Shown in pieces: positions 1-64,000 of a stretch of DNA of 64,000 nucleotides. Position 1 is the first letter of the stretch; every line of letters starts with the position of its first letter. The notes under the pieces were generated by a model. It was not told where the DNA came from. It saw nothing but the letters and a program-made list of their open reading frames with translations, and ran no database searches. Made by a program: the position numbers and the translations under genes. Origin of the DNA: Arundinibacter roseus (GTDB lineage Bacteria > Bacteroidota > Bacteroidia > Cytophagales > Spirosomataceae); the NCBI RefSeq assembly GCF_004348825.1, contig NZ_SMJU01000005.1, forward strand, positions 62,001 through 126,000, given 5' to 3'.

Positions 1-1674
1 GGTAGCGAGAGGCATACCTGCCGGAATTTTCTTCTCAGAAAACTGGTTGAGCGCAATTTTACGCACCCGCATCACTCGTTCCAGTTCATCCACGGCATTT
101 TCTCCTCCGTCCCACAGATGGGTTTTTGAGTGAGAACTTCCGGCGGGGCGGGCATCCTGATCGGTCAGAAACGCCTGCCCGCTTTTGAGGTACTCCTGAA
201 TAATGGCATTCAGCGAATCCGCCTCCTGACTGCCTTCCTCAAACTCCCTATAGGCATAATTGATCGCAATTTTATCCCACTCACCAATTCCGACAGCATA
301 GGCTTCTGTCAAATCCAGAGTCGTATCGTTCTTGATTTCTACGTGCGGATGTGGGTAGTCCATCACCGACGCCCGGGTACGGGTGCTTGCAATGTAGTTG
401 TGCGGTAGCCCAAGGGTATGCCCCACTTCATGAGCCGAGAGTTGCCTTAAACGGGCCAGAGAAAGCTCCATCATTTCGTCCGAAACGTCCTTTCCCTCTT
501 CGTATTTAGCTACCAATCCCTGTGCAATCAGGAAGTCCTGACGCACGCGCAACGAACCCAACGTTACTTTTCCTTTCAGAATCTCTCCCGTGCGTGGATC
601 CATGATGCTGCCTCCGTAGGACCAACCCCGCGTGGAGCGGTGCACCCACTGAATTAAATTATAGCGAATATCCATTGGATCGGCATCTGCTGGCAAAAGT
701 TTTACCTGAAACGCATTGATAAAACCGGCAGCTTCAAACGCATCGTTCCACCAGGCAGCGCCCTCCATCAGTGCCGACCGAATGGGCTCAGGCGTACCGG
801 GGTCCATATAATAGATAATGGGTTCTTCGGCCTCACTTCGGGCGGCTGTCGGATCCTTCTTTTTGAGTCGGTGGCGCACGGCATAGCTCTTGCTGAGCGG
901 GTCGCCTACGGGTGATGAATAATCATAAAACTCAATGCCATTGACACCTGAACGAGGATCAAAAGCACGGGTCTTATAATTTGCATCGGGCAACTGTACA
1001 AACGAATGGTGCTGATGCATAGTTACAGCGGTAGGTGTAGGCACCACCGAACGCAGGTAACCTCCGGGATTATCGCCTGTCAAAGTAATTATGGTTTCAA
1101 ACTCTGTATTTTGGGGAAAATTTTTGGTCCGATCCATGAAGAGTGCGGAGCGCGACCCATCCAGTTTGTAGCTTCCCTGCCGACTGCGACTGATGGCCTG
1201 TACAGCGCCTACGGCATCCTGCATCAGAAATGGTGTGAGTTCGACAAGCACCCGACCATCCGTTTCTGCGGCGATTTCAAATCCCCAATGCACCGAACGG
1301 GCGAAGGATTCTTCCACGGCTTTTTTTTCAAGCGGATCCTGACTCAGCGCCCGATACATGTAATTGGGCTCAACCATCAGGATTTTGGGACCGCTTCGCT
1401 GAAATTTTACAATGTGTTCGCTCCCAAGCCGCCCCCGATCCAGGCCAATATCATTGGAACCTACTCCTTGTGCAAGGGTTGGATAATACAGCAGTTCTGT
1501 GTCAAGCTGAGCAATTTCCAGCCAGATTTTGCCTTTCTTGGCATCCCAGTAAAAAGCCAAAAAACCTTCCTGCTTTTCCATTCCAGCGGTAAAGCTTTCG
1601 ATGGTTGAGGACTGAGCCCAAATCCCTGGACTTAGTAACAACAAAGTAAATAAGATAAAGGAGAATTTTCGCAT
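1..1674 (-). CDS. Zinc-dependent metalloprotease (DUF5117/DUF4953-type), C-terminus cut by window edge
   Basis: The reading frame starts at an ATG at 1674 and stays open for 558 codons to the left edge of the window, so the C-terminus is missing. Residues 1-21 form a signal peptide (MRKFSFILF start, cleavage after WAQ), so the enzyme is exported. Residues 415-425 read HEVGHTLGLPH, the metzincin zinc motif HExxHxxGxxH, which gives the catalytic glutamate and three histidine ligands. The long N-terminal part resembles the DUF5117/DUF5118 region of large zinc-dependent metalloproteases common in Bacteroidota, which are usually 800 residues or more. Roughly 250-300 residues are therefore probably outside the window. 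Nothing upstream looks co-transcribed. The protease assignment is strong; the substrate is unknown. Confidence 0.88.
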   Translation of the reverse strand, partial: MRKFSFILFTLLLLSPGIWAQSSTIESFTAGMEKQEGFLAFYWDAKKGKIWLEIAQLDTELLYYPTLAQGVGSNDIGLDRGRLGSEHIVKFQRSGPKILMVEPNYMYRALSQDPLEKKAVEESFARSVHWGFEIAAETDGRVLVELTPFLMQDAVGAVQAISRSRQGSYKLDGSRSALFMDRTKNFPQNTEFETIITLTGDNPGGYLRSVVPTPTAVTMHQHHSFVQLPDANYKTRAFDPRSGVNGIEFYDYSSPVGDPLSKSYAVRHRLKKKDPTAARSEAEEPIIYYMDPGTPEPIRSALMEGAAWWNDAFEAAGFINAFQVKLLPADADPMDIRYNLIQWVHRSTRGWSYGGSIMDPRTGEILKGKVTLGSLRVRQDFLIAQGLVAKYEEGKDVSDEMMELSLARLRQLSAHEVGHTLGLPHNYIASTRTRASVMDYPHPHVEIKNDTTLDLTEAYAVGIGEWDKIAINYAYREFEEGSQEADSLNAIIQEYLKSGQAFLTDQDARPAGSSHSKTHLWDGGENAVDELERVMRVRKIALNQFSEKKIPAGMPLAT

Positions 1675-1830
1675 AGCATCATCAATTAGGCAAAGTTAAG
1701 GGGTTGAATATACTCTAATTTCACACACTTCGCCACCTATTGCTATACGTGAGGGGAGGTTTATAAAATTTATTGTAAAAAATATCGGGATTATGAAAAT
1801 CAGGTTCAGAAAAACGCTCCTGTCAATGAA

Positions 1831-2271
1831 AGGGTAAAGAACTACGTTCACCTGATTTTTAGCACAAAACATCGATACCCTTTTATCGATACCTTCATTG
1901 AGTTGAAATTACATATGTATCTGGGTGGCATTTGCAACGCGCTTGGCTGTCAGGTAATTGTTGTTGGTGGCTACACAGATCATGTGCACATACTGTGTAT
2001 GCTTTCAAAAAAGATCGCTTTGATGAAATTATTGGAGGAGGTAAAATCTCATTCTTCTAAATGGATTAAGACAAAAGGTGAGCGATTTCATGATTTTTAT
2101 TGGCAGAATGGCTATGGTGCTTTTTCTGTAAGCCCTTCCGACATTGACCGGGTAATCGTGTATATCGCCAATCAACACATACACCATGGCAAAAAAACGT
2201 TTCAGGAAGAATATCGCGCCATACTCAAAAAATATAATGTGGCGTACGATGAAAGGTATGTGTGGGATTAA
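1831..2271 (+). pseudogene. IS200/IS605-type Y1 (HUH) transposase remnant without a start codon
   Basis: Translated in frame, this segment reads as an almost complete Y1 transposase of about 145 residues: an N-terminal strand (YVHLIFSTKHRYPFI), the HUH motif DHVHIL, the segment WQNGYGAFSVSPSDIDRV, and YIANQHIHH whose tyrosine is the likely nucleophile. It ends with the usual family C-terminus (YDERYVWD). The frame is open upstream back to 1753 but has no ATG, GTG or TTG before the homologous part. The first possible start is a TTG at 1903, inside the conserved domain, after the first beta strand. The start was probably lost, so I call it a decayed element. It lies directly upstream of a hairpin-rich repeat array, as expected for a REP-associated transposase (RAYT) and its targets. 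It could still be translated from TTG 1903 as a 122-residue protein. Confidence 0.75.
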
Positions 2272-2296
2272 TTATTTATCGACAACGCCGCTCACA

Positions 2297-2859
2297 AAAC
2301 CGTCATACAACATGCCCAAAAATCATAGGGTTGCACCCTATGCTAATAGATTTCGCCCAGCCCTGAAAGGGCGATAGATGCCAGCGATGGGTGAAGCCCA
2401 TCGGTAACAGCGTACGAAACCCATCGGAAACACCGAATGAAACCGTCATACATGCCCAAAAATCATAGGGTTGCACCCTATGCTAATAGATTTCGCTCAG
2501 CCCTGAAAGGGCGATAGATGCCAGCGATGGGTAAAGCCCATCGGTAACAGCGTACGAAACCCATCGGAAACACCGAATGAAACCGTCATACATGCCCAAA
2601 AATCATAGGGTTGCACCCTATGCTAATAGATTTCGCCCAGCCCTGAAAGGGCGATAGATGCCAGCGATGGGTAAAGCCCATCGGTAACAGCGTACGAAAC
2701 CCATCGGAAACACCGAATGAAACCGTCATACATGCCCAAAAATCATAGGGCTGCACCCTATGCTAATAGATTTCGCCCAGCCCTGAAAGGGCGATAGATG
2801 CCAGCGATGGGTAAAGCCCATCGGTAACAGTGTATGAAACCCATCGGAAACACCGAATG
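2297..2859. repeat. Tandem array of four 140-bp REP-like units
   Basis: Units begin with CATGCCCAAAAATCATAGGG at 2311, 2451, 2591 and 2731, an exact 140-bp period. The fourth unit is cut after about 129 bp, and a short partial unit lies at 2297-2310. Units differ at only a few positions. Each contains three short inverted repeats: CATAGGG-5 nt-CCCTATG, GCCCT-GAA-AGGGC, and CGATGGG-5 nt-CCCATCG followed by a further direct CCCATCG. This hairpin-dense layout is typical of REP/BIME-like elements mobilised by Y1 transposases, and a transposase remnant sits 25 bp upstream. No spacers are present, so it is not a CRISPR array. It ends about 100 bp before the CBS-domain gene and may influence that gene's transcription. 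Confidence 0.88.
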
Positions 2860-2961
2860 TTTACCGAACCTCAATCACAATTTTCGTTGACATTCCTCAT
2901 GTTTTCAATACCAACGGTCCTCTACATTTGCCATAGTTATTCACTTAATCAAACAATCAGT

Positions 2962-3381
2962 ATGAAACGCCGCGAACCTATTTCCCATATCATGACCAAC
3001 AACGTCCTAACGGTTTCTGTAACCGACGATTTACAGGAAGTTGTAGATTTGTTAAATCATAAAAAAATCAGGCATGTACCCGTAGTCGAAGGAGATTCAA
3101 TTGTAGGGATGATTAGCCGGACCGACATGAATCGCCTTACGTTCAGTTCTTTATTTGAAGGACAGGAAGGTGCCGATGAAGCTATCCTGACGATGCTTTC
3201 GATATCGCAGGTAATGACCCACAAACCGCGGGTGGTAAAGGCCGATCAGATCATCCGGGATGTAGCCGAAATCTTCACTGAGGAAGAATTTCACGCCCTT
3301 CCGGTGCTAGATGAAAACGATAAACTTGTAGGAATCGTGACCACGACGGACCTAATCAAATATATGCTCGAACAATACTGA
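2962..3381 (+). CDS. CBS-domain pair protein
   Basis: The 139-residue protein consists almost entirely of two CBS motifs, roughly residues 5-60 (MTNNVLTVSVTDDLQEVV to VGMISRTDM) and 80-136 (VMTHKPRVVKADQIIRDV to VGIVTTTDLIKY). Such Bateman modules bind adenine nucleotides and act as energy or ligand sensors, but the partner here is not evident. I chose the ATG at 2962 because the frame upstream of it (open from 2830) runs into the repeat array and encodes nothing conserved. The gene stands alone between the repeats and the photolyase gene. Its function beyond ligand sensing is unknown. Confidence 0.88.
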   Translation: MKRREPISHIMTNNVLTVSVTDDLQEVVDLLNHKKIRHVPVVEGDSIVGMISRTDMNRLTFSSLFEGQEGADEAILTMLSISQVMTHKPRVVKADQIIRDVAEIFTEEEFHALPVLDENDKLVGIVTTTDLIKYMLEQY

Positions 3382-3474
3382 GCCATAAGTTGATAGATTG
3401 TCTGGCACCTGCTTTTTGAAACAATCCGACTTTTGTCAGGTTACGAATACTTAACCGTTTCGTAACCTTTTTTT

Positions 3475-4803
3475 ATGTCTAAATCCCGCGTAGCTATTTT
3501 TTGGTTCCGTCGCGACCTGCGTTTACACGACAACGCTGGTTTGTATCATGCCTTGAAATCGGGCTTTCAGGTGTTGCCGCTATTTATTTTTGATCGGGCA
3601 ATCCTCGATGAATTAGAAGAAAAACAGGATCGAAGGGTAGAGTTTATTGCAAACGCTTTATCCGATATGCAGCAACAGCTAAAGGGACTAAATTCTTCGC
3701 TGATGGTGAAGTACGGTTTCCCGGAAAACATCTGGCAGGAACTCAGTGAAGATTTTGATATTCAGGCTGTTTATACAAATCATGACTACGAACCTTATGC
3801 TCAGACAAGAGACAAAGCCGTAGCGAATTTATTGAAAGAAAAAGGCATACCGTTTCATTCCTTCAAGGATCAGGTTATTTTTGAAAAAGAAGAAATCCTT
3901 TCGGGACAAAACACGCCTTACACCGTTTTTACTCCGTACAGTCGAAAATGGAAAGAAAAGCTGAATCAGGCCTCAGAAACCGGATTTTACACCAAAGCCT
4001 ACCCTACCGAAAAGTATTACGATTCCTTTTTTAAAAGTCCCGCTTTACCACTTCCATCTCTTGCCGAAATGGGTTTTGAAGCCGTAGGAGAAGCATTTCC
4101 TACCGCTGGCATTCGTAGGGAGTTGTTGGAAAAGTACCACGATCTTCGTGATTTCCCCGGCGTACCCGGCACCTCCCGGTTGAGTGTACATTTGCGCTTC
4201 GGCACGGTCAGTATACGGGAATTGGCCCGCAAAGGACTTGCGCACAGTCAAACCTGGCTCAACGAGCTCATTTGGCGCGATTTTTATCAGCAAATACTCT
4301 GGAACTTCCCACATGTAGGAGAAGGAAAGGCTTTTCGCCCTGAATATGACCGAATCGGCTGGCGTAAAGATGTGGCCGATTTTGACGCCTGGTGCGCGGG
4401 CAAAACGGGCTACCCGCTCGTAGATGCGGGCATGCGGGAACTCAACGCAACTGGATTCATGCACAACCGGGTTCGGATGGTCACAGCTAGTTTTTTGGTC
4501 AAACATTTGTTGATTGACTGGCGATGGGGAGAGGCTTATTTTGCCAAAAAACTCCTTGATTATGACCTTGCCTCCAACAACGGCGGCTGGCAATGGGCGG
4601 CTGGCTCCGGGACAGATGCCGCTCCCTATTTCCGGATTTTTAACCCTACGACTCAAGCTCAAAAATTTGACCCTCAGCGCCTATATCTCAAAAAGTGGAT
4701 TCCTGAACTTAACAGTTTAAGCTATCCCAATCCTATGGTTGATCATGCGTTTGCACGTGAACGTTGCCTACGCGTGTACAAGCAGGGTTTAGGAAAAGAA
4801 TAA
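3475..4803 (+). CDS. phr: Deoxyribodipyrimidine photolyase / cryptochrome family
   Basis: This 442-residue protein has the usual class I photolyase length. The N-terminal alpha/beta domain starts with IFWFRRDLRLHDN, the antenna-binding fold. The C-terminal helical FAD domain contains TSRLSVHLRFG, LIWRDFYQQIL, and NNGGWQWAAGSGTDAAPYFR followed by IFNPTTQ, the signature around the flavin and the substrate pocket. It should use blue light to split cyclobutane pyrimidine dimers in DNA. A cryptochrome-like signalling role cannot be excluded from sequence. It starts at ATG 3475, about 90 bp after the CBS gene, and may be transcribed with it. A 280-bp AT-rich spacer with no recognisable gene follows (4804-5083). 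Confidence 0.93.
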   Translation: MSKSRVAIFWFRRDLRLHDNAGLYHALKSGFQVLPLFIFDRAILDELEEKQDRRVEFIANALSDMQQQLKGLNSSLMVKYGFPENIWQELSEDFDIQAVYTNHDYEPYAQTRDKAVANLLKEKGIPFHSFKDQVIFEKEEILSGQNTPYTVFTPYSRKWKEKLNQASETGFYTKAYPTEKYYDSFFKSPALPLPSLAEMGFEAVGEAFPTAGIRRELLEKYHDLRDFPGVPGTSRLSVHLRFGTVSIRELARKGLAHSQTWLNELIWRDFYQQILWNFPHVGEGKAFRPEYDRIGWRKDVADFDAWCAGKTGYPLVDAGMRELNATGFMHNRVRMVTASFLVKHLLIDWRWGEAYFAKKLLDYDLASNNGGWQWAAGSGTDAAPYFRIFNPTTQAQKFDPQRLYLKKWIPELNSLSYPNPMVDHAFARERCLRVYKQGLGKE

Positions 4804-5083
4804 ATTCACTTTCTGTTACATTTCTATATTTACCTGGCTCGTCTGTGTTGATTATTACAAAGATGCATGGTAGATTAGCATTCTTTTTTCACCATTCTTT
4901 ATTGAAAAATTTTTCAAAAGCAATCTGCTTTTCATTTTTTATTAACTTCTATATACTCTAAAATTCATTTTTAAGTATACATAAATCTTATTAATTAATA
5001 CTTATTTAAAGAATCCCTACTCAAATCTTTATGATTCTGACCTATACATCTACTAAACTGTCTATCTTAGGCTTATTCTGATT

Positions 5084-7441
5084 ATGAATTTACGAATGAT
5101 CAGAATGTTGCTATTTTTGGTAGCTTTTTGTTTGCCCCAGTTCAGCTGGGCTAATGCCGTTTTGCGCGGAAAAGTGATTGACGAAGCCACGCAGCAACCT
5201 ATTCAGGGAGTTTCGGTTATGATTCTGGAATCTAAAAAAGGAACAATTACCGATCAAAATGGCGAATATTCTATTACGCTTCCCCTCGGTGATTATACCA
5301 TCCGATTCAGCGCTATTAGCCATTATAACCTGGCCAGGAATATTGAACTTACTGACAACCTGACGCTTAATATTTCCATGCGCCCACTGGTTAACAACCT
5401 GGACGAACTGCAAATCAGCGGCCGCCGCGACGATGCCAACGTCCGCAGCACTGAAATGAGCGTTGTACGGTTGAATATTGCCGCACTTAAAAAAATTCCG
5501 GTGGTTTTTGGCGAAGTCGACATCATCCGTGCCCTGATGTTACAACCGGGCATCAACAGCGTGGGCGAAGGCGCTGGCGGCTTCAACGTGCGCGGCGGGC
5601 GTGTAGATCAAAATCTGGTGCTGCTCGACGGTGCTCCGCTTTTCAATACGTCGCATTTACTGGGCTTTTTCTCAAATCTGAATCCTGATGTAACCCAGGA
5701 CGCTACTTTATATAAGGGAAATATTCCGGCCCGTTACGGCGGACGGCTCTCCTCGGCACTTGTTCTGAACAGCAAAAGCGGCAACACCGACCGTTGGAAT
5801 GTACAGGGCGGCGTTGGCACAATCAGCAGCCGGGTGGTGGTAGATGGCCCCCTGATCGGGCGAAAGCTGACGCTGATGGCGGGTGCGCGAGTGGCCTATC
5901 CGGGCGTCATAATCAAGCTGTTTCCAGATTTATTTGAGGGCAATAAAGCCAATTTTCATGATTTGAATGCCAAGCTGACGTTTCAACCCAACGACCGCCA
6001 CCGCGTGACACTTTCGGGCTATCGCAGCTATGACCGTTTTAAATTCCCGGCGGACACCCTGTTTGGCTGGCAAAGCGGCACATTGGCCATGCATTGGAAT
6101 ACTTTTTTGAGCGACAAACTAACGACCTCCGTTTCGTTGCTTCAAAGTACCTACAACTTTCAGGTAGATAGTCCGAAACAATTCACTGACTTTACGCTTA
6201 CCTCAACGATCCGGCAGCGGGAGGCCAACGCCGGGCTGGTTTTTTCGCCAACGGCCAACCATAAACTGGAAGTAGGAACTGGCTATATTCAGTACCGCAT
6301 CAGCCCCGGCAACCTCGCTCCGCAAACTTCTGAATCGAGCATTCGTCCACTACAAATCGAAACCGAATATGGGGGCGAATTTAGCGCACATATCCAGGAA
6401 GAATGGACCATTAATTCGTCGTTGACACTCACCGCCGGGCTGCGCTACGTGCAGTTCAAAACATTGGGCCCGTACACGCAGTATGCCTACGAGGCGGGCG
6501 TACCGACAAGCCCCGAAACGGTGCAGGATTCGGTGGTTTTTGGCGATGGCCAAACGGTACAAACCTATGGTGGCTGGGAGCCACGGTTGGCCCTGAAGAT
6601 TGGCCTCGGCAGTCGGCAATCGTTAAAGCTTAGCTACAACCGCTCGCGGCAATTTCTGCATCTGATTTCCAATACCACGGCGATGTCGCCGGTCGACTTC
6701 TGGAAATTAAGTGACCCATTCATTCCTCCACAACTGTCTGATCAATACGCAATTGGCATATTCAGAAACTGGGCTGACAACAGCATCGAAACCTCGGTAG
6801 AAGGCTATTACAAGGATATTTCGAATTTGGTAGAATACCGAAATGGTGCCGAACTACTCCTGAACCCCTACCTCGAAACATCGCTTTTGAGTGCTTTCGG
6901 GAAATCGTACGGAGTAGAATTTACGGTCAATAAAAACAAAGGCAGACTTACCGGATCGCTCAATTATACCTATTCGCGAGCGCTGATTTCTACCAAAACT
7001 GAATTTCCCGGCGAGGCCATCAATGAGGGGGAATGGTACCCGTCTCTTTTTGATCGTCCGCACGTGGCGAATTTAACCGGCGGCTATAACCTGGGAAAAG
7101 GCTGGACGTACTCGTTCAATTTTACGTACTCTACGGGCCGGCCCAATACGTACCCTGACGGGCAATATTTGATCAATACCTTGCCCGTGGTCAACTATTC
7201 CAGACGAAATGCGGATCGTTTGCCGGACTATCACCGGCTTGATATGTCGTTTAGCTACGACACCCGACGCAACCGCGAACAAACAAAATATAGCGTGTGG
7301 GTCTTTTCATTTTATAATTTTTACGGAAGAAAAAATCCCTACTCCATCTACTTTACCAATTATCGGTCAGCTCTACGCTCCTATCAGCTAACCGTTTTTG
7401 GCAGTATCATCCCTTCGCTAACCTGGAATTTTAAGTTTTGA
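5084..7441 (+). CDS. TonB-dependent receptor with N-terminal carboxypeptidase-regulatory-like domain
   Basis: The 785-residue protein begins with a signal peptide (MNLRMIRMLLFLVAF to SWANA). A CarboxypepD_reg-like beta-sandwich follows at about residues 27-105 (LRGKVIDEATQQPIQGVSV). Next comes a plug domain (about 130-230, with GGFNVRGGRVDQNLVLLDG), then an outer-membrane beta-barrel with many aromatic strand ends to the C-terminus. It should import a large substrate across the outer membrane using TonB energy. The next gene, a DUF4249 lipoprotein, starts 8 bp downstream, a pairing often seen in Cytophagales. No SusD homologue follows, so this is not a classical Sus glycan locus. Alternative starts exist at 5096 and 5105. 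Confidence 0.92.
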   Translation: MNLRMIRMLLFLVAFCLPQFSWANAVLRGKVIDEATQQPIQGVSVMILESKKGTITDQNGEYSITLPLGDYTIRFSAISHYNLARNIELTDNLTLNISMRPLVNNLDELQISGRRDDANVRSTEMSVVRLNIAALKKIPVVFGEVDIIRALMLQPGINSVGEGAGGFNVRGGRVDQNLVLLDGAPLFNTSHLLGFFSNLNPDVTQDATLYKGNIPARYGGRLSSALVLNSKSGNTDRWNVQGGVGTISSRVVVDGPLIGRKLTLMAGARVAYPGVIIKLFPDLFEGNKANFHDLNAKLTFQPNDRHRVTLSGYRSYDRFKFPADTLFGWQSGTLAMHWNTFLSDKLTTSVSLLQSTYNFQVDSPKQFTDFTLTSTIRQREANAGLVFSPTANHKLEVGTGYIQYRISPGNLAPQTSESSIRPLQIETEYGGEFSAHIQEEWTINSSLTLTAGLRYVQFKTLGPYTQYAYEAGVPTSPETVQDSVVFGDGQTVQTYGGWEPRLALKIGLGSRQSLKLSYNRSRQFLHLISNTTAMSPVDFWKLSDPFIPPQLSDQYAIGIFRNWADNSIETSVEGYYKDISNLVEYRNGAELLLNPYLETSLLSAFGKSYGVEFTVNKNKGRLTGSLNYTYSRALISTKTEFPGEAINEGEWYPSLFDRPHVANLTGGYNLGKGWTYSFNFTYSTGRPNTYPDGQYLINTLPVVNYSRRNADRLPDYHRLDMSFSYDTRRNREQTKYSVWVFSFYNFYGRKNPYSIYFTNYRSALRSYQLTVFGSIIPSLTWNFKF

Positions 7442-7449
7442 ATCAGCCC

Positions 7450-8499
7450 ATGAAACCTACCATATCCCGACTTTTGCTAGTACTGAGTTTGCCTTTGGGT
7501 ATTCTGATGAGCTGCATTGAGCAAATCAAGGTGCCCGTTCGTACCGAAGCACCCATTTTGGTAGTGGACGGTGGCATCACCAATTTGCCTGAGCCTTATC
7601 AGGTACGAATTACACAGACGGGTACATTTAACCTACCCAGCGAAGCCTACGAAAAACTTGCCGTACGTAATGCGCAGGTTCTGATTGAAGAAGTAGAAAG
7701 CGGGCGAATGGTGAGCCTTTTTCCGGTAGAAACCGAGCCGGGCCTTTACCGTACTGCGGACCCTGATTTTGTGGGAAAAATCGGAAATTCGTACCTGATT
7801 CATATTACAACCCAGGACAATAAAAGCTTTCAGTCTGTTCCTGAACGCATGTTGGCTGCGCCGCCCATCAAATCTCTAACGGCTCGGTTTTCTGACCAAC
7901 GGGCTATCGTCAATGACACGCCGTTTGGCTATGAGATTTTTCTGGAAACGGACGACCCGGCGGAGCAGGAAAACTACTACCGTTGGACGGCTTTTGGCTA
8001 TATACGCCGCGAGTCTGCTGGGGTTCTCACATTTGGGGGGAATCTTTGGTATAAATTCTGCTGGACACCCGTTTTTGACAATTCTATCACGATTAGTTCT
8101 GATGCATTTACCAATGGTGCGCCAATTCGGGAGCAGCAGGTTTATCGCTCGCCAATTTATACCGTAGGAAAACACTTTATCGAAGTCCGGCAACATGCCC
8201 TTAGCCGCGAGGCCTACCAATATTGGCGCAGATTTAACGATCAGCGCGAGCGCATAGGTACCATTTTCGATCCTTTGCCCTCTCCCATCATTGGCAATAT
8301 TTTTAATGCTGAAAATCCTCAGGAACGTGCTCTTGGCTATTTTTCAGCCACCGGCATCAGCACCAAACGGCTCATCGTGCCGGGCGATACGCTGTCGACG
8401 CCCCTTTTAAACATCGAAACCAGTCGTTTCATCGCTCCGGGTGACTGCCGGCGGGCATTTTTTCAGGGTTCGGAAGAAAGGCCGGTTGGCTGGGAATAA
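7450..8499 (+). CDS. DUF4249 family lipoprotein
   Basis: The frame is open from a TTG at 7438, but the ATG at 7450 gives a proper lipoprotein signal peptide (MKPTISRLLLVLSLPLG then ILMSC), with the lipobox cysteine at residue 22. The 349-residue protein matches the Bacteroidota DUF4249 family: an N-terminal Ig-like part (VVDGGITN, PEPYQVRITQTG) and a C-terminal part with conserved cysteines (FCWTP, GDCRRAFF). These proteins normally accompany a TonB-dependent receptor, as here, and are presumed to be surface or periplasmic accessory factors. Its stop codon lies 4 bp from the stop of the convergent gene, inside a small perfect palindrome at 8495-8508. Confidence 0.88.
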   Translation: MKPTISRLLLVLSLPLGILMSCIEQIKVPVRTEAPILVVDGGITNLPEPYQVRITQTGTFNLPSEAYEKLAVRNAQVLIEEVESGRMVSLFPVETEPGLYRTADPDFVGKIGNSYLIHITTQDNKSFQSVPERMLAAPPIKSLTARFSDQRAIVNDTPFGYEIFLETDDPAEQENYYRWTAFGYIRRESAGVLTFGGNLWYKFCWTPVFDNSITISSDAFTNGAPIREQQVYRSPIYTVGKHFIEVRQHALSREAYQYWRRFNDQRERIGTIFDPLPSPIIGNIFNAENPQERALGYFSATGISTKRLIVPGDTLSTPLLNIETSRFIAPGDCRRAFFQGSEERPVGWE

Positions 8500-8503
8500 A
8501 CGT

Positions 8504-9751
8504 TTATTTTTTCAATGTATCCAGAATTTTCCTCATCCTTTCCGAAGGAATAATATGGTTAAAATTTGCCCAGTAAACCTCATCATATTTGGGAATGCGC
8601 TGTGGGGCAAACAGTGCGGTATCCATCAGTTGATCCGTTGGCGGAATGGCATTTCCATTACTTTTCATAAAATCATTCACGGCAAAATGCAGCTTGATGG
8701 TCCCCGAAAGCGTATCCTGTTTTTCTATAAAATCCGTTTGAATCAGCAGTTGTGAATCCTGTAAATACCATTTTCCATTCCAGGGCAGATAGTTGGTAAA
8801 ACTACTCACCCGCCGGGCTTCCCGTTTATTTTTTCCCAGCATTTTGCCCAACGCATTTTTCATAGAACTTTTGAAAACCTCATCCATCCCCTCCGGAGTA
8901 AAGTCATAAGCTATCCGTACGATGGCTGAATCTGATTTATTGATACAAATCACCCCCGTACGGGCGCCTTTTACCTGCGGACCAACGGGCGAAAAATGGA
9001 TTTGATACACATCCTGATTGTTGTAAAACGCAATGGAATCGTCAAGTTGAAAACGGTAGTCAGACAATGCACTTCCGGCCAGATAATCGGGCAGGCCTGT
9101 GTCTATGCTGCGGGTTACGATTGCGGCTCCATTCGGAAATTCGTATTCATCCAATAGCTTTTGGCGGCTTGTACTTTGGAACCGCCGCCCCCGCAGCAAC
9201 CTGAACTTTTCGGGAATTTCAACTTTGGGTCTAGGATCCTTCTCTACTTTCAAAACTGCCTCCCGAATGTCTACGTATTCGTCATTTTGTTGTAGGGTTT
9301 CCTGATAAAAACCCGTCATGACTATCGGCGTTTCGGTGTAGTTTTTCTGTACTTTGCTCAGCGCTGCGCTCACCCAGCCCCGCGCATTGAAACTATTGAT
9401 ATACGCGCTATCCACTACGACGGGTTGAGCTACCTGCATTTCGAGTACTACATTTTTATCTCCCGAAACAAACTCAGCTCCTTTGCGCGCCAGGTTGCGG
9501 TAGCCCAAATGCGCCACCACGACATCTTCTGTGGAAGCAATTTTGGGAAATCGGTAGTAAAATTCTCCACGCTCATTAGCAATCGTACCCAGGCCTTTGG
9601 ACATCACGCCGATGTGTGCATACGGAATCGGCTGCTGTGTAACTTTATCAATAATTTTCCCACTGATTATAACGTAGCCCTGCGCCTGCACATCAGGCAG
9701 CGACCAACCAAAAACCAGAAGCACAAACAAGGATTTAACCAGCGTTGACAT
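8504..9751 (-). CDS. Exported protein with carboxypeptidase-like regulatory domain
   Basis: The 415-residue protein has a signal peptide (MSTLVKSLFVLLVFGWSLPDVQAQG). It then has a CarboxypepD_reg-like beta-sandwich at about residues 27-110 (ISGKIIDKVTQQPIPYAHIG). The remaining 300 residues form a mostly beta domain rich in aromatic and charged residues (VYQIHFSPVGPQVKGARTGV), as in DUF5686-like or related surface proteins of Bacteroidota. No catalytic motif is visible. It is a single gene, convergent with the DUF4249 gene. The role is probably in the cell envelope; the exact function is unknown. Confidence 0.8.
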   Translation of the reverse strand: MSTLVKSLFVLLVFGWSLPDVQAQGYVIISGKIIDKVTQQPIPYAHIGVMSKGLGTIANERGEFYYRFPKIASTEDVVVAHLGYRNLARKGAEFVSGDKNVVLEMQVAQPVVVDSAYINSFNARGWVSAALSKVQKNYTETPIVMTGFYQETLQQNDEYVDIREAVLKVEKDPRPKVEIPEKFRLLRGRRFQSTSRQKLLDEYEFPNGAAIVTRSIDTGLPDYLAGSALSDYRFQLDDSIAFYNNQDVYQIHFSPVGPQVKGARTGVICINKSDSAIVRIAYDFTPEGMDEVFKSSMKNALGKMLGKNKREARRVSSFTNYLPWNGKWYLQDSQLLIQTDFIEKQDTLSGTIKLHFAVNDFMKSNGNAIPPTDQLMDTALFAPQRIPKYDEVYWANFNHIIPSERMRKILDTLKK

Positions 9752-9820
9752 AAAAAATAGAAAAAGGGTACGGACTCAAAAATAGCAGTTGGCAGCATAC
9801 TATACCAACTAGCCCCAGGA

Positions 9821-10507
9821 TTAAATCGATGAGGGGCATTCGGCAATACGCAAAATCAGGTTTGGATCGGGGCAATTGGCCAGCATGCGCTCACGGTTAG
9901 AGAGCGACGCCACACCGGGATAGTCGCTCTGATACCCGCCTAAATCCTGAATCAGTTGAAAATGCAGATGCGGCGGCCAATGACCGTTTTCGGGATAATT
10001 GCCGATGTGGGCCACGCAGCTTCCAGCCTCTATCTCCTGCCCTTCGTGCACCATCTGCAAAGAAGCCACTGACAGATGCCCGTACAGACTAAAAAATGTA
10101 TGGCCGTTCAGCTCATGCTTCAAAATAAGAGTAGGCCCATAGTCGCCAAAGTTGTCGTTGTTTGCTACGCTGTGCACCACCGCCGCAAGGGGCGCATACA
10201 CGGGCGTACCGGCTGCCGCCCACAGATCTACGCCCAAATGCACGAAGCGCGGCTCCTGATCGGGCGCGCCAAAATGCGGGCTGCGACGGTAAATTACCCG
10301 GGGTTCGTTGTAGCCTCCAATGCCTACAAAATGGCTGTTTTGTAGAAGATTAGAGAAAACATAGGTATCAAAAATAGCTGTATCGGTCAAATCCAGCGTA
10401 TCTAAATCCGGATTCGATGCCGTAAAATCCAGAGCTCGAAAAGGTTTTTCAGTGGAAATTACCGGGGCAAAAGACGTTTGTAATTGCAGGGATTCTATAA
10501 GAGACAT
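9821..10507 (-). CDS. M23 family peptidase (LytM-like)
   Basis: The 228-residue protein contains the complete M23 zinc site: His90 and Asp94 in RFVHLGVDLW, His144 in LYGHLS, and His182 in PPHLHFQL. M23 enzymes are endopeptidases that cut peptide cross-links in peptidoglycan. No signal peptide is visible at the N-terminus (MSLIESLQLQTSFAPV), which is unusual for a cell-wall enzyme and suggests a cytoplasmic or non-classically exported protein. It reads divergently from the POT transporter gene with a 240-bp gap that must hold both promoters. It may also be a degenerate M23-like protein acting on another substrate. Confidence 0.85.
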   Translation of the reverse strand: MSLIESLQLQTSFAPVISTEKPFRALDFTASNPDLDTLDLTDTAIFDTYVFSNLLQNSHFVGIGGYNEPRVIYRRSPHFGAPDQEPRFVHLGVDLWAAAGTPVYAPLAAVVHSVANNDNFGDYGPTLILKHELNGHTFFSLYGHLSVASLQMVHEGQEIEAGSCVAHIGNYPENGHWPPHLHFQLIQDLGGYQSDYPGVASLSNRERMLANCPDPNLILRIAECPSSI

Positions 10508-10747
10508 GCCTTTTCAGTAGGTTAAATACGTCGCTTTTTGGTCAGGAAAAGCGACGTTATCAGAAATACAAAGTAAGGCAAATGTAACAAAGGATGCATC
10601 GTTTGTTTGCATTTGTGGGCTATGTTCAGCTGATTTTTGATGAATTCTTCCGGCTTCATGAAATTTAGACAATTTTGGTATCTTGCAGCAATTACCTGAT
10701 TCGTCAAACAGACTTTAACCTCTATTACCTATTCTATCGTACACTTT

Positions 10748-12199
10748 ATGACTTCAACTACCGATACAGCCAAACACCCGCGTGGACTTTACGTGCTGTT
10801 CTTCACCGAAATGTGGGAACGATTCAGTTACTATGGCATGCGGGCCATTCTCTTTTTATTTCTTATCAAATCGGCCTCCGAAGGTGCTATGGGCCTTTCG
10901 GAGCAAACCGGCGGGGCCATTTACGGGCTTTACACCTCCTCCGTTTATTTACTGACGTTGCCCGGAGGGTGGATTGCGGACAATATTCTGGGGCAGAAAA
11001 AAGCCATTTGGTGGGGCGGAATCGTCATCATGATCGGGCACATTTTGCTCGCAATTCCGGGCAGCGAAGCAGTCTTTTTTCTCGGGCTTTCTACGGTGGC
11101 TATCGGTACGGGCCTTCTCAAACCAAACATCAGTTCTATTGTTGGCGAGCTATATCCCGAAGGAGGTGCGCGGCGTGATGCAGGTTTTTCTATTTTTTAT
11201 ATGGGAATCAACCTGGGTTCATTTTTAGGAATGTTCATCGTGGGGTATCTGGGCGAAAAAGTGGGTTGGCACTATGGATTTGGAGCCGCTGCCATTGCCA
11301 TGTTTTTGGGGCTTGTCATGTTCCGGCTCAACGGACACCACCTCGACAGCCTGGGAGAGCCACCCGTCGAAAAAGGCAAATTTACATTTTTGTATGTAGT
11401 GGCTGCCGCTTTGGTGCTCATTGCGGTTTTGTTGGTCAGCGGTGTTTTGGATGCCATTTCCCTGGCCGAAGTCATGAAATACGTTATCAGCGGAATCACG
11501 ATTCTATATTTTGCCTACATCGGTTTTTTTGACTCCTCGCTTAGTGTAGTAGAGCGCAAACGGGTAGGTGTATTGTTCATATTCTTCATTGCAGCCGCGC
11601 TTTTCTGGTCCGGTTTTGAGCAGGCCGGTTCCTCACTGACTATCTTTGCCGACCGTCATACTGACCGGGTTTTTGGAGGATGGGAAATGCCCGCCTCGTG
11701 GTTTCAAAACGCCAACTCCTTTTTTATACTCCTATTTTCGGCACCCATTGGTGCACTTTGGATTTATCTGAATCGTAAAAATCTGAACCCGACCATTCCT
11801 GTTAAGTTTGGTTTGGGGCTTGTACAAATGGGTTTTGGTTTCTTTATCATGTACTGGGCCGCTCAATATGCCGTAGAGGGCATTGCCGTAGGGGTAGGTT
11901 GGCTCACCTTTACGTACATGTTTCACACGCTCGGCGAATTATGCCTGAGTCCGGTAGGATTGAGTACGTATACCAAGTTGGCGCCAAAAAAATATTACAG
12001 CCAAATGATGGGTCTGTGGTTTGTGGCAGCCTCTTTGGGCAACCTCATTGCGGGTGTTTTTGCAGGTAATTTCAATGAAGAAAATGTAGCCGATATGCCG
12101 AGCCTTTTCCTGCAGGTATGTCTGTTTGGGGTTGGCCTTGGCCTTTTGCTGATTCTTTTTTACAAACCTCTTAAAAGCTGGATGGGAGGTATTAAATAA
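10748..12199 (+). CDS. POT/PTR family proton-dependent peptide transporter
   Basis: The 483-residue polytopic membrane protein starts with the POT signature FTEMWERFSYYGMRAILFLF, carrying the ExxER proton-coupling motif in helix 1. It also has the second family motif around GTGLLKPNISSIVGELY. About 12-14 hydrophobic helices are visible. It should import di- and tripeptides with protons across the inner membrane (DtpT/YjdL-like). A strong bidirectional terminator follows immediately, so the gene is probably monocistronic. Confidence 0.94.
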   Translation: MTSTTDTAKHPRGLYVLFFTEMWERFSYYGMRAILFLFLIKSASEGAMGLSEQTGGAIYGLYTSSVYLLTLPGGWIADNILGQKKAIWWGGIVIMIGHILLAIPGSEAVFFLGLSTVAIGTGLLKPNISSIVGELYPEGGARRDAGFSIFYMGINLGSFLGMFIVGYLGEKVGWHYGFGAAAIAMFLGLVMFRLNGHHLDSLGEPPVEKGKFTFLYVVAAALVLIAVLLVSGVLDAISLAEVMKYVISGITILYFAYIGFFDSSLSVVERKRVGVLFIFFIAAALFWSGFEQAGSSLTIFADRHTDRVFGGWEMPASWFQNANSFFILLFSAPIGALWIYLNRKNLNPTIPVKFGLGLVQMGFGFFIMYWAAQYAVEGIAVGVGWLTFTYMFHTLGELCLSPVGLSTYTKLAPKKYYSQMMGLWFVAASLGNLIAGVFAGNFNEENVADMPSLFLQVCLFGVGLGLLLILFYKPLKSWMGGIK

Positions 12200-12222
12200 G
12201 CTAAATTTAGACTCTACCATTT

Positions 12223-12269
12223 CACTAAAAAACCCCCTTCTGCTACCAAACAGAAGGGGGTTTTCAGTG
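12223..12269. terminator. Bidirectional intrinsic terminator
   Basis: A perfect 12-bp stem, AACCCCCTTCTG (12231-12242) against CAGAAGGGGGTT (12251-12262), encloses an 8-nt loop. It is flanked by an A-run on the left and a T-run on the right. It sits between the convergent POT and RND genes and can serve both. Confidence 0.9.
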
Positions 12270-12288
12270 AATAACTAAACTGAAAATA

Positions 12289-14664
12289 TCATTGTACTTT
12301 CAACTTCAACTCTTCCTTTTTAGCCTGCGTGCGTTGAATCCGTTTGTCGAGTGACATCAGAAAAGCCGGCAGTAAAATCAGGTTCGAAGCCATGCCCATC
12401 AATAAGGTGATCGAGACCAAAATCCCCAACACGATTGTACCCTGAAAGGTAGAAGCACCAAAAATTGAAAAGCCGGCGAAAAGAATCATAGCTGTATAAA
12501 ACATACTGATTCCGGATGATTGAATCGTGCGTGCAACGGCATCAGCGATACTGCCCCCACTGCGAAGTTCATCCTTATATTTTGTCAGGAAATAGATGGT
12601 TCCATCCGACGAAAGTCCAAAAGCAATACTGAATATCAGAATGGTAGATGGTTTGAGGTGAATATCAAAAAAGCCCATCAGGCCAGCCGTCACAATGAGA
12701 GGTACCGTACTTGGAATGATGGCAATGGCAATCATCCGCAAATTTCCGAACAGCAGGCCCATAATGACCGAAATCAGAACAATGGCAAGGATGGTACTTT
12801 CCACGAGGTTTTTTTGCAGGTAATCATTTCCTTTGGTAAAAACCACGCTGTTCCCGGTAATGCGGGCATCTACGCGGTCCTCCGCAGGTTTCCATTGTCC
12901 CATAGAAGCATCGTAGTTGAAGATCGTATCAATCCGGGGTTGTAGTTCACTATACAGTTCTGTAATCCGTTTGGTGCCTACGTCCGCAATCTGAAAACTC
13001 ACGCGTGTGTACTGCCGGGTACTATCCATAAAGTTTCCGAAGCTATTTTCTTTCCCTTTAAAAGTCGCCGCATAACCCGCCAGTTTATTCAGTTCCAGGG
13101 CCCCCGGCACATTAAAGTAGCGCGGATCGCCACCCCGGTAAGCCTGATAAAAAAACTTGATGGCTTCTACCACCGACAGTGGCCGGGTAATTTCGGAATA
13201 GCTTGCAAATTCCTTTTGCATGACCCGAATCTTGGTCAGCGTGCGAGGGTCAAGCACTCCGCCGGGCCGGCCGGTATCAATTGAAACTTCAAAGGGTAAC
13301 ACACCTTTGAAATGTTCTTCAAAAAATTTCAGGTCCGCATATACCGGATCTTTCTGCGGCAGGTCATCAACCACGTAGCCGATTGCTGTAATTTTAGTAA
13401 TTCCATAGATAGAGATCGCCGTAACAATCGCCACAAGGCCATAAATAATGGGCCGATGCGTACGGACCATTTGCCCAATCAATGCCAGAAACGCATTGAT
13501 CCGGGGAGCTTCCAGGTGTCCCATTTGCCGCGCCGTTGGGGTGGGTAGCAAACTAAAAAGCAGAGGAATCATGATGATGGAAATAGCAAACGTAATCATG
13601 ACGCTCAACGACGCTACGAGCCCAAATTCTGTCAGTAACGCACTGCCCGTCAGGTAAAAAACGCCAAAGCCAATGGCAGTTGTAACGTTGGCCCAAAAGG
13701 TAGTTTCGCTGCTTTTCTCAATGGAAAGTGCCAATGCCCCCTGTTGGTCGCCACTTTGGGCAAATTCCTGCTGATAACGATTGATAAGAAAAATCGAATT
13801 CGGAATACCGATCACAATCAGCAGAGGAGGAATCAGCCCTGAAAGTAACGTTATCTGAAAACCAAACACGGAAATCAATCCCAGCGACCACACCACACCC
13901 AGCCCGACCACAAAAGCCGAAGCGAGCGCTACGACTATGGATCTGAAAAACGCCAGCAGAATAATGGCAGTAACGACAAAAGCGAGGATCATAAAAAGGC
14001 CCATTTCCCGGCTCACTTTTGACATAAACTCCGTGCGAATGTAGGGCATACCCGACAAGTGAACATCCAGTTTATTTTTTTCACCAAACGCCAGCGCCTT
14101 GTCCCGAATCTCGTGGGCCATCGTAATCCGGCTTTTACTGTTCAGTTTTTTTTGATCAAACGTAACTGCCATTAGGTGCGCCCGGCCATCTTCACTAATC
14201 ACAAAACCTTCATAAAACGGGAGCCGGTCAAGATGCGCTTTGATGGAATCAACCTCTGCCTGCGAGGTTGGTAATCCTGTTACCAAAGGCTTAAAATCAA
14301 AACGGTTCAGGCTATCATTCCGAACCAGATCAAACAGATTGGCATTGGAAAGTACCTGCTTAATCCCATCAATCTGTTTGACTTCCATGCCCAACGCGTA
14401 CCAGTCATTGAAGAGTTCGCGGGTAAACATCCGGTCGGTTTCGATGCCGATAACCATCACATTTCCGTCTTCGCCGTAGCGCGCCTTAAACTCTTCGTAG
14501 AGTTGATAATTGGCATCTTCAACGGGTAAAATCCTGGCCAATTCATACGAAAGCCGAATCTGTGAAGCCCGATAGCCCATGTAAGCTGTGGAAAGCAAAA
14601 CCAATCCAATCAGGAGCGCTCGGTTTTTTAGAATAAGATGGGATAACTTCTGCCAGAATTTCAT
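12289..14664 (-). CDS. RND superfamily (MMPL-type) exporter
   Basis: The 791-residue protein has the two-fold repeated RND layout. There is one N-terminal helix (ALLIGLVLLSTAYMGY), a large periplasmic loop, then a block of five to six helices (LFMILAFVVTAIILLAF, LIPPLLIVIGIPNSIFLIN). The same pattern repeats in the second half (LVESTILAIVLISVIMGLLF, IFSIAFGLSSDGTIYFL). The Asp in GLSSDGTIYF is at the usual proton-relay position of MMPL proteins. The frame is open further up to a GTG at 14697, but the ATG at 14664 (MKFWQKLSHLIL) gives the normal N-terminus. It probably exports lipids or hydrophobic molecules; the substrate is unknown. Confidence 0.88.
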   Translation of the reverse strand: MKFWQKLSHLILKNRALLIGLVLLSTAYMGYRASQIRLSYELARILPVEDANYQLYEEFKARYGEDGNVMVIGIETDRMFTRELFNDWYALGMEVKQIDGIKQVLSNANLFDLVRNDSLNRFDFKPLVTGLPTSQAEVDSIKAHLDRLPFYEGFVISEDGRAHLMAVTFDQKKLNSKSRITMAHEIRDKALAFGEKNKLDVHLSGMPYIRTEFMSKVSREMGLFMILAFVVTAIILLAFFRSIVVALASAFVVGLGVVWSLGLISVFGFQITLLSGLIPPLLIVIGIPNSIFLINRYQQEFAQSGDQQGALALSIEKSSETTFWANVTTAIGFGVFYLTGSALLTEFGLVASLSVMITFAISIIMIPLLFSLLPTPTARQMGHLEAPRINAFLALIGQMVRTHRPIIYGLVAIVTAISIYGITKITAIGYVVDDLPQKDPVYADLKFFEEHFKGVLPFEVSIDTGRPGGVLDPRTLTKIRVMQKEFASYSEITRPLSVVEAIKFFYQAYRGGDPRYFNVPGALELNKLAGYAATFKGKENSFGNFMDSTRQYTRVSFQIADVGTKRITELYSELQPRIDTIFNYDASMGQWKPAEDRVDARITGNSVVFTKGNDYLQKNLVESTILAIVLISVIMGLLFGNLRMIAIAIIPSTVPLIVTAGLMGFFDIHLKPSTILIFSIAFGLSSDGTIYFLTKYKDELRSGGSIADAVARTIQSSGISMFYTAMILFAGFSIFGASTFQGTIVLGILVSITLLMGMASNLILLPAFLMSLDKRIQRTQAKKEELKLKVQ

Positions 14665-14926
14665 AAGTATTGGGTTAATAATGAGGGTTTTGCACACTAT
14701 TTTTAGCGTTTCCTCAGATTTTTTCAGAATCGCAAAGGTAGCTATTTCGTTCAGGTTTTGGAAGCACTTTCCTGTGCAAATCGTGTTTGGAAGCCTACGT
14801 TGCCGACAGGCAAATCCCTCGGAAGGTTGCAGGGTAAAAAAGTTTATCCGATTTTTGACCCTTCGTGACAGCCCGGCGCTGTTGGGATTTTTTCACTATT
14901 CATGAACCTTTTTTTCATACAATCTT

Positions 14927-15340
14927 ATGCAAATAGAACCAATCATTGGAAGTTCCTTTACTCATGCTTTCCTTTTTACACAGGCAGATGTAGAAGCTTT
15001 TGCAAAAGTTACCGGCGACAACAATCCGCTGCACCTCGATGCTGAATTTGCGGCTACGACGGCCTTCAAACGTCCGATTATTCACGGCATGCTCGGTGCC
15101 TGTGTTTTTACCAAAGTACTTGGAACTGAGTTTCCTGGCTTCGGATCGGTCTATCTCAAACAAACCGTGGATTTTTTACGGCCTATGTTTGTCGAAACAG
15201 CCTACGAAGCTCGCTTTACGATTATCAGCATCAATCCTGACAAACATACTGCCGAAATTTCCACGGAAATCATGGATGCACAAACCCGAAAAGTAACCAC
15301 CAGGGGCGTTGCAACGCTCATGAATCAGGAAAAATTTTAG
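14927..15340 (+). CDS. MaoC-like (R)-specific enoyl-CoA hydratase
   Basis: The 137-residue protein has the single hot-dog fold of MaoC/PhaJ dehydratases. The catalytic Asp and His lie in GDNNPLHLD, and FKRPIIHGML closes the hydratase motif. It should hydrate trans-2-enoyl-CoA to (R)-3-hydroxyacyl-CoA, or act on a related acyl-CoA. It is a single gene followed at once by an intrinsic terminator. No polyhydroxyalkanoate synthase or acyl-CoA dehydrogenase is nearby, so the pathway stays open. Confidence 0.87.
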   Translation: MQIEPIIGSSFTHAFLFTQADVEAFAKVTGDNNPLHLDAEFAATTAFKRPIIHGMLGACVFTKVLGTEFPGFGSVYLKQTVDFLRPMFVETAYEARFTIISINPDKHTAEISTEIMDAQTRKVTTRGVATLMNQEKF

Positions 15341-15347
15341 GGGTTAG

Positions 15348-15387
15348 TCGCCTGCTTTGGGTCCAAAGCAGGCGGCTTCTTTTTTAA
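15348..15387 (+). terminator. Intrinsic terminator of the MaoC gene
   Basis: A GC-rich stem, GCCTGCTTTG against CAAAGCAGGC (15350-15373), is followed by a T-rich run ending near 15386. It lies 10 bp after the MaoC stop codon. Confidence 0.88.
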
Positions 15388-15597
15388 TCAAAAAGAACTT
15401 GCCGCTTACGAAGTAATTTTTAGCCGTATCAGTTTTTTCTGCACTTTCAGCCTCTAATCTGTCCTTCTCTTCGCCTGTCTTTTCTATTGCTTTTTCTTTT
15501 ATTAATTGCTGATTCTCCTCGTACCTTTTAAACTTTGAGAAATAACCCTCTCCTGCGCTTTGAATTTTTATTTACCTAACTAAAATTTCAACACGTT

Positions 15598-17148
15598 ATG
15601 AGCTCATTTTACGAGGAAATGAAAGTGCCGTTTTACCTGCTAATCGCTATTTGTGTAAGTGCAGGCACCACAAAGGCCCAAAGTACCATCCGAATTAGCA
15701 GTCCTACGACGGCTGGTTTTGGCAATGAAACCACCATTGTTGGAGCCAATGCAGGCGCTTCCAGTACGGGCAACGAAAATGCTTTTTTTGGCTACAACAG
15801 CGGAACCGTCAACACGACGGGCTGGCGAAATACTTTTTTAGGGAGCGGCACCGGACATGCCAACACCATCGGCGAATCAAATACATTTGTGGGGGCTTCT
15901 GCCGGACGTTTTAATCAGGATGGCAGCAACAATGTGTTTCTTGGCCACTATGCCGGATTCGGAAATACCGTTGGGGTTTCCAATACGTTCTCGGGCTCTA
16001 CGGCCGGGCAAACCAACAGCAGCGGGTCTTACAATTCATTCTTTGGGTTTGGTGCGGGCTACAACAACAGCGGCGGAATGAGTAATTCGTTTTTTGGTAC
16101 AAGTGCCGGATCCAGCAACAACAACGGCGCCAACAATACATTCCTCGGAATGTATGCGGCTTCATTCAATACTTCGGGTTCAAACAACACCGTCGTAGGT
16201 TACCTTGCCGGTCAACGCGGCGGCGTGTCGGGATCCATTGGGGCAAATAATGTATTTGTTGGTGATTTATCGGGCTATAATTCTTCCGGGAACAGCAACA
16301 CGCTTCTCGGAAGCGAGGCCGGACTGGGCCTTACCTCCGGTACGCAGGCAACCCTGGTTGGCGCCAAATCTAACGTACTATCCAACAACTTATTACGCGC
16401 CACGGCCATTGGCTACGATGCGCTTGTAGGTGTTAATTACGGACTTGTGCTGGGGGATACCGTGCATACAAAAGTTGGCATCGGCACGGCTTTCCCGGAC
16501 CAACGCTTTACGCTTCGGGGAAATATAAATTTTTTGGCGCACGACAATTCTATACGGTACAAAAACCAACCGTTCATTCACTGGGACGATCAGCAAAATC
16601 TTGCGTTCGGACCAGGAACAACATTAACCTCTTCGGCACGCAACTCTATAATTTTGGGAAATAGTGAAGCACACATTGGAATTGGGACCAATACTCCTTC
16701 CAACAGGCTGGAAATCAATAGCGGTGCGGAAGGTTACTCGGGCTTAACGTTTTCTCAGCTGCGCACCAATCTTCCGCCCAATAGCCAAACGGCTGCCCGG
16801 ATGCTTTCGGTCAGCGAGACGGGCGAGGTGGTATTGGTTGCTCCAAGGGTACAGTTGAATTCACCGGAAGATTGGGCTGACCACGTGCTGAGTAGCGGCT
16901 ACAAGCTACCGACGCTGGAAACGGTAGCCCAATTTCTGAAAAATCATCAGCATCTTCCACAGATCCCGTCTGCCAGCGAAATGACACAACAAGGTATGGA
17001 CCTGGCAACACTTGCTGCCCGACTCGTTGAAAAACTGGAAGAATTAACGCTGTATGCCATTCAGGCCGATGAGAAATATCGTGTCCTCGAACACCAACAG
17101 CAGGTGTTGATGCAACGGCTAAACCGACTGGAAAAAACTCAACGGTAA
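15598..17148 (+). CDS. Secreted repeat protein, predicted beta-solenoid with coiled-coil tail
   Basis: The 516-residue protein has a signal peptide ending at TKAQS. If the start is the internal ATG at 15619 (MKVPFYLLIAICVSAG) the leader is more conventional. Residues about 40-270 are built from about ten repeats of roughly 22-24 residues, each with a core like NTFLG..AG..NT.GSNN, rich in Asn, Gly, Ser and Thr. This resembles the stacked left-handed coils of trimeric autotransporter heads and phage fibres. A second part has VGIGT repeats (VGIGTAFPDQRFTLRG, IGIGTNTPSNRLEI). The C-terminal part (PEDWADHVLSSGYKLPTLE, HLPQIPSASEM, then a heptad-like helix) is common in Bacteroidota fibre-like proteins. 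It is probably a surface adhesin or fibre; the partner is unknown. No peptidase S74 domain is present. Confidence 0.8.
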   Translation: MSSFYEEMKVPFYLLIAICVSAGTTKAQSTIRISSPTTAGFGNETTIVGANAGASSTGNENAFFGYNSGTVNTTGWRNTFLGSGTGHANTIGESNTFVGASAGRFNQDGSNNVFLGHYAGFGNTVGVSNTFSGSTAGQTNSSGSYNSFFGFGAGYNNSGGMSNSFFGTSAGSSNNNGANNTFLGMYAASFNTSGSNNTVVGYLAGQRGGVSGSIGANNVFVGDLSGYNSSGNSNTLLGSEAGLGLTSGTQATLVGAKSNVLSNNLLRATAIGYDALVGVNYGLVLGDTVHTKVGIGTAFPDQRFTLRGNINFLAHDNSIRYKNQPFIHWDDQQNLAFGPGTTLTSSARNSIILGNSEAHIGIGTNTPSNRLEINSGAEGYSGLTFSQLRTNLPPNSQTAARMLSVSETGEVVLVAPRVQLNSPEDWADHVLSSGYKLPTLETVAQFLKNHQHLPQIPSASEMTQQGMDLATLAARLVEKLEELTLYAIQADEKYRVLEHQQQVLMQRLNRLEKTQR

Positions 17149-17154
17149 ATAACT

Positions 17155-17190
17155 AAAAAAAGCGGCTCCCTTTTGGGAAGCCGCTTTTTG
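17155..17190. terminator. Bidirectional intrinsic terminator
   Basis: The stem AAAAAGCGGCTCCC against GGGAAGCCGCTTTTT (17156-17189) encloses a TTTT loop and has A/T runs on both sides. It separates the convergent repeat-protein and histone-like genes. Confidence 0.9.
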
Positions 17191-17208
17191 CTTTGAAATT
17201 GTATGCTT

Positions 17209-17388
17209 TTAGGATTCGGAATTTTTCATGTCCTGAACTTCACTACGAATATCCTGCGCAAGTGTTTTCAGATCCTGCATTCCTTTACGTACACGGGTAC
17301 CCGCTGCCTGATTTCCTTTTTCATAGAATTTCTCAAAGTCTCCTTCAAGTGACATCACTAAATTTTTTACTTCTTCAAATCGTGCCAT
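17209..17388 (-). CDS. Histone H1-like DNA-binding protein
   Basis: The 59-residue protein starts at ATG 17388 (MARFEEVKNLVMSLEGDF); codons upstream of this ATG are in frame but not conserved. It contains the segment GNQAAGTRVRKGMQDLKT, typical of the small Bacteroidota proteins annotated as histone H1 or Hc1-like. Basic residues cluster in the middle, and the termini are acidic and helical. It presumably binds DNA and contributes to nucleoid structure. Experimental support is limited in this phylum. The 260-bp gap upstream is very A/T rich, fitting a strong promoter, but I cannot place it exactly. Confidence 0.87.
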   Translation of the reverse strand: MARFEEVKNLVMSLEGDFEKFYEKGNQAAGTRVRKGMQDLKTLAQDIRSEVQDMKNSES

Positions 17389-17586
17389 GGTGAATTTTTT
17401 TAAGTTGAAAAATGCGTAATACACGCAATTAAGGCATGTTTCGCTCGAAATTTAGTAATTAAAACCGTTTTACCAATTTAATTGACAAAAAAAAACACTT
17501 CAAAAAATTCAAAAAAAAATGCTATTTTTTTAAAATATTGATTATCAAGCAGTTACACGAGAAACTGATTTATCAAATGGTCAAAA

Positions 17587-17625
17587 AAAAGCAGGGGGAT
17601 TTTTTTAAAAAATGCCCCTGCTTCT
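17587..17625 (-). terminator. Intrinsic terminator of the oxoamine synthase gene
   Basis: AAGCAGGGG (17589-17597) pairs with CCCCTGCTT (17615-17623), with an A/T-rich inner part. On the minus strand the stem is followed by an uninterrupted T-run. It lies about 22 bp after the stop codon of the minus-strand gene. Confidence 0.85.
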
Positions 17626-17646
17626 TAATTTAGCCTATTTTAGTCC

Positions 17647-18915
17647 TCAAACAATCTCCTGAACTTCGTCTTGCTGATAGACCCTATTTTTTAGTTTATC
17701 GGCCAGGGTTGTAAATGCGTTCAGGGTATATTCTACGTCTTCCAGGGTATGGGCAGAAGTCGGAATAATGCGGAGCATTATCTGTCCCTTCGGTACCACA
17801 GGATACACAACAATCGAGCAGAAAACCCCCATATTCTCCCGCAGATCGCGCACCATTCGGGTCACTTCCGGAATGCCGCCTTCGCTGTGCAAAAACACGG
17901 GTGTAACCGGCGATTCGGTCTCTCCTATATTGAATCCCCGTGACCGTAATCCGTTTTGCATTGCTTCCACTACGGTCCAGAGATTTTCCCGAAGTTCGGG
18001 CATTGTCTTGATCATGTGCAAACGATGACGGCATCCTTCCACATACGGCATCGGCAGCGCTTTGGCGTAGGTTTGCGAGCGCATGTTGTATTTCAGATAC
18101 ATGATAATGTCCGGGTCATTGGAAGCTACAAAGCCACCAATAGCCGCCATTGATTTTGCGAACGTAGAGAAGTACAAATCGATGTCATCCTGCACACCCA
18201 TTAGCTCACCAGCACCCGCGCCGGTAGCGCCCATTGTTCCAAAACCGTGGGCATCGTCTACCAGCAAACGAAAATTATATTGTTTTTTAAGGGCGGCAAT
18301 TGCTTTCAGGTTCCCTACTTTACCCGACATACCAAACACCCCTTCGGTAATTACAAGAACCCCGCCGCCTTTTTCGTCAGCAAGTTTTGTCGCACGTTTG
18401 AGGTTTTTTTCGAGACTGTCCATATCGTTGTGATTGAACTTATAGTATTGTCCCATTTTGGCTTTGTGCAGGCGAATTCCGTCAATCAGGCAGGCATGCG
18501 ATTCGGCATCGTACACGATCACGTCGCGATGATCGCACACGCATTCAATGACCGACATAACGCCCTGATACCCATAATTCAAAAGGAAGGCGTCCGTTTT
18601 GCCCACAAATTCGGCAAGTTCTTTTTCAAACGTTTCGTGTAGTACTGAGTTTCCGGACATCATACGGGCACCCATTGGGTAAGCAAGCCCCCAGCGAGCG
18701 GCGGCTTCTGCGTCAATTTTACGAACTTCGGGATGATTGGCCAGACCCAGATAGTTGTTCAAACTCCAATTGAGAACTTCCCGTCCCATAAACCGCATCC
18801 GCGGCCCCAAGTCTCCTTCCAGCATTGGAAATGAAAAATAGTGGTGACTGTTCAACATTTTGGCAGGTGTTCCGATCGGGCCCCAATTGTCACGTAGTTT
18901 CTCAAAAATATCCAC
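17647..18915 (-). CDS. Alpha-oxoamine synthase family PLP enzyme (serine palmitoyltransferase/KBL/AONS-like)
   Basis: The 422-residue fold type I PLP enzyme has His140 (DAESHACLIDG), which stacks on the cofactor. It has the DDAH motif at 220-223 (VDDAHGFGTMG) and the Schiff-base Lys254 in STFAKSMAAIGG. All three are hallmarks of enzymes that condense an amino acid with an acyl-CoA and release CO2. Family members include serine palmitoyltransferase, which makes the sphingolipids of Bacteroidota, 2-amino-3-ketobutyrate CoA ligase, and 8-amino-7-oxononanoate synthase. The N-terminal extension (MDIFEKLRDNWGPIG) is longer than in typical bacterial SPT. No biotin or threonine-catabolism genes are adjacent, so a sphingolipid role is the best guess but not proven. 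It is a single gene with its own terminator. Confidence 0.82.
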   Translation of the reverse strand: MDIFEKLRDNWGPIGTPAKMLNSHHYFSFPMLEGDLGPRMRFMGREVLNWSLNNYLGLANHPEVRKIDAEAAARWGLAYPMGARMMSGNSVLHETFEKELAEFVGKTDAFLLNYGYQGVMSVIECVCDHRDVIVYDAESHACLIDGIRLHKAKMGQYYKFNHNDMDSLEKNLKRATKLADEKGGGVLVITEGVFGMSGKVGNLKAIAALKKQYNFRLLVDDAHGFGTMGATGAGAGELMGVQDDIDLYFSTFAKSMAAIGGFVASNDPDIIMYLKYNMRSQTYAKALPMPYVEGCRHRLHMIKTMPELRENLWTVVEAMQNGLRSRGFNIGETESPVTPVFLHSEGGIPEVTRMVRDLRENMGVFCSIVVYPVVPKGQIMLRIIPTSAHTLEDVEYTLNAFTTLADKLKNRVYQQDEVQEIV

Positions 18916-19350
18916 TTTATAGATGTTTATGTGGGTTGTTAATTTGTTTTTTTAATTCCCAGGGTGCAAAATTATAAAAAATTATGATAGGCTGGCACTT
19001 GCTTAGTAATCAGAAAGTTATAATCAACTTATGGCACCTGGTCAATTTTAACGCATCTGTATTCAGAAATTCACCGCCTTGTGCAGCAGCTGTACTCATC
19101 TAAACTCAATCCTATTTAAATATAAGCAAAAACCTGATTCATAGGCTTGCATTGGTCAAATTACTACATTTGGGTAAATTTCCAATCTTAATACATCGGT
19201 TTGTTAACACCCTTTTCAGGCAGATCGTTTTAGAGTCGAACTGCGTTTTTAAAGTTATTTCTTCTAATTTTAAAAAAGCGTAGATTCACGGCGTTCCGGT
19301 CATTGCTACGACTTAAATTAAAAAGAATTTTCAGATTATCCTGCAAAATA
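18916..19350. other. 435-bp non-coding gap between divergent genes
   Basis: This spacer separates the divergently read oxoamine synthase and accC genes. It is A/T rich and has no convincing reading frame or RNA gene. A TACATTTG at 19165-19172 matches the Bacteroidota -7 element on the plus strand. The nearest TTG upstream (19147) is only 15 nt away, short for a -33 box, so I do not call a full promoter. The frame of accC is open from 19303, but the conserved protein begins at 19351. Confidence 0.5.
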
Positions 19351-20847
19351 ATGCCGACCATAAAAAAAATATTGATTGCCAACCGCGGTGAAATCGCCCT
19401 GCGAATCATGCGTACAGCCCGAGAAATGGGCATTTCTACCGTTGCTGTATTCAGTGAAGCCGACCGCCACGCCCTGCACGTCCGCTATGCCGACGAAGCC
19501 GTGTGCATTGGTCCGGCGGCCTCGTCGGAGTCCTACCTGCGTGGCGACAAAATCATAGAAACCGCACAACTCGTAGGTGCCGATGCGATTCATCCCGGCT
19601 ATGGATTTCTTTCCGAGAATGCCGGATTCTCCCGGCAGGTACGTGAAGCAGGCTTACTATTTATTGGCCCTTCGCCCGAATCCATCGAGGTCATGGGCAG
19701 TAAACTTGCGGCCAAACAAGCCGCTGCCAAATCCAACATTCCGATGGTGCCCGGTACTGCCGGCGCAATTACGGACCGCGAGGAAGCCAAGCGGATTTCG
19801 GCCCAAATCGGCTACCCGATTCTGATCAAAGCAAGCGCCGGCGGCGGCGGAAAAGGAATGCGGGTGGTAGAAAATCCCGAAAGTTTTGACGAGCAAATGG
19901 ACCGCGCCGTCAGCGAGGCAATTTCGTCTTTTGGCGATGGCTCGGTCTTTATCGAAAAGTACATTACCTCACCCAAGCACATTGAGATACAGGTTTTGGG
20001 CGATCAGCATGGACATATTATTCATCTTTTTGAGCGCGAATGTTCCATTCAGCGGCGACATCAGAAGGTAATCGAAGAAGCACCGTCGTCGGTACTTACA
20101 CCCGAAATCCGGGAAGAAATGGGGCGATGCGCCGTGGAAGTGGCCCGCGCGTGCAACTACTACGGCGCCGGAACGGTGGAGTTTATTGTAGATTCAAATC
20201 TTGATTTTTATTTTCTGGAAATGAACACAAGGTTGCAGGTTGAACATCCTGTAACCGAGCAAATTACCGGCGTAGATCTGGTCAAGCAAATGATCTACAT
20301 TGCCGAAGGCAAACAGCTCGCGATTCAACAGTCGGACCTCAGCATTCAGGGACATGCGCTGGAAGTACGGGTGTATGCCGAAGACCCGGCCACTAATTTT
20401 TTACCCGATGTGGGTACACTCAAAACGTACGTAAGGCCACAAGGCAATGGTGTGCGGGTCGACGATGGTTTTGAGGAAGGAATGGAGATTCCGATTCACT
20501 ATGACCCGATGATTGCCAAACTCATATCCTACGGACAAACCCGTGAGGAGGCCATTCAGAAAATGATTCGTGCCATCGATGAGTATCAAATCAGCGGCGT
20601 TCAAACCACTTTGCCTTTTTGCCGCTTTGTGCTTCATCACGAAGCCTTTCGATCGGGGCAATTTGATACCCACTTTGTAGCCAACTATTTTTCACCGGAA
20701 AAATTAACCTCACCAATCGATACTCCCACTCAACACGTGGCAGCGCTTGTGATGGCTCATTTACTGACTGCTCCCCAAAAGCCCGTGACCGCCGTTTCGG
20801 CAGTTGATGCAGCAGGCAGTCAATGGAAAAAGAGAAAGCAGTTCTAG
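19351..20847 (+). CDS. accC: Acetyl-CoA carboxylase, biotin carboxylase subunit
   Basis: The 498-residue protein starts at ATG 19351 (MPTIKKILIANRGEIALRI), the standard family N-terminus; codons before it are not conserved. The ATP-grasp domain holds the glycine-rich loop KASAGGGGKGMRVV and the metal/bicarbonate region FLEMNTRLQVEHPVTE. The C-terminal lid domain follows (GHALEVRVYAEDP). It carboxylates biotin on the carrier protein using ATP and bicarbonate. No accB lies next to it. It could therefore instead be the biotin carboxylase of a propionyl-CoA carboxylase, which would fit the methylmalonyl pathway GTPase gene meaB 2 kb downstream. Confidence 0.88.
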   Translation: MPTIKKILIANRGEIALRIMRTAREMGISTVAVFSEADRHALHVRYADEAVCIGPAASSESYLRGDKIIETAQLVGADAIHPGYGFLSENAGFSRQVREAGLLFIGPSPESIEVMGSKLAAKQAAAKSNIPMVPGTAGAITDREEAKRISAQIGYPILIKASAGGGGKGMRVVENPESFDEQMDRAVSEAISSFGDGSVFIEKYITSPKHIEIQVLGDQHGHIIHLFERECSIQRRHQKVIEEAPSSVLTPEIREEMGRCAVEVARACNYYGAGTVEFIVDSNLDFYFLEMNTRLQVEHPVTEQITGVDLVKQMIYIAEGKQLAIQQSDLSIQGHALEVRVYAEDPATNFLPDVGTLKTYVRPQGNGVRVDDGFEEGMEIPIHYDPMIAKLISYGQTREEAIQKMIRAIDEYQISGVQTTLPFCRFVLHHEAFRSGQFDTHFVANYFSPEKLTSPIDTPTQHVAALVMAHLLTAPQKPVTAVSAVDAAGSQWKKRKQF

Positions 20848-20948
20848 TTAGTACCGTTTTACTCAACTGTTACTAAATGCATTGAGTAGAGACTAGACAA
20901 AGGTTACTCTTTTACAGAAGACAGGTCTGGATTTCTACATGTAAAATT

Positions 20949-20982
20949 TTTGGACATTTTTGCTAAATTTTTCGTATTTTTG
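20949..20982 (+). promoter_or_regulatory. Putative Bacteroidota-type promoter of queA
   Basis: TTTG at 20949-20952 and TATTTTTG at 20975-20982 match the -33 (TTTG) and -7 (TAnnTTTG) elements, separated by 22 nt. They lie about 90 bp upstream of queA, in the only gap before it. Confidence 0.45.
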
Positions 20983-21074
20983 CGCTCTTATTTTTTAAGG
21001 GCATGCTTTTTGGGTATTTACTAAAAAACAATCCTTACGCTTAATTGACAAACCTATATTGCTGATATAAAGCT

Positions 21075-22124
21075 ATGAAGCTATCTGAATTCAAGTTTGA
21101 CCTTCCTCAAAGTCTAATCGCCCTTCATCCTGCCGACCGCGGTGAGGCTCGCCTAATGGTAGTTCATCGTAAAACAGGAGAAATTGAACATAAAACTTTT
21201 GGTGACATTGTCAACTATTTTGATGACGGCGACGTCATGGTTATCAACAATACCAAGGTTTTTCCGGCCCGACTTTTTGGTCAAAAAGAAAAAACCGGCG
21301 CTAAAATTGAAGTATTTCTGCTTCGGGAGCTCAACCGCGAAATGCGCCTTTGGGATGTACTTGTAGATCCGGCTCGTAAAATCCGGGTGGGCAACAAGTT
21401 GTACTTTGGCGATAGTGACCTTGTAGCCGAAGTTATTGATAACACGACCTCTCGTGGCCGCACGATCCGGTTTTTGTACGATGGCTCGCACGATGAATTT
21501 ATGAAATTGGTCGATCAGCTGGGAGAAACCCCACTGCCTACCGAAATTATCTCACGTCGTAAAGTAGAAAATGCTGACCGCGAACGCTTTCAGACCATTT
21601 TTGCGGAGCATGTAGGCGCTGTGGCAGCTCCTACGGCCGGTACGCACTTTACTAAGTCTATCATGAAGCGGCTGGAAATAAAGGGCATCGGTTTTGCACC
21701 TGTAACGCTGCACGTTGGACTCGGGACTTTTCGTAGTGTGGACGTTGAAGATTTGACCAAACACAAAACGGATTCTGAAAATTATCAGATTCTTCAGGAA
21801 AGCGTCGACATTGTCAATCAGGCACTTGACAATGGAAAGCGCGTGTGCGCTGTGGGTACCACTTCGCTGAAAGCCATTGAATCGTCGGTATCTGCCAACG
21901 GACATTTAAAATCGGTAGAGGGCTGGACGGATAAATTTATTTTTCCTCCCTACGAATTTAAAATTGGCAATGCCATGATTACCAATTTCCAACTGCCCGA
22001 GTCGATCCTGCTGATGTCAGCCTGCGCTTTTGGCGGTTATGACCTGATTACGAAAGCTTATCAAATTGCAATTAAAGAAAAATATAAATTCTTTACCTAC
22101 GGTGACGTCATGCTGATTATCTAA
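21075..22124 (+). CDS. queA: S-adenosylmethionine:tRNA ribosyltransferase-isomerase
   Basis: The 349-residue protein has the QueA length and motifs: [20 protein letters not shown] at the N-terminus, [37 protein letters not shown], and FILPPYEF-like [18 protein letters not shown]. It transfers the ribosyl moiety of SAM to 7-aminomethyl-7-deazaguanine in tRNA to form epoxyqueuosine, the penultimate step of queuosine synthesis in the cytoplasm. It heads a same-strand run queA-ispD-meaB with gaps of about 100 and 56 bp. The linkage to ispD may only reflect shared transcription. Confidence 0.95.
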
Positions 22125-22229
22125 ATCGGTAGTAGCTTTCCGAAGGTCTGTTTCGTCAGTAGCTTTTTGGAGCTGCTGACGAATTTTGTTTTGTACCCCG
22201 TTCAAAAACTCTACTTTATACCATCAGGC

Positions 22230-22904
22230 ATGATGCAGGAATTTGCCATTATTGTTGCAGGCGGCAGCGGCAGTCGCATGAAAAGCGAGCTCCCGAAGCA
22301 GTTTTTACCCATTGGCGGCCTGCCCGTATTGATGCACACACTCCGCACGTTCCGGGCCTACTCGCCTACCCTCTCGATCCGTTTGGTTTTGCCGAGCGTA
22401 CAGTTTGACCTTTGGCATTCACTTTGTGAAACGTTTCATTTTGATGAAACCTACGAGCTTATTGCGGGTGGTGAAACGCGCTTTCATTCGGTACAAAATG
22501 GGTTGGCAAGCATTCAGGCGCCAACGGGAGTGGTGGCAGTACACGATGGCGTTCGGCCCTTTGTTACGCCACAAATTATTGCGAATAGCTTTCAACAAGC
22601 GGCCGCATTGGGCACTGCGGTCACCTGCGTCACGCTGAAAGATTCTATCCGGCAGATCTTGCCAAATGAAAAAAACCAGGCAGTTGAGCGCACCGCTTAC
22701 CGCCTGATTCAAACGCCGCAAACCTTTCGACTCAATTGGATGCGGGAGGCTTTTCAAACGGGCTTTTTACCCCATTTTACAGATTGTGCCAGCGTGTTGG
22801 AAACAGCGGGCTTTTCTATCCAACTAATTGAGGGCGCTTACGAAAATATCAAAATCACAACGCCGGAAGATTTGATTTGGGCAGAAGCTTTTTTGAAAAA
22901 ATAA
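22230..22904 (+). CDS. ispD: 2-C-methyl-D-erythritol 4-phosphate cytidylyltransferase
   Basis: The 224-residue protein starts at one of two adjacent ATGs (22230 or 22233), giving QEFAIIVAGGSGSRMKSELP, the nucleotide-binding loop of IspD. Other family motifs are KQFLPIGGLPVLMHTL, VAVHDGVRPFV, and KDSIRQI plus QTPQTFRL. It couples CTP to methylerythritol phosphate in the non-mevalonate isoprenoid pathway. The frame is open upstream to 22167, but those codons are not conserved. No ispF lies next to it. Confidence 0.93.
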   Translation: MMQEFAIIVAGGSGSRMKSELPKQFLPIGGLPVLMHTLRTFRAYSPTLSIRLVLPSVQFDLWHSLCETFHFDETYELIAGGETRFHSVQNGLASIQAPTGVVAVHDGVRPFVTPQIIANSFQQAAALGTAVTCVTLKDSIRQILPNEKNQAVERTAYRLIQTPQTFRLNWMREAFQTGFLPHFTDCASVLETAGFSIQLIEGAYENIKITTPEDLIWAEAFLKK

Positions 22905-22960
22905 GGAAATAATCAGTACTTTACCCGCTCTATTCCAGATCCATTGTAGCTCCTTACGCC

Positions 22961-23944
22961 ATGCGCCCCCGCCTTGCTCCTGCCACGTACGTAAATGGAA
23001 TCCTGGCTCAGGATCGGGTCGTGCTTAGCCGTGCCATTACTCTAATCGAAAGCCGACTACTGACCGACCGCCAACTCGCCGATGAAGTTTTGCAGCTCAT
23101 TTTACCGCATACCGGTCGCTCCATTCGCGTCGGGATTACGGGCGTACCGGGTGTCGGCAAAAGTACGTTCATTGAATCGTTGGGACAGCACATTACCCAA
23201 CAAGGTACTTCTTTGGCCGTCCTGACGGTAGATCCGAGCAGTCAGCGCTCGGGAGGAAGTATTCTGGGCGATAAAACCCGCATGGAAACACTTGCCAACA
23301 ATCCGCGGGCCTACATTCGTCCTTCTGCAGCGGGCACGTCGCTGGGCGGAGTGGCGCACCGTACCCGCGAAGCCATGCTGCTTTGCGAAGCGGCAGGGTT
23401 TGAGGTAATCCTTGTAGAAACGGTTGGCGTTGGGCAATCGGAAACGATGGTTCGGGGAATGACCGATTTTTTTCTGTTGCTCATGCTCGCTGGCGCTGGC
23501 GACGAATTGCAGGGCATGAAACGGGGGATTATTGAAATGGCCGATGCGCTGGCAATTACCAAAGCCGACGGCCACAACCACATATATGCAGCCCGGGCTG
23601 TAACTGAATATCAGCGGGCTTTACATCTTTATCCGGCTACCGAGTCAGGATGGGTGCCGAAGGTGGTCACGTGTTCGGCACTGGAAAATACCGGCATTGG
23701 TGAGATTTGGGACCTGATTCGGGAGTTTGAACAGGTTAGTAAAGGCTCTCATTTTTTTAAAAAAAATCGTCAGAATCAAACTCTTGACTGGATGCGTAGC
23801 TATATCAAACAGGAACTGGAAACACGCTTCCTGACTCATCCTGAGGTTCAGTTGCAGTTACCATTGATAGAAAGTGCTGTAAAAAATGGCGAGCAATTGC
23901 CTATTCAGGCTGCAAAGGATTTATTGTATTTTTTCTTTAAGTAA
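22961..23944 (+). CDS. meaB: Methylmalonyl-CoA mutase-associated GTPase MeaB (ArgK)
   Basis: The 327-residue G3E-family GTPase has Walker A GVPGVGKST, the DPSSQRSGGSILGDKTRM motif specific for MeaB, ETVGVGQSE (switch region/Walker B), and ITKADG for guanine recognition. It protects and reloads adenosylcobalamin in methylmalonyl-CoA mutase. The mutase genes are not in the window, which is unusual because they often neighbour meaB. It follows ispD at 56 bp and is probably co-transcribed. Confidence 0.93.
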   Translation: MRPRLAPATYVNGILAQDRVVLSRAITLIESRLLTDRQLADEVLQLILPHTGRSIRVGITGVPGVGKSTFIESLGQHITQQGTSLAVLTVDPSSQRSGGSILGDKTRMETLANNPRAYIRPSAAGTSLGGVAHRTREAMLLCEAAGFEVILVETVGVGQSETMVRGMTDFFLLLMLAGAGDELQGMKRGIIEMADALAITKADGHNHIYAARAVTEYQRALHLYPATESGWVPKVVTCSALENTGIGEIWDLIREFEQVSKGSHFFKKNRQNQTLDWMRSYIKQELETRFLTHPEVQLQLPLIESAVKNGEQLPIQAAKDLLYFFFK

Positions 23945-24104
23945 ATTGAAAAACATTTTACCATTTACACAAAAATTCTTCCATAGACTAAGTGATTCTC
24001 GCTTTATGAATTTAGTCTTGCTAAATTTCACTTTACATTCTTTTAATAAAATTACATATACTCACAATTAATCGCTTCGAACTTCACTTTTTCTCTTTTT
24101 ACTT

Positions 24105-24605
24105 ATGAAAATCTATCCAAAATCATTTCGCGTTCCAGCCTTCTCAACGATGCTTGTTTTGGCTGCCCTCCTGGCAACTTCTGTGGCCTGTAAAAAGGAC
24201 TCTGATCCTGAACCACTTTCAATTGAAGGCGAGTGGCAAATGACATCCTTAAAGATTTCACCAGCCCAAAGTGGCGTTAGCGATCTAATTCCGTTTATAA
24301 ATTTTTTGGCAGGAAACGATTGTTTTACAAGACTTACGCTCTCCTTCCTGGCAAACAATAGAGTAAATGTAACTGCTCCTACTGATTGCCAAAGTGCAGA
24401 AGGAACCCTTTTTGAATTGACTGGACTGGATGATTCGAACACCTGGGAACTAACCGGCAATAAGCTGACATTGTCATCAGCATCATCTGGCACCGCAGAA
24501 TATGATGTAACGATCAATCAGACAACGATGGAAGCCTCATTTAGTGAGGTAGACCCTGACGATGGCATTAATTATACCTACACGCTTGTTTTTAAGCGTG
24601 TTTAG
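24105..24605 (+). CDS. Lipocalin-like lipoprotein
   Basis: The 166-residue protein has a lipoprotein leader with lipobox TSVAC (cysteine about residue 29) followed by a charged KKDSDPEP linker. The body reads IEGEWQMTSLKISP, FTRLTLSFLANNRV, WELTGNKLTLSS and YTYTLVFKRV. This is the alternating strand pattern of the lipocalin-like domain families found in Bacteroidota lipoproteins. It is presumably anchored in the outer or inner membrane facing the periplasm. The ligand is unknown. A very strong terminator follows. Confidence 0.82.
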   Translation: MKIYPKSFRVPAFSTMLVLAALLATSVACKKDSDPEPLSIEGEWQMTSLKISPAQSGVSDLIPFINFLAGNDCFTRLTLSFLANNRVNVTAPTDCQSAEGTLFELTGLDDSNTWELTGNKLTLSSASSGTAEYDVTINQTTMEASFSEVDPDDGINYTYTLVFKRV

Positions 24606-24688
24606 CAAAAATTTTGACTAGAAAAAAACGAGAGAGACCTTTTTCGCTGGAAAAGGTCTCTCTCGTTTTAAAGGCTTTTTGCTAAAAT
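24601..24688. terminator. Bidirectional terminator nested in a larger inverted repeat
   Basis: The inner hairpin pairs AACGAGAGAGACCTTTT (24628-24644) with AAAAGGTCTCTCTCGTT (24651-24667), with A/T runs outside. The outer arms TTTAGCAAAAA (24601-24611) and TTTTTGCTAAA (24675-24685) are also complementary, so the whole 88-bp segment can fold as a cruciform. It separates the convergent lipoprotein and nhaA genes and overlaps or touches both stop codons. Confidence 0.9.
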
Positions 24689-25896
24689 TATTTTTCAATT
24701 AATTCCGGCGAAGGAAGCGATTTATCTACCCGAACAAGCCAAAGCAAACCCACCACCCCAGAAAGTAATGTTCCGACCATAATGGCTAGTTTGGAAGTGT
24801 TTTGAAACAGGACATCATCAAAGGAAAGGCTGGCGATAAAGATGGACATTGTAAAGCCAATCCCGGCCGTGAAGCCCAACCCAAAAATATGTCGCCAACG
24901 CAATCCGAACGGCAGCTCCGCAAACCCCAGCTTGACCAAAAGCCAGGCCATGAGTACGATTCCGAGCGGTTTTCCTAAAAATAAACCCAGGATGATTCCG
25001 AAACTAAGTGGTGAAACCAGCAGAGCCAGCAGGTCCGAAGGCAATACGATGGCCGTATTGGCAAGCGCAAAAATGGGCATAATGAAATAGTTTACCGGTT
25101 TGTGCAGGGCATGTTCCAGGTCGTCTACCTCAATCAGGGGAATCATTGCGGCCAGAATTACCCCCGCAATAGTCGCATGAATACCGGATTTCAGAACGAA
25201 AAACCACAGGAGTAATCCAGGGCCCAGATAAAAAATAAATTTCCTGATTTTCAGATAGTTGAGCAACATTAATGGCAAGAGCGTCAGGCCTGCATACAGC
25301 AACATATCAAGATGGATTTCGTGGGTATAAAACAACGCAATTACAATAACGGCTATAAAATCGTCGATAACGGCAATGGCCGTCAGCAGTACCTTCAGGG
25401 CAAAAGGAACGCGGTCGCCGAGCAGGGAAAGCATCCCCAATGAAAAGGCAATGTCGGTAGCCGTAGGAATAGCCCAACCGTCGACGGCGGTAGTGTTAGC
25501 ATTAAATAACAAAAATATTGCCGCCGGAAATATGGCCCCGCCAACGGCCGCTCCGCCCGGCAGCAATGCCTGCCGCCATTTGGACAACTCTCCTTCCAGT
25601 AGTTCACGCTTAATTTCCAGACCTACAAAAAAGAAGAAAACAGCCATTAATCCATCGTTGATCCAGTGGCTGATTGTTTTTTCGAGGGGTGATATGCCAA
25701 TTTTCTTTTCCCAAAAAGCCAGGAACTCGGCACCTCCGGGTCCATTGGCCCAGGTCAGGGCAATGACCGTGGCGAGCAGCAAAAGAATTCCAGACAAACG
25801 GCCACTTTCGGCCAGGTCTTTAATCGGGTTAATGATAGGTTCTGTCAGTGGTCTGACGGCTCTTCTAAATAGTATAATTCTCCGTTTTCTTTTCAT
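24688..25896 (-). CDS. nhaA: Na+/H+ antiporter NhaA
   Basis: The 402-residue membrane protein carries NhaA signatures: FFFVGLEIKRELLEGEL, IPTATDIAFSLGML with the ion-binding aspartate region, AVIDDFIAVIVIALFYT with the DD pair, and GLRWRHIFGLGFTAGIGFTM. It exchanges sodium for protons across the inner membrane for pH and salt homeostasis. Its ATG lies 6 bp after the stop of the upstream SnoaL-like gene, so the two form an operon. It ends at a strong terminator. Confidence 0.95.
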   Translation of the reverse strand: MKRKRRIILFRRAVRPLTEPIINPIKDLAESGRLSGILLLLATVIALTWANGPGGAEFLAFWEKKIGISPLEKTISHWINDGLMAVFFFFVGLEIKRELLEGELSKWRQALLPGGAAVGGAIFPAAIFLLFNANTTAVDGWAIPTATDIAFSLGMLSLLGDRVPFALKVLLTAIAVIDDFIAVIVIALFYTHEIHLDMLLYAGLTLLPLMLLNYLKIRKFIFYLGPGLLLWFFVLKSGIHATIAGVILAAMIPLIEVDDLEHALHKPVNYFIMPIFALANTAIVLPSDLLALLVSPLSFGIILGLFLGKPLGIVLMAWLLVKLGFAELPFGLRWRHIFGLGFTAGIGFTMSIFIASLSFDDVLFQNTSKLAIMVGTLLSGVVGLLWLVRVDKSLPSPELIEK

Positions 25897-25902
25897 AACT
25901 TG

Positions 25903-26334
25903 TTAACTTGTGTGGTCACAAACGATGACCCATTTTCCTTTAATTTTTCGCCACAATAGCGTGTAATGCCCGCCCACATCTCCGGCCTGCGGACGGGTGA
26001 GGTGCCATTTTCCAACCAGAAATGCCACGTCTTTGCCGGGAAAGGAAAGATTCAAAATTGTAAATTTCAGCGTTCCCATCGTGGCGCGGTCCGGGTAGCG
26101 TTTCAGATAGTTTTGATAGGTATTCTGATAGCCATAGGTCACGCCATTTTTTCCTACAAACATCAGAGAATCTGATTCAAGATAGCCATTCATGAAAGAA
26201 TCAATATTTCCGGCATTCCAGTCGGCCGTCTGACGGTCCAAAATGCTCAAAATTGCCGCACGGTCATTTTTAGATTGGGCCATCAGGCCAGTTGTAAGCA
26301 GCAGAACCAGGAATGTCAGGATGGGCTTTCTCAT
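25903..26334 (-). CDS. Exported SnoaL/DUF4440-like protein (NTF2 fold)
   Basis: I chose the ATG at 26334, which yields a 143-residue protein with a signal peptide (MRKPILTFLVLLLTTGLMAQS); the frame extends up to 26385 without conserved codons. The body (AAILSILDRQTADWNAGNID, FMNGYLESDSLMFVG, GHYTLLWRKIKGKWVIVCDH) is the small cone-shaped NTF2-like fold of DUF4440/SnoaL proteins. No enzyme function can be assigned. It lies 6 bp upstream of nhaA and should share its mRNA. Confidence 0.85.
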   Translation of the reverse strand: MRKPILTFLVLLLTTGLMAQSKNDRAAILSILDRQTADWNAGNIDSFMNGYLESDSLMFVGKNGVTYGYQNTYQNYLKRYPDRATMGTLKFTILNLSFPGKDVAFLVGKWHLTRPQAGDVGGHYTLLWRKIKGKWVIVCDHTS

Positions 26335-26490
26335 AAATTTTATAGATTTTTGTAGGATTGAAAACGACCAAAGATAGTCAGGCAAGCAACAAAAAGTACC
26401 AGAAGTAGCACCAAAAAATGCTTCTACGAACTCAAATTGTTGCTCTCTCTGACCTGTTCCCGGCCCGATTTTCGTATACCTCGTCTGTAA

Positions 26491-26616
26491 ATGCTCTACC
26501 TGATGCTCAAAGACCTCTTTAAAAAATTAGACCGACAGCGGTATCCGTTTGTGGATGGGCTGTATTATCTGTTTATTATTTTATTTATCGTGTTGCTTTT
26601 CGTCTTTTTTGCCTGA
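26491..26616 (+). CDS. Small single-pass membrane protein (41 aa), hypothetical
   Basis: An ATG at 26491 opens a 41-codon frame ending at TGA 26614-26616, 3 bp before the GTG start of the lipid kinase gene. The peptide has a charged amphipathic N-terminus (LKDLFKKLDRQRYPFVDG) and then one uninterrupted hydrophobic helix (LYYLFIILFIVLLFVFFA). The tight spacing suggests translational coupling. A chance frame is possible, but the sharp split into a basic part and a transmembrane part, and its placement, support a real small protein. I do not recognise a family. Confidence 0.5.
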   Translation: MLYLMLKDLFKKLDRQRYPFVDGLYYLFIILFIVLLFVFFA

Positions 26617-26619
26617 ACC

Positions 26620-27498
26620 GTGGCTAAACTGTCCTACCTTTTTCTGATCAATCCCAGAGCAGGCACCCGGCTCGGCCAGGAAGCTCAACAGCTGGCAGCT
26701 ACTCTGCAAACAAAAACGGTAGAAGCGGGTCATCTTGCCGAATGTATCCTGACTCAGGCAAAAGGCCATGCTACCGAACTTGCCGCTGCCGCTGTAGACT
26801 CCCGTAAGTGGGATTGTGTGGTAGCCGTAGGTGGAGACGGAACGGTCAACGAGGTTGCCAGCGCGCTGGTACATAGTCAGGTTCCGTTGGGTATTTTGCC
26901 TTTGGGGTCCGGCAATGGATTGGCCCGGCACCTGGGCATTCCCCTGGGATTTACCGACGCCCTGACGCACTTATTTTCAGGACAGCCTCATTTAATCGAC
27001 AGCGCAACGCTTAATCAACAACCTTTTTTCTGCGTGGCTGGTTTAGGATTTGATGCCTACGTAGGACATCTTTTTGGGCAACAGCTGCATAGAGGCATAC
27101 AAACTTACGTGAAGGTAGCCATGCAGGCTTACTGGGACTATGCCCCGAAACGGGTTCGGATTAATGAACAAACGTTGGAAATTTTTTCGTTGAGTTTTGC
27201 TAATGCCGGGCAGTTTGGAAACAATGCATGGGTAGCGCCTCAGGCAGATTTGTCGGATGGCAAGCTGGAAATTTGCACCGTTCGGCCATTCCCGAAATGG
27301 TACGGTACCGCACTGACTTATTGGCTATTTACTAAACAAATGAAACCCTCAACTTACATTTCATACGAGGCGTTGCCGGGCTTGACTGTACAGACCGAAC
27401 AACCTGCTTTGGTGCATTTTGATGGGGAGCCCTGGCAATTAGACACAACTACGGTAGAGGTTTGTGTGATTCCGAAAAGTCTTTGGGTGATACATTAG
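26620..27498 (+). CDS. Diacylglycerol/lipid kinase family protein
   Basis: The 292-residue protein starts with a GTG at 26620 (AKLSYLFLINPRAGTRLG). It has the lipid kinase nucleotide motif VAVGGDGTVNEVAS at about residues 68-81 and LPLGSGNGLARHLGI, both typical of the DagK/YegS/BmrU family. A C-terminal beta domain follows (FANAGQFGNNAWVAPQADLSDGKL). It probably phosphorylates diacylglycerol or another lipid at the inner membrane, recycling phospholipid precursors. The GTG start directly after a small membrane-protein frame suggests coupled translation. The exact lipid substrate is not determined by the sequence. Confidence 0.88.
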   Translation: MAKLSYLFLINPRAGTRLGQEAQQLAATLQTKTVEAGHLAECILTQAKGHATELAAAAVDSRKWDCVVAVGGDGTVNEVASALVHSQVPLGILPLGSGNGLARHLGIPLGFTDALTHLFSGQPHLIDSATLNQQPFFCVAGLGFDAYVGHLFGQQLHRGIQTYVKVAMQAYWDYAPKRVRINEQTLEIFSLSFANAGQFGNNAWVAPQADLSDGKLEICTVRPFPKWYGTALTYWLFTKQMKPSTYISYEALPGLTVQTEQPALVHFDGEPWQLDTTTVEVCVIPKSLWVIH

Positions 27499-27576
27499 CA
27501 GCATTTTTTTGTTTGTACTAATTTTATAAATCTTTCTCAGGAAAGAATTTTTTTATCAATAAAACCAAAATCAGCT

Positions 27577-27912
27577 ATGTCAAAGAAAAATCGTTCGGGA
27601 ATAGTTTACTCCACAGATCCCGGGTTTGACTATCAATCTGAGGAAACAGACGAGCCCGATACGTTGCCTGCTGCTCAGCAGGATTTGCGCGTATGGCTGG
27701 AACGAAAAGGAGGCGGAAAAGTAGTTACAGTCGTGAAAGGTTTTATTGGAAAAACCTCTGATCTTGAAACACTTGCCAAACTATTGAAAGGTGTATGCGG
27801 CAGCGGCGGCGCTGCCAAAGAAGGAGAAGTACTGATTCAGGGCGATCACCGCGATAAAATCCTGACGTGGTTGCTGACGAAGGGATATAAGGCAAAAAAA
27901 GCGGGTAGCTAA
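27577..27912 (+). CDS. SUI1/YciH-type translation factor
   Basis: The 111-residue protein has an acidic N-terminus and then the SUI1 (eIF1-like) domain from about residue 38: LRVWLERKGGGKVVTVVKGF, LAKLLKGVCGSGGAAKEGEV and LIQGDHRDKILTWLLTKGY. Bacterial homologues (YciH) bind the 30S subunit and influence start-codon choice. It follows the lipid kinase by about 80 bp. A terminator for the opposite-strand gene overlaps its last codons. Confidence 0.9.
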   Translation: MSKKNRSGIVYSTDPGFDYQSEETDEPDTLPAAQQDLRVWLERKGGGKVVTVVKGFIGKTSDLETLAKLLKGVCGSGGAAKEGEVLIQGDHRDKILTWLLTKGYKAKKAGS

Positions 27913-27958
27913 ATTCTCACTACACCCGGTTGACCCGGAAATGAGAAATTAGCTACCC
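27903..27958 (-). terminator. Intrinsic terminator of the downstream minus-strand gene
   Basis: A 17-bp stem with one mismatch pairs 27903-27919 (GGGTAGCTAAATTCTCA) with 27942-27958. On the minus strand it is followed by a T-run, corresponding to the plus-strand A-run near 27894-27900. It overlaps the stop codon of the SUI1 gene. Confidence 0.75.
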
Positions 27959-27976
27959 TAAAAAAACTACTTTTGA

Positions 27977-28432
27977 TCAGAGAACCGTTCCGGCGGTAGT
28001 ATCAGCCGGCACGGGCGATGGAGCAGGCTGTTGATACGATGGCTCACGGTAGGGCGACATGGGGGCTTCCAGGAGTTCCACCCTGGTTACGAAATACTTG
28101 GTGTCTCCATTCCAGGGAAGGATAAAAAACTTTTCCTCGTACGTCAGCGATACGCGGCGTCCGGTTTTGATGGCTTCTTCGAGGTTGAGAATTGCTTCCT
28201 CGTTATCACCCCCCACCGAAAAATCCCACTGCGTAGCATTGAGCGTTCCACCGCCTTCGTACAGACCTCCCACGTTGAGCACGCCTTCGTGCGTTTTGAA
28301 AAGATAGCCTTTATTGCTCAGTTTCACGACAAATCCTCCACGCTTTCCTTCACTGTAATAACCGAATGTGATGTAGTATAAAAAGCCAAACACAAGGGCC
28401 AGAAATATGAAAAGTATAATCCATTTACGCAT
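27977..28432 (-). CDS. Conserved small membrane-anchored protein of unknown function
   Basis: The 151-residue protein begins with a single transmembrane helix (KWIILFIFLALVFGFLYYITFGYY). The body reads GGFVVKLSNKGYLFKTHEGVLNVGG, WDFSV, LTYEEKFFILPWNGDTKYFVTRVE, and the tail is rich in proline. Homologues in Bacteroidota are sometimes labelled 6-phosphogluconate dehydrogenase, but no Rossmann motif or dehydrogenase residue is visible, so I reject that name. It is likely periplasmic with an N-terminal anchor. It lies 66 bp downstream of the ABC permease gene and probably shares its transcript. Confidence 0.75.
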   Translation of the reverse strand: MRKWIILFIFLALVFGFLYYITFGYYSEGKRGGFVVKLSNKGYLFKTHEGVLNVGGLYEGGGTLNATQWDFSVGGDNEEAILNLEEAIKTGRRVSLTYEEKFFILPWNGDTKYFVTRVELLEAPMSPYREPSYQQPAPSPVPADTTAGTVL

Positions 28433-28498
28433 AGTTGTTGCGATTAATTGTTGATTAGAAGGGCGAACTTCGGAAATAGGCCGGATTTTTCCAATTAC

Positions 28499-29743
28499 TT
28501 ATTTTGCTCGAATGGCAATTACGGGGTCGAGCCGGGCAGCCAACATAGCCGGTACAATGCCAGACAACACACCAATGACGCTCGATACACCCAGGCCCAG
28601 CAAAATATTTTCGGGGAGCATAACTACTTTCAGGCTTCCGAAAGGCATAAAGGACAACAAAAAGACCAGGAGAATCCCGACTCCTCCGCCTACCAAACTG
28701 AGCATAATGGCTTCAAAGAGGAACTGAAAAAGGATAAAATAATTTTTAGCTCCCAGCGATTTTTGAATCCCAATGAGGTTTGTACGCTCTTTGACCGACA
28801 CAAACATGATGTTGGCAATACCAAAACCTCCTACCAAAATCGAAAAACTACCGATCACCCAACCGGCCAAAGTCAGTACGGCAAAGAGTCCTGAAATAGC
28901 CTGAGCAGCGGCCTCGGGCCGGTTAATTGAAAAATTGGATTCATTCCGGGGTTTTAGGCCACGTTTTGTCCGCAGCAGTCCGGTTACCTCAGCTTCCAGT
29001 TCGAGCAACCCTTCATCAGCTTCATAGCCTTTGGCCACAATGTCCGGACTAGGCCGCCCCGATTGAAAGAGTTTGGCAAAAGCACCGTAGGGAATGAAAC
29101 ACTTCGTGTCAGGATTGCCGCCAAATTCGACCAGACTTTCGCCTTTTTTTTCCTGCACACCTACAACCACAAATCGATTTCCGGCAAGTTTAAACTCTTT
29201 TCCAACAGGACTTTGATTGGGAAATAAGGCTTCGGCAACGTCAGCGCCGATAATTGCTACCTGCCGTCCGGCTTCGGTTTCGACGGGTGAAAAATAACGG
29301 CCATCGACCACAGGCACATCCGAAATCTCATTGTACTCATACGAAATCCCCTGAATTAGCGCATTCAGGCTGTTAGAACCATTTTTAACGGTAGTATTAC
29401 CTTTAAAATCTATGATTGCCACAGCACTTGCAGAATTCAGATTATCGTACAAAAATTTGTATTCATTGTAGGAAGGTTCGGGCCATTGAAAATACCTCCA
29501 CCAGGCATATTCGCCATTCCCGAAGCCCCAGGGCCATTTTTGAATGTAGACGACCTTATCGCCGATAAAGCTCATGCTTTCTTTGATGTTTCGTTCCAAT
29601 GAATCAACGATGGTAAACACAGCCACGATGGCAAAAATACCAACGGTTACACCCAGTAGAGAAAGGGTAGTCCGGGTGATATTGGAACGAAGGGCCTGCC
29701 AGGCAAAACGGAAACTTTCAAGAACCTGCCGTAAAAACTTCAT
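28499..29743 (-). CDS. ABC transporter permease, MacB/FtsX type
   Basis: The 414-residue protein has one N-terminal helix (TTLSLLGVTVGIFAIVAVFTI), a large periplasmic MacB core domain (about residues 50-270), and three C-terminal helices in the FtsX domain (LVGGGVGILLVFLLSFM, LGLGVSSVIGVLSGIVPAML). The C-terminal ARLDPVIAIRAK is the usual end of such permeases. These work with an ATPase to drive mechanotransmission or lipoprotein and drug export. No ATPase gene is adjacent, so the partner must be elsewhere. Confidence 0.9.
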   Translation of the reverse strand: MKFLRQVLESFRFAWQALRSNITRTTLSLLGVTVGIFAIVAVFTIVDSLERNIKESMSFIGDKVVYIQKWPWGFGNGEYAWWRYFQWPEPSYNEYKFLYDNLNSASAVAIIDFKGNTTVKNGSNSLNALIQGISYEYNEISDVPVVDGRYFSPVETEAGRQVAIIGADVAEALFPNQSPVGKEFKLAGNRFVVVGVQEKKGESLVEFGGNPDTKCFIPYGAFAKLFQSGRPSPDIVAKGYEADEGLLELEAEVTGLLRTKRGLKPRNESNFSINRPEAAAQAISGLFAVLTLAGWVIGSFSILVGGFGIANIMFVSVKERTNLIGIQKSLGAKNYFILFQFLFEAIMLSLVGGGVGILLVFLLSFMPFGSLKVVMLPENILLGLGVSSVIGVLSGIVPAMLAARLDPVIAIRAK

Positions 29744-29919
29744 GGGTACGTTTTTTATAATCTTGTGAGGTACGCGCTTTTTTGTAATAGATCAACAAAA
29801 GTTAAAAACCTTCTGCATAGCCACAAATTAAAAGGGATAAGTGGTAAGATATCCATTTGTATGTGAGAATTTATCTTTTATTTTGCTGATTAAATCCATT
29901 CTAATTTATCCGGAATTTT

Positions 29920-30990
29920 ATGTCAAACGAAGTTATATTTTTTGCTGGCTTCATCGTTTTCGTCATTTTTGTAATGATGCTTGACCTTGGGGCTTTCAGT
30001 CGTCAGCGCAGTCACATTGTTCAGTTCAAAGAAGCCGCAGCATGGAGTGCCGTGTGGGTAACGTTGGCCATCGGTTTTTACTTTTTCCTCCGCAACTTTG
30101 GCTATTGGGTACACGACATCAGTGATCCGTCGCATTTAGCTGCCGTACAGGGTCTTTACTACCAAAACCTGACGCTACCGGCTGATTTTGACGCTGCGCT
30201 CACAAAGTTTCAAAACAACATGGCCCTCGAATACCTGACGGGTTATTTGGTAGAATATTCGCTTTCGGTTGATAATATTTTTGTATTTATCCTCATTTTC
30301 TCCTCCTTCGGCGTTCGTGAAATTTACTACAAAAAAGTATTGGTGTGGGGAATTTTAGGCTCGATTGTGCTGCGGTTCATCTTTATATTTTTGGGTTCTG
30401 CCCTGATTCAGCAATTTAGCTGGATACTCTACATTTTTGGTGCATTCCTGGTTTATACCGGTCTCAAAATCCTGTTTACCAAAGACGAAGAGGAAAATAT
30501 TGACGTTCAGAAGCACCCCGCAGTAAAGCTCACCTCCCGTTATTTCAACGTTTTTGAACGCTACGTTGTCGACCATTTCTTTATTCGCAGCAAGCGGACG
30601 GGCAAGCTCTACGTAACTCCCCTTTTTGTAGTCATGATCGTGATTGCCTTTACGGACGTAATTTTTGCGGTTGACTCCATTCCGGCCATTTTCTCTATCA
30701 CCAAAGATCCCTACATCGTATTTTTTTCTAACGTATTTGCCATCATGGGTTTGCGTTCGATGTTTTTCTTCCTGGTCAATGTCATTGATATGTTCGCCTA
30801 CCTCAAATATGGTTTAGGTGTTTTGCTGACGTTCATTGGATTAAAAATGCTATTCGAGCATCAGCTGCACGAATGGGGCTTCAACAACATGTACTCGCTG
30901 ATCGTGATTGTGGGTATTCTGGCCGTGAGCATCATCGTTTCTCTGCTGTTTCCTCCCAAAGAAAAAAAATTGGCTGAGGTAAAGGAATAG
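29920..30990 (+). CDS. TerC family integral membrane protein (Alx-like)
   Basis: The 356-residue polytopic protein has the TerC pattern, with acidic residues inside membrane helices: EYSLSVDNIFVFILIFSSFG and IAFTDVIFAVDSIPAIFSIT. Seven to nine helices are visible. Related proteins (Alx, TerC, MeeY/MeeF) export manganese or give tellurite resistance. Manganese efflux is the best guess, since no other ter genes are present. Its own terminator follows. Confidence 0.92.
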   Translation: MSNEVIFFAGFIVFVIFVMMLDLGAFSRQRSHIVQFKEAAAWSAVWVTLAIGFYFFLRNFGYWVHDISDPSHLAAVQGLYYQNLTLPADFDAALTKFQNNMALEYLTGYLVEYSLSVDNIFVFILIFSSFGVREIYYKKVLVWGILGSIVLRFIFIFLGSALIQQFSWILYIFGAFLVYTGLKILFTKDEEENIDVQKHPAVKLTSRYFNVFERYVVDHFFIRSKRTGKLYVTPLFVVMIVIAFTDVIFAVDSIPAIFSITKDPYIVFFSNVFAIMGLRSMFFFLVNVIDMFAYLKYGLGVLLTFIGLKMLFEHQLHEWGFNNMYSLIVIVGILAVSIIVSLLFPPKEKKLAEVKE

Positions 30991-31022
30991 CCCGTTAATT
31001 CATTTATTACCTCTTTTTTTTA

Positions 31023-31062
31023 AAACGTGATGGAAATTTATTTCTGTCACGTTTTTTTTATT
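31023..31062 (+). terminator. Intrinsic terminator of the TerC-family gene
   Basis: AAACGTGA near 31023-31030 pairs with TCACGTTT near 31047-31054. An A-run precedes the stem and a long T-run follows it. It lies 33 bp after the stop codon. Confidence 0.8.
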
Positions 31063-31182
31063 TTTTAGGATAAATAAAAGAGTCAACTTCCTGAACCTGA
31101 ATTCCTCATCATTCTCTCAACAAACTTTTTTAACTTGGGAAAAGGTTCATCCCAAATCATCTTAACCCCAATCGAATTATAC

Positions 31183-32946
31183 ATGAAGAAAAAGTATCTT
31201 CTCGGCCTGCTATTAGCGGGGTCTCCCCTATTGATTCAGGCTCAACAGCCCGTAAAAGAGAGCAAAGGCTTTTACCAGTTTTTGACCGATGACCCTACCC
31301 AAAAACCTTTCTACAACGACCGTGAAGGCGTTTTTGCCCGTAACGGCATGGTGGCTTCGGCACATCCTGAGGCCTCGCGCGTGGGGATGGAAATTCTTAA
31401 AAAAGGGGGGAATGCCGTAGATGCTGCCGTGGCCGTGCAGTTTGCATTAGCAGTTGTACACCCGTCGGCAGGAAATATTGGCGGTGGTGGTTTTATGGTT
31501 TTCAGAGCCAATGACGGACAAAATTACACGCTGGATTTCCGCGAAAAAGCCCCACTCAAAGGTGGGAAAGACATGTACCTCGACGAGCAGGGCAACGTAA
31601 TTCCAGGTCTTAGCACGTTGGGGCACCTGGCAAGTGGCGTGCCGGGCTCGGTAGATGGAATGGCTACGGCACATGCACGTTTTGGTAAATTATCCTGGAA
31701 GGAGGTTATTCAACCCTCGGTAGATCTGGCCGAAAAAGGCGTTGTTCAAACTGCCCGCGAAGCCCGCGGTCTGAACGCCATTCGGGAGGTCGTTCAAAAG
31801 GTAAATCCCGGAACGACTTATTTTCTAAAACCGGATAAATCGGACTGGCAGGAAGGCGATACGCTGGTACAAAAAGACCTGGCAAAGGTGTTAACGGCTA
31901 TTCAGAAGAAAGGCCGTGAGGGTTTTTACAAAGGAAAAGTAGCCCGGATTCTTGCCAAAGACATGAAGAAAAATACGGGCATTATTTCACGAAAAGATCT
32001 AAAAGAGTACCATTCTACCTGGCGGGAAGCAGTTGTCGGCAATTACAAAAACTACAAGGTCATTACCATGCCGCCCACGTCGAGCGGCGGCGTGGCGCTC
32101 ATGCAGCTGCTCCGGCTTGTAGAGCCCTATCCGCTCAAAACCTGGGGCTGGAACACCGACTCGACCGTACAGGTGATGGTAGAAGCCGAGCGCCGGGTCT
32201 ATGCCGACCGCGCCAAGTTTCTGGGCGATCCTGATTTTGTCGATGTTCCGGTCGAAAAACTGATTAGCTATGAGTACCTGAAAGAGCGCTGGAAAGATTT
32301 TGATTTTGCCCACGCTACCGACAGCAAGGCCGTGAGCGGTGGAGCAATTGCGGGCTACGAAAGTCTGGAAACCACGCACTTTTCGATTGTCGACAAAGAC
32401 GGCAACGCCGTGTCGATTACTACCACGCTAAACGGTGGCTACGGAAGTAAGGTGATTGTGAAAGGCGGAGGTTTTTTTATGAACAACGAAATGGATGATT
32501 TTAGTGTAAAAGCCGGAGTGCCGAATATGTTTGGGCTGATTGGCAACAAAGCCAACGAAATTGCTCCCTCCAAACGCATGCTCTCGTCGATGACACCCAC
32601 GATTATTGAAAAAGATGGGAAGCTGCTCATGGTAGTAGGTACTCCCGGTGGTTCCACGATCATTACCTCTGTGTATCAAACCATCCTGAACGTTCTTGAA
32701 CATGGCATGACGATGCAGCAGGCGGTAAATGCTCTGAAATTTCACCACCAATGGCTGCCCGACAAAACGATGTTTGAAGCGGGAGCTTTTACCCCAAATA
32801 CTATTCAAAAACTTCAAAACAAAGGGTATATTCTGGAACAACAACGGGGCACAATTGGCCGCATGGACTGTATTTTGGTGCTGCCTGACGGCACGCTCGA
32901 AGGTGGCTCCGACCCTCGCGGCGATGATACGAGCGTTGGGTATTGA
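31183..32946 (+). CDS. ggt: Gamma-glutamyltransferase
   Basis: The 587-residue precursor starts at ATG 31183 with a signal peptide (MKKKYLLGLLLAGSPLLIQAQ); the frame is open from 31135 but those codons are not conserved. Motifs include AVVHPSAGNIGGGGFMVF, DFREKAP and SGVPGSVDGM in the large subunit. The autoprocessing and catalytic threonine is Thr397 in SLETTHFSIVDKDGNAVSI, which splits the chain into two subunits. GTPGGSTI lies in the small subunit. It cleaves gamma-glutamyl bonds of glutathione and related peptides in the periplasm. Confidence 0.95.
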   Translation: MKKKYLLGLLLAGSPLLIQAQQPVKESKGFYQFLTDDPTQKPFYNDREGVFARNGMVASAHPEASRVGMEILKKGGNAVDAAVAVQFALAVVHPSAGNIGGGGFMVFRANDGQNYTLDFREKAPLKGGKDMYLDEQGNVIPGLSTLGHLASGVPGSVDGMATAHARFGKLSWKEVIQPSVDLAEKGVVQTAREARGLNAIREVVQKVNPGTTYFLKPDKSDWQEGDTLVQKDLAKVLTAIQKKGREGFYKGKVARILAKDMKKNTGIISRKDLKEYHSTWREAVVGNYKNYKVITMPPTSSGGVALMQLLRLVEPYPLKTWGWNTDSTVQVMVEAERRVYADRAKFLGDPDFVDVPVEKLISYEYLKERWKDFDFAHATDSKAVSGGAIAGYESLETTHFSIVDKDGNAVSITTTLNGGYGSKVIVKGGGFFMNNEMDDFSVKAGVPNMFGLIGNKANEIAPSKRMLSSMTPTIIEKDGKLLMVVGTPGGSTIITSVYQTILNVLEHGMTMQQAVNALKFHHQWLPDKTMFEAGAFTPNTIQKLQNKGYILEQQRGTIGRMDCILVLPDGTLEGGSDPRGDDTSVGY

Positions 32947-32988
32947 ACCTGACTGCAATTTCTTTTTCGGGAAAAAGATAAAGGTTTG

Positions 32989-33025
32989 TTTTGGATGAGT
33001 GAAGAAGACTTTCACTCATCCAAAA
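32989..33025. other. Stem-loop between convergent ggt and phosphoesterase genes
   Basis: TTGGATGAGTGAA (32991-33003) is complementary to the segment 33010-33023, forming a 13-14 bp stem over a short purine-rich loop. The 5' side starts with a T-run and the 3' side ends with an A-run, the reverse of a classical intrinsic terminator. It may limit read-through or protect the 3' ends of both mRNAs. It overlaps the stop codon of the phosphoesterase gene. Confidence 0.65.
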
Positions 33026-33693
33026 ACCTCATAGATATCAACCTGTGTGTCAAATACATCAATGTACGTAATGGAAGCAACGGGACCACCCATACGGGTA
33101 ATATACGGCACCCGACTATGACCCACTACCTGATGAAAAATAAAATAATCACGCTGCGTTTCTGATTTATCTGCCCAAATCGGCCCGCTGCATCGGTCGC
33201 TGCCGCCCCGAACGGCACCTGCCTCAAACAGAACATCCCGATGCTCGCTTTGATACACGCTATTCAGCGTGTCAGCGAAGGTGTTTGCCGGAAATAAGGG
33301 CCAAATGTCCCGGTGATGCGAATACCATTTTCCCGAAACGCCCGCATGTGTAAAAAGTGTTTTTTTGTACTGAAAAGCGATCTGAAACAAATCGTGATTG
33401 TCCTGAAAAATTTTCCCATAAACCGATTGAAGATCCGGACGGTAGCCACTGCATGAATAGTTGGGAAAGTGCAGATACTGAGCATCGTGATTGCCAAGTA
33501 GCAGTACCACGCGGTCGGGCTCCTGCCTGCGAAACTCGATGATTTCTTCCAGGTTCCGAATCACCCTATCATCTGGAATTGGTCGGTGCGGATCGACATA
33601 ATCACCAACAAAAATCAGCTTGTCCGATGGTTTTTCTTTGACTTCTTTCCAGACATCGCGTCCGTGAATATCTCCAATGGCGATCAGGTGCAT
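33016..33693 (-). CDS. Calcineurin-like metallophosphoesterase
   Basis: The 225-residue protein has the full two-metal motif set: GDIHGRD (residues 7-13), GDYVDPH, LLGNHDAQYLH, FTHAGVSGKWY and VVGHSRVPY. It most resembles the PPP-type serine/threonine or diadenosine-tetraphosphate phosphatases. No signal peptide is present, so it acts in the cytoplasm. It is a single gene, and the substrate cannot be deduced from the context. Confidence 0.88.
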   Translation of the reverse strand: MHLIAIGDIHGRDVWKEVKEKPSDKLIFVGDYVDPHRPIPDDRVIRNLEEIIEFRRQEPDRVVLLLGNHDAQYLHFPNYSCSGYRPDLQSVYGKIFQDNHDLFQIAFQYKKTLFTHAGVSGKWYSHHRDIWPLFPANTFADTLNSVYQSEHRDVLFEAGAVRGGSDRCSGPIWADKSETQRDYFIFHQVVGHSRVPYITRMGGPVASITYIDVFDTQVDIYEVFG

Positions 33694-33709
33694 GGGGCAA
33701 GGGATTAAT

Positions 33710-33741
33710 TTAAAAAAGCAAGGCCAAAGCGACCTTGCTTA
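33710..33741 (-). terminator. Intrinsic terminator of the YtxH-like gene
   Basis: AAGCAAGG (33716-33723) pairs with CCTTGCTT (33733-33740). On the minus strand the stem is followed by TTTTTTAAATTAAT. It lies about 35 bp downstream of the minus-strand stop codon. Confidence 0.82.
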
Positions 33742-33775
33742 CTACTAATGGACACGAATGTTCGGGTCAGGCGAT

Positions 33776-34087
33776 TTAAGGAGTTGGCTCCGAATCAGAA
33801 GGAGTCGGAGGTGTTTTTCCGGAAAATTTATCCATCAGGTCGCGGAGCATTTGCTCAGCGTCCGGAAAGTTTTCTTTCAGGGCATCAGCTCCTTTATTTT
33901 TAAGTTGTTCAAAATATTCGGGAGCTCTGTCAACTGCACCTTCGGCTTCATCGCGCAGGCTGCCGGCTTTGGTTTTCAGATCTTCCAGCATTTTTTCACC
34001 TTCATCCGTTTGCAGGAATTTATACAGCGAAGCCCCCGCAGCGGCACCGAGGATAAAAGTGGCTAAGTGTTTGGCATTTACGCTCAT
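33776..34087 (-). CDS. YtxH domain-containing protein
   Basis: The 103-residue protein starts at ATG 34087 (a TTG at 34096 is less likely). It has a short glycine/alanine-rich helix (HLATFILGAAAGASLYKFL) followed by amphipathic helices (EGEKMLEDLKTKAGSLRDEA), the YtxH pattern. The C-terminus is proline and acid rich. Such proteins are often linked to general stress responses and associate with the membrane. It is flanked by its own terminator and an unrelated gene. Confidence 0.85.
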   Translation of the reverse strand: MSVNAKHLATFILGAAAGASLYKFLQTDEGEKMLEDLKTKAGSLRDEAEGAVDRAPEYFEQLKNKGADALKENFPDAEQMLRDLMDKFSGKTPPTPSDSEPTP

Positions 34088-34176
34088 AGTGATCAAAAGG
34101 TTAGACGTGTGATGAATAAATCAAATGTACAAAATCAACCTGAGGGTACGTATGACGTTCCTCATTTTTCGTGCTG

Positions 34177-34908
34177 TTACTTTATTTCAAAAACAGCCTG
34201 CATGCGGTAGCTTAGCTTTATTTTCTGGTAGTCCAGATTACTGTCCGGCGCTGATTCCATGACCATGTCGGCGCTTGCCATGCGCATAGTCTTGTACATG
34301 GGTACGGGGTAAGAGGCGTTGTCTTCAAGTTCATGAATGAGCAATACGGGGCCAATTTTCTCATTGATTGCTTCCAGCAGATAGGTTGCTTTTTCGCGTG
34401 CATCTTTCAGCGCATTGATTTTCACCTGCTTTTTAAACTCCTCTTTTTTGGAATGATCCATCCGGTTCATGGAAGCATATTCAATGCCCCGGCTATCTAC
34501 TTTGGACAAAATCCCGTCAAGTTTATCGGCTCGTTCTACTTTCAGTTCATACTGCTTGGATTCCAGAAAAGTAGCCGGATTTTTCTTTTTCTCCCACTGC
34601 TGCTGATACCCTCCTACTCCGCTGACACGCAGCGCTTCTTTGGGCAAACCAGCTTCCGAAATCGCCTGCATGAGCTGCTTTTCGAGCGTACTGATGATCA
34701 CTTTGTCCTTCTGATTTTTCTCATCTTTAAAATACTCCCGAAGGGAAATCGTAAAATAAAGCTCGTCGGGTGTAATTTCAATCTCTGAAAACCCGGTTAC
34801 TTCAATGCGTCTTGGTTCTGTTTTGGTCAAGGTGCTTGTCTGGGCAAAAGTGGAAAATGAGGTACTGAGGGCGAGAAAAGCTGATAGAATTAAATGAATT
34901 GATTTCAT
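34177..34908 (-). CDS. SIMPL domain (DUF541) periplasmic protein
   Basis: The 243-residue protein has a signal peptide (MKSIHLILSAFLALSTSFSTFAQ). The SIMPL domain follows: RRIEVTGFSEIEITPDELYF, a helix-rich middle, NALKDAREKATYLLEAI, and a C-terminal strand LSYRMQAVFEIK. SIMPL proteins form periplasmic oligomers; known members are linked to oxidative stress or outer-membrane biology, with no enzymatic role known. It is a single gene. Confidence 0.9.
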   Translation of the reverse strand: MKSIHLILSAFLALSTSFSTFAQTSTLTKTEPRRIEVTGFSEIEITPDELYFTISLREYFKDEKNQKDKVIISTLEKQLMQAISEAGLPKEALRVSGVGGYQQQWEKKKNPATFLESKQYELKVERADKLDGILSKVDSRGIEYASMNRMDHSKKEEFKKQVKINALKDAREKATYLLEAINEKIGPVLLIHELEDNASYPVPMYKTMRMASADMVMESAPDSNLDYQKIKLSYRMQAVFEIK

Positions 34909-34934
34909 GGCTATACGTAAATTTTGTTTGCCAA

Positions 34935-34969
34935 AAAACGCAGACCCGGGCCGCTTATTGCCCGGGTCT
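34935..34969 (-). terminator. Intrinsic terminator of the DUF1080 gene
   Basis: AGACCCGGGC (34942-34951) pairs perfectly with GCCCGGGTCT (34960-34969). On the minus strand the stem runs into GCGTTTTTTGG. It lies about 40 bp after the DUF1080 stop codon. Confidence 0.88.
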
Positions 34970-35008
34970 TTCGGTAAAAGTACTGGCTATTTCTGGTCTC
35001 AGGTGAGC

Positions 35009-35644
35009 TTAATCAGGTAAAATCCTGACCATGACATCCTTGTAATAAATCACGCTTTTGGGGTCGTGGCCCTGCAAAGCTACCGTACCGCGGCTCAGCC
35101 GTTTTTTTGGATCCGGGTTTTCGGGTTCGGTATATTCATTAATGACTTTATCATTGACCAAAACCGTCACTTTTTTGCCTTGAACGATGATGTGCTCGGT
35201 ATACCACTCCCCATCTTTCACAAATACCTCTTTGACATCCTGCACACCATAAACGCTGCCCGTCTTGCGCCAGTCGCTATGGGTTTGATTCACCTGAATC
35301 TCGTAGCCTTTGGAGGGCCATCCTCCCTCCTGAAACTCGGTATGAATAAACATGCCGGAGTTAGCATTCGGCATTGTTTTAATTGACGCCTTGAACTCAA
35401 AATTTTTGAAATCATGATTCCCTACCGGGCCTTCATAAAAAAGATGCGCGCGCGGACCGGCTACCTTTATGGTGCCATCTTCGATAGAGAAAGTTTCGGG
35501 ATTTTCGCTGATTTTCCAGCCGTCAAAGTTTTTGCCATTGAAAATGGTTTTCCAGCCTTTTTGTTTTTTCTTTTGGGCAAACGTTGGGTTAATTGTTAAA
35601 CCCAAAAGTAGGCAGGCACCTATAAAAAGTCCAAAACGCTTCAT
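35009..35644 (-). CDS. Secreted DUF1080 (3-keto-disaccharide hydrolase-like) protein
   Basis: The 211-residue protein has a signal peptide (MKRFGLFIGACLLLGLTINPTFAQ). The DUF1080 concanavalin-like jelly roll begins at KGWKTIFNGKNFDGWKISEN and continues with NANSGMFIHTEFQEGGWPSKGYEIQV to VALQGHDPKSVIYYKDVMVR. Members hydrolyse 3-keto-glucosides or bind sugars in the periplasm. A second, more distant DUF1080 protein lies at 61507-62370. Isolated by a terminator downstream and a 110-bp gap upstream. Confidence 0.88.
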   Translation of the reverse strand: MKRFGLFIGACLLLGLTINPTFAQKKKQKGWKTIFNGKNFDGWKISENPETFSIEDGTIKVAGPRAHLFYEGPVGNHDFKNFEFKASIKTMPNANSGMFIHTEFQEGGWPSKGYEIQVNQTHSDWRKTGSVYGVQDVKEVFVKDGEWYTEHIIVQGKKVTVLVNDKVINEYTEPENPDPKKRLSRGTVALQGHDPKSVIYYKDVMVRILPD

Positions 35645-35755
35645 GATAATATAGAGATAAGGTGATGTAATTGAGCAAACCGCAGGCTCTGAATTCTAAA
35701 AAAAGGAATTTCAGAAATGGATTTACTTGTACAGATTTTCTTTCAAAGACTATAT

Positions 35756-36634
35756 CTACCTGCTTTCCTGTAAAAGCGTGAGCAGTGCCTCTACGACCTG
35801 ATCTTTTTGTAGCAGTTGCCGGGCGTGATTATGAAGCAGATCGGGCCAATACTGACAACCCATTTGGGCTTCCTGTCGGAGATCCTGAATTGCGGGATTT
35901 GTGCCATAGGCGCTAATAACTGCTTCTTCGGGCCAGATTTTCAGGCTACCCAATCGTCCGAGATCATTACCCGTCAAAATACGTGACTGCCGGACGGATT
36001 CGGGCAGGGCGTCTACACCAATGCCATGCTGCGGTCGGGGTATTTCAAAAATCGCTTCTCCACTCGCCCTTGCGTACCAGTCGCCGCCCATGCGAGCTAC
36101 CCAATCGGTCTTGCTTTGATCAATAAATCCTTTTTCGTTCAGGATAGATTCGTCAAAATGCGCCCGCACTACTTCGGCAATCACCAGCACCATAGACCCA
36201 ATCTCCTTGATTTCTACTACTTTGCATTCAAACTGCGCAGGCGACTCAGCCACGCGGGGAGGTTTCACCAGCTCAGAGGGCAGCATCGTAAGCCCAGCCT
36301 TTTCAAATTCATTTACGCCCCGCTCAAACTCCGCACTAGTGAGCGACATTTGCTGAATTATAGCGTAGGTAACCATGTTTATGACCACTTCCGGCACCTC
36401 GAACAGATTCAAAGCCGTGTCTTTGTAAGACTGATCCCGGCTGCGTTTTCCGGGGGCAAAAACTACGAGCGGCGGCTCGATTCCCACATAATTGAAAAAA
36501 CTAAACGGGCTCAGATTAACCTGTCCCTGAGCATCTACCGTGCTGGCAAACGCAATGGGCCGAGGCGCCACGGCGGTAGTCATGTAACTATAAAAGCTTC
36601 GCGGCCCTATATCGCTGGGATTAATGGTTTTCAT
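35756..36634 (-). CDS. Flavin reductase family protein
   Basis: The 292-residue protein has the split-barrel FMN-binding domain of the flavin reductase family: SFYSYMTTAVAPRPIAFAST, NLSPFSFFNYVGIEPPLVVF and FECKVVEIKEIGSMVLVIAE. A C-terminal helical extension lies outside the usual 170-200-residue domain. It starts 12 bp downstream of fahA and is the last gene of the tyrosine degradation operon. Similar proteins are found in aromatic degradation clusters of Bacteroidota, but the reaction is not known. It may supply reduced flavin or bind a ring-derived ligand. Confidence 0.82.
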   Translation of the reverse strand: MKTINPSDIGPRSFYSYMTTAVAPRPIAFASTVDAQGQVNLSPFSFFNYVGIEPPLVVFAPGKRSRDQSYKDTALNLFEVPEVVINMVTYAIIQQMSLTSAEFERGVNEFEKAGLTMLPSELVKPPRVAESPAQFECKVVEIKEIGSMVLVIAEVVRAHFDESILNEKGFIDQSKTDWVARMGGDWYARASGEAIFEIPRPQHGIGVDALPESVRQSRILTGNDLGRLGSLKIWPEEAVISAYGTNPAIQDLRQEAQMGCQYWPDLLHNHARQLLQKDQVVEALLTLLQESR

Positions 36635-36646
36635 TGGATGTTAATT

Positions 36647-37900
36647 TTATGGATTTTCGTTAGCAGGAAGTATCTGCGCCCGCACTTCGCCAAAGCCAAC
36701 CCGCCCCTGCGGCTGTACACCGTAGCCACGCATGATGACTTCGTCATAGTCATGCAGGTAGATGCGTTGGTTTCCATCTTGCAGATTTACCGGAATTTTA
36801 CCCGCCTGCGTTTGTTCCAGCAGGCAGCCGTGGCCGTTGGGTTCCGGGCCGCTGATGGTGCCGGAAGCCAGCAAATCGCCCACGCGGAGGTTACAGCCCG
36901 AGCTCGTATGATGTGCTATTTGCTGACGAACATTCCAGTACAAATGCCGGGCGTTGGTTTGGCAAAAGATTGAAGGTTCTGCGTCTGCGGGATTAATAGC
37001 TACCTCCAGCTGAATCGAAAAATTGTGTGCGCCTTCGTCCGCCAAATGCGGAAGTGGCCGGGGAGTTTGCTCAGGACCAAACACCCGCAAGGGCAGCAGG
37101 GCGTCGTAGGTTACTACCCAGGAAGAAATAGATGTTGCAAAATTTTTACTCAAAAAAGGCCCCAAAGGCTGATACTCCCAGCGCTGAATATCGCGGGCAG
37201 ACCAATCGTTGACCAGTACAAATCCAAAGATATAGTCCTCTGCTTCCTCCAACCGGATGGGCCGACCGGATATAGAATTTTTCCCAATCAAAAAGCCCAG
37301 TTCCAGCTCGTAGTCAAGTGCTTGTGTGGGGATAAACACGGGAGCATCGGCACCTGCCGGCAACACTTGTCCAAACGGCCGCCGCACGGGCACCCCCGAC
37401 ACCTGCACCGACGAGGCCCGACCGTGGTAGGCTACGGGCAGGTGTTTCCAGTTGGGCATGAGGGGTTGTTCGGGGCGAAAAAGTTTACCGACGTTGGTGG
37501 CGTGTTCGAGAGATGAGTAAAAATCTGTATAATCGCCGATGGCAACAGGCAGGTGCATGTGTGCATCTTTTTGCCTGACAAGCACCCGGTCCGCTGCCTG
37601 ATGCAGGGTAGAATTCGGAGTTGTTAATTCGTGTTGCAGGATCGTTCTCAGCCGTGATGCCTGCGCTCGTCCCCCATTCATGAGAGCATTAAGAGTGGAC
37701 TGTTCAAAAACAGAAACCGCTACTTCGGCCTGGTCAAAAACCCCAAGCTGAGCAGCGGCAGTCATGTCAATGATGTATTCTCCAACGGCAACGCCCACCC
37801 GTGGCGGTTGACTAGCATGGCTAAATATACCAAACGGCAAATTGGCCAACGAGAAGTCAGAACTTTCTGAAATAGGTAGCCATGAAGCCGGGAAATTCAT
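36647..37900 (-). CDS. fahA: Fumarylacetoacetase
   Basis: The 417-residue protein matches full-length fumarylacetoacetases: an SH3-like N-terminal domain (LANLPFGIFS, VGVAVGEYIIDM), then the catalytic domain with DYTDFYSSLEHATNVGKLFR, LPVAYHGRASSV, LDYELELGFLIG, VLVNDWSARDIQRWEY and GDLLASGTISGPE. It hydrolyses fumarylacetoacetate to fumarate and acetoacetate, the last step of tyrosine degradation. Its start codon overlaps the marR stop by 4 bp, so the two are translationally coupled. Confidence 0.95.
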   Translation of the reverse strand: MNFPASWLPISESSDFSLANLPFGIFSHASQPPRVGVAVGEYIIDMTAAAQLGVFDQAEVAVSVFEQSTLNALMNGGRAQASRLRTILQHELTTPNSTLHQAADRVLVRQKDAHMHLPVAIGDYTDFYSSLEHATNVGKLFRPEQPLMPNWKHLPVAYHGRASSVQVSGVPVRRPFGQVLPAGADAPVFIPTQALDYELELGFLIGKNSISGRPIRLEEAEDYIFGFVLVNDWSARDIQRWEYQPLGPFLSKNFATSISSWVVTYDALLPLRVFGPEQTPRPLPHLADEGAHNFSIQLEVAINPADAEPSIFCQTNARHLYWNVRQQIAHHTSSGCNLRVGDLLASGTISGPEPNGHGCLLEQTQAGKIPVNLQDGNQRIYLHDYDEVIMRGYGVQPQGRVGFGEVRAQILPANENP

Positions 37901-38340
37901 TCACTTTCGCTAAAATTATTATAAATCGAATCCATTATTCTTACAAACTGCTGATAATCAGACTCATTTAATTCACCCCATCCCTTGCGACGAATTTCGG
38001 CCACTACCGGAAACGCCTCGTTGCGAACCTGCGTTCCACGCTCGGTCATGAAGATATTAAACTTTCGGCGATCCCCTGCGGCCATCCTGCGTTCTACTAG
38101 TCCCTTCTTTTCGAGCAAGTCGATGATACGCGTCACCGTGGGCGGATCTTTGTACGTTACTTCCGCAAGCGCATTTTGACTAATACCTTCCTCTCTGGAA
38201 ATGTGATCGATTAACACCCACTGATCCACGGTCAGGTCAATGCCATTTTCATTGAGTTTCTTTTGTAAAGCACTCCGTATTTTTTTGATTGTTGTATCAA
38301 TCTTAAAAAAGTAAGCGCGCTGATCGGAATGATGCGTCAT
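37897..38340 (-). CDS. MarR family transcriptional regulator of the tyrosine degradation cluster
   Basis: The 147-residue winged-helix protein shows the MarR pattern: LTVDQWVLIDHISREEGISQ, the recognition helix region KDPPTVTRIIDLLEKKGLVE, and the wing RRMAAGDRRKFNIFMTERG. It sits inside the cluster between phhA and fahA and overlaps fahA by 4 bp. It is therefore the likely local regulator, sensing a pathway intermediate such as homogentisate. Inverted repeats upstream of marR, hppD and hmgA are candidate operators. Activation versus repression cannot be decided here. Confidence 0.9.
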   Translation of the reverse strand: MTHHSDQRAYFFKIDTTIKKIRSALQKKLNENGIDLTVDQWVLIDHISREEGISQNALAEVTYKDPPTVTRIIDLLEKKGLVERRMAAGDRRKFNIFMTERGTQVRNEAFPVVAEIRRKGWGELNESDYQQFVRIMDSIYNNFSESE

Positions 38341-38380
38341 AGTACTATCCGCAGATGTTTAAAAGCCATTTTACACCCTA

Positions 38381-38388
38381 CAAATATA
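38381..38388 (-). promoter_or_regulatory. Putative -7 element of the marR-fahA promoter
   Basis: On the minus strand this reads TATATTTG, a perfect TAnnTTTG element, 41 bp before the marR ATG. The -33 region is poorly matched, which would fit an activated or repressible promoter. Confidence 0.4.
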
Positions 38389-38406
38389 CTAGACACAAAC
38401 TGTTGC

Positions 38407-38449
38407 TTTACTAATAAAATACTATTTTTTTTGCTATTTTTTTAGTAAA
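38407..38449. promoter_or_regulatory. Inverted repeat upstream of marR, overlapping the phhA stop
   Basis: TTTACTAATAAAATA (38407-38421) and TATTTTTTTAGTAAA (38435-38449) are complementary at 13 of 15 positions. The half-site TTTACT/AGTAAA also occurs in the palindrome before hppD, so this may be an operator. As an A/T hairpin at the phhA stop it could alternatively mark a transcript end. Confidence 0.35.
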
Positions 38450-39185
38450 CTGACTCTTTTTCCTCTATATTTTCTAATAATTTTTCAATTTCTGGCACGG
38501 AAGCATAAAGTTGTTCGTAACTGTCAATCACAAAGTAGTGTTCCTGAAAACGATCAATCTGATAGGGAGTATTCAGGATAACCTCTACATCAAAAGGCCG
38601 CTTTGGTACGTCGGGCCGCACGGAATAGGCACTTTCGCCCGGCGAGGACAAAATACCACCGCCATAGATTTTCTGCGCGCCATTTTCATGAATTAATCCA
38701 AACTCCACGGTGTACCAGTACAGCCTCGACAAGCGCTCAATCAGATGACTCTGCTCAATAAATCGTAGAGCTACCCGGCTCAAATCAGCCATAAAATCAC
38801 AAAATGCCTGCTGACAGAGCAAAGGTACATGCCCGAAGGTATCATGAAACATATCGGGCTCTTCGAGGTAGTCGAGCTGCTCGGGACTTCGCAGCCATGT
38901 GGAGGCTGGAAATTGCCGGTTGGCCAAATGCTGATAAAATTCCTGATGCGGAATAAGTCCCGGCACCACGTACACTTCCCAGCCTGTCAAGGCCCGTAGC
39001 CGGGGGTTGGTTTCGGCAGTTAAATTGGGGATATGATCGGCCACGAAACCTACTTGTTCGATACCCGTCAGATAAGCCTCGCTTGCCAGGCGGGGCAAAA
39101 TTTCCATTTGTCGTTCAAATAACCGTTTCCACATCAGGTGGTCAGTTTTTGTATATTTTTCATACGGCTGTTTCATAACTTTCAT
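38442..39185 (-). CDS. phhA: Phenylalanine-4-hydroxylase
   Basis: The 247-residue protein is the single-domain bacterial type. Iron ligands are His114 and His119 in MFHDTFGHVPLL and Glu161 in YWYTVEFGLI. Other family motifs are FVADHIPNLTAETN and PGLIPHQEFYQHLA. It hydroxylates phenylalanine to tyrosine with a pterin cofactor and O2. It follows hppD at about 50 bp, in the order hmgA-hppD-phhA. No pterin carbinolamine dehydratase gene is in the window. Confidence 0.95.
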   Translation of the reverse strand: MKVMKQPYEKYTKTDHLMWKRLFERQMEILPRLASEAYLTGIEQVGFVADHIPNLTAETNPRLRALTGWEVYVVPGLIPHQEFYQHLANRQFPASTWLRSPEQLDYLEEPDMFHDTFGHVPLLCQQAFCDFMADLSRVALRFIEQSHLIERLSRLYWYTVEFGLIHENGAQKIYGGGILSSPGESAYSVRPDVPKRPFDVEVILNTPYQIDRFQEHYFVIDSYEQLYASVPEIEKLLENIEEKESVY

Positions 39186-39234
39186 CGGTTAACGTGTGAA
39201 TACCTACTCTAAAAAATAATCCAGGAACTAATTT

Positions 39235-40371
39235 TTACAGGGTTCCGCGCCGCGATTGTTCCCGTTCAATTGCTTCAAAGAGGGCTTTAAAATTTCCTTT
39301 ACCAAAGGATTTTGCCCCTTTACGCTGAATAATTTCAAAGAAAAGCGTAGGACGCGGCATGATGGGCCGGGTAAAAATCTGTAAAAGATACCCTTCCTCA
39401 TCGCGATCCACCAGAATACCGAGTTGCCGGAGTTCGGCTAACTCTTCGTCAATGTTCCCCACCCGACTCAGCAAATTGTGGTAGTACGTATCAGGAACCT
39501 CTAAAAATTCTACGCCACGGGCTTTCAGCTGCTGCACCGTTTCGATAATATCATCCGTCGCCACGGCAATATGCTGAATGCCGGGGCCATCATAAAAATC
39601 CAGGTACTCTTCTACCTGCGACTTTTTCCTCCCTTCGGCAGGTTCATTGATCGGGAACTTGATACGACCATTTCCATTGCTCATCACTTTGCTCATCAGG
39701 GCTGTGTAATCCGTCGAAATGTCCTGATCGTCAAACGAAACGAGTTGTTTGAACCCCATGATATCTGCATAAAATTCCACCCATGTATTCATTTCCTGCC
39801 AGCCGACATTTCCCACCATGTGGTCCACATAGCGCAAGCCTACATCCGCCGGTCGATAGTCAGGTTGCCACGCCCGGTAACCCGGCAAAAACACGCCGTC
39901 GTAGCTTTGTCTTTCTACAAAAACATGAACCGTATCGCCATAGGTATGTATTCCTGAAAGCACCACGTGGCCGGCTTCGTCCTGCCTAGCCATTGGTTTT
40001 AAGTACGGTTTTGCACCACGCCGGGTTGTTTCTTCAAAAGAATACCGGGCATCGTCTACCCAAAGGGCCACAACGCGCACCCCATCGCCGTGTCGGTCAA
40101 GATGTTTGCCCAGCTCTGTTCCTTTTTTTAGAGGTGAGGTAAGCACAAGCCGGATTTTATCCTGCACTACCACGTAGGATTCGCGGTCGGTCAGACCAGT
40201 TTCAAGGCCGGCATAAGCCAGCGGTTGAAAGCCAAAGGCCGTTTGAAAATAGTGAGCTGCCTGCCGGGCATTTCCTACATATAGTTCAATATAATCAGTA
40301 CCATTAATGGGCAAAAAATCTACATCTGCCGATTGATTTTCTACCATTTCCAGTGTTTCAAACTTTTCCAT
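39235..40371 (-). CDS. hppD: 4-hydroxyphenylpyruvate dioxygenase
   Basis: The 378-residue protein consists of two vicinal-oxygen-chelate modules. The iron ligands are His184 (RYVDHMVGN), His267 (GPGIQHIAVATDD) and Glu346 (LFFEIIQRKG), and the C-terminal gate helix is present (GNFKALFEAIEREQ). It converts 4-hydroxyphenylpyruvate to homogentisate, using O2 and releasing CO2. A perfect 15-bp palindrome lies 20 bp upstream of the start codon. It is part of the minus-strand tyrosine degradation cluster. Confidence 0.96.
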   Translation of the reverse strand: MEKFETLEMVENQSADVDFLPINGTDYIELYVGNARQAAHYFQTAFGFQPLAYAGLETGLTDRESYVVVQDKIRLVLTSPLKKGTELGKHLDRHGDGVRVVALWVDDARYSFEETTRRGAKPYLKPMARQDEAGHVVLSGIHTYGDTVHVFVERQSYDGVFLPGYRAWQPDYRPADVGLRYVDHMVGNVGWQEMNTWVEFYADIMGFKQLVSFDDQDISTDYTALMSKVMSNGNGRIKFPINEPAEGRKKSQVEEYLDFYDGPGIQHIAVATDDIIETVQQLKARGVEFLEVPDTYYHNLLSRVGNIDEELAELRQLGILVDRDEEGYLLQIFTRPIMPRPTLFFEIIQRKGAKSFGKGNFKALFEAIEREQSRRGTL

Positions 40372-40390
40372 ACGTCTATTTTTTTACTAC

Positions 40391-40405
40391 TTTACTTTAA
40401 GTAAA
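40391..40405. promoter_or_regulatory. Perfect palindrome upstream of hppD, candidate MarR operator
   Basis: TTTACTT and AAGTAAA flank a single central T, 20 bp upstream of the hppD start codon. The half-site is shared with the inverted repeat upstream of marR. Size and symmetry fit a MarR dimer site. Confidence 0.4.
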
Positions 40406-40450
40406 AGTCTTATTTCCAACTAAATAGCAAACTAACAGCCTGCGTAAATT

Positions 40451-41611
40451 TTACTTTTCCAGCCAGCTTGAAACATAAGCTCCGTCGTCCAGAGCAAGTG
40501 CCGCTTCGGTAAGCTGCAAGGGGTGAAATGTATCAATCATGACGGCTAGCTCGTGTGTTTCCTTTTTACCAATGCTGCGTTCATACGCTCCCGGATGCGG
40601 GCCGTGGGGAATACCGCCCGGATGCAGCGTAAGATCTCCGGAAGCAATCGAATTCCGGCTCATAAAATCTCCATCTACGTAGTACAGAACTTCGTCAGAA
40701 TCAATATTGCTGTGGTTGTAAGGTGCCGGAATTGCCTTTGGATGGTAATCGTACAGCCGGGGACAAAACGAGCACACTACGCAGGCGTCGGTCTGAAACA
40801 TTTGATGTACCGGCGGAGGTTGATGAATGCGTCCGGTTATTGGTTCAAAATCATGAATAGAAATTCCCCAGGGATAATTGTAGCCGTCCCAACCTACAAC
40901 ATCGAACGGATGTGCAGCGTAGACAACCGGATGTAACGCGTGGTTTTTCTTTATCTTAATTAAAAAATCACCCGTTTCGTCCTGCGTATACAATTCGGTT
41001 GGAAGCTTATAATCCCGTTCGCAGTAAGGGGCGTGTTCCTGCAATTGCCCAAAATGATTTCGGTATTTTTTGGGTGTAGTAATCGCCGAGCGCGACTCCA
41101 TATAGAACAAACGATTATCTGCCGTAGCAAACTCAATTTGATAAATTACGCCTCGGGGAATCACGAGGTAGTCGCCATACTGAAAATCAATTGTTCCAAA
41201 TAATGTGCGCAACCTGCCTTTTCCCCGATGAACAAAAAGGAGTTCATCCGCATCAGCATTTTTATAGAAATAGGTCGTAAGAGATTCAATCGGTGCCGCC
41301 ACGCCAATCGTAAGCGCGGCATTTACGAGCAGTGGGATGCGACTTTCCAGAAAATCAGCAGCGGGCTTTGCCTTAAATCCTTCCAGCCGACGCATCGTCA
41401 GATTGTTGCTTACGGCAATTTTGGGCGCTACGTCAAGGGCTTCGCCAACGTGTTTTACCTGCGTTGGGCGGTGAATGTGGTACAGCGTAGACGCCATTCC
41501 GTCAAAACCAACCGTGCCGAATACCTGCTCGTGATACAGCCCGCCGGTTGACTTTTCAAACTGCGTATGTCGTTTGGGAGGTAGGTTTCCAAGTCGGTGG
41601 TAGATTGGCAT
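40451..41611 (-). CDS. hmgA: Homogentisate 1,2-dioxygenase
   Basis: The 386-residue cupin-type dioxygenase contains the iron-ligand region HPGGIPHGPHPGAYE and KKETHELAVMIDT with the conserved His and Glu residues. It also has YGDYLVIPRGVIYQIEF and DVVGWDGYNYPWGISIHDFE. It opens the ring of homogentisate to maleylacetoacetate. It is the first gene of the cluster; the 230-bp gap upstream contains a well-formed promoter and a possible operator. The next enzyme, maleylacetoacetate isomerase, is not visible nearby. Confidence 0.94.
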   Translation of the reverse strand: MPIYHRLGNLPPKRHTQFEKSTGGLYHEQVFGTVGFDGMASTLYHIHRPTQVKHVGEALDVAPKIAVSNNLTMRRLEGFKAKPAADFLESRIPLLVNAALTIGVAAPIESLTTYFYKNADADELLFVHRGKGRLRTLFGTIDFQYGDYLVIPRGVIYQIEFATADNRLFYMESRSAITTPKKYRNHFGQLQEHAPYCERDYKLPTELYTQDETGDFLIKIKKNHALHPVVYAAHPFDVVGWDGYNYPWGISIHDFEPITGRIHQPPPVHQMFQTDACVVCSFCPRLYDYHPKAIPAPYNHSNIDSDEVLYYVDGDFMSRNSIASGDLTLHPGGIPHGPHPGAYERSIGKKETHELAVMIDTFHPLQLTEAALALDDGAYVSSWLEK

Positions 41612-41644
41612 AATTTGCTGGAATTTAAAGATGCTTTATCAATC

Positions 41645-41689
41645 ATTGTTTAAGCAACAATTATAACAACAATTTACTATTCTAACAAA
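41645..41689 (-). promoter_or_regulatory. Putative hmgA promoter with overlapping operator-like repeat
   Basis: On the minus strand TTTG (41686-41689) and TATAATTG (41658-41665) are 20 nt apart, close to the -33/-7 consensus with one mismatch in the -7 box. The inverted repeat ATTGTT-5 nt-AACAAT (41645-41661) overlaps the -7 box and would block transcription if bound. Confidence 0.45.
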
Positions 41690-41763
41690 TTTTAGGATTA
41701 TTTTGTTTTTGCTTAAAAGCTTTACAGGAAAAGAATTACCCCCAAACGATCCTAAACGGCACA

Positions 41764-41805
41764 AAAAAAAGAGGTGTAACCTGTTCTAAAACAAGCTGCA
41801 CCTCT
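41764..41805 (-). terminator. Intrinsic terminator of ppc
   Basis: AGAGGTG (41770-41776) pairs with CACCTCT (41799-41805), with further partial pairing of TGTT and AACA inside. On the minus strand a run of eight T follows. It lies about 40 bp downstream of the ppc stop. Confidence 0.8.
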
Positions 41806-41843
41806 ATAAAAATGAATTTTCTTAAATCAATGAGTTGAAATGA

Positions 41844-44429
41844 TCAGGCGGAATTCCGAGCGGCGTTGATGATTCCAAACATAGCGCGCATGATCAATTT
41901 ATTGAGTACCTCCACGTCCATCGTCCGGTTTTCGGGAGTTTCGGATAGCATTTGCAAGGCATATTGCTGAATCGTGATAAGCGGAAGTACGATCCGCTCC
42001 CGAATTTTGATCGATTCTTTTGTCACAATATTACTATCAAGCAGCTCTTTCTGACCTGAAATTTCAAGTAATAATTTTCCGGTTCGGATAAACTCATCGT
42101 ACATTTTATCCCACAATTCCCGGTAATCCTCTTCCTCTCGAAGGTACTCCGTAGCCGGGAAAAACGCTTTGGAAAGCGACTGCATGGAATTTTCGATGAG
42201 CGTGCGGAAAAAGAGCGATTTTTTGTAAAGCTTTTTCAATTCTTCCTGCTTGCCTTCGGCGCTGAGCTGCTCAATTGCCGATCCAAAGCCATAAAACCCA
42301 GGAACGTTCTGCTTCATTTGTGCCCATGATCCGACGAATGGAATGGCCCGCAAGTCTTCAAATTTAAGTCCTTCTCCATCGGCACCCCTCTTGGTGGGGC
42401 GGCTGCCAATGTTGGTTTGGCCATAAAACCGAAGCGGTGTTTTTAGATCCAGATATTTTACAAATGATGGATGATTTTTCAGATCCAGGTACGAGCGGTA
42501 AGCCGATTCTGCCAGCTCTTCGAGCAGTTCTCCATCCGCTTCGGTCAGTTGCTCGTCTTTACGGCTCGACCTGAACAGGCTATTTTCAAGACCCGCTGTG
42601 AACAGACGTTCAAGGTTAAACATTGCCGTTGGAACCGTACCATAGTTCGAGCTGATGGTCTGTCCCTGTACCGTTAGCTGTACCTCTTTATCCTCAATAT
42701 TTTTACCAAGTGAGGCGTAGAAATTCTGATTATTTCCACCACCCCGACCGGGAGGACCTCCCCGACCGTCAAAAAACGTCACCTTAATTCCGAATTGGCG
42801 CGAGATTTTGGTCAGTTCTTCTTTGGCCTGATAGATCGACCAATTGGCACGCAGATAGCCCCCGTCTTTGGTCCCATCCGAAAAGCCAACCATAATCGTC
42901 TGATGATTTTCTCGGCGGGTCAGGTGGCTGCGATAGGCTTCATTTTCGTACAAGGTACGCATCACTTCTGCCGAATTGGCCAAATCGTCCACGGTTTCAA
43001 AAAGTGGAACTACATCAAGCGCAAGATGCCCCTTTTCGTCACCAATCAGGTTTTTCGCCAGTGCCCAAACGCCCATCACGTCCAGCGCGGTGGTTGAGTT
43101 ACTAATCACATAGCGGTGTGCGCCCGGTTCGCCGTTGCGCGCCTGAATAGTTTTAATGGACTTCATAGACGCCAGAATATCCTTCGTCGTGGCGTCTTCA
43201 TAGTCTTCTTCACGTAGTGGAATATTGAGCGAGAGCAAAAGGTCAATCTTGCGGGCTTCGTCCCAGCTCTGATATTCACTGTATTTTAGCAGCGGAATTT
43301 TTGTTTCCAGCCGTTTCAAAATATCCTCCCAGGCCTTGGTATGCTTCCGGCTGTCCTGACGAACATCCAGACTGGCAAAGAAAAATCCGAACAATTTTAC
43401 TTTGATAATGAACAGATCCAGCGTTTCCAGAAAAAGCCCCTGATGCCTATCTACAAGGAATTGGCGAGCCTGCTGCAATTCGGCCATCAGCTCTTCTGCA
43501 TTGGTATAGCCTTCTTCCTGCGGACCAAAAATGGTGCTGTTCATCTTCCGCTCCATTTCCGAAATCGTACCTTCAACACCTTTAAATGTCAGACGACGTT
43601 TAAGCACCCGAATATCGCGATAATAACCTCTCAGAAGCGAATCACGCAACTTTTCGGCTACTTTAAGCGTAATGTCCGCATTAACAAACGGGTTGCCGTC
43701 GCGGTCACCGCCAGGCCAGAAACCAAGCCGGAAGACCTGCGGGTAGGGCCAATCGTGGGCTGACATGCCTAATTCGTCAATCAGCTTTTTCAGGATTGCC
43801 GGTATCGCATCATAGAATACATTTTCCAAAAACCAGCACAGGCTTAGTGCTTCGTCATAGGGCGTGGGTTTGGCGTGATTGATGAAAGCCGTTTTGCCCA
43901 ATTGCAAAATCAACTGATTAACCGTCGCAAAATCGTTTACCCGGATAGACTCTTCCAGATCGTTGATAATCCCCAGCACTTTTCCGGGATAAAACTGGGT
44001 GGGGTGCGCAGTGAGTACAATCCGAACGCTAAAATCCTGAAGCTTGTCCAGCATTTTTTTGCGCATAGATTCGGTATCCAGCCGATCTACAAGGTACTTA
44101 ACCGATCCTTTGCCATTCATTTCGTGGGTTTGGTCAAAGGCTGCGTCCTCTACCGAATCAAACAAAACAACCTGTCGCTCAATATATTGAATAAACGCAA
44201 AGAGCAAATCCATGCGTTCTTTGGGCGTTGCCTCTTCGAGCAGCTCTTCAAAGAAATGTTCAATAATCTGCCGGGGCGATTTTCCTGCCGCAAAACCTTC
44301 TTCACTTTTTTGAGTAAGCAAAGGCAATAAAGAGCCCGTCTGATAGACTCCCCGATAGGGCAAACTCAGGAAAAGGCTATTGAAAATATTGTACTTCGTT
44401 ACGACTGCGTCCTGAAAAATATGGCTCAT
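41844..44429 (-). CDS. ppc: Phosphoenolpyruvate carboxylase
   Basis: The 861-residue protein has the PEPC signatures. These are RIVLTAHPTQFYPGKV with the catalytic His, FWPGGDRDGNPFV, MVGFSDGTKDGGYLRANW with the catalytic Lys, TFFDGRGGPPGRGGG, and GSRPTKRG. It carboxylates phosphoenolpyruvate to oxaloacetate, replenishing the citrate cycle. The QFYPG after the catalytic histidine replaces the common EVxRR of proteobacterial enzymes and is characteristic of a divergent branch. It follows xerC on the same strand at 65 bp and ends at a terminator. Confidence 0.94.
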   Translation of the reverse strand: MSHIFQDAVVTKYNIFNSLFLSLPYRGVYQTGSLLPLLTQKSEEGFAAGKSPRQIIEHFFEELLEEATPKERMDLLFAFIQYIERQVVLFDSVEDAAFDQTHEMNGKGSVKYLVDRLDTESMRKKMLDKLQDFSVRIVLTAHPTQFYPGKVLGIINDLEESIRVNDFATVNQLILQLGKTAFINHAKPTPYDEALSLCWFLENVFYDAIPAILKKLIDELGMSAHDWPYPQVFRLGFWPGGDRDGNPFVNADITLKVAEKLRDSLLRGYYRDIRVLKRRLTFKGVEGTISEMERKMNSTIFGPQEEGYTNAEELMAELQQARQFLVDRHQGLFLETLDLFIIKVKLFGFFFASLDVRQDSRKHTKAWEDILKRLETKIPLLKYSEYQSWDEARKIDLLLSLNIPLREEDYEDATTKDILASMKSIKTIQARNGEPGAHRYVISNSTTALDVMGVWALAKNLIGDEKGHLALDVVPLFETVDDLANSAEVMRTLYENEAYRSHLTRRENHQTIMVGFSDGTKDGGYLRANWSIYQAKEELTKISRQFGIKVTFFDGRGGPPGRGGGNNQNFYASLGKNIEDKEVQLTVQGQTISSNYGTVPTAMFNLERLFTAGLENSLFRSSRKDEQLTEADGELLEELAESAYRSYLDLKNHPSFVKYLDLKTPLRFYGQTNIGSRPTKRGADGEGLKFEDLRAIPFVGSWAQMKQNVPGFYGFGSAIEQLSAEGKQEELKKLYKKSLFFRTLIENSMQSLSKAFFPATEYLREEEDYRELWDKMYDEFIRTGKLLLEISGQKELLDSNIVTKESIKIRERIVLPLITIQQYALQMLSETPENRTMDVEVLNKLIMRAMFGIINAARNSA

Positions 44430-44494
44430 GGAAAATGGACGAAATTAAATTTTGGATCTATTTAACTAGGCAAATATAGCCCTAAAAATTGGTT

Positions 44495-45367
44495 TCAGGC
44501 TTTGGGATGCGCCTGTTGATGGGTTTTTTTGAGTTTCTCGATGGAGTTGTGCGTGTAGATTTGGGTAGCCGCAAAGTTGGCATGTCCCAGCAATTCCTTG
44601 ATGGCGTTCAGGTCAGCGCCCCGGTTCAAAAGGTGTGTAGCATAGGTATGCCGCAGCACGTGGGGGCTTTTTTGGGCAAGGGTCGTAACTGCTGACAGGT
44701 AATTTTTGACCGTTCGCTGCACAAACACAGCGTAGGCCGGTTTAAATTTATCCGTCAAAATAAGAATATCTGACGATTCAAGCGCGCCCCGCTGTGCGAG
44801 GTACTCCGTGAGAGCCTGCACCAACAAACCCGTAATCGGGATCAGCCGTTCTTTGGAGCCTTTTCCCGTCACCCGAATCAACCGCTGTTCCAGGTCAATA
44901 TCCTTTATCCGTAGAGTAATCAGTTCGGTCAGACGCATCCCGGTTCCGTAAAGCAGTTCCAGAATGATGCGGTCGCGGAGCCCCGAAAAATCATCAGAAA
45001 ACACCCCTTCCTCAAAAAGTACTTCCATGGCTTTCTCTTCCACATAAGCAGGCAGCTTTTTCTTCTCTTTCAGGGCGTGGAGAGTTTTGGTCGGATCGCT
45101 GGGAATGAGATTTCGTCGGCGTAAAAATCCGTAGAATGAGCGAAGCGTGGCCATTTTACGGTTCAGAGAAGTTGGCTTTATATTTTCTTCAACCATACTT
45201 ACCACCCACGAACGAAGCTGCTGAGAGGAGGCAGTATGCGGTTCGGCGCACTCATATTGCAGCAGCAGGTAGGTTGTCAACTGCTGCAAATCAGAGCTAT
45301 AAGCGGTGAGCGTGTGCTCACTGAGGCGCTTTTCGTGGCGCAAATGATCCAGAAATAGTGTTATCAT
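44495..45367 (-). CDS. xerC: Site-specific tyrosine recombinase XerC
   Basis: The 290-residue protein starts at ATG 45367 (MITLFLDHLRHEKRLSEHT). It has an N-terminal SAM-like DNA-binding domain and a C-terminal catalytic domain. The catalytic set is complete: Arg in YGTGMRLTELI, Lys in VTGKGSKERLIPI, His and Arg in PHVLRHTYATHLL, His in LGHANFAAT, and Tyr in TQIYTHNS. It resolves chromosome dimers with XerD at dif. It follows rpsU, an arrangement widespread in Bacteroidota, so it is housekeeping and not a mobile-element integrase. Confidence 0.94.
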   Translation of the reverse strand: MITLFLDHLRHEKRLSEHTLTAYSSDLQQLTTYLLLQYECAEPHTASSQQLRSWVVSMVEENIKPTSLNRKMATLRSFYGFLRRRNLIPSDPTKTLHALKEKKKLPAYVEEKAMEVLFEEGVFSDDFSGLRDRIILELLYGTGMRLTELITLRIKDIDLEQRLIRVTGKGSKERLIPITGLLVQALTEYLAQRGALESSDILILTDKFKPAYAVFVQRTVKNYLSAVTTLAQKSPHVLRHTYATHLLNRGADLNAIKELLGHANFAATQIYTHNSIEKLKKTHQQAHPKA

Positions 45368-45383
45368 TGGCACAACATACGAA

Positions 45384-45413
45384 AAGCGGCTATCCTGAAC
45401 AAGACAGCCGCTT
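45384..45413. other. Stem-loop between rpsU and xerC
   Basis: AAGCGGCT (45384-45391) pairs with AGCCGCTT (45406-45413) over a 14-nt loop that itself partly pairs. On the minus strand only a short TTTT follows, so it could attenuate rather than fully stop transcription from rpsU into xerC. Confidence 0.6.
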
Positions 45414-45478
45414 ACAATTTTCTGTATAAACAGGATATATCTCTCCCGTCAACTAGCTCAGAAAAGCCAAATTATTGA

Positions 45479-45673
45479 CTAATCTTCGAGGTGACCGTAG
45501 GTTTTTTGCTTGTAAATAGCATTCAAAACCTCGTGACGACGTTTGATGGAAGGCTTCACAAAAGCCGTCCGTGCACGAAGCTGACGCATTGTACCAGTTC
45601 TTTCAAATTTCTTTTTGTAACGCTTCAAAGCGCGATCAATGGACTCGTTGTCTTTAACGTTAATGATAAGCAT
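45479..45673 (-). CDS. rpsU: 30S ribosomal protein bS21
   Basis: The 64-residue basic protein matches bS21: VKDNESIDRALKRYKKKFE, the basic stretch RTGTMRQLRARTAFVKPSIK, and a C-terminal RRHEVLNAIYKQKT. It binds the 30S platform; in Bacteroidota it helps hide the anti-Shine-Dalgarno end of 16S rRNA. The 20 nt before its ATG contain no AGGAGG but an AGCTCCT touching the start codon, which is odd for this gene. It leads the rpsU-xerC pair, separated by a small stem-loop. Confidence 0.96.
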   Translation of the reverse strand: MLIINVKDNESIDRALKRYKKKFERTGTMRQLRARTAFVKPSIKRRHEVLNAIYKQKTYGHLED

Positions 45674-45828
45674 AGGAGCTATATACTGTTTTTATGATTG
45701 TTCTCAAATTTCGGACTGCAAAGAAAACGCAGATTTACCAGAAAATCAAGAGTTAACTATTCTAAAATTCAACTATTTTTGGTTTTTTAATCAAAACATC
45801 TTTGAATGGCTCTTTTACCCCTGTTTCT

Positions 45829-46770
45829 ATGACTGACCGGCTGGGAATAATTGACTTAGGCACCAATACGTTTCATCTGCTGATCGTGGAGAAACGCGCT
45901 GACGGGGGCAGCACTACCCTTTTTCATGAGAGCCGCGCCGCCAAAATCGGGGAAGGGGGCATCAATCGCCAAACGATCACCGAAGCAGCTACCGAACGCG
46001 CGTTGACCGTTTTGCGCTTTTTTCGTCAAAAACTGGAAGAATTTGACGTAGAGCTTACCCGTACGTTTGCGTTTGGTACAAGTGCGATTCGCAACGCGGA
46101 CAATGGAGAACAATTTTGTCAACTCGTGGAAAAAGAAACAGGCATTCATATTCAGCAAATTGACGGCAATCAGGAGGCATTACTCATTTATGAAGGCGTG
46201 CGCAATGCGCTGGATCTGGGCACTGAGCCTTCGCTGATTATGGACATCGGCGGCGGGAGTGTGGAGTTTATTCTAGGCAATCAGCAGCAGATTTTCTGGA
46301 AGCAGAGTTTTGAAATCGGTGGACAGCGCCTGATGGAAAAATTTATGCGTACCGATCCACTTACAAATTCTGACCGACAGCGGCTTTACAATTATTTTGA
46401 CGAACAGTTAATTCCCCTCGCCAATGCCATTCATCAGTATGCCCCTACGGCATTGGTAGGTTCTTCCGGAACCTTTGATACGCTTGTAGCAATGGATTAT
46501 CAGCATCGGTTGGGTGAGTGGCCTGCGGCCACCGAGACAGGTTTTGACTTATCGCTCGAAGAGTTTTATCGTAGCTTTGAACTACTGTTGACCCGCAATG
46601 CAGCGGAGCGGCTTACCATTCCGGGGATGATTCCCCTGCGGGTCAATATGATTGTGGTAGCCGTGTGTTTGATTGATTATGTGTTGAAAAAATATAAAAT
46701 TCCGCACCTTCGTGTTTCAAGTTATGCCTTGAAAGAAGGTGCATTAGCTCACGTTCTGAAAGACTTTTGA
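45829..46770 (+). CDS. Exopolyphosphatase Ppx/GppA family
   Basis: The 313-residue protein starts at ATG 45829 (MTDRLGIIDLGTNTFHLLIV), after a less likely TTG at 45802. The ASKHA ATPase-fold motifs are IIDLGTNTFHLL (phosphate 1), EALLIYEGV, LIMDIGGGSVEFIL (phosphate 2) and ALVGSSGTFDTL. It should cleave terminal phosphate from polyphosphate or hydrolyse pppGpp. It lacks the extra C-terminal domains of E. coli Ppx, as usual for short members. The next gene starts 17 bp after its stop, so the two form an operon. Confidence 0.9.
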   Translation: MTDRLGIIDLGTNTFHLLIVEKRADGGSTTLFHESRAAKIGEGGINRQTITEAATERALTVLRFFRQKLEEFDVELTRTFAFGTSAIRNADNGEQFCQLVEKETGIHIQQIDGNQEALLIYEGVRNALDLGTEPSLIMDIGGGSVEFILGNQQQIFWKQSFEIGGQRLMEKFMRTDPLTNSDRQRLYNYFDEQLIPLANAIHQYAPTALVGSSGTFDTLVAMDYQHRLGEWPAATETGFDLSLEEFYRSFELLLTRNAAERLTIPGMIPLRVNMIVVAVCLIDYVLKKYKIPHLRVSSYALKEGALAHVLKDF

Positions 46771-46787
46771 TCACACAAATTATTTAC

Positions 46788-47444
46788 ATGACAGCAAAAA
46801 CGCATACAATCTCCGTCAGTCGAACGGCCCGCTATTTTACCCTCGGCGAACTCAATGAAACTACCGAACGGGTATGGTTTGTACTGCATGGATATGGACA
46901 ACTTGCGGAATATTTTATCCGAAAGTTCGAGAAGCTGAACGATGGCAGAACACTCGTAGTGGCGCCCGAAGCTCTTTCCCGTTTTTATACCGACGCAGAA
47001 TATAAGCGGGTCGGGGCATCGTGGATGACCCGGCAATCGTCTAAGACAGAAATAGATGACTATGTCGCTTACCTCGAAAGTATTTACAAAACAATTTTTG
47101 AAAAAGGCCTTCCAAAAGCCATTCAGCTAACCGTATTTGGGTTTTCGCAAGGTGCCACCACGGCCTGCCGTTGGCTCAATCAGGGTACGATCAGCTGTGA
47201 TCGGCTGGTAATTTGGGCGGGATATTTTGCCAATGGCATTCAGGATGTGATTGATCCCGCCCGTATTCCGTCACAAACGTATTACATTTTCGGCGATCAG
47301 GATCAGTTTCTCAACCAAATCGACTTCCCGGAATATCTGGTGCAGCTACGCAAACAGATTCCCGGCCTGAATATCCTGGATTACGCAGGAACTCACACCG
47401 TCGATCCCGAGATTTTGGGTCTGTATTTTGGCAATCAGAAATAA
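46788..47444 (+). CDS. Alpha/beta hydrolase, phospholipase/carboxylesterase type
   Basis: The 218-residue protein starts at ATG 46788; an upstream TTG overlaps the ppx stop. It has LHGYGQLAEYF for the oxyanion hole, the nucleophile Ser120 in VFGFSQGATTA, the acid in YIFGDQDQF and the histidine in YAGTHTVDPE. This is the small serine esterase family of PF02230. It probably hydrolyses a lysophospholipid or thioester in the cytoplasm. It is co-transcribed with the Ppx gene. Confidence 0.85.
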   Translation: MTAKTHTISVSRTARYFTLGELNETTERVWFVLHGYGQLAEYFIRKFEKLNDGRTLVVAPEALSRFYTDAEYKRVGASWMTRQSSKTEIDDYVAYLESIYKTIFEKGLPKAIQLTVFGFSQGATTACRWLNQGTISCDRLVIWAGYFANGIQDVIDPARIPSQTYYIFGDQDQFLNQIDFPEYLVQLRKQIPGLNILDYAGTHTVDPEILGLYFGNQK

Positions 47445-47469
47445 AATAGCGCTCCTCTTTACATTCTAT

Positions 47470-48222
47470 TTACTTACGATAAACCGTCGTGGCCGCTGCC
47501 TGCGCTGAGGCCAAAATGGTCATGTCCGAAATCGTCACGTGGGCGGGTGCCAATACTGCATAGGCGATACAATCGGCAATATCCTCGGCGCGCAGGGGCA
47601 CAAACCCTTCATACACCTTTCCGGCACGAGCTTCATCACCCTTAAAACGAATGAGCGAAAACTCCGTTTCTACCGCACCCGGTGCAATGTTTGTTACCTT
47701 GATTCCGTGCTTGGTCAGGTCCAGACGCATACCTTCACTGAGAGCTTCTACGGCGGCTTTGGAAGCACAGTACACCGTTCCGTTGGCGTAGGTTTCTTTA
47801 CCCGCAATCGAGCTGATATTTACAATATGACCTTTTCCCCGCAACACCATGCCAGGAGTCACTGCTTTGGTGACGTAAAGCAATCCTTTTACGTTGCTGT
47901 CGAGCATGGCGTCCCAATCGGCAGGATCGCCCACCTCAATGGAGTCAAAGCCATGAGCATTTCCAGCATTATTTACCAGGATATCAATTGCCTGCCATTC
48001 CGCCGGCAGCGAGTCAATGGCGTGTGTAACGGCCTTGCGGTCGCTGACGTCAAAGGTAAGAATGGTTGTGCGGGTATAGGGAGCAAGTGTCTCGCTCAGT
48101 TCGCGCAGGCGGTCCTCGCGGCGCCCGCAAAGAATGAGGTCAATCCCGCTTTTTGACAACGCCATGGCGGTGGCTTTTCCAATGCCGGACGAAGCGCCCG
48201 TTATAAGTGCAATTCTGGACAT
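47470..48222 (-). CDS. Short-chain dehydrogenase/reductase (YdfG-like)
   Basis: The 250-residue classical SDR starts at ATG 48222 (MSRIALITGASSGIGKATA). It has the cofactor loop TGASSGIG, an Arg pair after strand 2 (CGRREDRLRE) that favours NADP, NNAG at 84-87, and the catalytic triad Ser138, Tyr151 and Lys155 in ISSIAGKETYANGTVYCASK. It resembles YdfG-type 3-hydroxy acid dehydrogenases; the substrate is unknown. It is convergent with the hydrolase gene and divergent from the cysteine desulfurase gene. Confidence 0.88.
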   Translation of the reverse strand: MSRIALITGASSGIGKATAMALSKSGIDLILCGRREDRLRELSETLAPYTRTTILTFDVSDRKAVTHAIDSLPAEWQAIDILVNNAGNAHGFDSIEVGDPADWDAMLDSNVKGLLYVTKAVTPGMVLRGKGHIVNISSIAGKETYANGTVYCASKAAVEALSEGMRLDLTKHGIKVTNIAPGAVETEFSLIRFKGDEARAGKVYEGFVPLRAEDIADCIAYAVLAPAHVTISDMTILASAQAAATTVYRK

Positions 48223-48429
48223 ACGATCTAAGTTAATTGATTTTACAAAGCACAAATTAGACTTAATTTGTTAAAAAAATCTGTACCATTGAATTTTTAC
48301 TGGGCTACTCTACTGTTTTTATAGGAGAAGTTTCCTGTAAATACGATTTACTATCAAACCAGAAAACTTCCTTACGGTCTGGCATGTTTCTAAATTTTAC
48401 CTACCAATCAACCGCTCCAAATAAATAGT

Positions 48430-49584
48430 ATGTCTGCTTCCGCACGTCCGATTTATCTCGACTACAACGCCACTACTCCGCTTGATCAGCGCGTGCTCGA
48501 CAGCATGATGCCGTGGCTGACCGGGAACTTTGGCAATGCCGCGAGCCGAACACACCTCTACGGCTGGGAAGCAGCCGAAGCCGTCGCCACAGCCCGACAA
48601 CAGGTAGCAAGGATTTTGGGGGCTACTGAAAAAGAAATTGTGTTTACGAGCGGTGCCACCGAATCCAACAATCTGGCACTTAAAGGTGCTTTTGAAGCGC
48701 TCGGAGCCTCCCGAAAACATATTATTACGGTAGCCACCGAGCACAAGGCAGTGCTTGACACCTGTCAGCACCTGGAAGCATTTGGCGCAGAAGTAACCTA
48801 CCTGCTGCCGGATTCAGACGGGCTCATTTGTCCGGAACAGGTTCAGGACGCCCTTCGGCCCGATACCCTGCTGGTGTCGGTGATGTACGCCAACAACGAA
48901 ATCGGCGTGATTCAACCCATTATCGAAATCGGCAGTCTGTGCCGAAAAGCCGGTGTACTCTTCCATACCGATGCCACGCAGGCCGTGGGCAAAGTGCCGA
49001 TTGACGTCCAACACGCTGCCATTGATCTGCTGAGTTTGTCGGCCCACAAACTGTACGGCCCCAAAGGCGTGGGTGCATTGTATGTCCGCAAGGGCATTTC
49101 GCTTACGGCTCAGCTTGACGGCGGACGCCACGAGCGCGGCCTGCGCTCCGGTACGCTCAACGTGCCCGGCATTGTGGGGCTCGGTGTGGCCTGTGCGCTG
49201 GCTCAAAAAGAACTCGCTAAGGAATCAACCAGGCTAACAGAATTACGAAATACGCTGGAAAACAACCTCATAAACTCTCTCCTCAACACGCAAATCAACG
49301 GCCACCGCACGCAGCGATTGCCGCAAACCACCAACATTTCGTTTGGCGGGCTCGACGGCGAAGAACTGCTCATGTCGCTGCACCGACTGGCAGTTTCCAA
49401 CGGATCGGCTTGTACGTCGGCCTCGGTGGAGCCTTCGTTTGTACTCAAAGCCCTCGGCCTGCCCGACGACCTGGCTCATGCCTCTATTCGTTTTAGCCTC
49501 GGTCGTTTCACAACTTCCGAAGATATTGATCTGGCAATCGGCCATATACTGGAAGTGGTGTCGAGGATTCGGAATGGGGCGTAG
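48430..49584 (+). CDS. Cysteine desulfurase, IscS/NifS family
   Basis: The 384-residue fold type I PLP enzyme has IYLDYNATTPLD at the N-terminus, SGATESNNLALKG, the PLP lysine Lys207 in LSLSAHKLYGPKGVG, and the persulfide cysteine Cys328 in SNGSACTSASVEPS, on the long class I loop. It moves sulfur from cysteine to Fe-S clusters or thio-tRNA. No iscU, iscA or mnmA lies next to it, so its acceptor is unclear. The molybdenum enzyme operon 1.3 kb downstream needs Fe-S clusters and a sulfurated cofactor, but a link is only a suggestion. Confidence 0.92.
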   Translation: MSASARPIYLDYNATTPLDQRVLDSMMPWLTGNFGNAASRTHLYGWEAAEAVATARQQVARILGATEKEIVFTSGATESNNLALKGAFEALGASRKHIITVATEHKAVLDTCQHLEAFGAEVTYLLPDSDGLICPEQVQDALRPDTLLVSVMYANNEIGVIQPIIEIGSLCRKAGVLFHTDATQAVGKVPIDVQHAAIDLLSLSAHKLYGPKGVGALYVRKGISLTAQLDGGRHERGLRSGTLNVPGIVGLGVACALAQKELAKESTRLTELRNTLENNLINSLLNTQINGHRTQRLPQTTNISFGGLDGEELLMSLHRLAVSNGSACTSASVEPSFVLKALGLPDDLAHASIRFSLGRFTTSEDIDLAIGHILEVVSRIRNGA

Positions 49585-49786
49585 TATGTACGGGGAAAAA
49601 GTGAAGACAATAAAGTGTAGTTTTCACTTCGGCTAATACCTTACAGCGCACTTTTACTCCTCATAGTACTATTTCATCTTTAAATTATATATATTTGATA
49701 CCCCAACCCCAGGAAATGACGGATTGCGTTGTGGCAGGTTGGGCGGCATAGACCGAAGAAATAGAAAATCCTATCTACTGTCAGGC

Positions 49787-50770
49787 ATGAAAACTAAACC
49801 TTCTCTGGATATTTCCAAACACCTTACAGGCCGAAAGCTTGACGATATGGTCGAAAATCGCACCGCCTACGCGCTGCACATGGCCGAGCTCAATATCTAC
49901 GAAACCCACGCCCGGGCCGAAGATATTCAGCTGTCGTTCAATTATCCGGTGCTGGCAAGTATGATTCAGGGAAAAAAAGTGATGCATTTGGACGGTGTTG
50001 CGGCGTTTGATTTTTTTCCGGGTCAGTCCGTTTTGGTTCCCGGCGATGGGGTCATGCGTATCGACTTCCCGGAAGCGACCCTGCAAAGTCCTACGCAGTG
50101 CCTTGCATTGGCCCTTTCGGAAGAAAAAATACACAAACTTACGGATGATCTCAACGAGCGTGCGCCGCTCATTGATAGTGCCGATGGCTGGCAGTTTACG
50201 CCTGACAATCTATATTTTACCAATGATGAAACCATCAATCAGCTCCTCAACCGTCTGATTTTTGTGTGTACCGAAGGCAATTCCGCCCGCGATTACTTTG
50301 CTGAATTGATCTTGCAGGAACTCACCATCCGCCTGATGCAAACCAAGGCGCGCAACGTGCTCATGGCCAATTCGCAGGCACATGCTCACCGCAATCGCCT
50401 GGCGTATGCCATTCAGTATCTGCGGCAACATTTGCACGAGAGTATCTCTGTGGCCACGCTTGCGGAGCAGGCCTGCATGAGCGAGCCTACGTTTTACCGC
50501 AGTTTTAAGCAGCAATTTGGATTTTCGCCCATAGAGTTTATCAACCGCGAGCGCATTCGGCTGGCGTCGGAACTACTGCTTCAGCCCGATCGTACGATTA
50601 CGGACGTGGCCTTTGCCTGCGGGTTCAACCACGTCAATTATTTCCTGAAAGTTTTTCGGAAAAATACCGGCCTTACGCCAACACAATACAAAGAACGACA
50701 CCTCGCACGGCTACAAACACAAAACGCCCTTTGGGTTACGTCCGAATCCTGGCAAAACGGCGCATTCTGA
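49787..50770 (+). CDS. AraC family transcriptional regulator
   Basis: The 327-residue protein starts at ATG 49787; the frame is open from 49724, but those codons are not conserved. The N-terminal half is the cupin-like ligand domain of the AraC_N type (LSFNYPVLASMIQGKKVM, FFPGQSVLVPGDGVMRI). The C-terminal 100 residues hold two helix-turn-helix motifs (SVATLAEQACMSEPTFYRSF, TITDVAFACGFNHVNYFLKV). It lies 150 bp upstream of the coxG-E operon on the same strand, so it is the likely activator of that operon. The inducer is unknown. Confidence 0.9.
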   Translation: MKTKPSLDISKHLTGRKLDDMVENRTAYALHMAELNIYETHARAEDIQLSFNYPVLASMIQGKKVMHLDGVAAFDFFPGQSVLVPGDGVMRIDFPEATLQSPTQCLALALSEEKIHKLTDDLNERAPLIDSADGWQFTPDNLYFTNDETINQLLNRLIFVCTEGNSARDYFAELILQELTIRLMQTKARNVLMANSQAHAHRNRLAYAIQYLRQHLHESISVATLAEQACMSEPTFYRSFKQQFGFSPIEFINRERIRLASELLLQPDRTITDVAFACGFNHVNYFLKVFRKNTGLTPTQYKERHLARLQTQNALWVTSESWQNGAF

Positions 50771-50882
50771 TTTTTCATATACCCTTATTTATTTCTTTCC
50801 CCTACTTTGTTTACCTGTTCGATCTGATAGAATCGTGTAGCAAGTTGATGCAATCGTCCTTATTTATTGAATAATTCTATTA

Positions 50883-50890
50883 TAAATTTG
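50883..50890 (+). promoter_or_regulatory. Putative -7 element upstream of coxG
   Basis: TAAATTTG matches TAnnTTTG 32 bp before the coxG ATG. No good -33 TTTG lies at the right distance, as often seen for promoters that need an activator; the AraC gene just upstream would supply one. Confidence 0.35.
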
Positions 50891-50921
50891 AACTCTTTCA
50901 CTTTTATGACTAGAAATAACT

Positions 50922-51365
50922 ATGGACTTAACTGGCTCACACATCCTGAATGCTGATACCAACCGCATTTGGGCTATGCTGATGGATACGGACACACTCG
51001 CCCGCATTGTACCGGGCATTACACGACTGGAAAAAACCGCCGAAAATGAATACAAGGCGGTTGCTGAAATAAAAATGGGGCCCGTGAGCGGCTCTTTTTC
51101 GGGGGGATTGACGCTTCAGGATATTCGGGAAGGCGAAGGCTATACCCTGCACGTGAAGCAAAGCAGCAAAATCGGCAATGCTGACGCTACCATTCGCATT
51201 GACCTGAAACCCACTGACGAAGGCCACACCGAGCTCGTTTTTGACGGCGGTGCCAAGCTGTCGGGGCTGTTGGCCCGCACCGGAAACCGCGTCATGAGTG
51301 GCGTAGCTCATACGCTGACAAAACAGTTTTTCAACAATTTCGAGCAGGAAATAGAAACAGTATGA
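50922..51365 (+). CDS. coxG: SRPBCC family protein, CoxG-like
   Basis: The 147-residue protein begins MDLTGSHILNADTNRIWAML and has the START/SRPBCC lipid-pocket pattern of the CoxG family (PGITRLEKTAENEYKAVAEIK, KMGPVSGSFSGGLTL). In carbon monoxide oxidisers CoxG helps recruit the dehydrogenase to the membrane and may carry quinones. It lacks the C-terminal membrane-anchor extension of some CoxG proteins. It is the first gene of the operon, 68 bp before coxS. The symbol reflects family membership, not proven CO metabolism. Confidence 0.83.
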   Translation: MDLTGSHILNADTNRIWAMLMDTDTLARIVPGITRLEKTAENEYKAVAEIKMGPVSGSFSGGLTLQDIREGEGYTLHVKQSSKIGNADATIRIDLKPTDEGHTELVFDGGAKLSGLLARTGNRVMSGVAHTLTKQFFNNFEQEIETV

Positions 51366-51433
51366 CGAGGCACATTTCTCCCTGAATCACATCAAATTAC
51401 GTTTTCCAAAACCTTATAAATACCCTTAAACCT

Positions 51434-51922
51434 ATGGCAAAAATTACGGTAAAAGTTAATGGCAAAGTATACTCGCACGAAGTAGAGCCACGCCTGTTGC
51501 TGGCGCATTATCTGCGGGAAGTACTGAGCCTCACCGGCACACACATTGGCTGCGATACCAGTAGCTGCGGCTCCTGCACCATTCACCTGGATGGCCAATC
51601 CGTCAAGTCTTGCTCTATGTTGGCCGTACAGGCCGACGGCTGTGAAATTACGACAATTGAAGGCTTGGCGCCTTCGGGCAGCGAACTGCACCCCTTGCAG
51701 GAAGGCTTCAAAGAGTGCCACGGGCTGCAATGCGGTTTTTGTACGACGGGCATGATTATGTCTGCGGCAGATTTTCTTCAATCGAACCCGGACCCTAGCG
51801 AAGAACAAATTCGGCACGCATTGGAAGGTAATTTCTGCCGCTGCACCGGCTACCACAACATTGTTAAATCAGTACAATGGGCTGCGCAGAAAATGAAGGA
51901 AGATAAAGCCGTAACCGCCTGA
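51434..51922 (+). CDS. coxS: Molybdenum hydroxylase small subunit with two [2Fe-2S] clusters, CoxS-like
   Basis: The 162-residue protein has an N-terminal plant-ferredoxin fold with Cys40, Cys45, Cys48 and Cys60 ([18 protein letters not shown]) for the distal cluster. A four-helix domain holds Cys100, Cys103, Cys135 and Cys137 ([23 protein letters not shown]) for the proximal cluster. It passes electrons from the molybdenum site to FAD in the medium subunit. All eight cysteines are present, so the protein should be functional. A 197-bp gap follows before coxL, unusually long inside such an operon. Confidence 0.95.
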
Positions 51923-52061
51923 TCGAACGAAGCGATTCACCTCGTTCATTTGCGCAGGTATTTCTCCCAGCATTTAAAGTTTATACATATAAAAACTTTC
52001 TTATGTTTTTGAGAAACTTAATTTATCTCCCTCAAAATTAAATATTTATAAAACCTAATTG

Positions 52062-52085
52062 CTAACAGCTTAACAGCTAACAGCT
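52062..52085 (+). repeat. Short direct repeats in the coxS-coxL gap
   Basis: Three copies of AACAGCT (CTAACAGCT-TAACAGCT-AACAGCT) lie 35-58 bp upstream of the coxL start codon. They may be chance, slippage, or a short protein-binding site; nothing else stands out in the gap. Confidence 0.5.
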
Positions 52086-52119
52086 CCTTATTCAATCACT
52101 CATTCAACCCAAAGCATTT

Positions 52120-54501
52120 ATGAGTAATAAATATATTGGTCAATCGGTGAGGCGTACCGAAGACAAGCGCTACATCACCGGAAAAGGCCGCTATACCGAC
52201 GATATAAAACTAGTGGGCATGACCCACGCTTCTTTTGTAAGGAGTCCATATGCTCACGCCAGGGTAATCAGCATTGATCTATCTGCTGCCCAAAACATGC
52301 CGGGCGTGGTCGCCATTTTTACCGGCGACGACATCAAGGCCACGGGCATTGTGGGTGTGCCGACAGGATGGCAGGTTAATTTCAAAAATGGCGATACTAT
52401 GAAGGAACCGCCTCATCCCCTGCTGATTGCAACCGGCAGCACGTCCAAGCATATCGGCGACCCGGTGGCGGTTGTCATTGCGGAAACCTATGCAGCCGCA
52501 GTAGATGCCTCCGAGGCCGTAGAAGTGGAATGGGAAGAACTTGACGCTGTAACGGATCCGTTCAAAGCAGCTCAGGAAGGCGCAGCACTCGTGCACGCTG
52601 ACGCTCCCGGCAACCTGGCTTTTGACTGGGAGCTGGGCAATCCGCTCAGCGAAGTTGACGAGGCTATCGCGCAGTCGGCGCATGTTACATCGCTCGAATT
52701 TGTGAATCAGCGCATGATTCCAAACGCCATTGAGCCGCGCGCCTATATTGGTCATTATGAAGAACATATTGATAAATACACGCTGTATACCTCCACGCAA
52801 AATCCGCATTTGATACGTCTGTTGATGTGTGCTTTTGTGCTTGGCCTGCCCGAACATAAAGTACGTGTGCTGGGGCCGGACGTAGGCGGTGGTTTTGGGT
52901 CAAAAATTTTCCACTATACGGAAGAAGCGCTCGTGACCTGGGCTTCCAAACAAATTAACCGGCCCATTAAATGGACCGAAACCCGCTCGGAGGCATTCAT
53001 GCTCGACGCTCACGGCCGCGACCACGTGACAAAAGCCGAAATGGGATTTGACGCCGACGGAAACGTGCAGGCACTGCGCATAAAAACCTATGCAAACCTT
53101 GGTGCCTACCTGTCGACTTTTGCCCCGGCAGTGCCTACGTATCTGCACGGAACACTTTTGCAGGGGTTATACACTACTCCCAAAATCCACATTGATCTGT
53201 GCGGGATGTTTACGCATACCGTGGCCGTGGATGCCTACCGAGGAGCCGGACGCCCCGAAGCTACCTACCTGTTGGAACGCCTCATGGATTTGGCCGCGCT
53301 GGAAATGGGGAAAGATCCGGTGCAGCTGCGCAAGCAGAATTTTATTCCGGCATTTAATGGCGTAAGCGAGCCCGGCTACCAAACACAAGTGGCGCTGCAA
53401 TACGACTCCGGGAACTATCAGGGAGTGCTGGATCGTGGTGTAGAAATGCTGGGCTACGAAAATTTCCGGCAGATGCAACGCGAAGCTGCCCAAAATGGCA
53501 AACTCCTGGGTGTCGGATTTTCGACCTACGTAGAAGCTTGCGGCATTGCTCCTTCCGCCGTTGTGGGCGCATTGGGTGCGCGCGCCGGACTTTATGAATC
53601 GGCGCAGGTACGCGTGCAGCCTACGGGCAAAGTAAGCGTGTACTCGGGCTCCCACTCGCACGGACAGGGTCACGAAACCACCTTTGCGCAGGTCGTGGCT
53701 GACAAGCTCGGAATTCCGATGGAAGATGTAGACATCATTCACGGCGACTCTGACGCAGTGGCCTTCGGTATGGGAACCTACGGCTCACGTAGCCTTGCGG
53801 TGGGTGGCTCGGCGATTGTCAAAAGTATTGAGAAAGTATTGGAAAAAGGTGCGAAAATTGCCGCACACAAGCTCGAATGCGCCGAAGGCGACCTCGAATA
53901 TGCCGAAGGAAAATGGACAGTGAAAGGAACCGACCAATCGGTTAGTTTTGGCGACGTTGCCCTTACGGCTTACGTACCACACGTCTACCCGCAGGGCCTC
54001 GAACCCGGCCTGGATTTTTCGAGTTTCTACGATCCGGCCAATTTTACCTATCCATTTGGCTGTCATATTGCCGTTGTAGAAGTGGATACAGAAACCGGGA
54101 AAGTAACTCTCAAACGATTTATTGCCGTAGACGACGTTGGAAATGTGGTTAACCCCATGATTGTAGACGGCCAAATCCACGGAGGACTGGCGCAGGGAAT
54201 CGGGCAGGCGCTGCTGGAAGGCGCTATTTACGATGAAAATGGACAGTTGATTAACGGTTCGTACATGGATTATGCCATGCCTCGTGCCGACGATTTGCCG
54301 ATGTTTGAACTCGACCGTCAGGAAACTCCCTGCCCGCACAATCCGCTGGGTGTAAAGGGAGCCGGTGAGGCGGGCTGCATTGGTTCTACGCCTGCCGTGG
54401 TAAATGCGGTGATTGATGCACTTTGGAGTGGCGGACATCCTGTGAAGGATATTCGCATGCCACTCACCCCGGAACGCGTGTGGCGTGCTATGCAATCGTG
54501 A
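52120..54501 (+). CDS. coxL: Xanthine dehydrogenase family molybdopterin-binding subunit, form II CoxL-like
   Basis: The 793-residue protein is the large subunit of a molybdenum hydroxylase: an N-terminal a/b hammerhead (SVRRTEDKRYITGKGRYTDD), molybdopterin dinucleotide-binding parts (VLGPDVGGGFGSK, SHSHGQGHETTFAQV), and the base-catalytic Glu750 in VKGAGEAGCIGS. The active-site loop at residues 372-378 reads AYRGAGR. Proven CO dehydrogenases (form I) have AYRCSFR there, with the copper-binding cysteine. This glycine-type loop defines form II, whose members mostly do not oxidise CO efficiently. It is therefore probably a hydroxylase for an unknown heteroaromatic or aldehyde substrate. Confidence 0.93.
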   Translation: MSNKYIGQSVRRTEDKRYITGKGRYTDDIKLVGMTHASFVRSPYAHARVISIDLSAAQNMPGVVAIFTGDDIKATGIVGVPTGWQVNFKNGDTMKEPPHPLLIATGSTSKHIGDPVAVVIAETYAAAVDASEAVEVEWEELDAVTDPFKAAQEGAALVHADAPGNLAFDWELGNPLSEVDEAIAQSAHVTSLEFVNQRMIPNAIEPRAYIGHYEEHIDKYTLYTSTQNPHLIRLLMCAFVLGLPEHKVRVLGPDVGGGFGSKIFHYTEEALVTWASKQINRPIKWTETRSEAFMLDAHGRDHVTKAEMGFDADGNVQALRIKTYANLGAYLSTFAPAVPTYLHGTLLQGLYTTPKIHIDLCGMFTHTVAVDAYRGAGRPEATYLLERLMDLAALEMGKDPVQLRKQNFIPAFNGVSEPGYQTQVALQYDSGNYQGVLDRGVEMLGYENFRQMQREAAQNGKLLGVGFSTYVEACGIAPSAVVGALGARAGLYESAQVRVQPTGKVSVYSGSHSHGQGHETTFAQVVADKLGIPMEDVDIIHGDSDAVAFGMGTYGSRSLAVGGSAIVKSIEKVLEKGAKIAAHKLECAEGDLEYAEGKWTVKGTDQSVSFGDVALTAYVPHVYPQGLEPGLDFSSFYDPANFTYPFGCHIAVVEVDTETGKVTLKRFIAVDDVGNVVNPMIVDGQIHGGLAQGIGQALLEGAIYDENGQLINGSYMDYAMPRADDLPMFELDRQETPCPHNPLGVKGAGEAGCIGSTPAVVNAVIDALWSGGHPVKDIRMPLTPERVWRAMQS

Positions 54502-54544
54502 GGCAGATTTCTATTTTCTTTCATCCTAAACACAAAATCTACGT

Positions 54545-55372
54545 ATGATTTCTTACGAATTTGACTATACAAGGCCCGATACGGTAGAAGCAGCACTCGA
54601 CCTGCTGGACGACGACAGCAAGATTCTGGCCGGTGGGCATAGCCTGATTCCGGCGCTCAAACTGCGACTTTCGGCACCCGGAAAACTAATTGACATCGCC
54701 CGCATTCCGTCCCTGAAAGGAATAAAAATGGACGGGAATGAGCTGGTCATTGGTGCTGCCGCTACGCATAGCGACATTCTGGAATCGGATCTGATTAAGC
54801 AGCATTTACCGATGTTTGCCGAAGGTGCCGCTCTCATTGGCGACCCCATGATCCGGCACAAAGGAACTCTCGGGGGCAGCCTTGCCCACGCTGACCCCTC
54901 TGCCGACTGGCCCGCTATGGTACTTGCCGCTGAGGGAACCGTGGTGGTGCAGAGTAAAACGGGAACACGGTCCATTAGCTCGGATGATTTCTTTACCGGT
55001 TTTTATTCCACTGCCCTGGAAAGCGGAGAGATTATCACCGAAATCCGTTTTCCGATTCCGGCAGAAGGCACCAAAATGACGTACCAGAAATTTGTACAAC
55101 CGGCTTCCCGTTTTGCGATTGTAGGGTGTGCTGCTTTGCGTCATCCTGACGGCACGGCGCGGGTTGCCTTTACGGGCGTAGCCGATGCGCCCTTTCGTGA
55201 TACAGCCGTAGAAAATGCCGTGGGCGATTGGTCGGAAGAGGCCCTGGAAGCAGCCGTTGCATTAACTGCTCAGGGTATGGAGTTTAATGTAGACCACTAT
55301 GCCTCCGAAACCTACCGGCATCATTTGGCGCGGGTCTATTGCAGAAAAGCTTTGAAAGCCCTTCTTTATTAA
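54545..55372 (+). CDS. coxM: Molybdenum hydroxylase FAD subunit, CoxM-like
   Basis: The 275-residue protein has the FAD-binding motifs LAGGHSLIPALKLRLSAP (residues 30-46) and KGTLGGSLAHADPSADWP of the medium subunit, followed by the C-terminal CO_deh_flav_C domain (AIVGCAALRHPDGTARVAF). It receives electrons from coxS and passes them to an external acceptor. It lies 43 bp after coxL. A long stem-loop separates it from coxD. Confidence 0.94.
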   Translation: MISYEFDYTRPDTVEAALDLLDDDSKILAGGHSLIPALKLRLSAPGKLIDIARIPSLKGIKMDGNELVIGAAATHSDILESDLIKQHLPMFAEGAALIGDPMIRHKGTLGGSLAHADPSADWPAMVLAAEGTVVVQSKTGTRSISSDDFFTGFYSTALESGEIITEIRFPIPAEGTKMTYQKFVQPASRFAIVGCAALRHPDGTARVAFTGVADAPFRDTAVENAVGDWSEEALEAAVALTAQGMEFNVDHYASETYRHHLARVYCRKALKALLY

Positions 55373-55385
55373 TAATGTCTCGTGT

Positions 55386-55444
55386 TTTTTGAATGAAAGA
55401 ATGACTACCCGTTTGTTTTCTGATAGTCTTCTTTCATTCAAAAA
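55386..55444. other. Long stem-loop between coxM and coxD
   Basis: TTTTTGAATGAAAGA (55386-55400) pairs perfectly with TCTTTCATTCAAAAA (55430-55444), and GACTA with TAGTC inside. The T-run is on the 5' side and the A-run on the 3' side, so it is not a classical terminator. It could be an mRNA processing or stability element that separates the structural subunits from the maturation genes. Confidence 0.8.
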
Positions 55445-55465
55445 CATGTTTCCTGAAACAATTGC

Positions 55466-56374
55466 ATGCAAAATCCTGAATTAGAACGTATCGCCGAGCT
55501 TTTATTGACGCAGGGCTACATCACCGAGCCGTCCGTCACGATGGCTGTGTATTTATCGATGCAGCTTCAAAAACCATTGCTGATTGAAGGTCCGGCAGGA
55601 GTAGGCAAAACCGAAATTGCCAAAGTAATGGCACGGGCTATGGATACGGATCTGATTCGGCTGCAATGCTACGAAGGGCTTGATGCATCGCATGCTTTGT
55701 ATGAATGGAATTATCAGCGGCAGTTGCTCCATCTAAAAATGCTGGAAGTGCTGTCCAAAACGTCCGATCAATCGCTCCCGGCAGAAGATGAATTGTTTAG
55801 TGAAAAATTCCTCCTGAAACGCCCACTGCTTCAAGCGATTACCCATCACAAATCTCCCGTTTTGCTGATTGACGAGGTAGATCGGGCGGATGAAGAATTT
55901 GAAAGCTATTTGCTGGAAGTACTATCAGACTGGCAAATTACAATTCCAGAAATCGGTACGATTCGAGCCACCCACATTCCGCAGGTGATCGTGACCGGAA
56001 ACCGTGTGCGGGAGCTATCGGACGCGCTCCGCCGCCGCTGCCTGTACCTTTGGATTGATTATCCTGATTTTGAAAAAGAATTGGCGATTGTTAAAGGGAA
56101 AGTCCCTCAACTCAATGAAAAAATTGCCGAACAAATCTGCCGTTTTATGCAGGAATTGCGTCAACTGCGACTCGAAAAAACACCCGGTATTGCCGAAACG
56201 ATCGACTGGGCTACGGCATTGGCAGCGCTGCATTTTGATTATTTGCCCAAAAAACTAATTGAACAAACGCTGGGCGTTATTCTGAAAGACTGGAAAGATA
56301 CCCGAACTGCTCAACTTTCTCTGACAGAATTATACGCAAAAATGGGGGTTATTTCCAAGTTGGATGCTCTGTAA
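55466..56374 (+). CDS. coxD: MoxR family AAA+ ATPase, CoxD-like
   Basis: The 302-residue protein has Walker A EGPAGVGKTE (residues 41-50), Walker B SPVLLIDEVDRAD, the sensor VIVTGNRVRELSDALRRRCL with arginine finger, and the MoxR C-terminal lid. In CO dehydrogenase loci CoxD is the AAA+ chaperone that inserts or matures the metal active site together with CoxE. Its presence next to a form II large subunit suggests active-site maturation also occurs here, without copper. It starts 93 bp after coxM, behind the stem-loop. Confidence 0.92.
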   Translation: MQNPELERIAELLLTQGYITEPSVTMAVYLSMQLQKPLLIEGPAGVGKTEIAKVMARAMDTDLIRLQCYEGLDASHALYEWNYQRQLLHLKMLEVLSKTSDQSLPAEDELFSEKFLLKRPLLQAITHHKSPVLLIDEVDRADEEFESYLLEVLSDWQITIPEIGTIRATHIPQVIVTGNRVRELSDALRRRCLYLWIDYPDFEKELAIVKGKVPQLNEKIAEQICRFMQELRQLRLEKTPGIAETIDWATALAALHFDYLPKKLIEQTLGVILKDWKDTRTAQLSLTELYAKMGVISKLDAL

Positions 56375-56403
56375 AAATCGATAACTTACTATCATTCCAC
56401 ACG

Positions 56404-57525
56404 ATGATCTCACGCCACACGTCCCTTGTTGACAACATCGTGGCTTTCTGCCGCTATTTACGGGCCAATGGTTTTGCAATTGGTCCCGAAGAACAGGCTA
56501 CGGCCCTGCGTGCAGCCGCGCTGCTTTCTCCCAACAACCGCGCTACTTTTGCCCTGGCTTTGCAGGTAAGTCTCACCCGCACGGTGCAGGAAGTTGAACA
56601 GTTTGGACAGCATTTTGAGGCTTACTGGCAGGAATTGGAACATGCCGTAGATAGTAAAATAAAGGAAGATGCGACTAAAAAATCCAAACAAAATGGTAGC
56701 TCGCAACCTTCCTTTGACACCTTAAAATCGTGGTTGAGCGGCAATAAAAATACGCAGGAAATCGAAACGGCGACCTACTCTACTGCCGAAACGCTGAGCC
56801 AACAGGATTTTTCACTTATCCCGTCGGATCAGCTGAAAGAGCTGGAACAACTCCTCCGCGAAATTGCCCAAACCCTGAGCCGACGACTAAGCCGCCGGCA
56901 GGAGCGGGCGTTTCATCGCCGTACGTTTGACCTCCGTCGTACGCTTCGTCACAACCTGCGCCGCGGGGGAGAAATGATGGAGCTTCACTACAAACGCCCT
57001 CGCCGCAACCGCACCAAACTGGTGATTTTGGCTGATGTCAGCAAATCCATGGATTTGTACAGCGCTTTTCTGATTCAGTTTATGTATGCTTTTCAGCGGG
57101 TATTCCGGCGCATGGAAACCTTCGTTTTTAGTACCGACCTGCACCGGATTACCTCGGATTTAAATCAGCAAAATTATCAGGAAGCCTTACAAAAACTATC
57201 TGCCAAACCCTCAGGCTGGTCGGGTGGTACGCGCATCGGGGCGAGCTTTCAAACGTTTGTGGCGGACTACGGTCGTCTGCTCACGAAAGACACCCTTGTG
57301 GTGATTCTCAGCGACGGCTGGGACACCGATCAGGGCGAAACTCTGGCCGATGCCATGCAGCAAATTCACCAAAAATCCCGCAAGGTAATTTGGTTAAATC
57401 CTTTGGCCGGACGCCCCGGCTATGAGCCGCGCACTGCTGCCATGCAGGCTGCACTACCCGCTATTGACGTATTTGCCTCGGCTCACAATGCCGCAAGCCT
57501 GCGCGCGCTGGGAAAGTGGCTGTAA
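56404..57525 (+). CDS. coxE: VWA domain-containing protein, CoxE-like
   Basis: The 373-residue protein has an N-terminal helical part with a CoxE pattern (AFCRYLRANGFAIGPEEQ), a basic middle (RRQERAFHRRTFDLRRTLRHN), and a C-terminal von Willebrand A domain. The MIDAS residues are visible: DVSKSMD at 211-217, the conserved Thr in SGGTRIGASF, and the Asp in ILSDGWDTDQGE. It works with the CoxD ATPase as an adaptor. It starts 29 bp after coxD and is the last gene of the operon; no coxF/xdhC-type or mobA-type gene follows. Confidence 0.92.
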   Translation: MISRHTSLVDNIVAFCRYLRANGFAIGPEEQATALRAAALLSPNNRATFALALQVSLTRTVQEVEQFGQHFEAYWQELEHAVDSKIKEDATKKSKQNGSSQPSFDTLKSWLSGNKNTQEIETATYSTAETLSQQDFSLIPSDQLKELEQLLREIAQTLSRRLSRRQERAFHRRTFDLRRTLRHNLRRGGEMMELHYKRPRRNRTKLVILADVSKSMDLYSAFLIQFMYAFQRVFRRMETFVFSTDLHRITSDLNQQNYQEALQKLSAKPSGWSGGTRIGASFQTFVADYGRLLTKDTLVVILSDGWDTDQGETLADAMQQIHQKSRKVIWLNPLAGRPGYEPRTAAMQAALPAIDVFASAHNAASLRALGKWL

Positions 57526-57563
57526 GGGAAACCATAAAAATTTCACCAGAAAATCACAGCACT

Positions 57564-59198
57564 TTACCTGGAAACTATCCCGGCATCCACATAAAAATTT
57601 CGATCAACTTCCAGGGCCGTTGAACCTTTGGTTTTCAGTGCTTTCCAGGCCGTTTCGGGATAAATTATCTGTGGCTTTTTACCAGCCAAGGTAATTTTAA
57701 CGGGCATATCAAAACCTTCCACGACATTAGCCCAGCGGTAGCGCAGGGTTTTTCCACTCATTGAATATTCCAGTCGGGGAATGCGCACATCGCGCAGGTA
57801 TTGGTCAAATACCTTTGTGAAATTACGCCCGGCCTGCTGACTGATGTAGTTTTCAATTTCAGAACCCATCACAGTCTTGTGGTAGTACGTTTTGTTCATT
57901 CCCCGCAAAATAGACCGCCACTTTTCATCATCGTTCACGATTTGCCGAATGGTGTGCAGCATATTTCCGCCTTTGTAGTACATATCACCTGAGCCTTCCT
58001 GATTGACGCCATACACACCCACAATCGGGCTTTTGTTCTGAATCAGTTTACGGGTACCAATCACATAATCTGCTCCGGCTTCTTTGCCAAAATGATACTC
58101 GGTATAGAGATTTTCGGAATAGTTGGTAAAACTTTCGTGTACCCACATATCGGCTACATCTTTGTAAGTAATGTTATTGGCAAACCATTCATGCCCGCTT
58201 TCATGAATGATTATAAAGTCCCACTTTAAACCCCAGCCGGTATTGGATAAATCGCGCCCGAGATAGCCGTTTTTAAACCCATTGCCGTAGGTAACCGAAC
58301 TTTGGTGTTCCATGCCGAGGTAAGGAACCTGCACGAGCTTGTAGCCATCTTCGTAAAAAGGATACGGCCCAAACCAGTGTTCAAATGCTTTGAGCATCAG
58401 CGGCACCTGCTTAAATTGTTCTTTGGCTTTTTCCAGATCGGCCGGCAGCACGTAGTAGCTCAGGTCAAGTTTGCCTTTTTCACCGTCAAAAGTTTCTTTC
58501 CAGCTTACGTAGTCGGCCACGTTCATATTGACCCCATAATTATTGATCGGATTGGCTACAAACCAATGAAACGTACGGCTTCCGTCAGCATGTTCTGTTA
58601 CGTTACGCAACTGCCCGTTCGATACATTCATGAGGGGTTTTGGTACCCGGATGTTGATCTGCATGCTATCGGGCTCTTCGTACATGTGATCCTTGCAGGG
58701 CCACCACACGCTGCTGCCCAATCCCTGACACGATGTTGCAATGAACGGATTGCCTTTGCCGTCTTTTTCCCACTGCACGCCTCCTTCCCAGGGCGGGCGG
58801 GTTGCTACTTTGGGTTTTCCGGAATAAAATACCTGCACGAATTCCTGTTTTCCTTTTTCCTGAATTTTTGTCAGCGTGATAAAATACGCATTGCCATCCC
58901 GCTGAAATTGAAGCTCCTGTCCGTTTTGAACGACTTTGTCAATCGAGAGCGGTGGCTGCAAATCTATTTGCATTATCTGATGAGGTTTCAACACCGTGTA
59001 GTACACCGTGTTGCTTCCCCGCAGGCTACTATCCGCCGGATTTGCGCTGATGTCGAGCTTATACGATGAAAGCCGCCACCAATCCCGCCCCGGCCCTACG
59101 CTCCCGCGCAAGGTGTCTTGATGGGTAAAACCTAAATTCTGGCCAAAAGCGACGGCTGAAAAAAGCACAAAAAAAAGACTGAGGAAATACTTTGTCAT
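57564..59198 (-). CDS. M1 family aminopeptidase
   Basis: The 544-residue protein has a signal peptide (MTKYFLSLFFVLFSAVAFGQ). It has the zinc site H332-E-S-G-H336 with the third ligand Glu355 (HESGHEWFANN, MWVHESFTNYSE). The usual GxMEN substrate loop appears as YLGMEHQSSVTYGNGF. It is shorter than full M1 enzymes and lacks the C-terminal helical domain, like many exported Bacteroidota members. It trims N-terminal residues of peptides in the periplasm. It is convergent with coxE. Confidence 0.92.
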   Translation of the reverse strand: MTKYFLSLFFVLFSAVAFGQNLGFTHQDTLRGSVGPGRDWWRLSSYKLDISANPADSSLRGSNTVYYTVLKPHQIMQIDLQPPLSIDKVVQNGQELQFQRDGNAYFITLTKIQEKGKQEFVQVFYSGKPKVATRPPWEGGVQWEKDGKGNPFIATSCQGLGSSVWWPCKDHMYEEPDSMQINIRVPKPLMNVSNGQLRNVTEHADGSRTFHWFVANPINNYGVNMNVADYVSWKETFDGEKGKLDLSYYVLPADLEKAKEQFKQVPLMLKAFEHWFGPYPFYEDGYKLVQVPYLGMEHQSSVTYGNGFKNGYLGRDLSNTGWGLKWDFIIIHESGHEWFANNITYKDVADMWVHESFTNYSENLYTEYHFGKEAGADYVIGTRKLIQNKSPIVGVYGVNQEGSGDMYYKGGNMLHTIRQIVNDDEKWRSILRGMNKTYYHKTVMGSEIENYISQQAGRNFTKVFDQYLRDVRIPRLEYSMSGKTLRYRWANVVEGFDMPVKITLAGKKPQIIYPETAWKALKTKGSTALEVDRNFYVDAGIVSR

Positions 59199-59261
59199 GA
59201 AATTGTCAGGAAGATAAAAATAGCAAAAACGAATCGAATGAATTTTTATTTATTGGGAAAA

Positions 59262-60248
59262 CTACTTTTCCAATACCTCCATAGAGGTTAATTCCGGTCC
59301 GCCGCCGCGGTTGGCCGAACCTGCCACTACGTACACTTTACCATTGACTACCACGGCTCCGGTGCCATGCCGACCCTGAAACAGCGATGGGAGTTTTTCC
59401 CAGGTTCCGGTTTTGGTATTAAAGCCTTCAACCTCGCTGTGCGCAGGCACTTGTTTGTCGCTTTCACCCCCAATAATGAGTACTTTCTGCCCATAAGCCA
59501 CGGCCATATTTCCAGCGCGAAGCGTGGGTAAATTATTGGCAGCTTCAAGCGTTGTCCAGGAATTGGTTTTAAAATCATAGACATCAACTTCCGGAATAGT
59601 GAGGTTGAGCACCTGCTTGATTCGGGCCGTAGAAAGTCGACCGCCGGCTACATAGAGCTTACTGCCAACCATAGCCACCGACACGTGGTCGCGGGGGCGG
59701 GGGGCGTCGGGCAGAGTACGCCAGGTATTGGTTTTGGGGTCGTACTCATCAAACCAGGCCACGTGTCCATCCCAATGCCCATCCTGAATTCCGCAAATAA
59801 TATAGATTTTATCATTGTACACAAAAGCCCCGGAAGCTCCCCGCAACCGATCTTTGGGAATGGCAGGACCTTCACGCCATTCGTCGCGCTCGGGGTTGTA
59901 AATGTACATCACTGGAATTGGGGTTTCGTGCGGATAACTGCCCGTAAATGCCCCAACCACATAGACTTCATCCCGAAACGTAATTGCCTGAAAATGGCTC
60001 ATTTCCAGCGGCGCCATCGCTTTGGTTGTCCAGGTATCTTTTTTGGGATCGTAGCTATCAATTGGCTTAACACCGCGGCCACCGAGCAAATAAAGCTTGC
60101 CTTTGACGGCTGTCAGGGCACTTTCGTGCCGTGCCGTAGGCAGGCTCATGGGCTCAGCCGCCTTCCAGATTTGTGCATTGGCAACAGTAGCAAACGCTCC
60201 GGCAAACATCACGTAAGTCAGACACGTTTTGATTAAATATGGCTTCAT
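59262..60248 (-). CDS. Exported Kelch-repeat protein
   Basis: The 328-residue protein starts at ATG 60248 with a signal peptide (KPYLIKTCLTYVMFAGAFATVANAQ). It then has about six Kelch blades: SALTAVKGKLYLLGGRG, FVYNDKIYIICGIQDGH, VAMVGSKLYVAGGR, NMAVAYGQKVLIIGGES and VVVNGKVYVVAGS, each with the double glycine and the spaced Tyr/Trp. This folds as a beta-propeller. It may bind sugars or proteins in the periplasm or act like a mutarotase; nothing in the context decides. Confidence 0.88.
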   Translation of the reverse strand: MKPYLIKTCLTYVMFAGAFATVANAQIWKAAEPMSLPTARHESALTAVKGKLYLLGGRGVKPIDSYDPKKDTWTTKAMAPLEMSHFQAITFRDEVYVVGAFTGSYPHETPIPVMYIYNPERDEWREGPAIPKDRLRGASGAFVYNDKIYIICGIQDGHWDGHVAWFDEYDPKTNTWRTLPDAPRPRDHVSVAMVGSKLYVAGGRLSTARIKQVLNLTIPEVDVYDFKTNSWTTLEAANNLPTLRAGNMAVAYGQKVLIIGGESDKQVPAHSEVEGFNTKTGTWEKLPSLFQGRHGTGAVVVNGKVYVVAGSANRGGGPELTSMEVLEK

Positions 60249-60392
60249 AGTTCTGCGGTTTTGGGTCATGTATACGAAGTAAACCAAAAAGGAAAGATTT
60301 ATCTACAATATACCGAATCTTGATCAAAGTCGAGACAATTCTACGGTCTTTGAGTTAGGTTAGTTGTCTCTTCTGTACAAATCGGTAAATAG

Positions 60393-61334
60393 CTAAACCG
60401 GAAACGGTTTTACTGCCGACACCACGTACATCATAGCCCCACCGCCGGAATGGTATTTTCGGGCATTGATAAAGCGTTCAGTTTTTTCACTCAGATGTGC
60501 ATATTTCCGGACGTAGTACTCGTAAAAATCCAGAGATTCCTGACCCAGCGCTTTGAAATAGTCATATTCGCTAAACTCCTCAGAATTCCAGCGATCGCCC
60601 GATTTCCATTGCTGACGAGTCGCTACCTGCTCGGCAGTATCGTACGGCGGATACATGGCAATTGCTTTATCCGAAAGCCGTACGTCAATGGATTCCAGAC
60701 CGGCCTGCGCCAGCAGCCCCGGCACGAGGTCGCCCAGAGAGTTGTCGCCTTGCCCCAGTTCCTTTTTTCCGCGTTCAAAAAGCAGAGCATATTTTACATG
60801 TTCCAGCACGTCATCAACGGGATCGTTGCTAGAAATCGAACTTCGGGTAAGGCTTTGCACAAGATTATTTGGCTCAGCGCACAAAATAATTCCACCCGGA
60901 CGCAGCACCCGAACCATTTCCGCAATTACCTCCGTAGGCTGCGGCACGTGAATGAGCAGAGTTTGGCACGTAACCAGATCAAACCAATTGTCGGGATAAG
61001 GCAGCGTATCGGCGTTGGCTTTTTTTAACTCAAAATCAACCCCTTTTTCTTCAAAGTACGCTCGAAGAGCCGGACTCCCTTTTGCCCACTTGCGGTCGCT
61101 GTCTACCCCGCAAACCTGTATGGGAGTATCTTCTGTGGGAGTCAGATAATTGACCAGGAGTTTACTCCAATGGCACTGTCCGCAGCCTACATCAAGCATG
61201 CTGTGGCATTGATGCAGGTCGAGCCGCCGGGCCAGCAGGTTCAGGAAACTCTCATTCCACCAAAAATCTCTATAATCGCCAAAAAAATCCTCTGAATGTC
61301 CTTTCTTCCTGGTTGCTGCACGGGTTTCCTTCAC
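60393..61334 (-). CDS. Class I SAM-dependent methyltransferase
   Basis: The 313-residue protein has the SAM-binding motif I SMLDVGCGQCHWSKLL (about residues 44-59), an acidic motif II region VCGVDSDRKWAKG, and the post-motif LPYPDNWFDLVTCQTLLIHV as in the methyltransferase 11/25 families. The C-terminal 150 residues are helical and specific to this protein. The substrate is unknown; the position between the Kelch and DUF1080 genes gives no clue. Confidence 0.87.
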   Translation of the reverse strand: MKETRAATRKKGHSEDFFGDYRDFWWNESFLNLLARRLDLHQCHSMLDVGCGQCHWSKLLVNYLTPTEDTPIQVCGVDSDRKWAKGSPALRAYFEEKGVDFELKKANADTLPYPDNWFDLVTCQTLLIHVPQPTEVIAEMVRVLRPGGIILCAEPNNLVQSLTRSSISSNDPVDDVLEHVKYALLFERGKKELGQGDNSLGDLVPGLLAQAGLESIDVRLSDKAIAMYPPYDTAEQVATRQQWKSGDRWNSEEFSEYDYFKALGQESLDFYEYYVRKYAHLSEKTERFINARKYHSGGGAMMYVVSAVKPFPV

Positions 61335-61506
61335 TAGTTATTCTTTGTTTTTTAGGTTAAAAAATGACATTTGTCGCCGAATGTTTGTAGTTCAAAGATA
61401 GAAAAAACGACTTTGAATCCGGCATTGTAGTATATTTTGGTCAAATTTGGCTCTATTGCTTTGGGCAACGGACCCGCGTATTTTTAGACTTTAATTTATT
61501 TTTTTC

Positions 61507-62370
61507 ATGAAAAATGTAACACTCAGTATTCTTTTCGTTTTGGTTAGTTTTGTGGCAATGGCACAAAAAAAGGCTGATAAAGAAGAATGGAGGCAATTGT
61601 TTAACGGAAAAGACCTTAGCGGCTGGGATCTCAAAATCAGAGGCTATGATCTTAATGAGAATTTTGGCAATACATTTCGGATCGAAGATGGAAAAATCGT
61701 GACGCGCTACGATCAGTACGACGAATTCAAACAGCGCTACGGGCACCTCTTCTACAAAGAAGATTTTTCGTACTACCGGGTTGCGGTTGAGTATCGGTTT
61801 GTTGGACAACAGCCCAAAGGCGGCGAGGGATGGGCGGAGCGCAATAGCGGAATCATGGTGCATGGCCAATCGGCGGCGTCAATGGGCAAAGATCAGGACT
61901 TTCCGATTTCGATTGAAGTGCAGCTTTTGGGCGGTCTTGGAAAAGGAAAACGCACGACCTGCAACCTTTGCACACCCGGCACCAATGTTGTCATGGATGG
62001 AAAACTCGTCACGCAGCACTGCATCAACTCTACTTCACAAACCTACGACGGCGATCAGTGGGTGCGAGCAGAAGTGCTGGTGCTTGGCGATTCGCTGATT
62101 CAGCATTTTATAAATGGCGACATGGTGCTTGACTACCAGAAGCCGCAGGTGGGCGGAGGTACGGTAAGTGGCTTTGACCCTGCTCAAAAACCCGATGGAA
62201 AACTACTGACGTCAGGTTCTATTTCGCTGCAAAGTGAAAGCCATCCGGTCGAATTCCGGAAAGTAGAATTACTGAACCTGAAAGGCTGCATGGACCCCAA
62301 AGCGACTAACTTCAAGTCGTATTTTGTGAAAGAAGATAACTCTTTGTGCACCTATAAGGGTAAGAAATAG
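61507..62370 (+). CDS. Secreted DUF1080 protein with Cys-containing C-terminal module
   Basis: The 287-residue protein has a signal peptide (MKNVTLSILFVLVSFVAMAQ). The DUF1080 jelly roll starts at WRQLFNGKDLSGWDLKI and includes RNSGIMVHGQSAASMGK, FPISIEVQLLGGLGKGKR, TCNLCTPGTNVV and GSISLQSESHPVEFRKVEL. The last 27 residues (GCMDPKATNFKSYF to SLCTYK) form a calcium-binding-like Cys module, as found at the C-termini of Bacteroidota surface proteins. It probably hydrolyses or binds modified sugars in the periplasm. Confidence 0.86.
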   Translation: MKNVTLSILFVLVSFVAMAQKKADKEEWRQLFNGKDLSGWDLKIRGYDLNENFGNTFRIEDGKIVTRYDQYDEFKQRYGHLFYKEDFSYYRVAVEYRFVGQQPKGGEGWAERNSGIMVHGQSAASMGKDQDFPISIEVQLLGGLGKGKRTTCNLCTPGTNVVMDGKLVTQHCINSTSQTYDGDQWVRAEVLVLGDSLIQHFINGDMVLDYQKPQVGGGTVSGFDPAQKPDGKLLTSGSISLQSESHPVEFRKVELLNLKGCMDPKATNFKSYFVKEDNSLCTYKGKK

Positions 62371-62381
62371 TACGCTTCGGC

Positions 62382-63293
62382 TCAATCAACATCGCTCTCT
62401 TTATCCCATTTCACGTATTTCCGCCAGTTGTGCTGTTCTTTAAATCCCAGCACTTCACGAATTTTACGATTGGAAAACAGGGCTTCGTGTTCTTCCAATT
62501 CGCGCGAAACGGGTACATTAGGGAAGAACGTTTCAGCCAATTCTTTGCTCGGAATAATGGCCCCGTTGTGGTCATTTCCGGCATTGAAAACCTGATAGCC
62601 CAGCCCGTCTTTTTTCAAACATAAATCCACGATCTGCCCCAGATCGCGGGCATCAATATAGCAGAAGGCATTTCGGCGGCGCACTTCGGGATTTTTAAAA
62701 TAATGTGGAAACAGTTCGGTATATTCGTGTGGTTCAATCACATTTCCGATCCGAAGGGCATACATATCAAATCCAGAACGGCGCTGAAAACTTTGCGCCG
62801 TTTTTTCATTAATCACCTTCGACAACCCGTAGCTATCCATCGGATCTACGTCATAATCCTCTTCCAGGGGTAAAACTTTGGGATCAGTTGCGCCATCCGA
62901 AAAACAGATGCCGTAGGTAGTTTCTGATGAAGCAATGATAATTTTCTTAATGCCAAGTTTGACCGCCGCTTCAATGACATTGTAGGTACCAATGGTATTG
63001 ACCCGAAATGTTTCGTTATCAGGTTTAATTAAGATTCGGGGAACAGCCGCAAAATGTACCACTGCGTCAAATTTTGGCACACCATTTCCCGCTTCCAATT
63101 CATACAAACCCGTATAGGAACTCATGGCATTGAACATCTGTCCTGAATCCGTAATATCGGCAATCAGATTATCCACACCTGCCTGATGCAAAGGTGTAAG
63201 GTCAACATTGAGCACTTGATGTCCCTGATGGAGAAGGTATGGAATTACATGTTTGCCTGCTTTTCCTGAGCCACCTGTAAATAGAATTCGCAT
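62382..63293 (-). CDS. NAD-dependent epimerase/dehydratase (extended SDR)
   Basis: The 303-residue protein has the cofactor loop FTGGSGKAGKHVIPYLL, VVHFAAVPRI, IASSETTYG with the catalytic Ser/Thr, and YGLSKVINEKTAQ with the catalytic Tyr and Lys. It resembles nucleotide-sugar epimerases and uronate dehydrogenases. Convergent with the DUF1080 gene (11-bp gap). The exact sugar is unknown. Confidence 0.86.
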   Translation of the reverse strand: MRILFTGGSGKAGKHVIPYLLHQGHQVLNVDLTPLHQAGVDNLIADITDSGQMFNAMSSYTGLYELEAGNGVPKFDAVVHFAAVPRILIKPDNETFRVNTIGTYNVIEAAVKLGIKKIIIASSETTYGICFSDGATDPKVLPLEEDYDVDPMDSYGLSKVINEKTAQSFQRRSGFDMYALRIGNVIEPHEYTELFPHYFKNPEVRRRNAFCYIDARDLGQIVDLCLKKDGLGYQVFNAGNDHNGAIIPSKELAETFFPNVPVSRELEEHEALFSNRKIREVLGFKEQHNWRKYVKWDKESDVD

Positions 63294-63342
63294 TTGAATA
63301 GTTTGTTATGAATGAATATCCCTGGAATTAGAGCGGCTTCAT

Positions 63343-64000
63343 CTAGGAGTTTACTGATTTTAATTCTGTTTTCTCAAAAAAATAGGTACGTTTTTCTGTC
63401 ATATCATCGTAGGTATACATGTCCCGGTGGCGGTTTTTCCAGGCATGTTTTATCAAAATAAAATCTCCGAAACAGCCCAGTGTATGCAGCAAAAGCGTAA
63501 ATATCCAGGCAGTTTTTAGTTCGGGCACCAAAAAAATGAGCAGGATCAGCAGGCTCGTGATCACAACAAAGGGCATGGCAGCAACAAGGGAATTTTCGCG
63601 GAGCGTCATCACAAATCGCTGCGCATAGGCATACACCATCATTCCTTTGGTAGAGTAGCCAAAGCCAACTTTTGGCGCGCCAAGCATTTTAAAAACCAGG
63701 GCATGAATGCTTTCATGAAGCGGGAGCCAAATGATAAAAAAACACAAAAATGCGATCAGCATTTGCCAGCCGGCTGAAAGCCACACTTCATCTTCTGAGG
63801 ACGTAAACAGCGCCGTGCCAATAACCCAGCCAAAGGCTGCGCCAGCAAGCGCAAGTACGGCGGTCAGGAGGATCATTCGGGCGGGCTTCTTTTGTTTAGG
63901 AACGTCCGATTTAGGTTGCATACCTGCTTCTCGGGCGAGAAACTGAGCCATTTCATCAATAGTAAATGATTCAATCAGACGGTAGGAACCAGATTCGTGC
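63343..64000 (-). CDS. DUF3267 membrane protein (putative M50-like), N-terminus beyond window
   Basis: The frame has an internal ATG at 63951 but stays open to the right edge of the window, with plausible codons (SYRLIESFTIDEMAQF), so the true start is probably outside. About four transmembrane helices are visible (MILLTAVLALAGAAFGWVIG, MLIAFLCFFIIWLPL). The second is followed by LHESIHALVFKML, an HExxH motif typical of DUF3267/M50-related membrane metalloproteases. A classical second catalytic motif is not obvious, so activity is uncertain. Confidence 0.82.
   Translation of the reverse strand, partial: HESGSYRLIESFTIDEMAQFLAREAGMQPKSDVPKQKKPARMILLTAVLALAGAAFGWVIGTALFTSSEDEVWLSAGWQMLIAFLCFFIIWLPLHESIHALVFKMLGAPKVGFGYSTKGMMVYAYAQRFVMTLRENSLVAAMPFVVITSLLILLIFLVPELKTAWIFTLLLHTLGCFGDFILIKHAWKNRHRDMYTYDDMTEKRTYFFEKTELKSVNS

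What the first reader, a model, noticed from the sequence alone, without database searches (positions are those of the whole stretch)
50922..57525. Form II CO-dehydrogenase-like operon of unknown substrate in a Bacteroidota genome
Gene order coxG-S-L-M-D-E with all Fe-S cysteines, FAD motifs and the catalytic Glu is intact. The large-subunit loop is AYRGAGR, not the CO-specific AYRCSFR. The MoxR/VWA maturation pair is kept, although it is best known for building the Cu-Mo site, which the missing cysteine makes unlikely here. The real substrate and the role of coxD/E are therefore open questions.
Basis: partly seen in the sequence, partly recalled or inferred. Interest (0 to 1): 0.65.

Follow-up and report, generated by a model that had tools for sequence, protein, structure and literature searches.

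The report
Copper-free CO-dehydrogenase-like molybdenum enzyme operon
A Bacteroidota bacterium carries a complete six-gene operon for a molybdenum enzyme that looks like CO dehydrogenase but lacks the copper-holding part; it may oxidise a small aldehyde rather than CO, and it keeps helper genes that were thought to build the copper site, which makes their real job testable.

Summary
Window 50922-57525 (+) encodes intact CoxG-S-L-M-D-E in a Spirosoma-family genome. CoxL has AYRGAGR (Gly375 where O. carboxidovorans has Cys388) and the order is S-L-M: by published criteria a 'form II' enzyme, a known kind whose substrate is called unresolved. Of 104 homologues at 50% identity or more, 0 have the cysteine; the tree separates them from form I.

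Two additions. First, CoxE follows this copper-less CoxL: 18 of 19 genomes with it, 1 of 80 without, and that one has form I. Published mutants assign CoxD to Mo sulfuration but CoxE to copper insertion, so CoxE kept without a copper site strains that model. Second, neighbours hint at a small aldehyde: a PedF/PQQ island beside Roseobacter homologues and a haem N-demethylase-like gene between coxM and coxD in four relatives. This is suggestive only: few independent events.

Best reading: Cu-free, sulfurated Mo hydroxylase passing electrons, probably through CoxG, to quinone. New member of a known kind; the CoxE question is the interesting part.

The parts
48430..49584 (+). IscS-type cysteine desulfurase; plausible sulfur donor (linked to the cox genes in some relatives only)
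   Evidence: PF00266; NCBIfam PRK14012 547.3 bits, just under its cut-off 548; present in 12 of 88 loci, the window counted
49724..50770 (+). AraC-family regulator with PF06719 N-terminal domain; candidate operon regulator
   Evidence: PF06719, PF12833; a match of 30% identity or more somewhere in 17 of 88 loci, the window counted
50922..51365 (+). coxG, 147 aa; likely quinone-handling or docking partner; without the C-terminal amphipathic tail of some relatives
   Evidence: PF06240 82.6 bits; PDB 2pcs_A E 3.2e-16 and CoxG 8uds_D E 1.2e-7; tails compared
51434..51922 (+). coxS, two [2Fe-2S] clusters
   Evidence: PF00111, PF01799; both Cys patterns
52120..54501 (+). coxL, Mo-binding large subunit, AYRGAGR type
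   Evidence: PF01315, PF02738, PF20256; motif; tree
53233..53253 (+). codons of AYRGAGR (residues 372-378)
   Evidence: position
54367..54369 (+). codon of Glu750, aligned with O. carboxidovorans Glu763
54545..55372 (+). coxM, FAD subunit
   Evidence: PF00941 166 bits, PF03450; AGGHS, TLGG
55466..56374 (+). coxD, MoxR-type AAA+ ATPase
   Evidence: PF07728, PF00004; Walker A; the name MoxR is by position and by homologues so annotated
56404..57525 (+). coxE, VWA protein with MIDAS-type motif
   Evidence: PF05762 210.9 bits; DVSKS

Best explanation
CoxSLM is a copper-free molybdenum hydroxylase of the xanthine-oxidase family (form II). Shown: the domains, cluster ligands, catalytic-position Glu, absence of the copper cysteine and of form I's Phe, a separate clade. 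Inferred from the family: a sulfurated Mo-cytosine-dinucleotide site uses water to oxidise the substrate; electrons run Mo -> two [2Fe-2S] -> FAD -> CoxG -> menaquinone. Inferred from neighbours of relatives only: the substrate is a small aldehyde (formaldehyde one candidate), turned into the acid for detoxification plus energy. CoxD (MoxR ATPase) with CoxE (VWA) is a dedicated maturation machine whose common task is not copper loading but opening, sulfurating or repairing the Mo site, with XdhC and an IscS-type desulfurase supplying the sulfur.
For: Cu-free hydroxylase: of 104 homologues 102 read AYRGAGR, 2 ALRGAGR, 0 have Cys; 5 of 5 form I references read AYRCSFR; TIGR02416 634 bits against cut-off 991, while a form I protein from a family relative scores 1205. 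CoxE tied to it: 18 of 19 against 1 of 80 genomes (Fisher 1.4e-17, 5.9e-13 within the family, not corrected for relatedness). Sulfuration: XdhC-like genes in 20 and IscS in 12 of 88 loci. Aldehyde: PedF annotated in 8 of 9 Roseobacteraceae loci opened, with PQQ-alcohol dehydrogenase in 3 and pqq genes in 4; the one tested is nearest quinoprotein ethanol dehydrogenase 6zcv. N-demethylase-like gene (PF11927) about 1.05-1.34 kb from coxL in 4 of 4 genomes holding both.
Against: The aldehyde step rests on few independent events: every PedF case is Roseobacteraceae, 0 of the 8 other annotated form II loci opened have it (one of these, L144, has an unclassified PQQ-binding-like protein), and the PF11927 cases are two genera. 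PF11927 presence as such is barely enriched (4 of 19 against 4 of 80, p 0.04; 0.22 within the family). PQQ-alcohol dehydrogenase over cut-off is in 1 of 99 relatives, one without this operon. No scanned neighbour in the window names a substrate. Roseobacter and Sinorhizobium form II loci have no annotated MoxR/CoxE pair beside them, so it is not needed by, or not linked to, every form II. CoxG here lacks the tail, so membrane delivery is not shown. HAD type II-like genes in 10 of 88 loci do not fit simply.
Confidence: 0.42

Rival explanations
1. Same copper-free hydroxylase, but the substrate is an N-heterocycle or aromatic compound (as in quinoline or nicotine-pathway hydroxylases).
For: Quinoline 2-oxidoreductase (492 bits) is nearer, and 6-hydroxypseudooxynicotine dehydrogenase (419 bits) as near, as glyceraldehyde oxidoreductase (418 bits); Phe->Gly would widen the pocket (inference).
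Against: The four flanking proteins scanned (IscS, AraC, M1 peptidase, kelch) are not heterocycle enzymes; other flanks were not scanned. The homologue on a nicotine-soil Arthrobacter plasmid is only 37% identical with a different loop, AFRGVGY.
Confidence: 0.22
2. Glyceraldehyde (or sugar-aldehyde) oxidoreductase related to the archaeal enzyme.
For: Of the NCBIfam models, glyceraldehyde dehydrogenase alpha, beta and gamma score highest for L, M and S: 690, 283 and 242 bits; 4zoh is Foldseek rank 11. A GlpD-like protein lies beside L177 and L181 (identified by eye).
Against: All three are below the equivalog cut-offs 790, 350 and 290; by phmmer, CO dehydrogenases and quinoline oxidoreductase are nearer than 4zoh.
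Confidence: 0.13
3. A CO dehydrogenase working without the Cu-Cys site, as form II was once proposed to be.
For: CoxG, D and E kept; nearest solved chains are form I enzymes, 8uem 603 bits, also Foldseek rank 1.
Against: The Cu cysteine is kept in 0 of 104 homologues. Seven genomes carry a separate form I gene alongside this one (L026, L027, L170-L174). Isolates with only form II often show no CO consumption (PMC13203968 passage).
Confidence: 0.04
4. CoxD/E serve another molybdenum enzyme and co-occur with this one only by shared ancestry or operon history.
For: Roseobacter and Sinorhizobium form II loci lack an annotated adjacent pair.
Against: CoxE in 18 of 19 against 1 of 80 genomes, in 7 of the 18 on another contig or about 196 kb away (contig breaks in draft genomes may hide some linkage); the only CoxE genome without this CoxL has form I.
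Confidence: 0.12

Closest known systems
'Form II' CO dehydrogenase / CoxL (King and Weber classification, as cited in PMC13203968 and PMC13240472)
   Same: AYRGAGR motif, gene order S-L-M, separate from form I
Form I aerobic CO dehydrogenase (O. carboxidovorans, M. smegmatis)
   Same: fold, subunits, CoxD, CoxE, CoxG
   Different: no Cu cysteine, no Phe390, shorter loop, order S-L-M not M-S-L, no CoxF/XdhC gene beside it in the window
Archaeal glyceraldehyde oxidoreductase (NF041018-NF041020, PDB 4zoh)
   Same: highest NCBIfam scores for all three subunits
   Different: every score below the equivalog cut-off
MoxR-VWA machines such as the CbbQ-CbbO Rubisco activase (titles and abstract starts seen; the MoxR-VWA make-up is recalled)
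   Same: AAA+ ATPase paired with a VWA protein acting on a cognate enzyme (analogy)
   Different: the client here would be a molybdenum hydroxylase; no activity shown

Membership tests
Form I aerobic CO dehydrogenase | AYxCSFR with the Cu-binding cysteine | tested here: not met
   AYRGAGR, Gly at the cysteine
Form I aerobic CO dehydrogenase | TIGR02416 equivalog cut-off 991 bits | tested here: not met
   634.3 bits; control L025 1205.1
Form I aerobic CO dehydrogenase | gene order M-S-L | tested here: not met
   S-L-M; O. carboxidovorans M-S-L
Form I aerobic CO dehydrogenase | CO oxidation | not testable with these tools
   needs an assay
Form II CoxL | AYRGAGR and order S-L-M | tested here: met
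   criteria from PMC13203968
Form II CoxL | groups with published form II reference proteins | tested here: inconclusive
   S. meliloti pSymB L147 falls among AYRGAGR proteins, but its identity with a published reference accession was not checked
Xanthine-oxidase family hydroxylase | Mo domains, 2 x [2Fe-2S], FAD domain, catalytic Glu | tested here: met
Xanthine-oxidase family hydroxylase | Mo cofactor with sulfido ligand | not testable with these tools
   needs purified enzyme
Glyceraldehyde oxidoreductase | NF041018/19/20 cut-offs | tested here: not met
   690/790, 283/350, 242/290 bits
CoxD/CoxE maturation pair | AAA+ with Walker A and VWA_CoxE with MIDAS-type motif, adjacent | tested here: met
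CoxG | PF06240 domain | tested here: met
   82.6 bits against 22.2
CoxG | C-terminal membrane-binding tail | tested here: not met
   protein ends 10 residues after its QFF motif; about 10 of 59 homologues have an amphipathic-looking tail (by eye)

The most novel reading that the evidence does not exclude
CoxD/CoxE is not at heart a copper-loading system but a general molybdenum-site 'activase', a MoxR-VWA machine analogous to the CbbQO Rubisco activase that opens folded hydroxylases so that the Mo can be sulfurated or repaired; and this widespread Bacteroidota enzyme is a Mo-dependent small-aldehyde (formaldehyde) : menaquinone oxidoreductase.
Probability: 0.15. Interest if true: 0.75.

Novelty: new member of a known kind. 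Interest (0 to 1): 0.45.

Why it matters
Form II 'CO dehydrogenases' can be picked up as CO oxidisers by homology surveys (PMC13203968 passage), and two 2026 papers still call their role unclear or unresolved. This group gives a natural experiment: a maturation protein assigned to the Cu-Mo site is kept by an enzyme that lacks the copper ligand. That makes the separate jobs of CoxD and CoxE testable, and the aldehyde lead gives a first substrate panel.

Tried and rejected
Structure: an AlphaFold2 model of CoxL from a 26-row alignment reached only pLDDT 70.4, with segments around the active site (such as 372-376 and 734-749) under 50, so no pocket analysis was made; Foldseek only confirmed the family.

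Glycine-betaine demethylase as a formaldehyde source next to Ruegeria form II (L128, L131): considered, then dropped as support, because the Rieske protein scores 112 bits against a GbcA cut-off of 670. Sarcosine oxidase near Sulfitobacter S223, FdhD plus an FdhF/YdeP-family protein after coxE in L072 and an aldehyde-reductase-like protein in L125 (325 bits, cut-off 470) are single cases and carry no weight on their own.

PQQ-alcohol dehydrogenase (TIGR03075) in the 99 relatives: over cut-off in 1 (G018), which is not among the 20 with a CoxL match; 70 of 99 have weaker matches. This does not support the aldehyde reading in this family. RNA families: 0 Rfam matches at gathering score in 44000-62000. 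A Bacteroidetes-type promoter pattern gave 1 match in the window, at 35603, none near coxG; chance mean 2.05.

The AraC regulator's PF06719 domain recalls E. coli YqhC, which governs an aldehyde reductase; that link is from memory and was not tested.
Full report
Observation. Cluster and nucleotide motifs are present. CoxL reads VD-AYRGAGR-PE; against O. carboxidovorans CoxL (taken from its plasmid record) Cys388 is Gly375, Phe390 is Gly377, Glu763 is Glu750, and the loop is one or two residues shorter; the roles of those residues are recalled. The genome has five matches to the Mo-binding domain PF02738 and one XdhC, in a cluster of Moco-type genes (by eye) about 264 kb downstream on the same contig.

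Kind of enzyme. NCBIfam puts L, M and S nearest to glyceraldehyde dehydrogenase, with CO dehydrogenase second for L, all below cut-off. The nearest solved chains are CO dehydrogenases, then quinoline 2-oxidoreductase, 6-hydroxypseudooxynicotine dehydrogenase and glyceraldehyde oxidoreductase. I extracted 114 CoxL-family proteins, the window's counted, from the loci then held, dropping those alike in a central stretch: 104 are at least 50% identical to the window protein, of which 102 read AYRGAGR and 2 ALRGAGR; none has the cysteine; the catalytic-position Glu is present in all 102 that cover it (L122 and L142 do not). All 5 form I references read AYRCSFR. A tree of 59 of the 114 (I left out 54 of the Bacteroidota-dominated group and the broken L142) gives the Bacteroidota-dominated group with the window 100/100 and form I 100/100 as separate groups; long branches make the outer placements unsure. 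The only biochemically studied row in that tree that I can name is the O. carboxidovorans enzyme (L145), which falls in form I; so no characterised substrate fell in the window's group, but few were offered. Eight genomes hold a form I gene (L025-L027, L170-L174); seven of them also hold this type and one, G013, does not. So the two forms are not alternatives in these cells.

Distribution. The AYRGAGR type is in 19 of 99 near relatives (20 have a CoxL match at E 1e-100; G013's is form I) and in 10 of 296 genomes drawn across the phylum. The genome collection gave 582 relatives in a capped scan, of which the best 80 were kept, 69-91% identical, mostly Bacteroidota with three Calditrichota, one Neomarinimicrobiota and one SAR324 record.

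Neighbourhood and maturation. I compared 88 loci: the window and 87 of 98 fetched loci, 11 duplicates dropped (my own ORF caller, which misses or mislabels some short genes). Of the 65 longer than 14 kb, coxD is found in 52 and coxE in 47. The order is G-S-L-M-D-E in 27 of 88, D-E-G-S-L-M or D-E-S-L-M in 10, and mostly shorter or cut versions otherwise. Searching the 99 relatives with CoxE: it is in 18 of the 19 genomes with the AYRGAGR CoxL (the miss, G012, is 82% complete with the operon near a contig end) and in 1 of the 80 others, G013, which has form I. In 7 of the 18, coxE is on another contig (6) or about 196 kb away (G049); contig breaks in draft genomes may hide some linkage. Fisher p is 1.4e-17, or 5.9e-13 within the family; neither is corrected for relatedness. 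XdhC-like genes (clusters c6 and c19, named by eye) occur in 20 of 88 loci and an IscS-type gene in 12 of 88.

Why that matters. In O. carboxidovorans (PMC4240915: abstract, sections 21 and 23 and passages seen) CoxD is needed for sulfuration of Mo, while coxE and coxF mutants had no or almost no Cu but about stoichiometric cyanolysable sulfur; the authors assign CoxE and CoxF to copper insertion, though each mutant lacked both proteins and contained a share of unsulfurated sites. XdhC with a cysteine desulfurase sulfurates Moco in R. capsulatus (PMC2997495, passages), and the sulfido ligand is essential in the family (PMC3877041, abstract start in the listing). An enzyme without the copper ligand therefore has a use for CoxD, XdhC and IscS but none, on that model, for CoxE. 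Its co-occurrence suggests that CoxE does something else or something more. An activase-like role of the MoxR-VWA pair, as in CbbQO (PMC4660213 and PMC8718961, titles and abstract starts; the MoxR-VWA make-up recalled), is the analogy I favour; it is inference. Against a universal role: the nine Roseobacter loci and the Sinorhizobium locus opened have no annotated MoxR/CoxE pair beside them; four of the Roseobacter loci do have a short VWA protein nearby that I did not test, and these gene tables are incomplete. Two Azospirillum, one Microvirga and two haloarchaeal loci do have the pair.

Electron exit. CoxG is reported as membrane anchor (PMC11962113, passages) and as a menaquinone-binding carrier (PMC13240472 citing Kropp et al. 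2025, which I did not read). The window's CoxG has the domain but stops 10 residues after its QFF motif; about 10 of 59 homologues carry a further stretch ending in an amphipathic-looking sequence such as FIAWLKRLFG (by eye; an automatic count of long tails after QFF gave 6 of 59, one of them without such an end). So membrane delivery in this lineage is open.

Substrate. I opened 17 annotated plasmid-borne AYRGAGR loci, chosen by me from hit lists, plus one without annotation. Eight have cytochrome PedF within about 9 kb, all Roseobacteraceae (8 of 9 such loci), with a PQQ-alcohol dehydrogenase in view in 3 and pqq genes in 4; 0 of the other 8 have PedF, though one (L144) has an unclassified PQQ-binding-like protein. 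The one dehydrogenase tested is nearest quinoprotein ethanol dehydrogenase (6zcv, 821 bits). In four relatives (two genera) a gene of the haem-dependent oxidative N-demethylase family (PF11927; one of the four scanned, all four found by the family search), formaldehyde-releasing by name and recall, sits between coxM and coxD; in 4 of 4 genomes holding both it is about 1.05-1.34 kb from coxL. But 4 further genomes hold it without cox, and the enrichment is weak. These two links both imply an aldehyde, hence my choice; they are too few to be firm. PQQ-alcohol dehydrogenase over cut-off is in only 1 of 99 relatives, one without this operon, so the Roseobacter partnership is not repeated in the window's family. 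HAD type II-like genes in 10 of 88 loci (clusters c12 and c22; two scanned, both over cut-off) remain unexplained.

What is known. Form II is defined by AYRGAGR and S-L-M and its role is called unclear or unresolved (PMC13203968, PMC13240472, PMC6794299 passages; similarly for soil homologues, PMC6784897 passages). PMC11411561 (passages) states that form II lacks a consensus order of accessory genes, and describes coxD, E and F present and transcribed in SAR202 genomes with form II; so accessory genes beside or with form II are known. In ten searches of the open-access library I saw, in the listings and in the passages opened, no report of CoxE tracking copper-less CoxL across genomes or of an aldehyde role for this group; most subscription papers are not held.

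Verdict. Observation confirmed; interpretation partly supported. A new member of a known kind, with one sharp open question (what CoxE does without copper) and one weak lead (small aldehydes).

Noticed in passing
L025-L027, L170-L174: Form I (AYRCSFR) CoxL genes; seven of these eight genomes also hold the AYRGAGR type (G013 holds form I alone).
   Followed up: partly
L034, L035, L036, L038: N-demethylase-family gene (PF11927) between coxM and coxD in two related genera.
   Followed up: yes
L060, L069, L086, L097, L098, L107, L099, L110, L114, L122: Haloacid-dehalogenase type II-like genes near cox operons (L107 and L099 tested, both over the NCBIfam cut-off); no explanation.
   Followed up: partly
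L180:4958-5947: A MoaA-like gene sits between coxD and coxE; MoaA- and MoeA-like genes lie near several other cox loci (identified by eye).
   Followed up: no
L177, L181: HxlR-like regulator next to coxD and a GlpD-like protein divergent from coxS, identified by eye only.
   Followed up: no
L122 (coxL), L142 (coxL): CoxL reading frame not in one piece in a Maribacter MAG and on Tateyamaria omphalii plasmid pDOK1-4-4; sequencing error or decay.
   Followed up: no
L028: A 37% identical homologue in genome G016 with loop PMRGSGR and Asp at the catalytic Glu position.
   Followed up: no
window 51923-52119: AT-rich gap of 197 bases between coxS and coxL, long for this operon; no Rfam match.
   Followed up: partly
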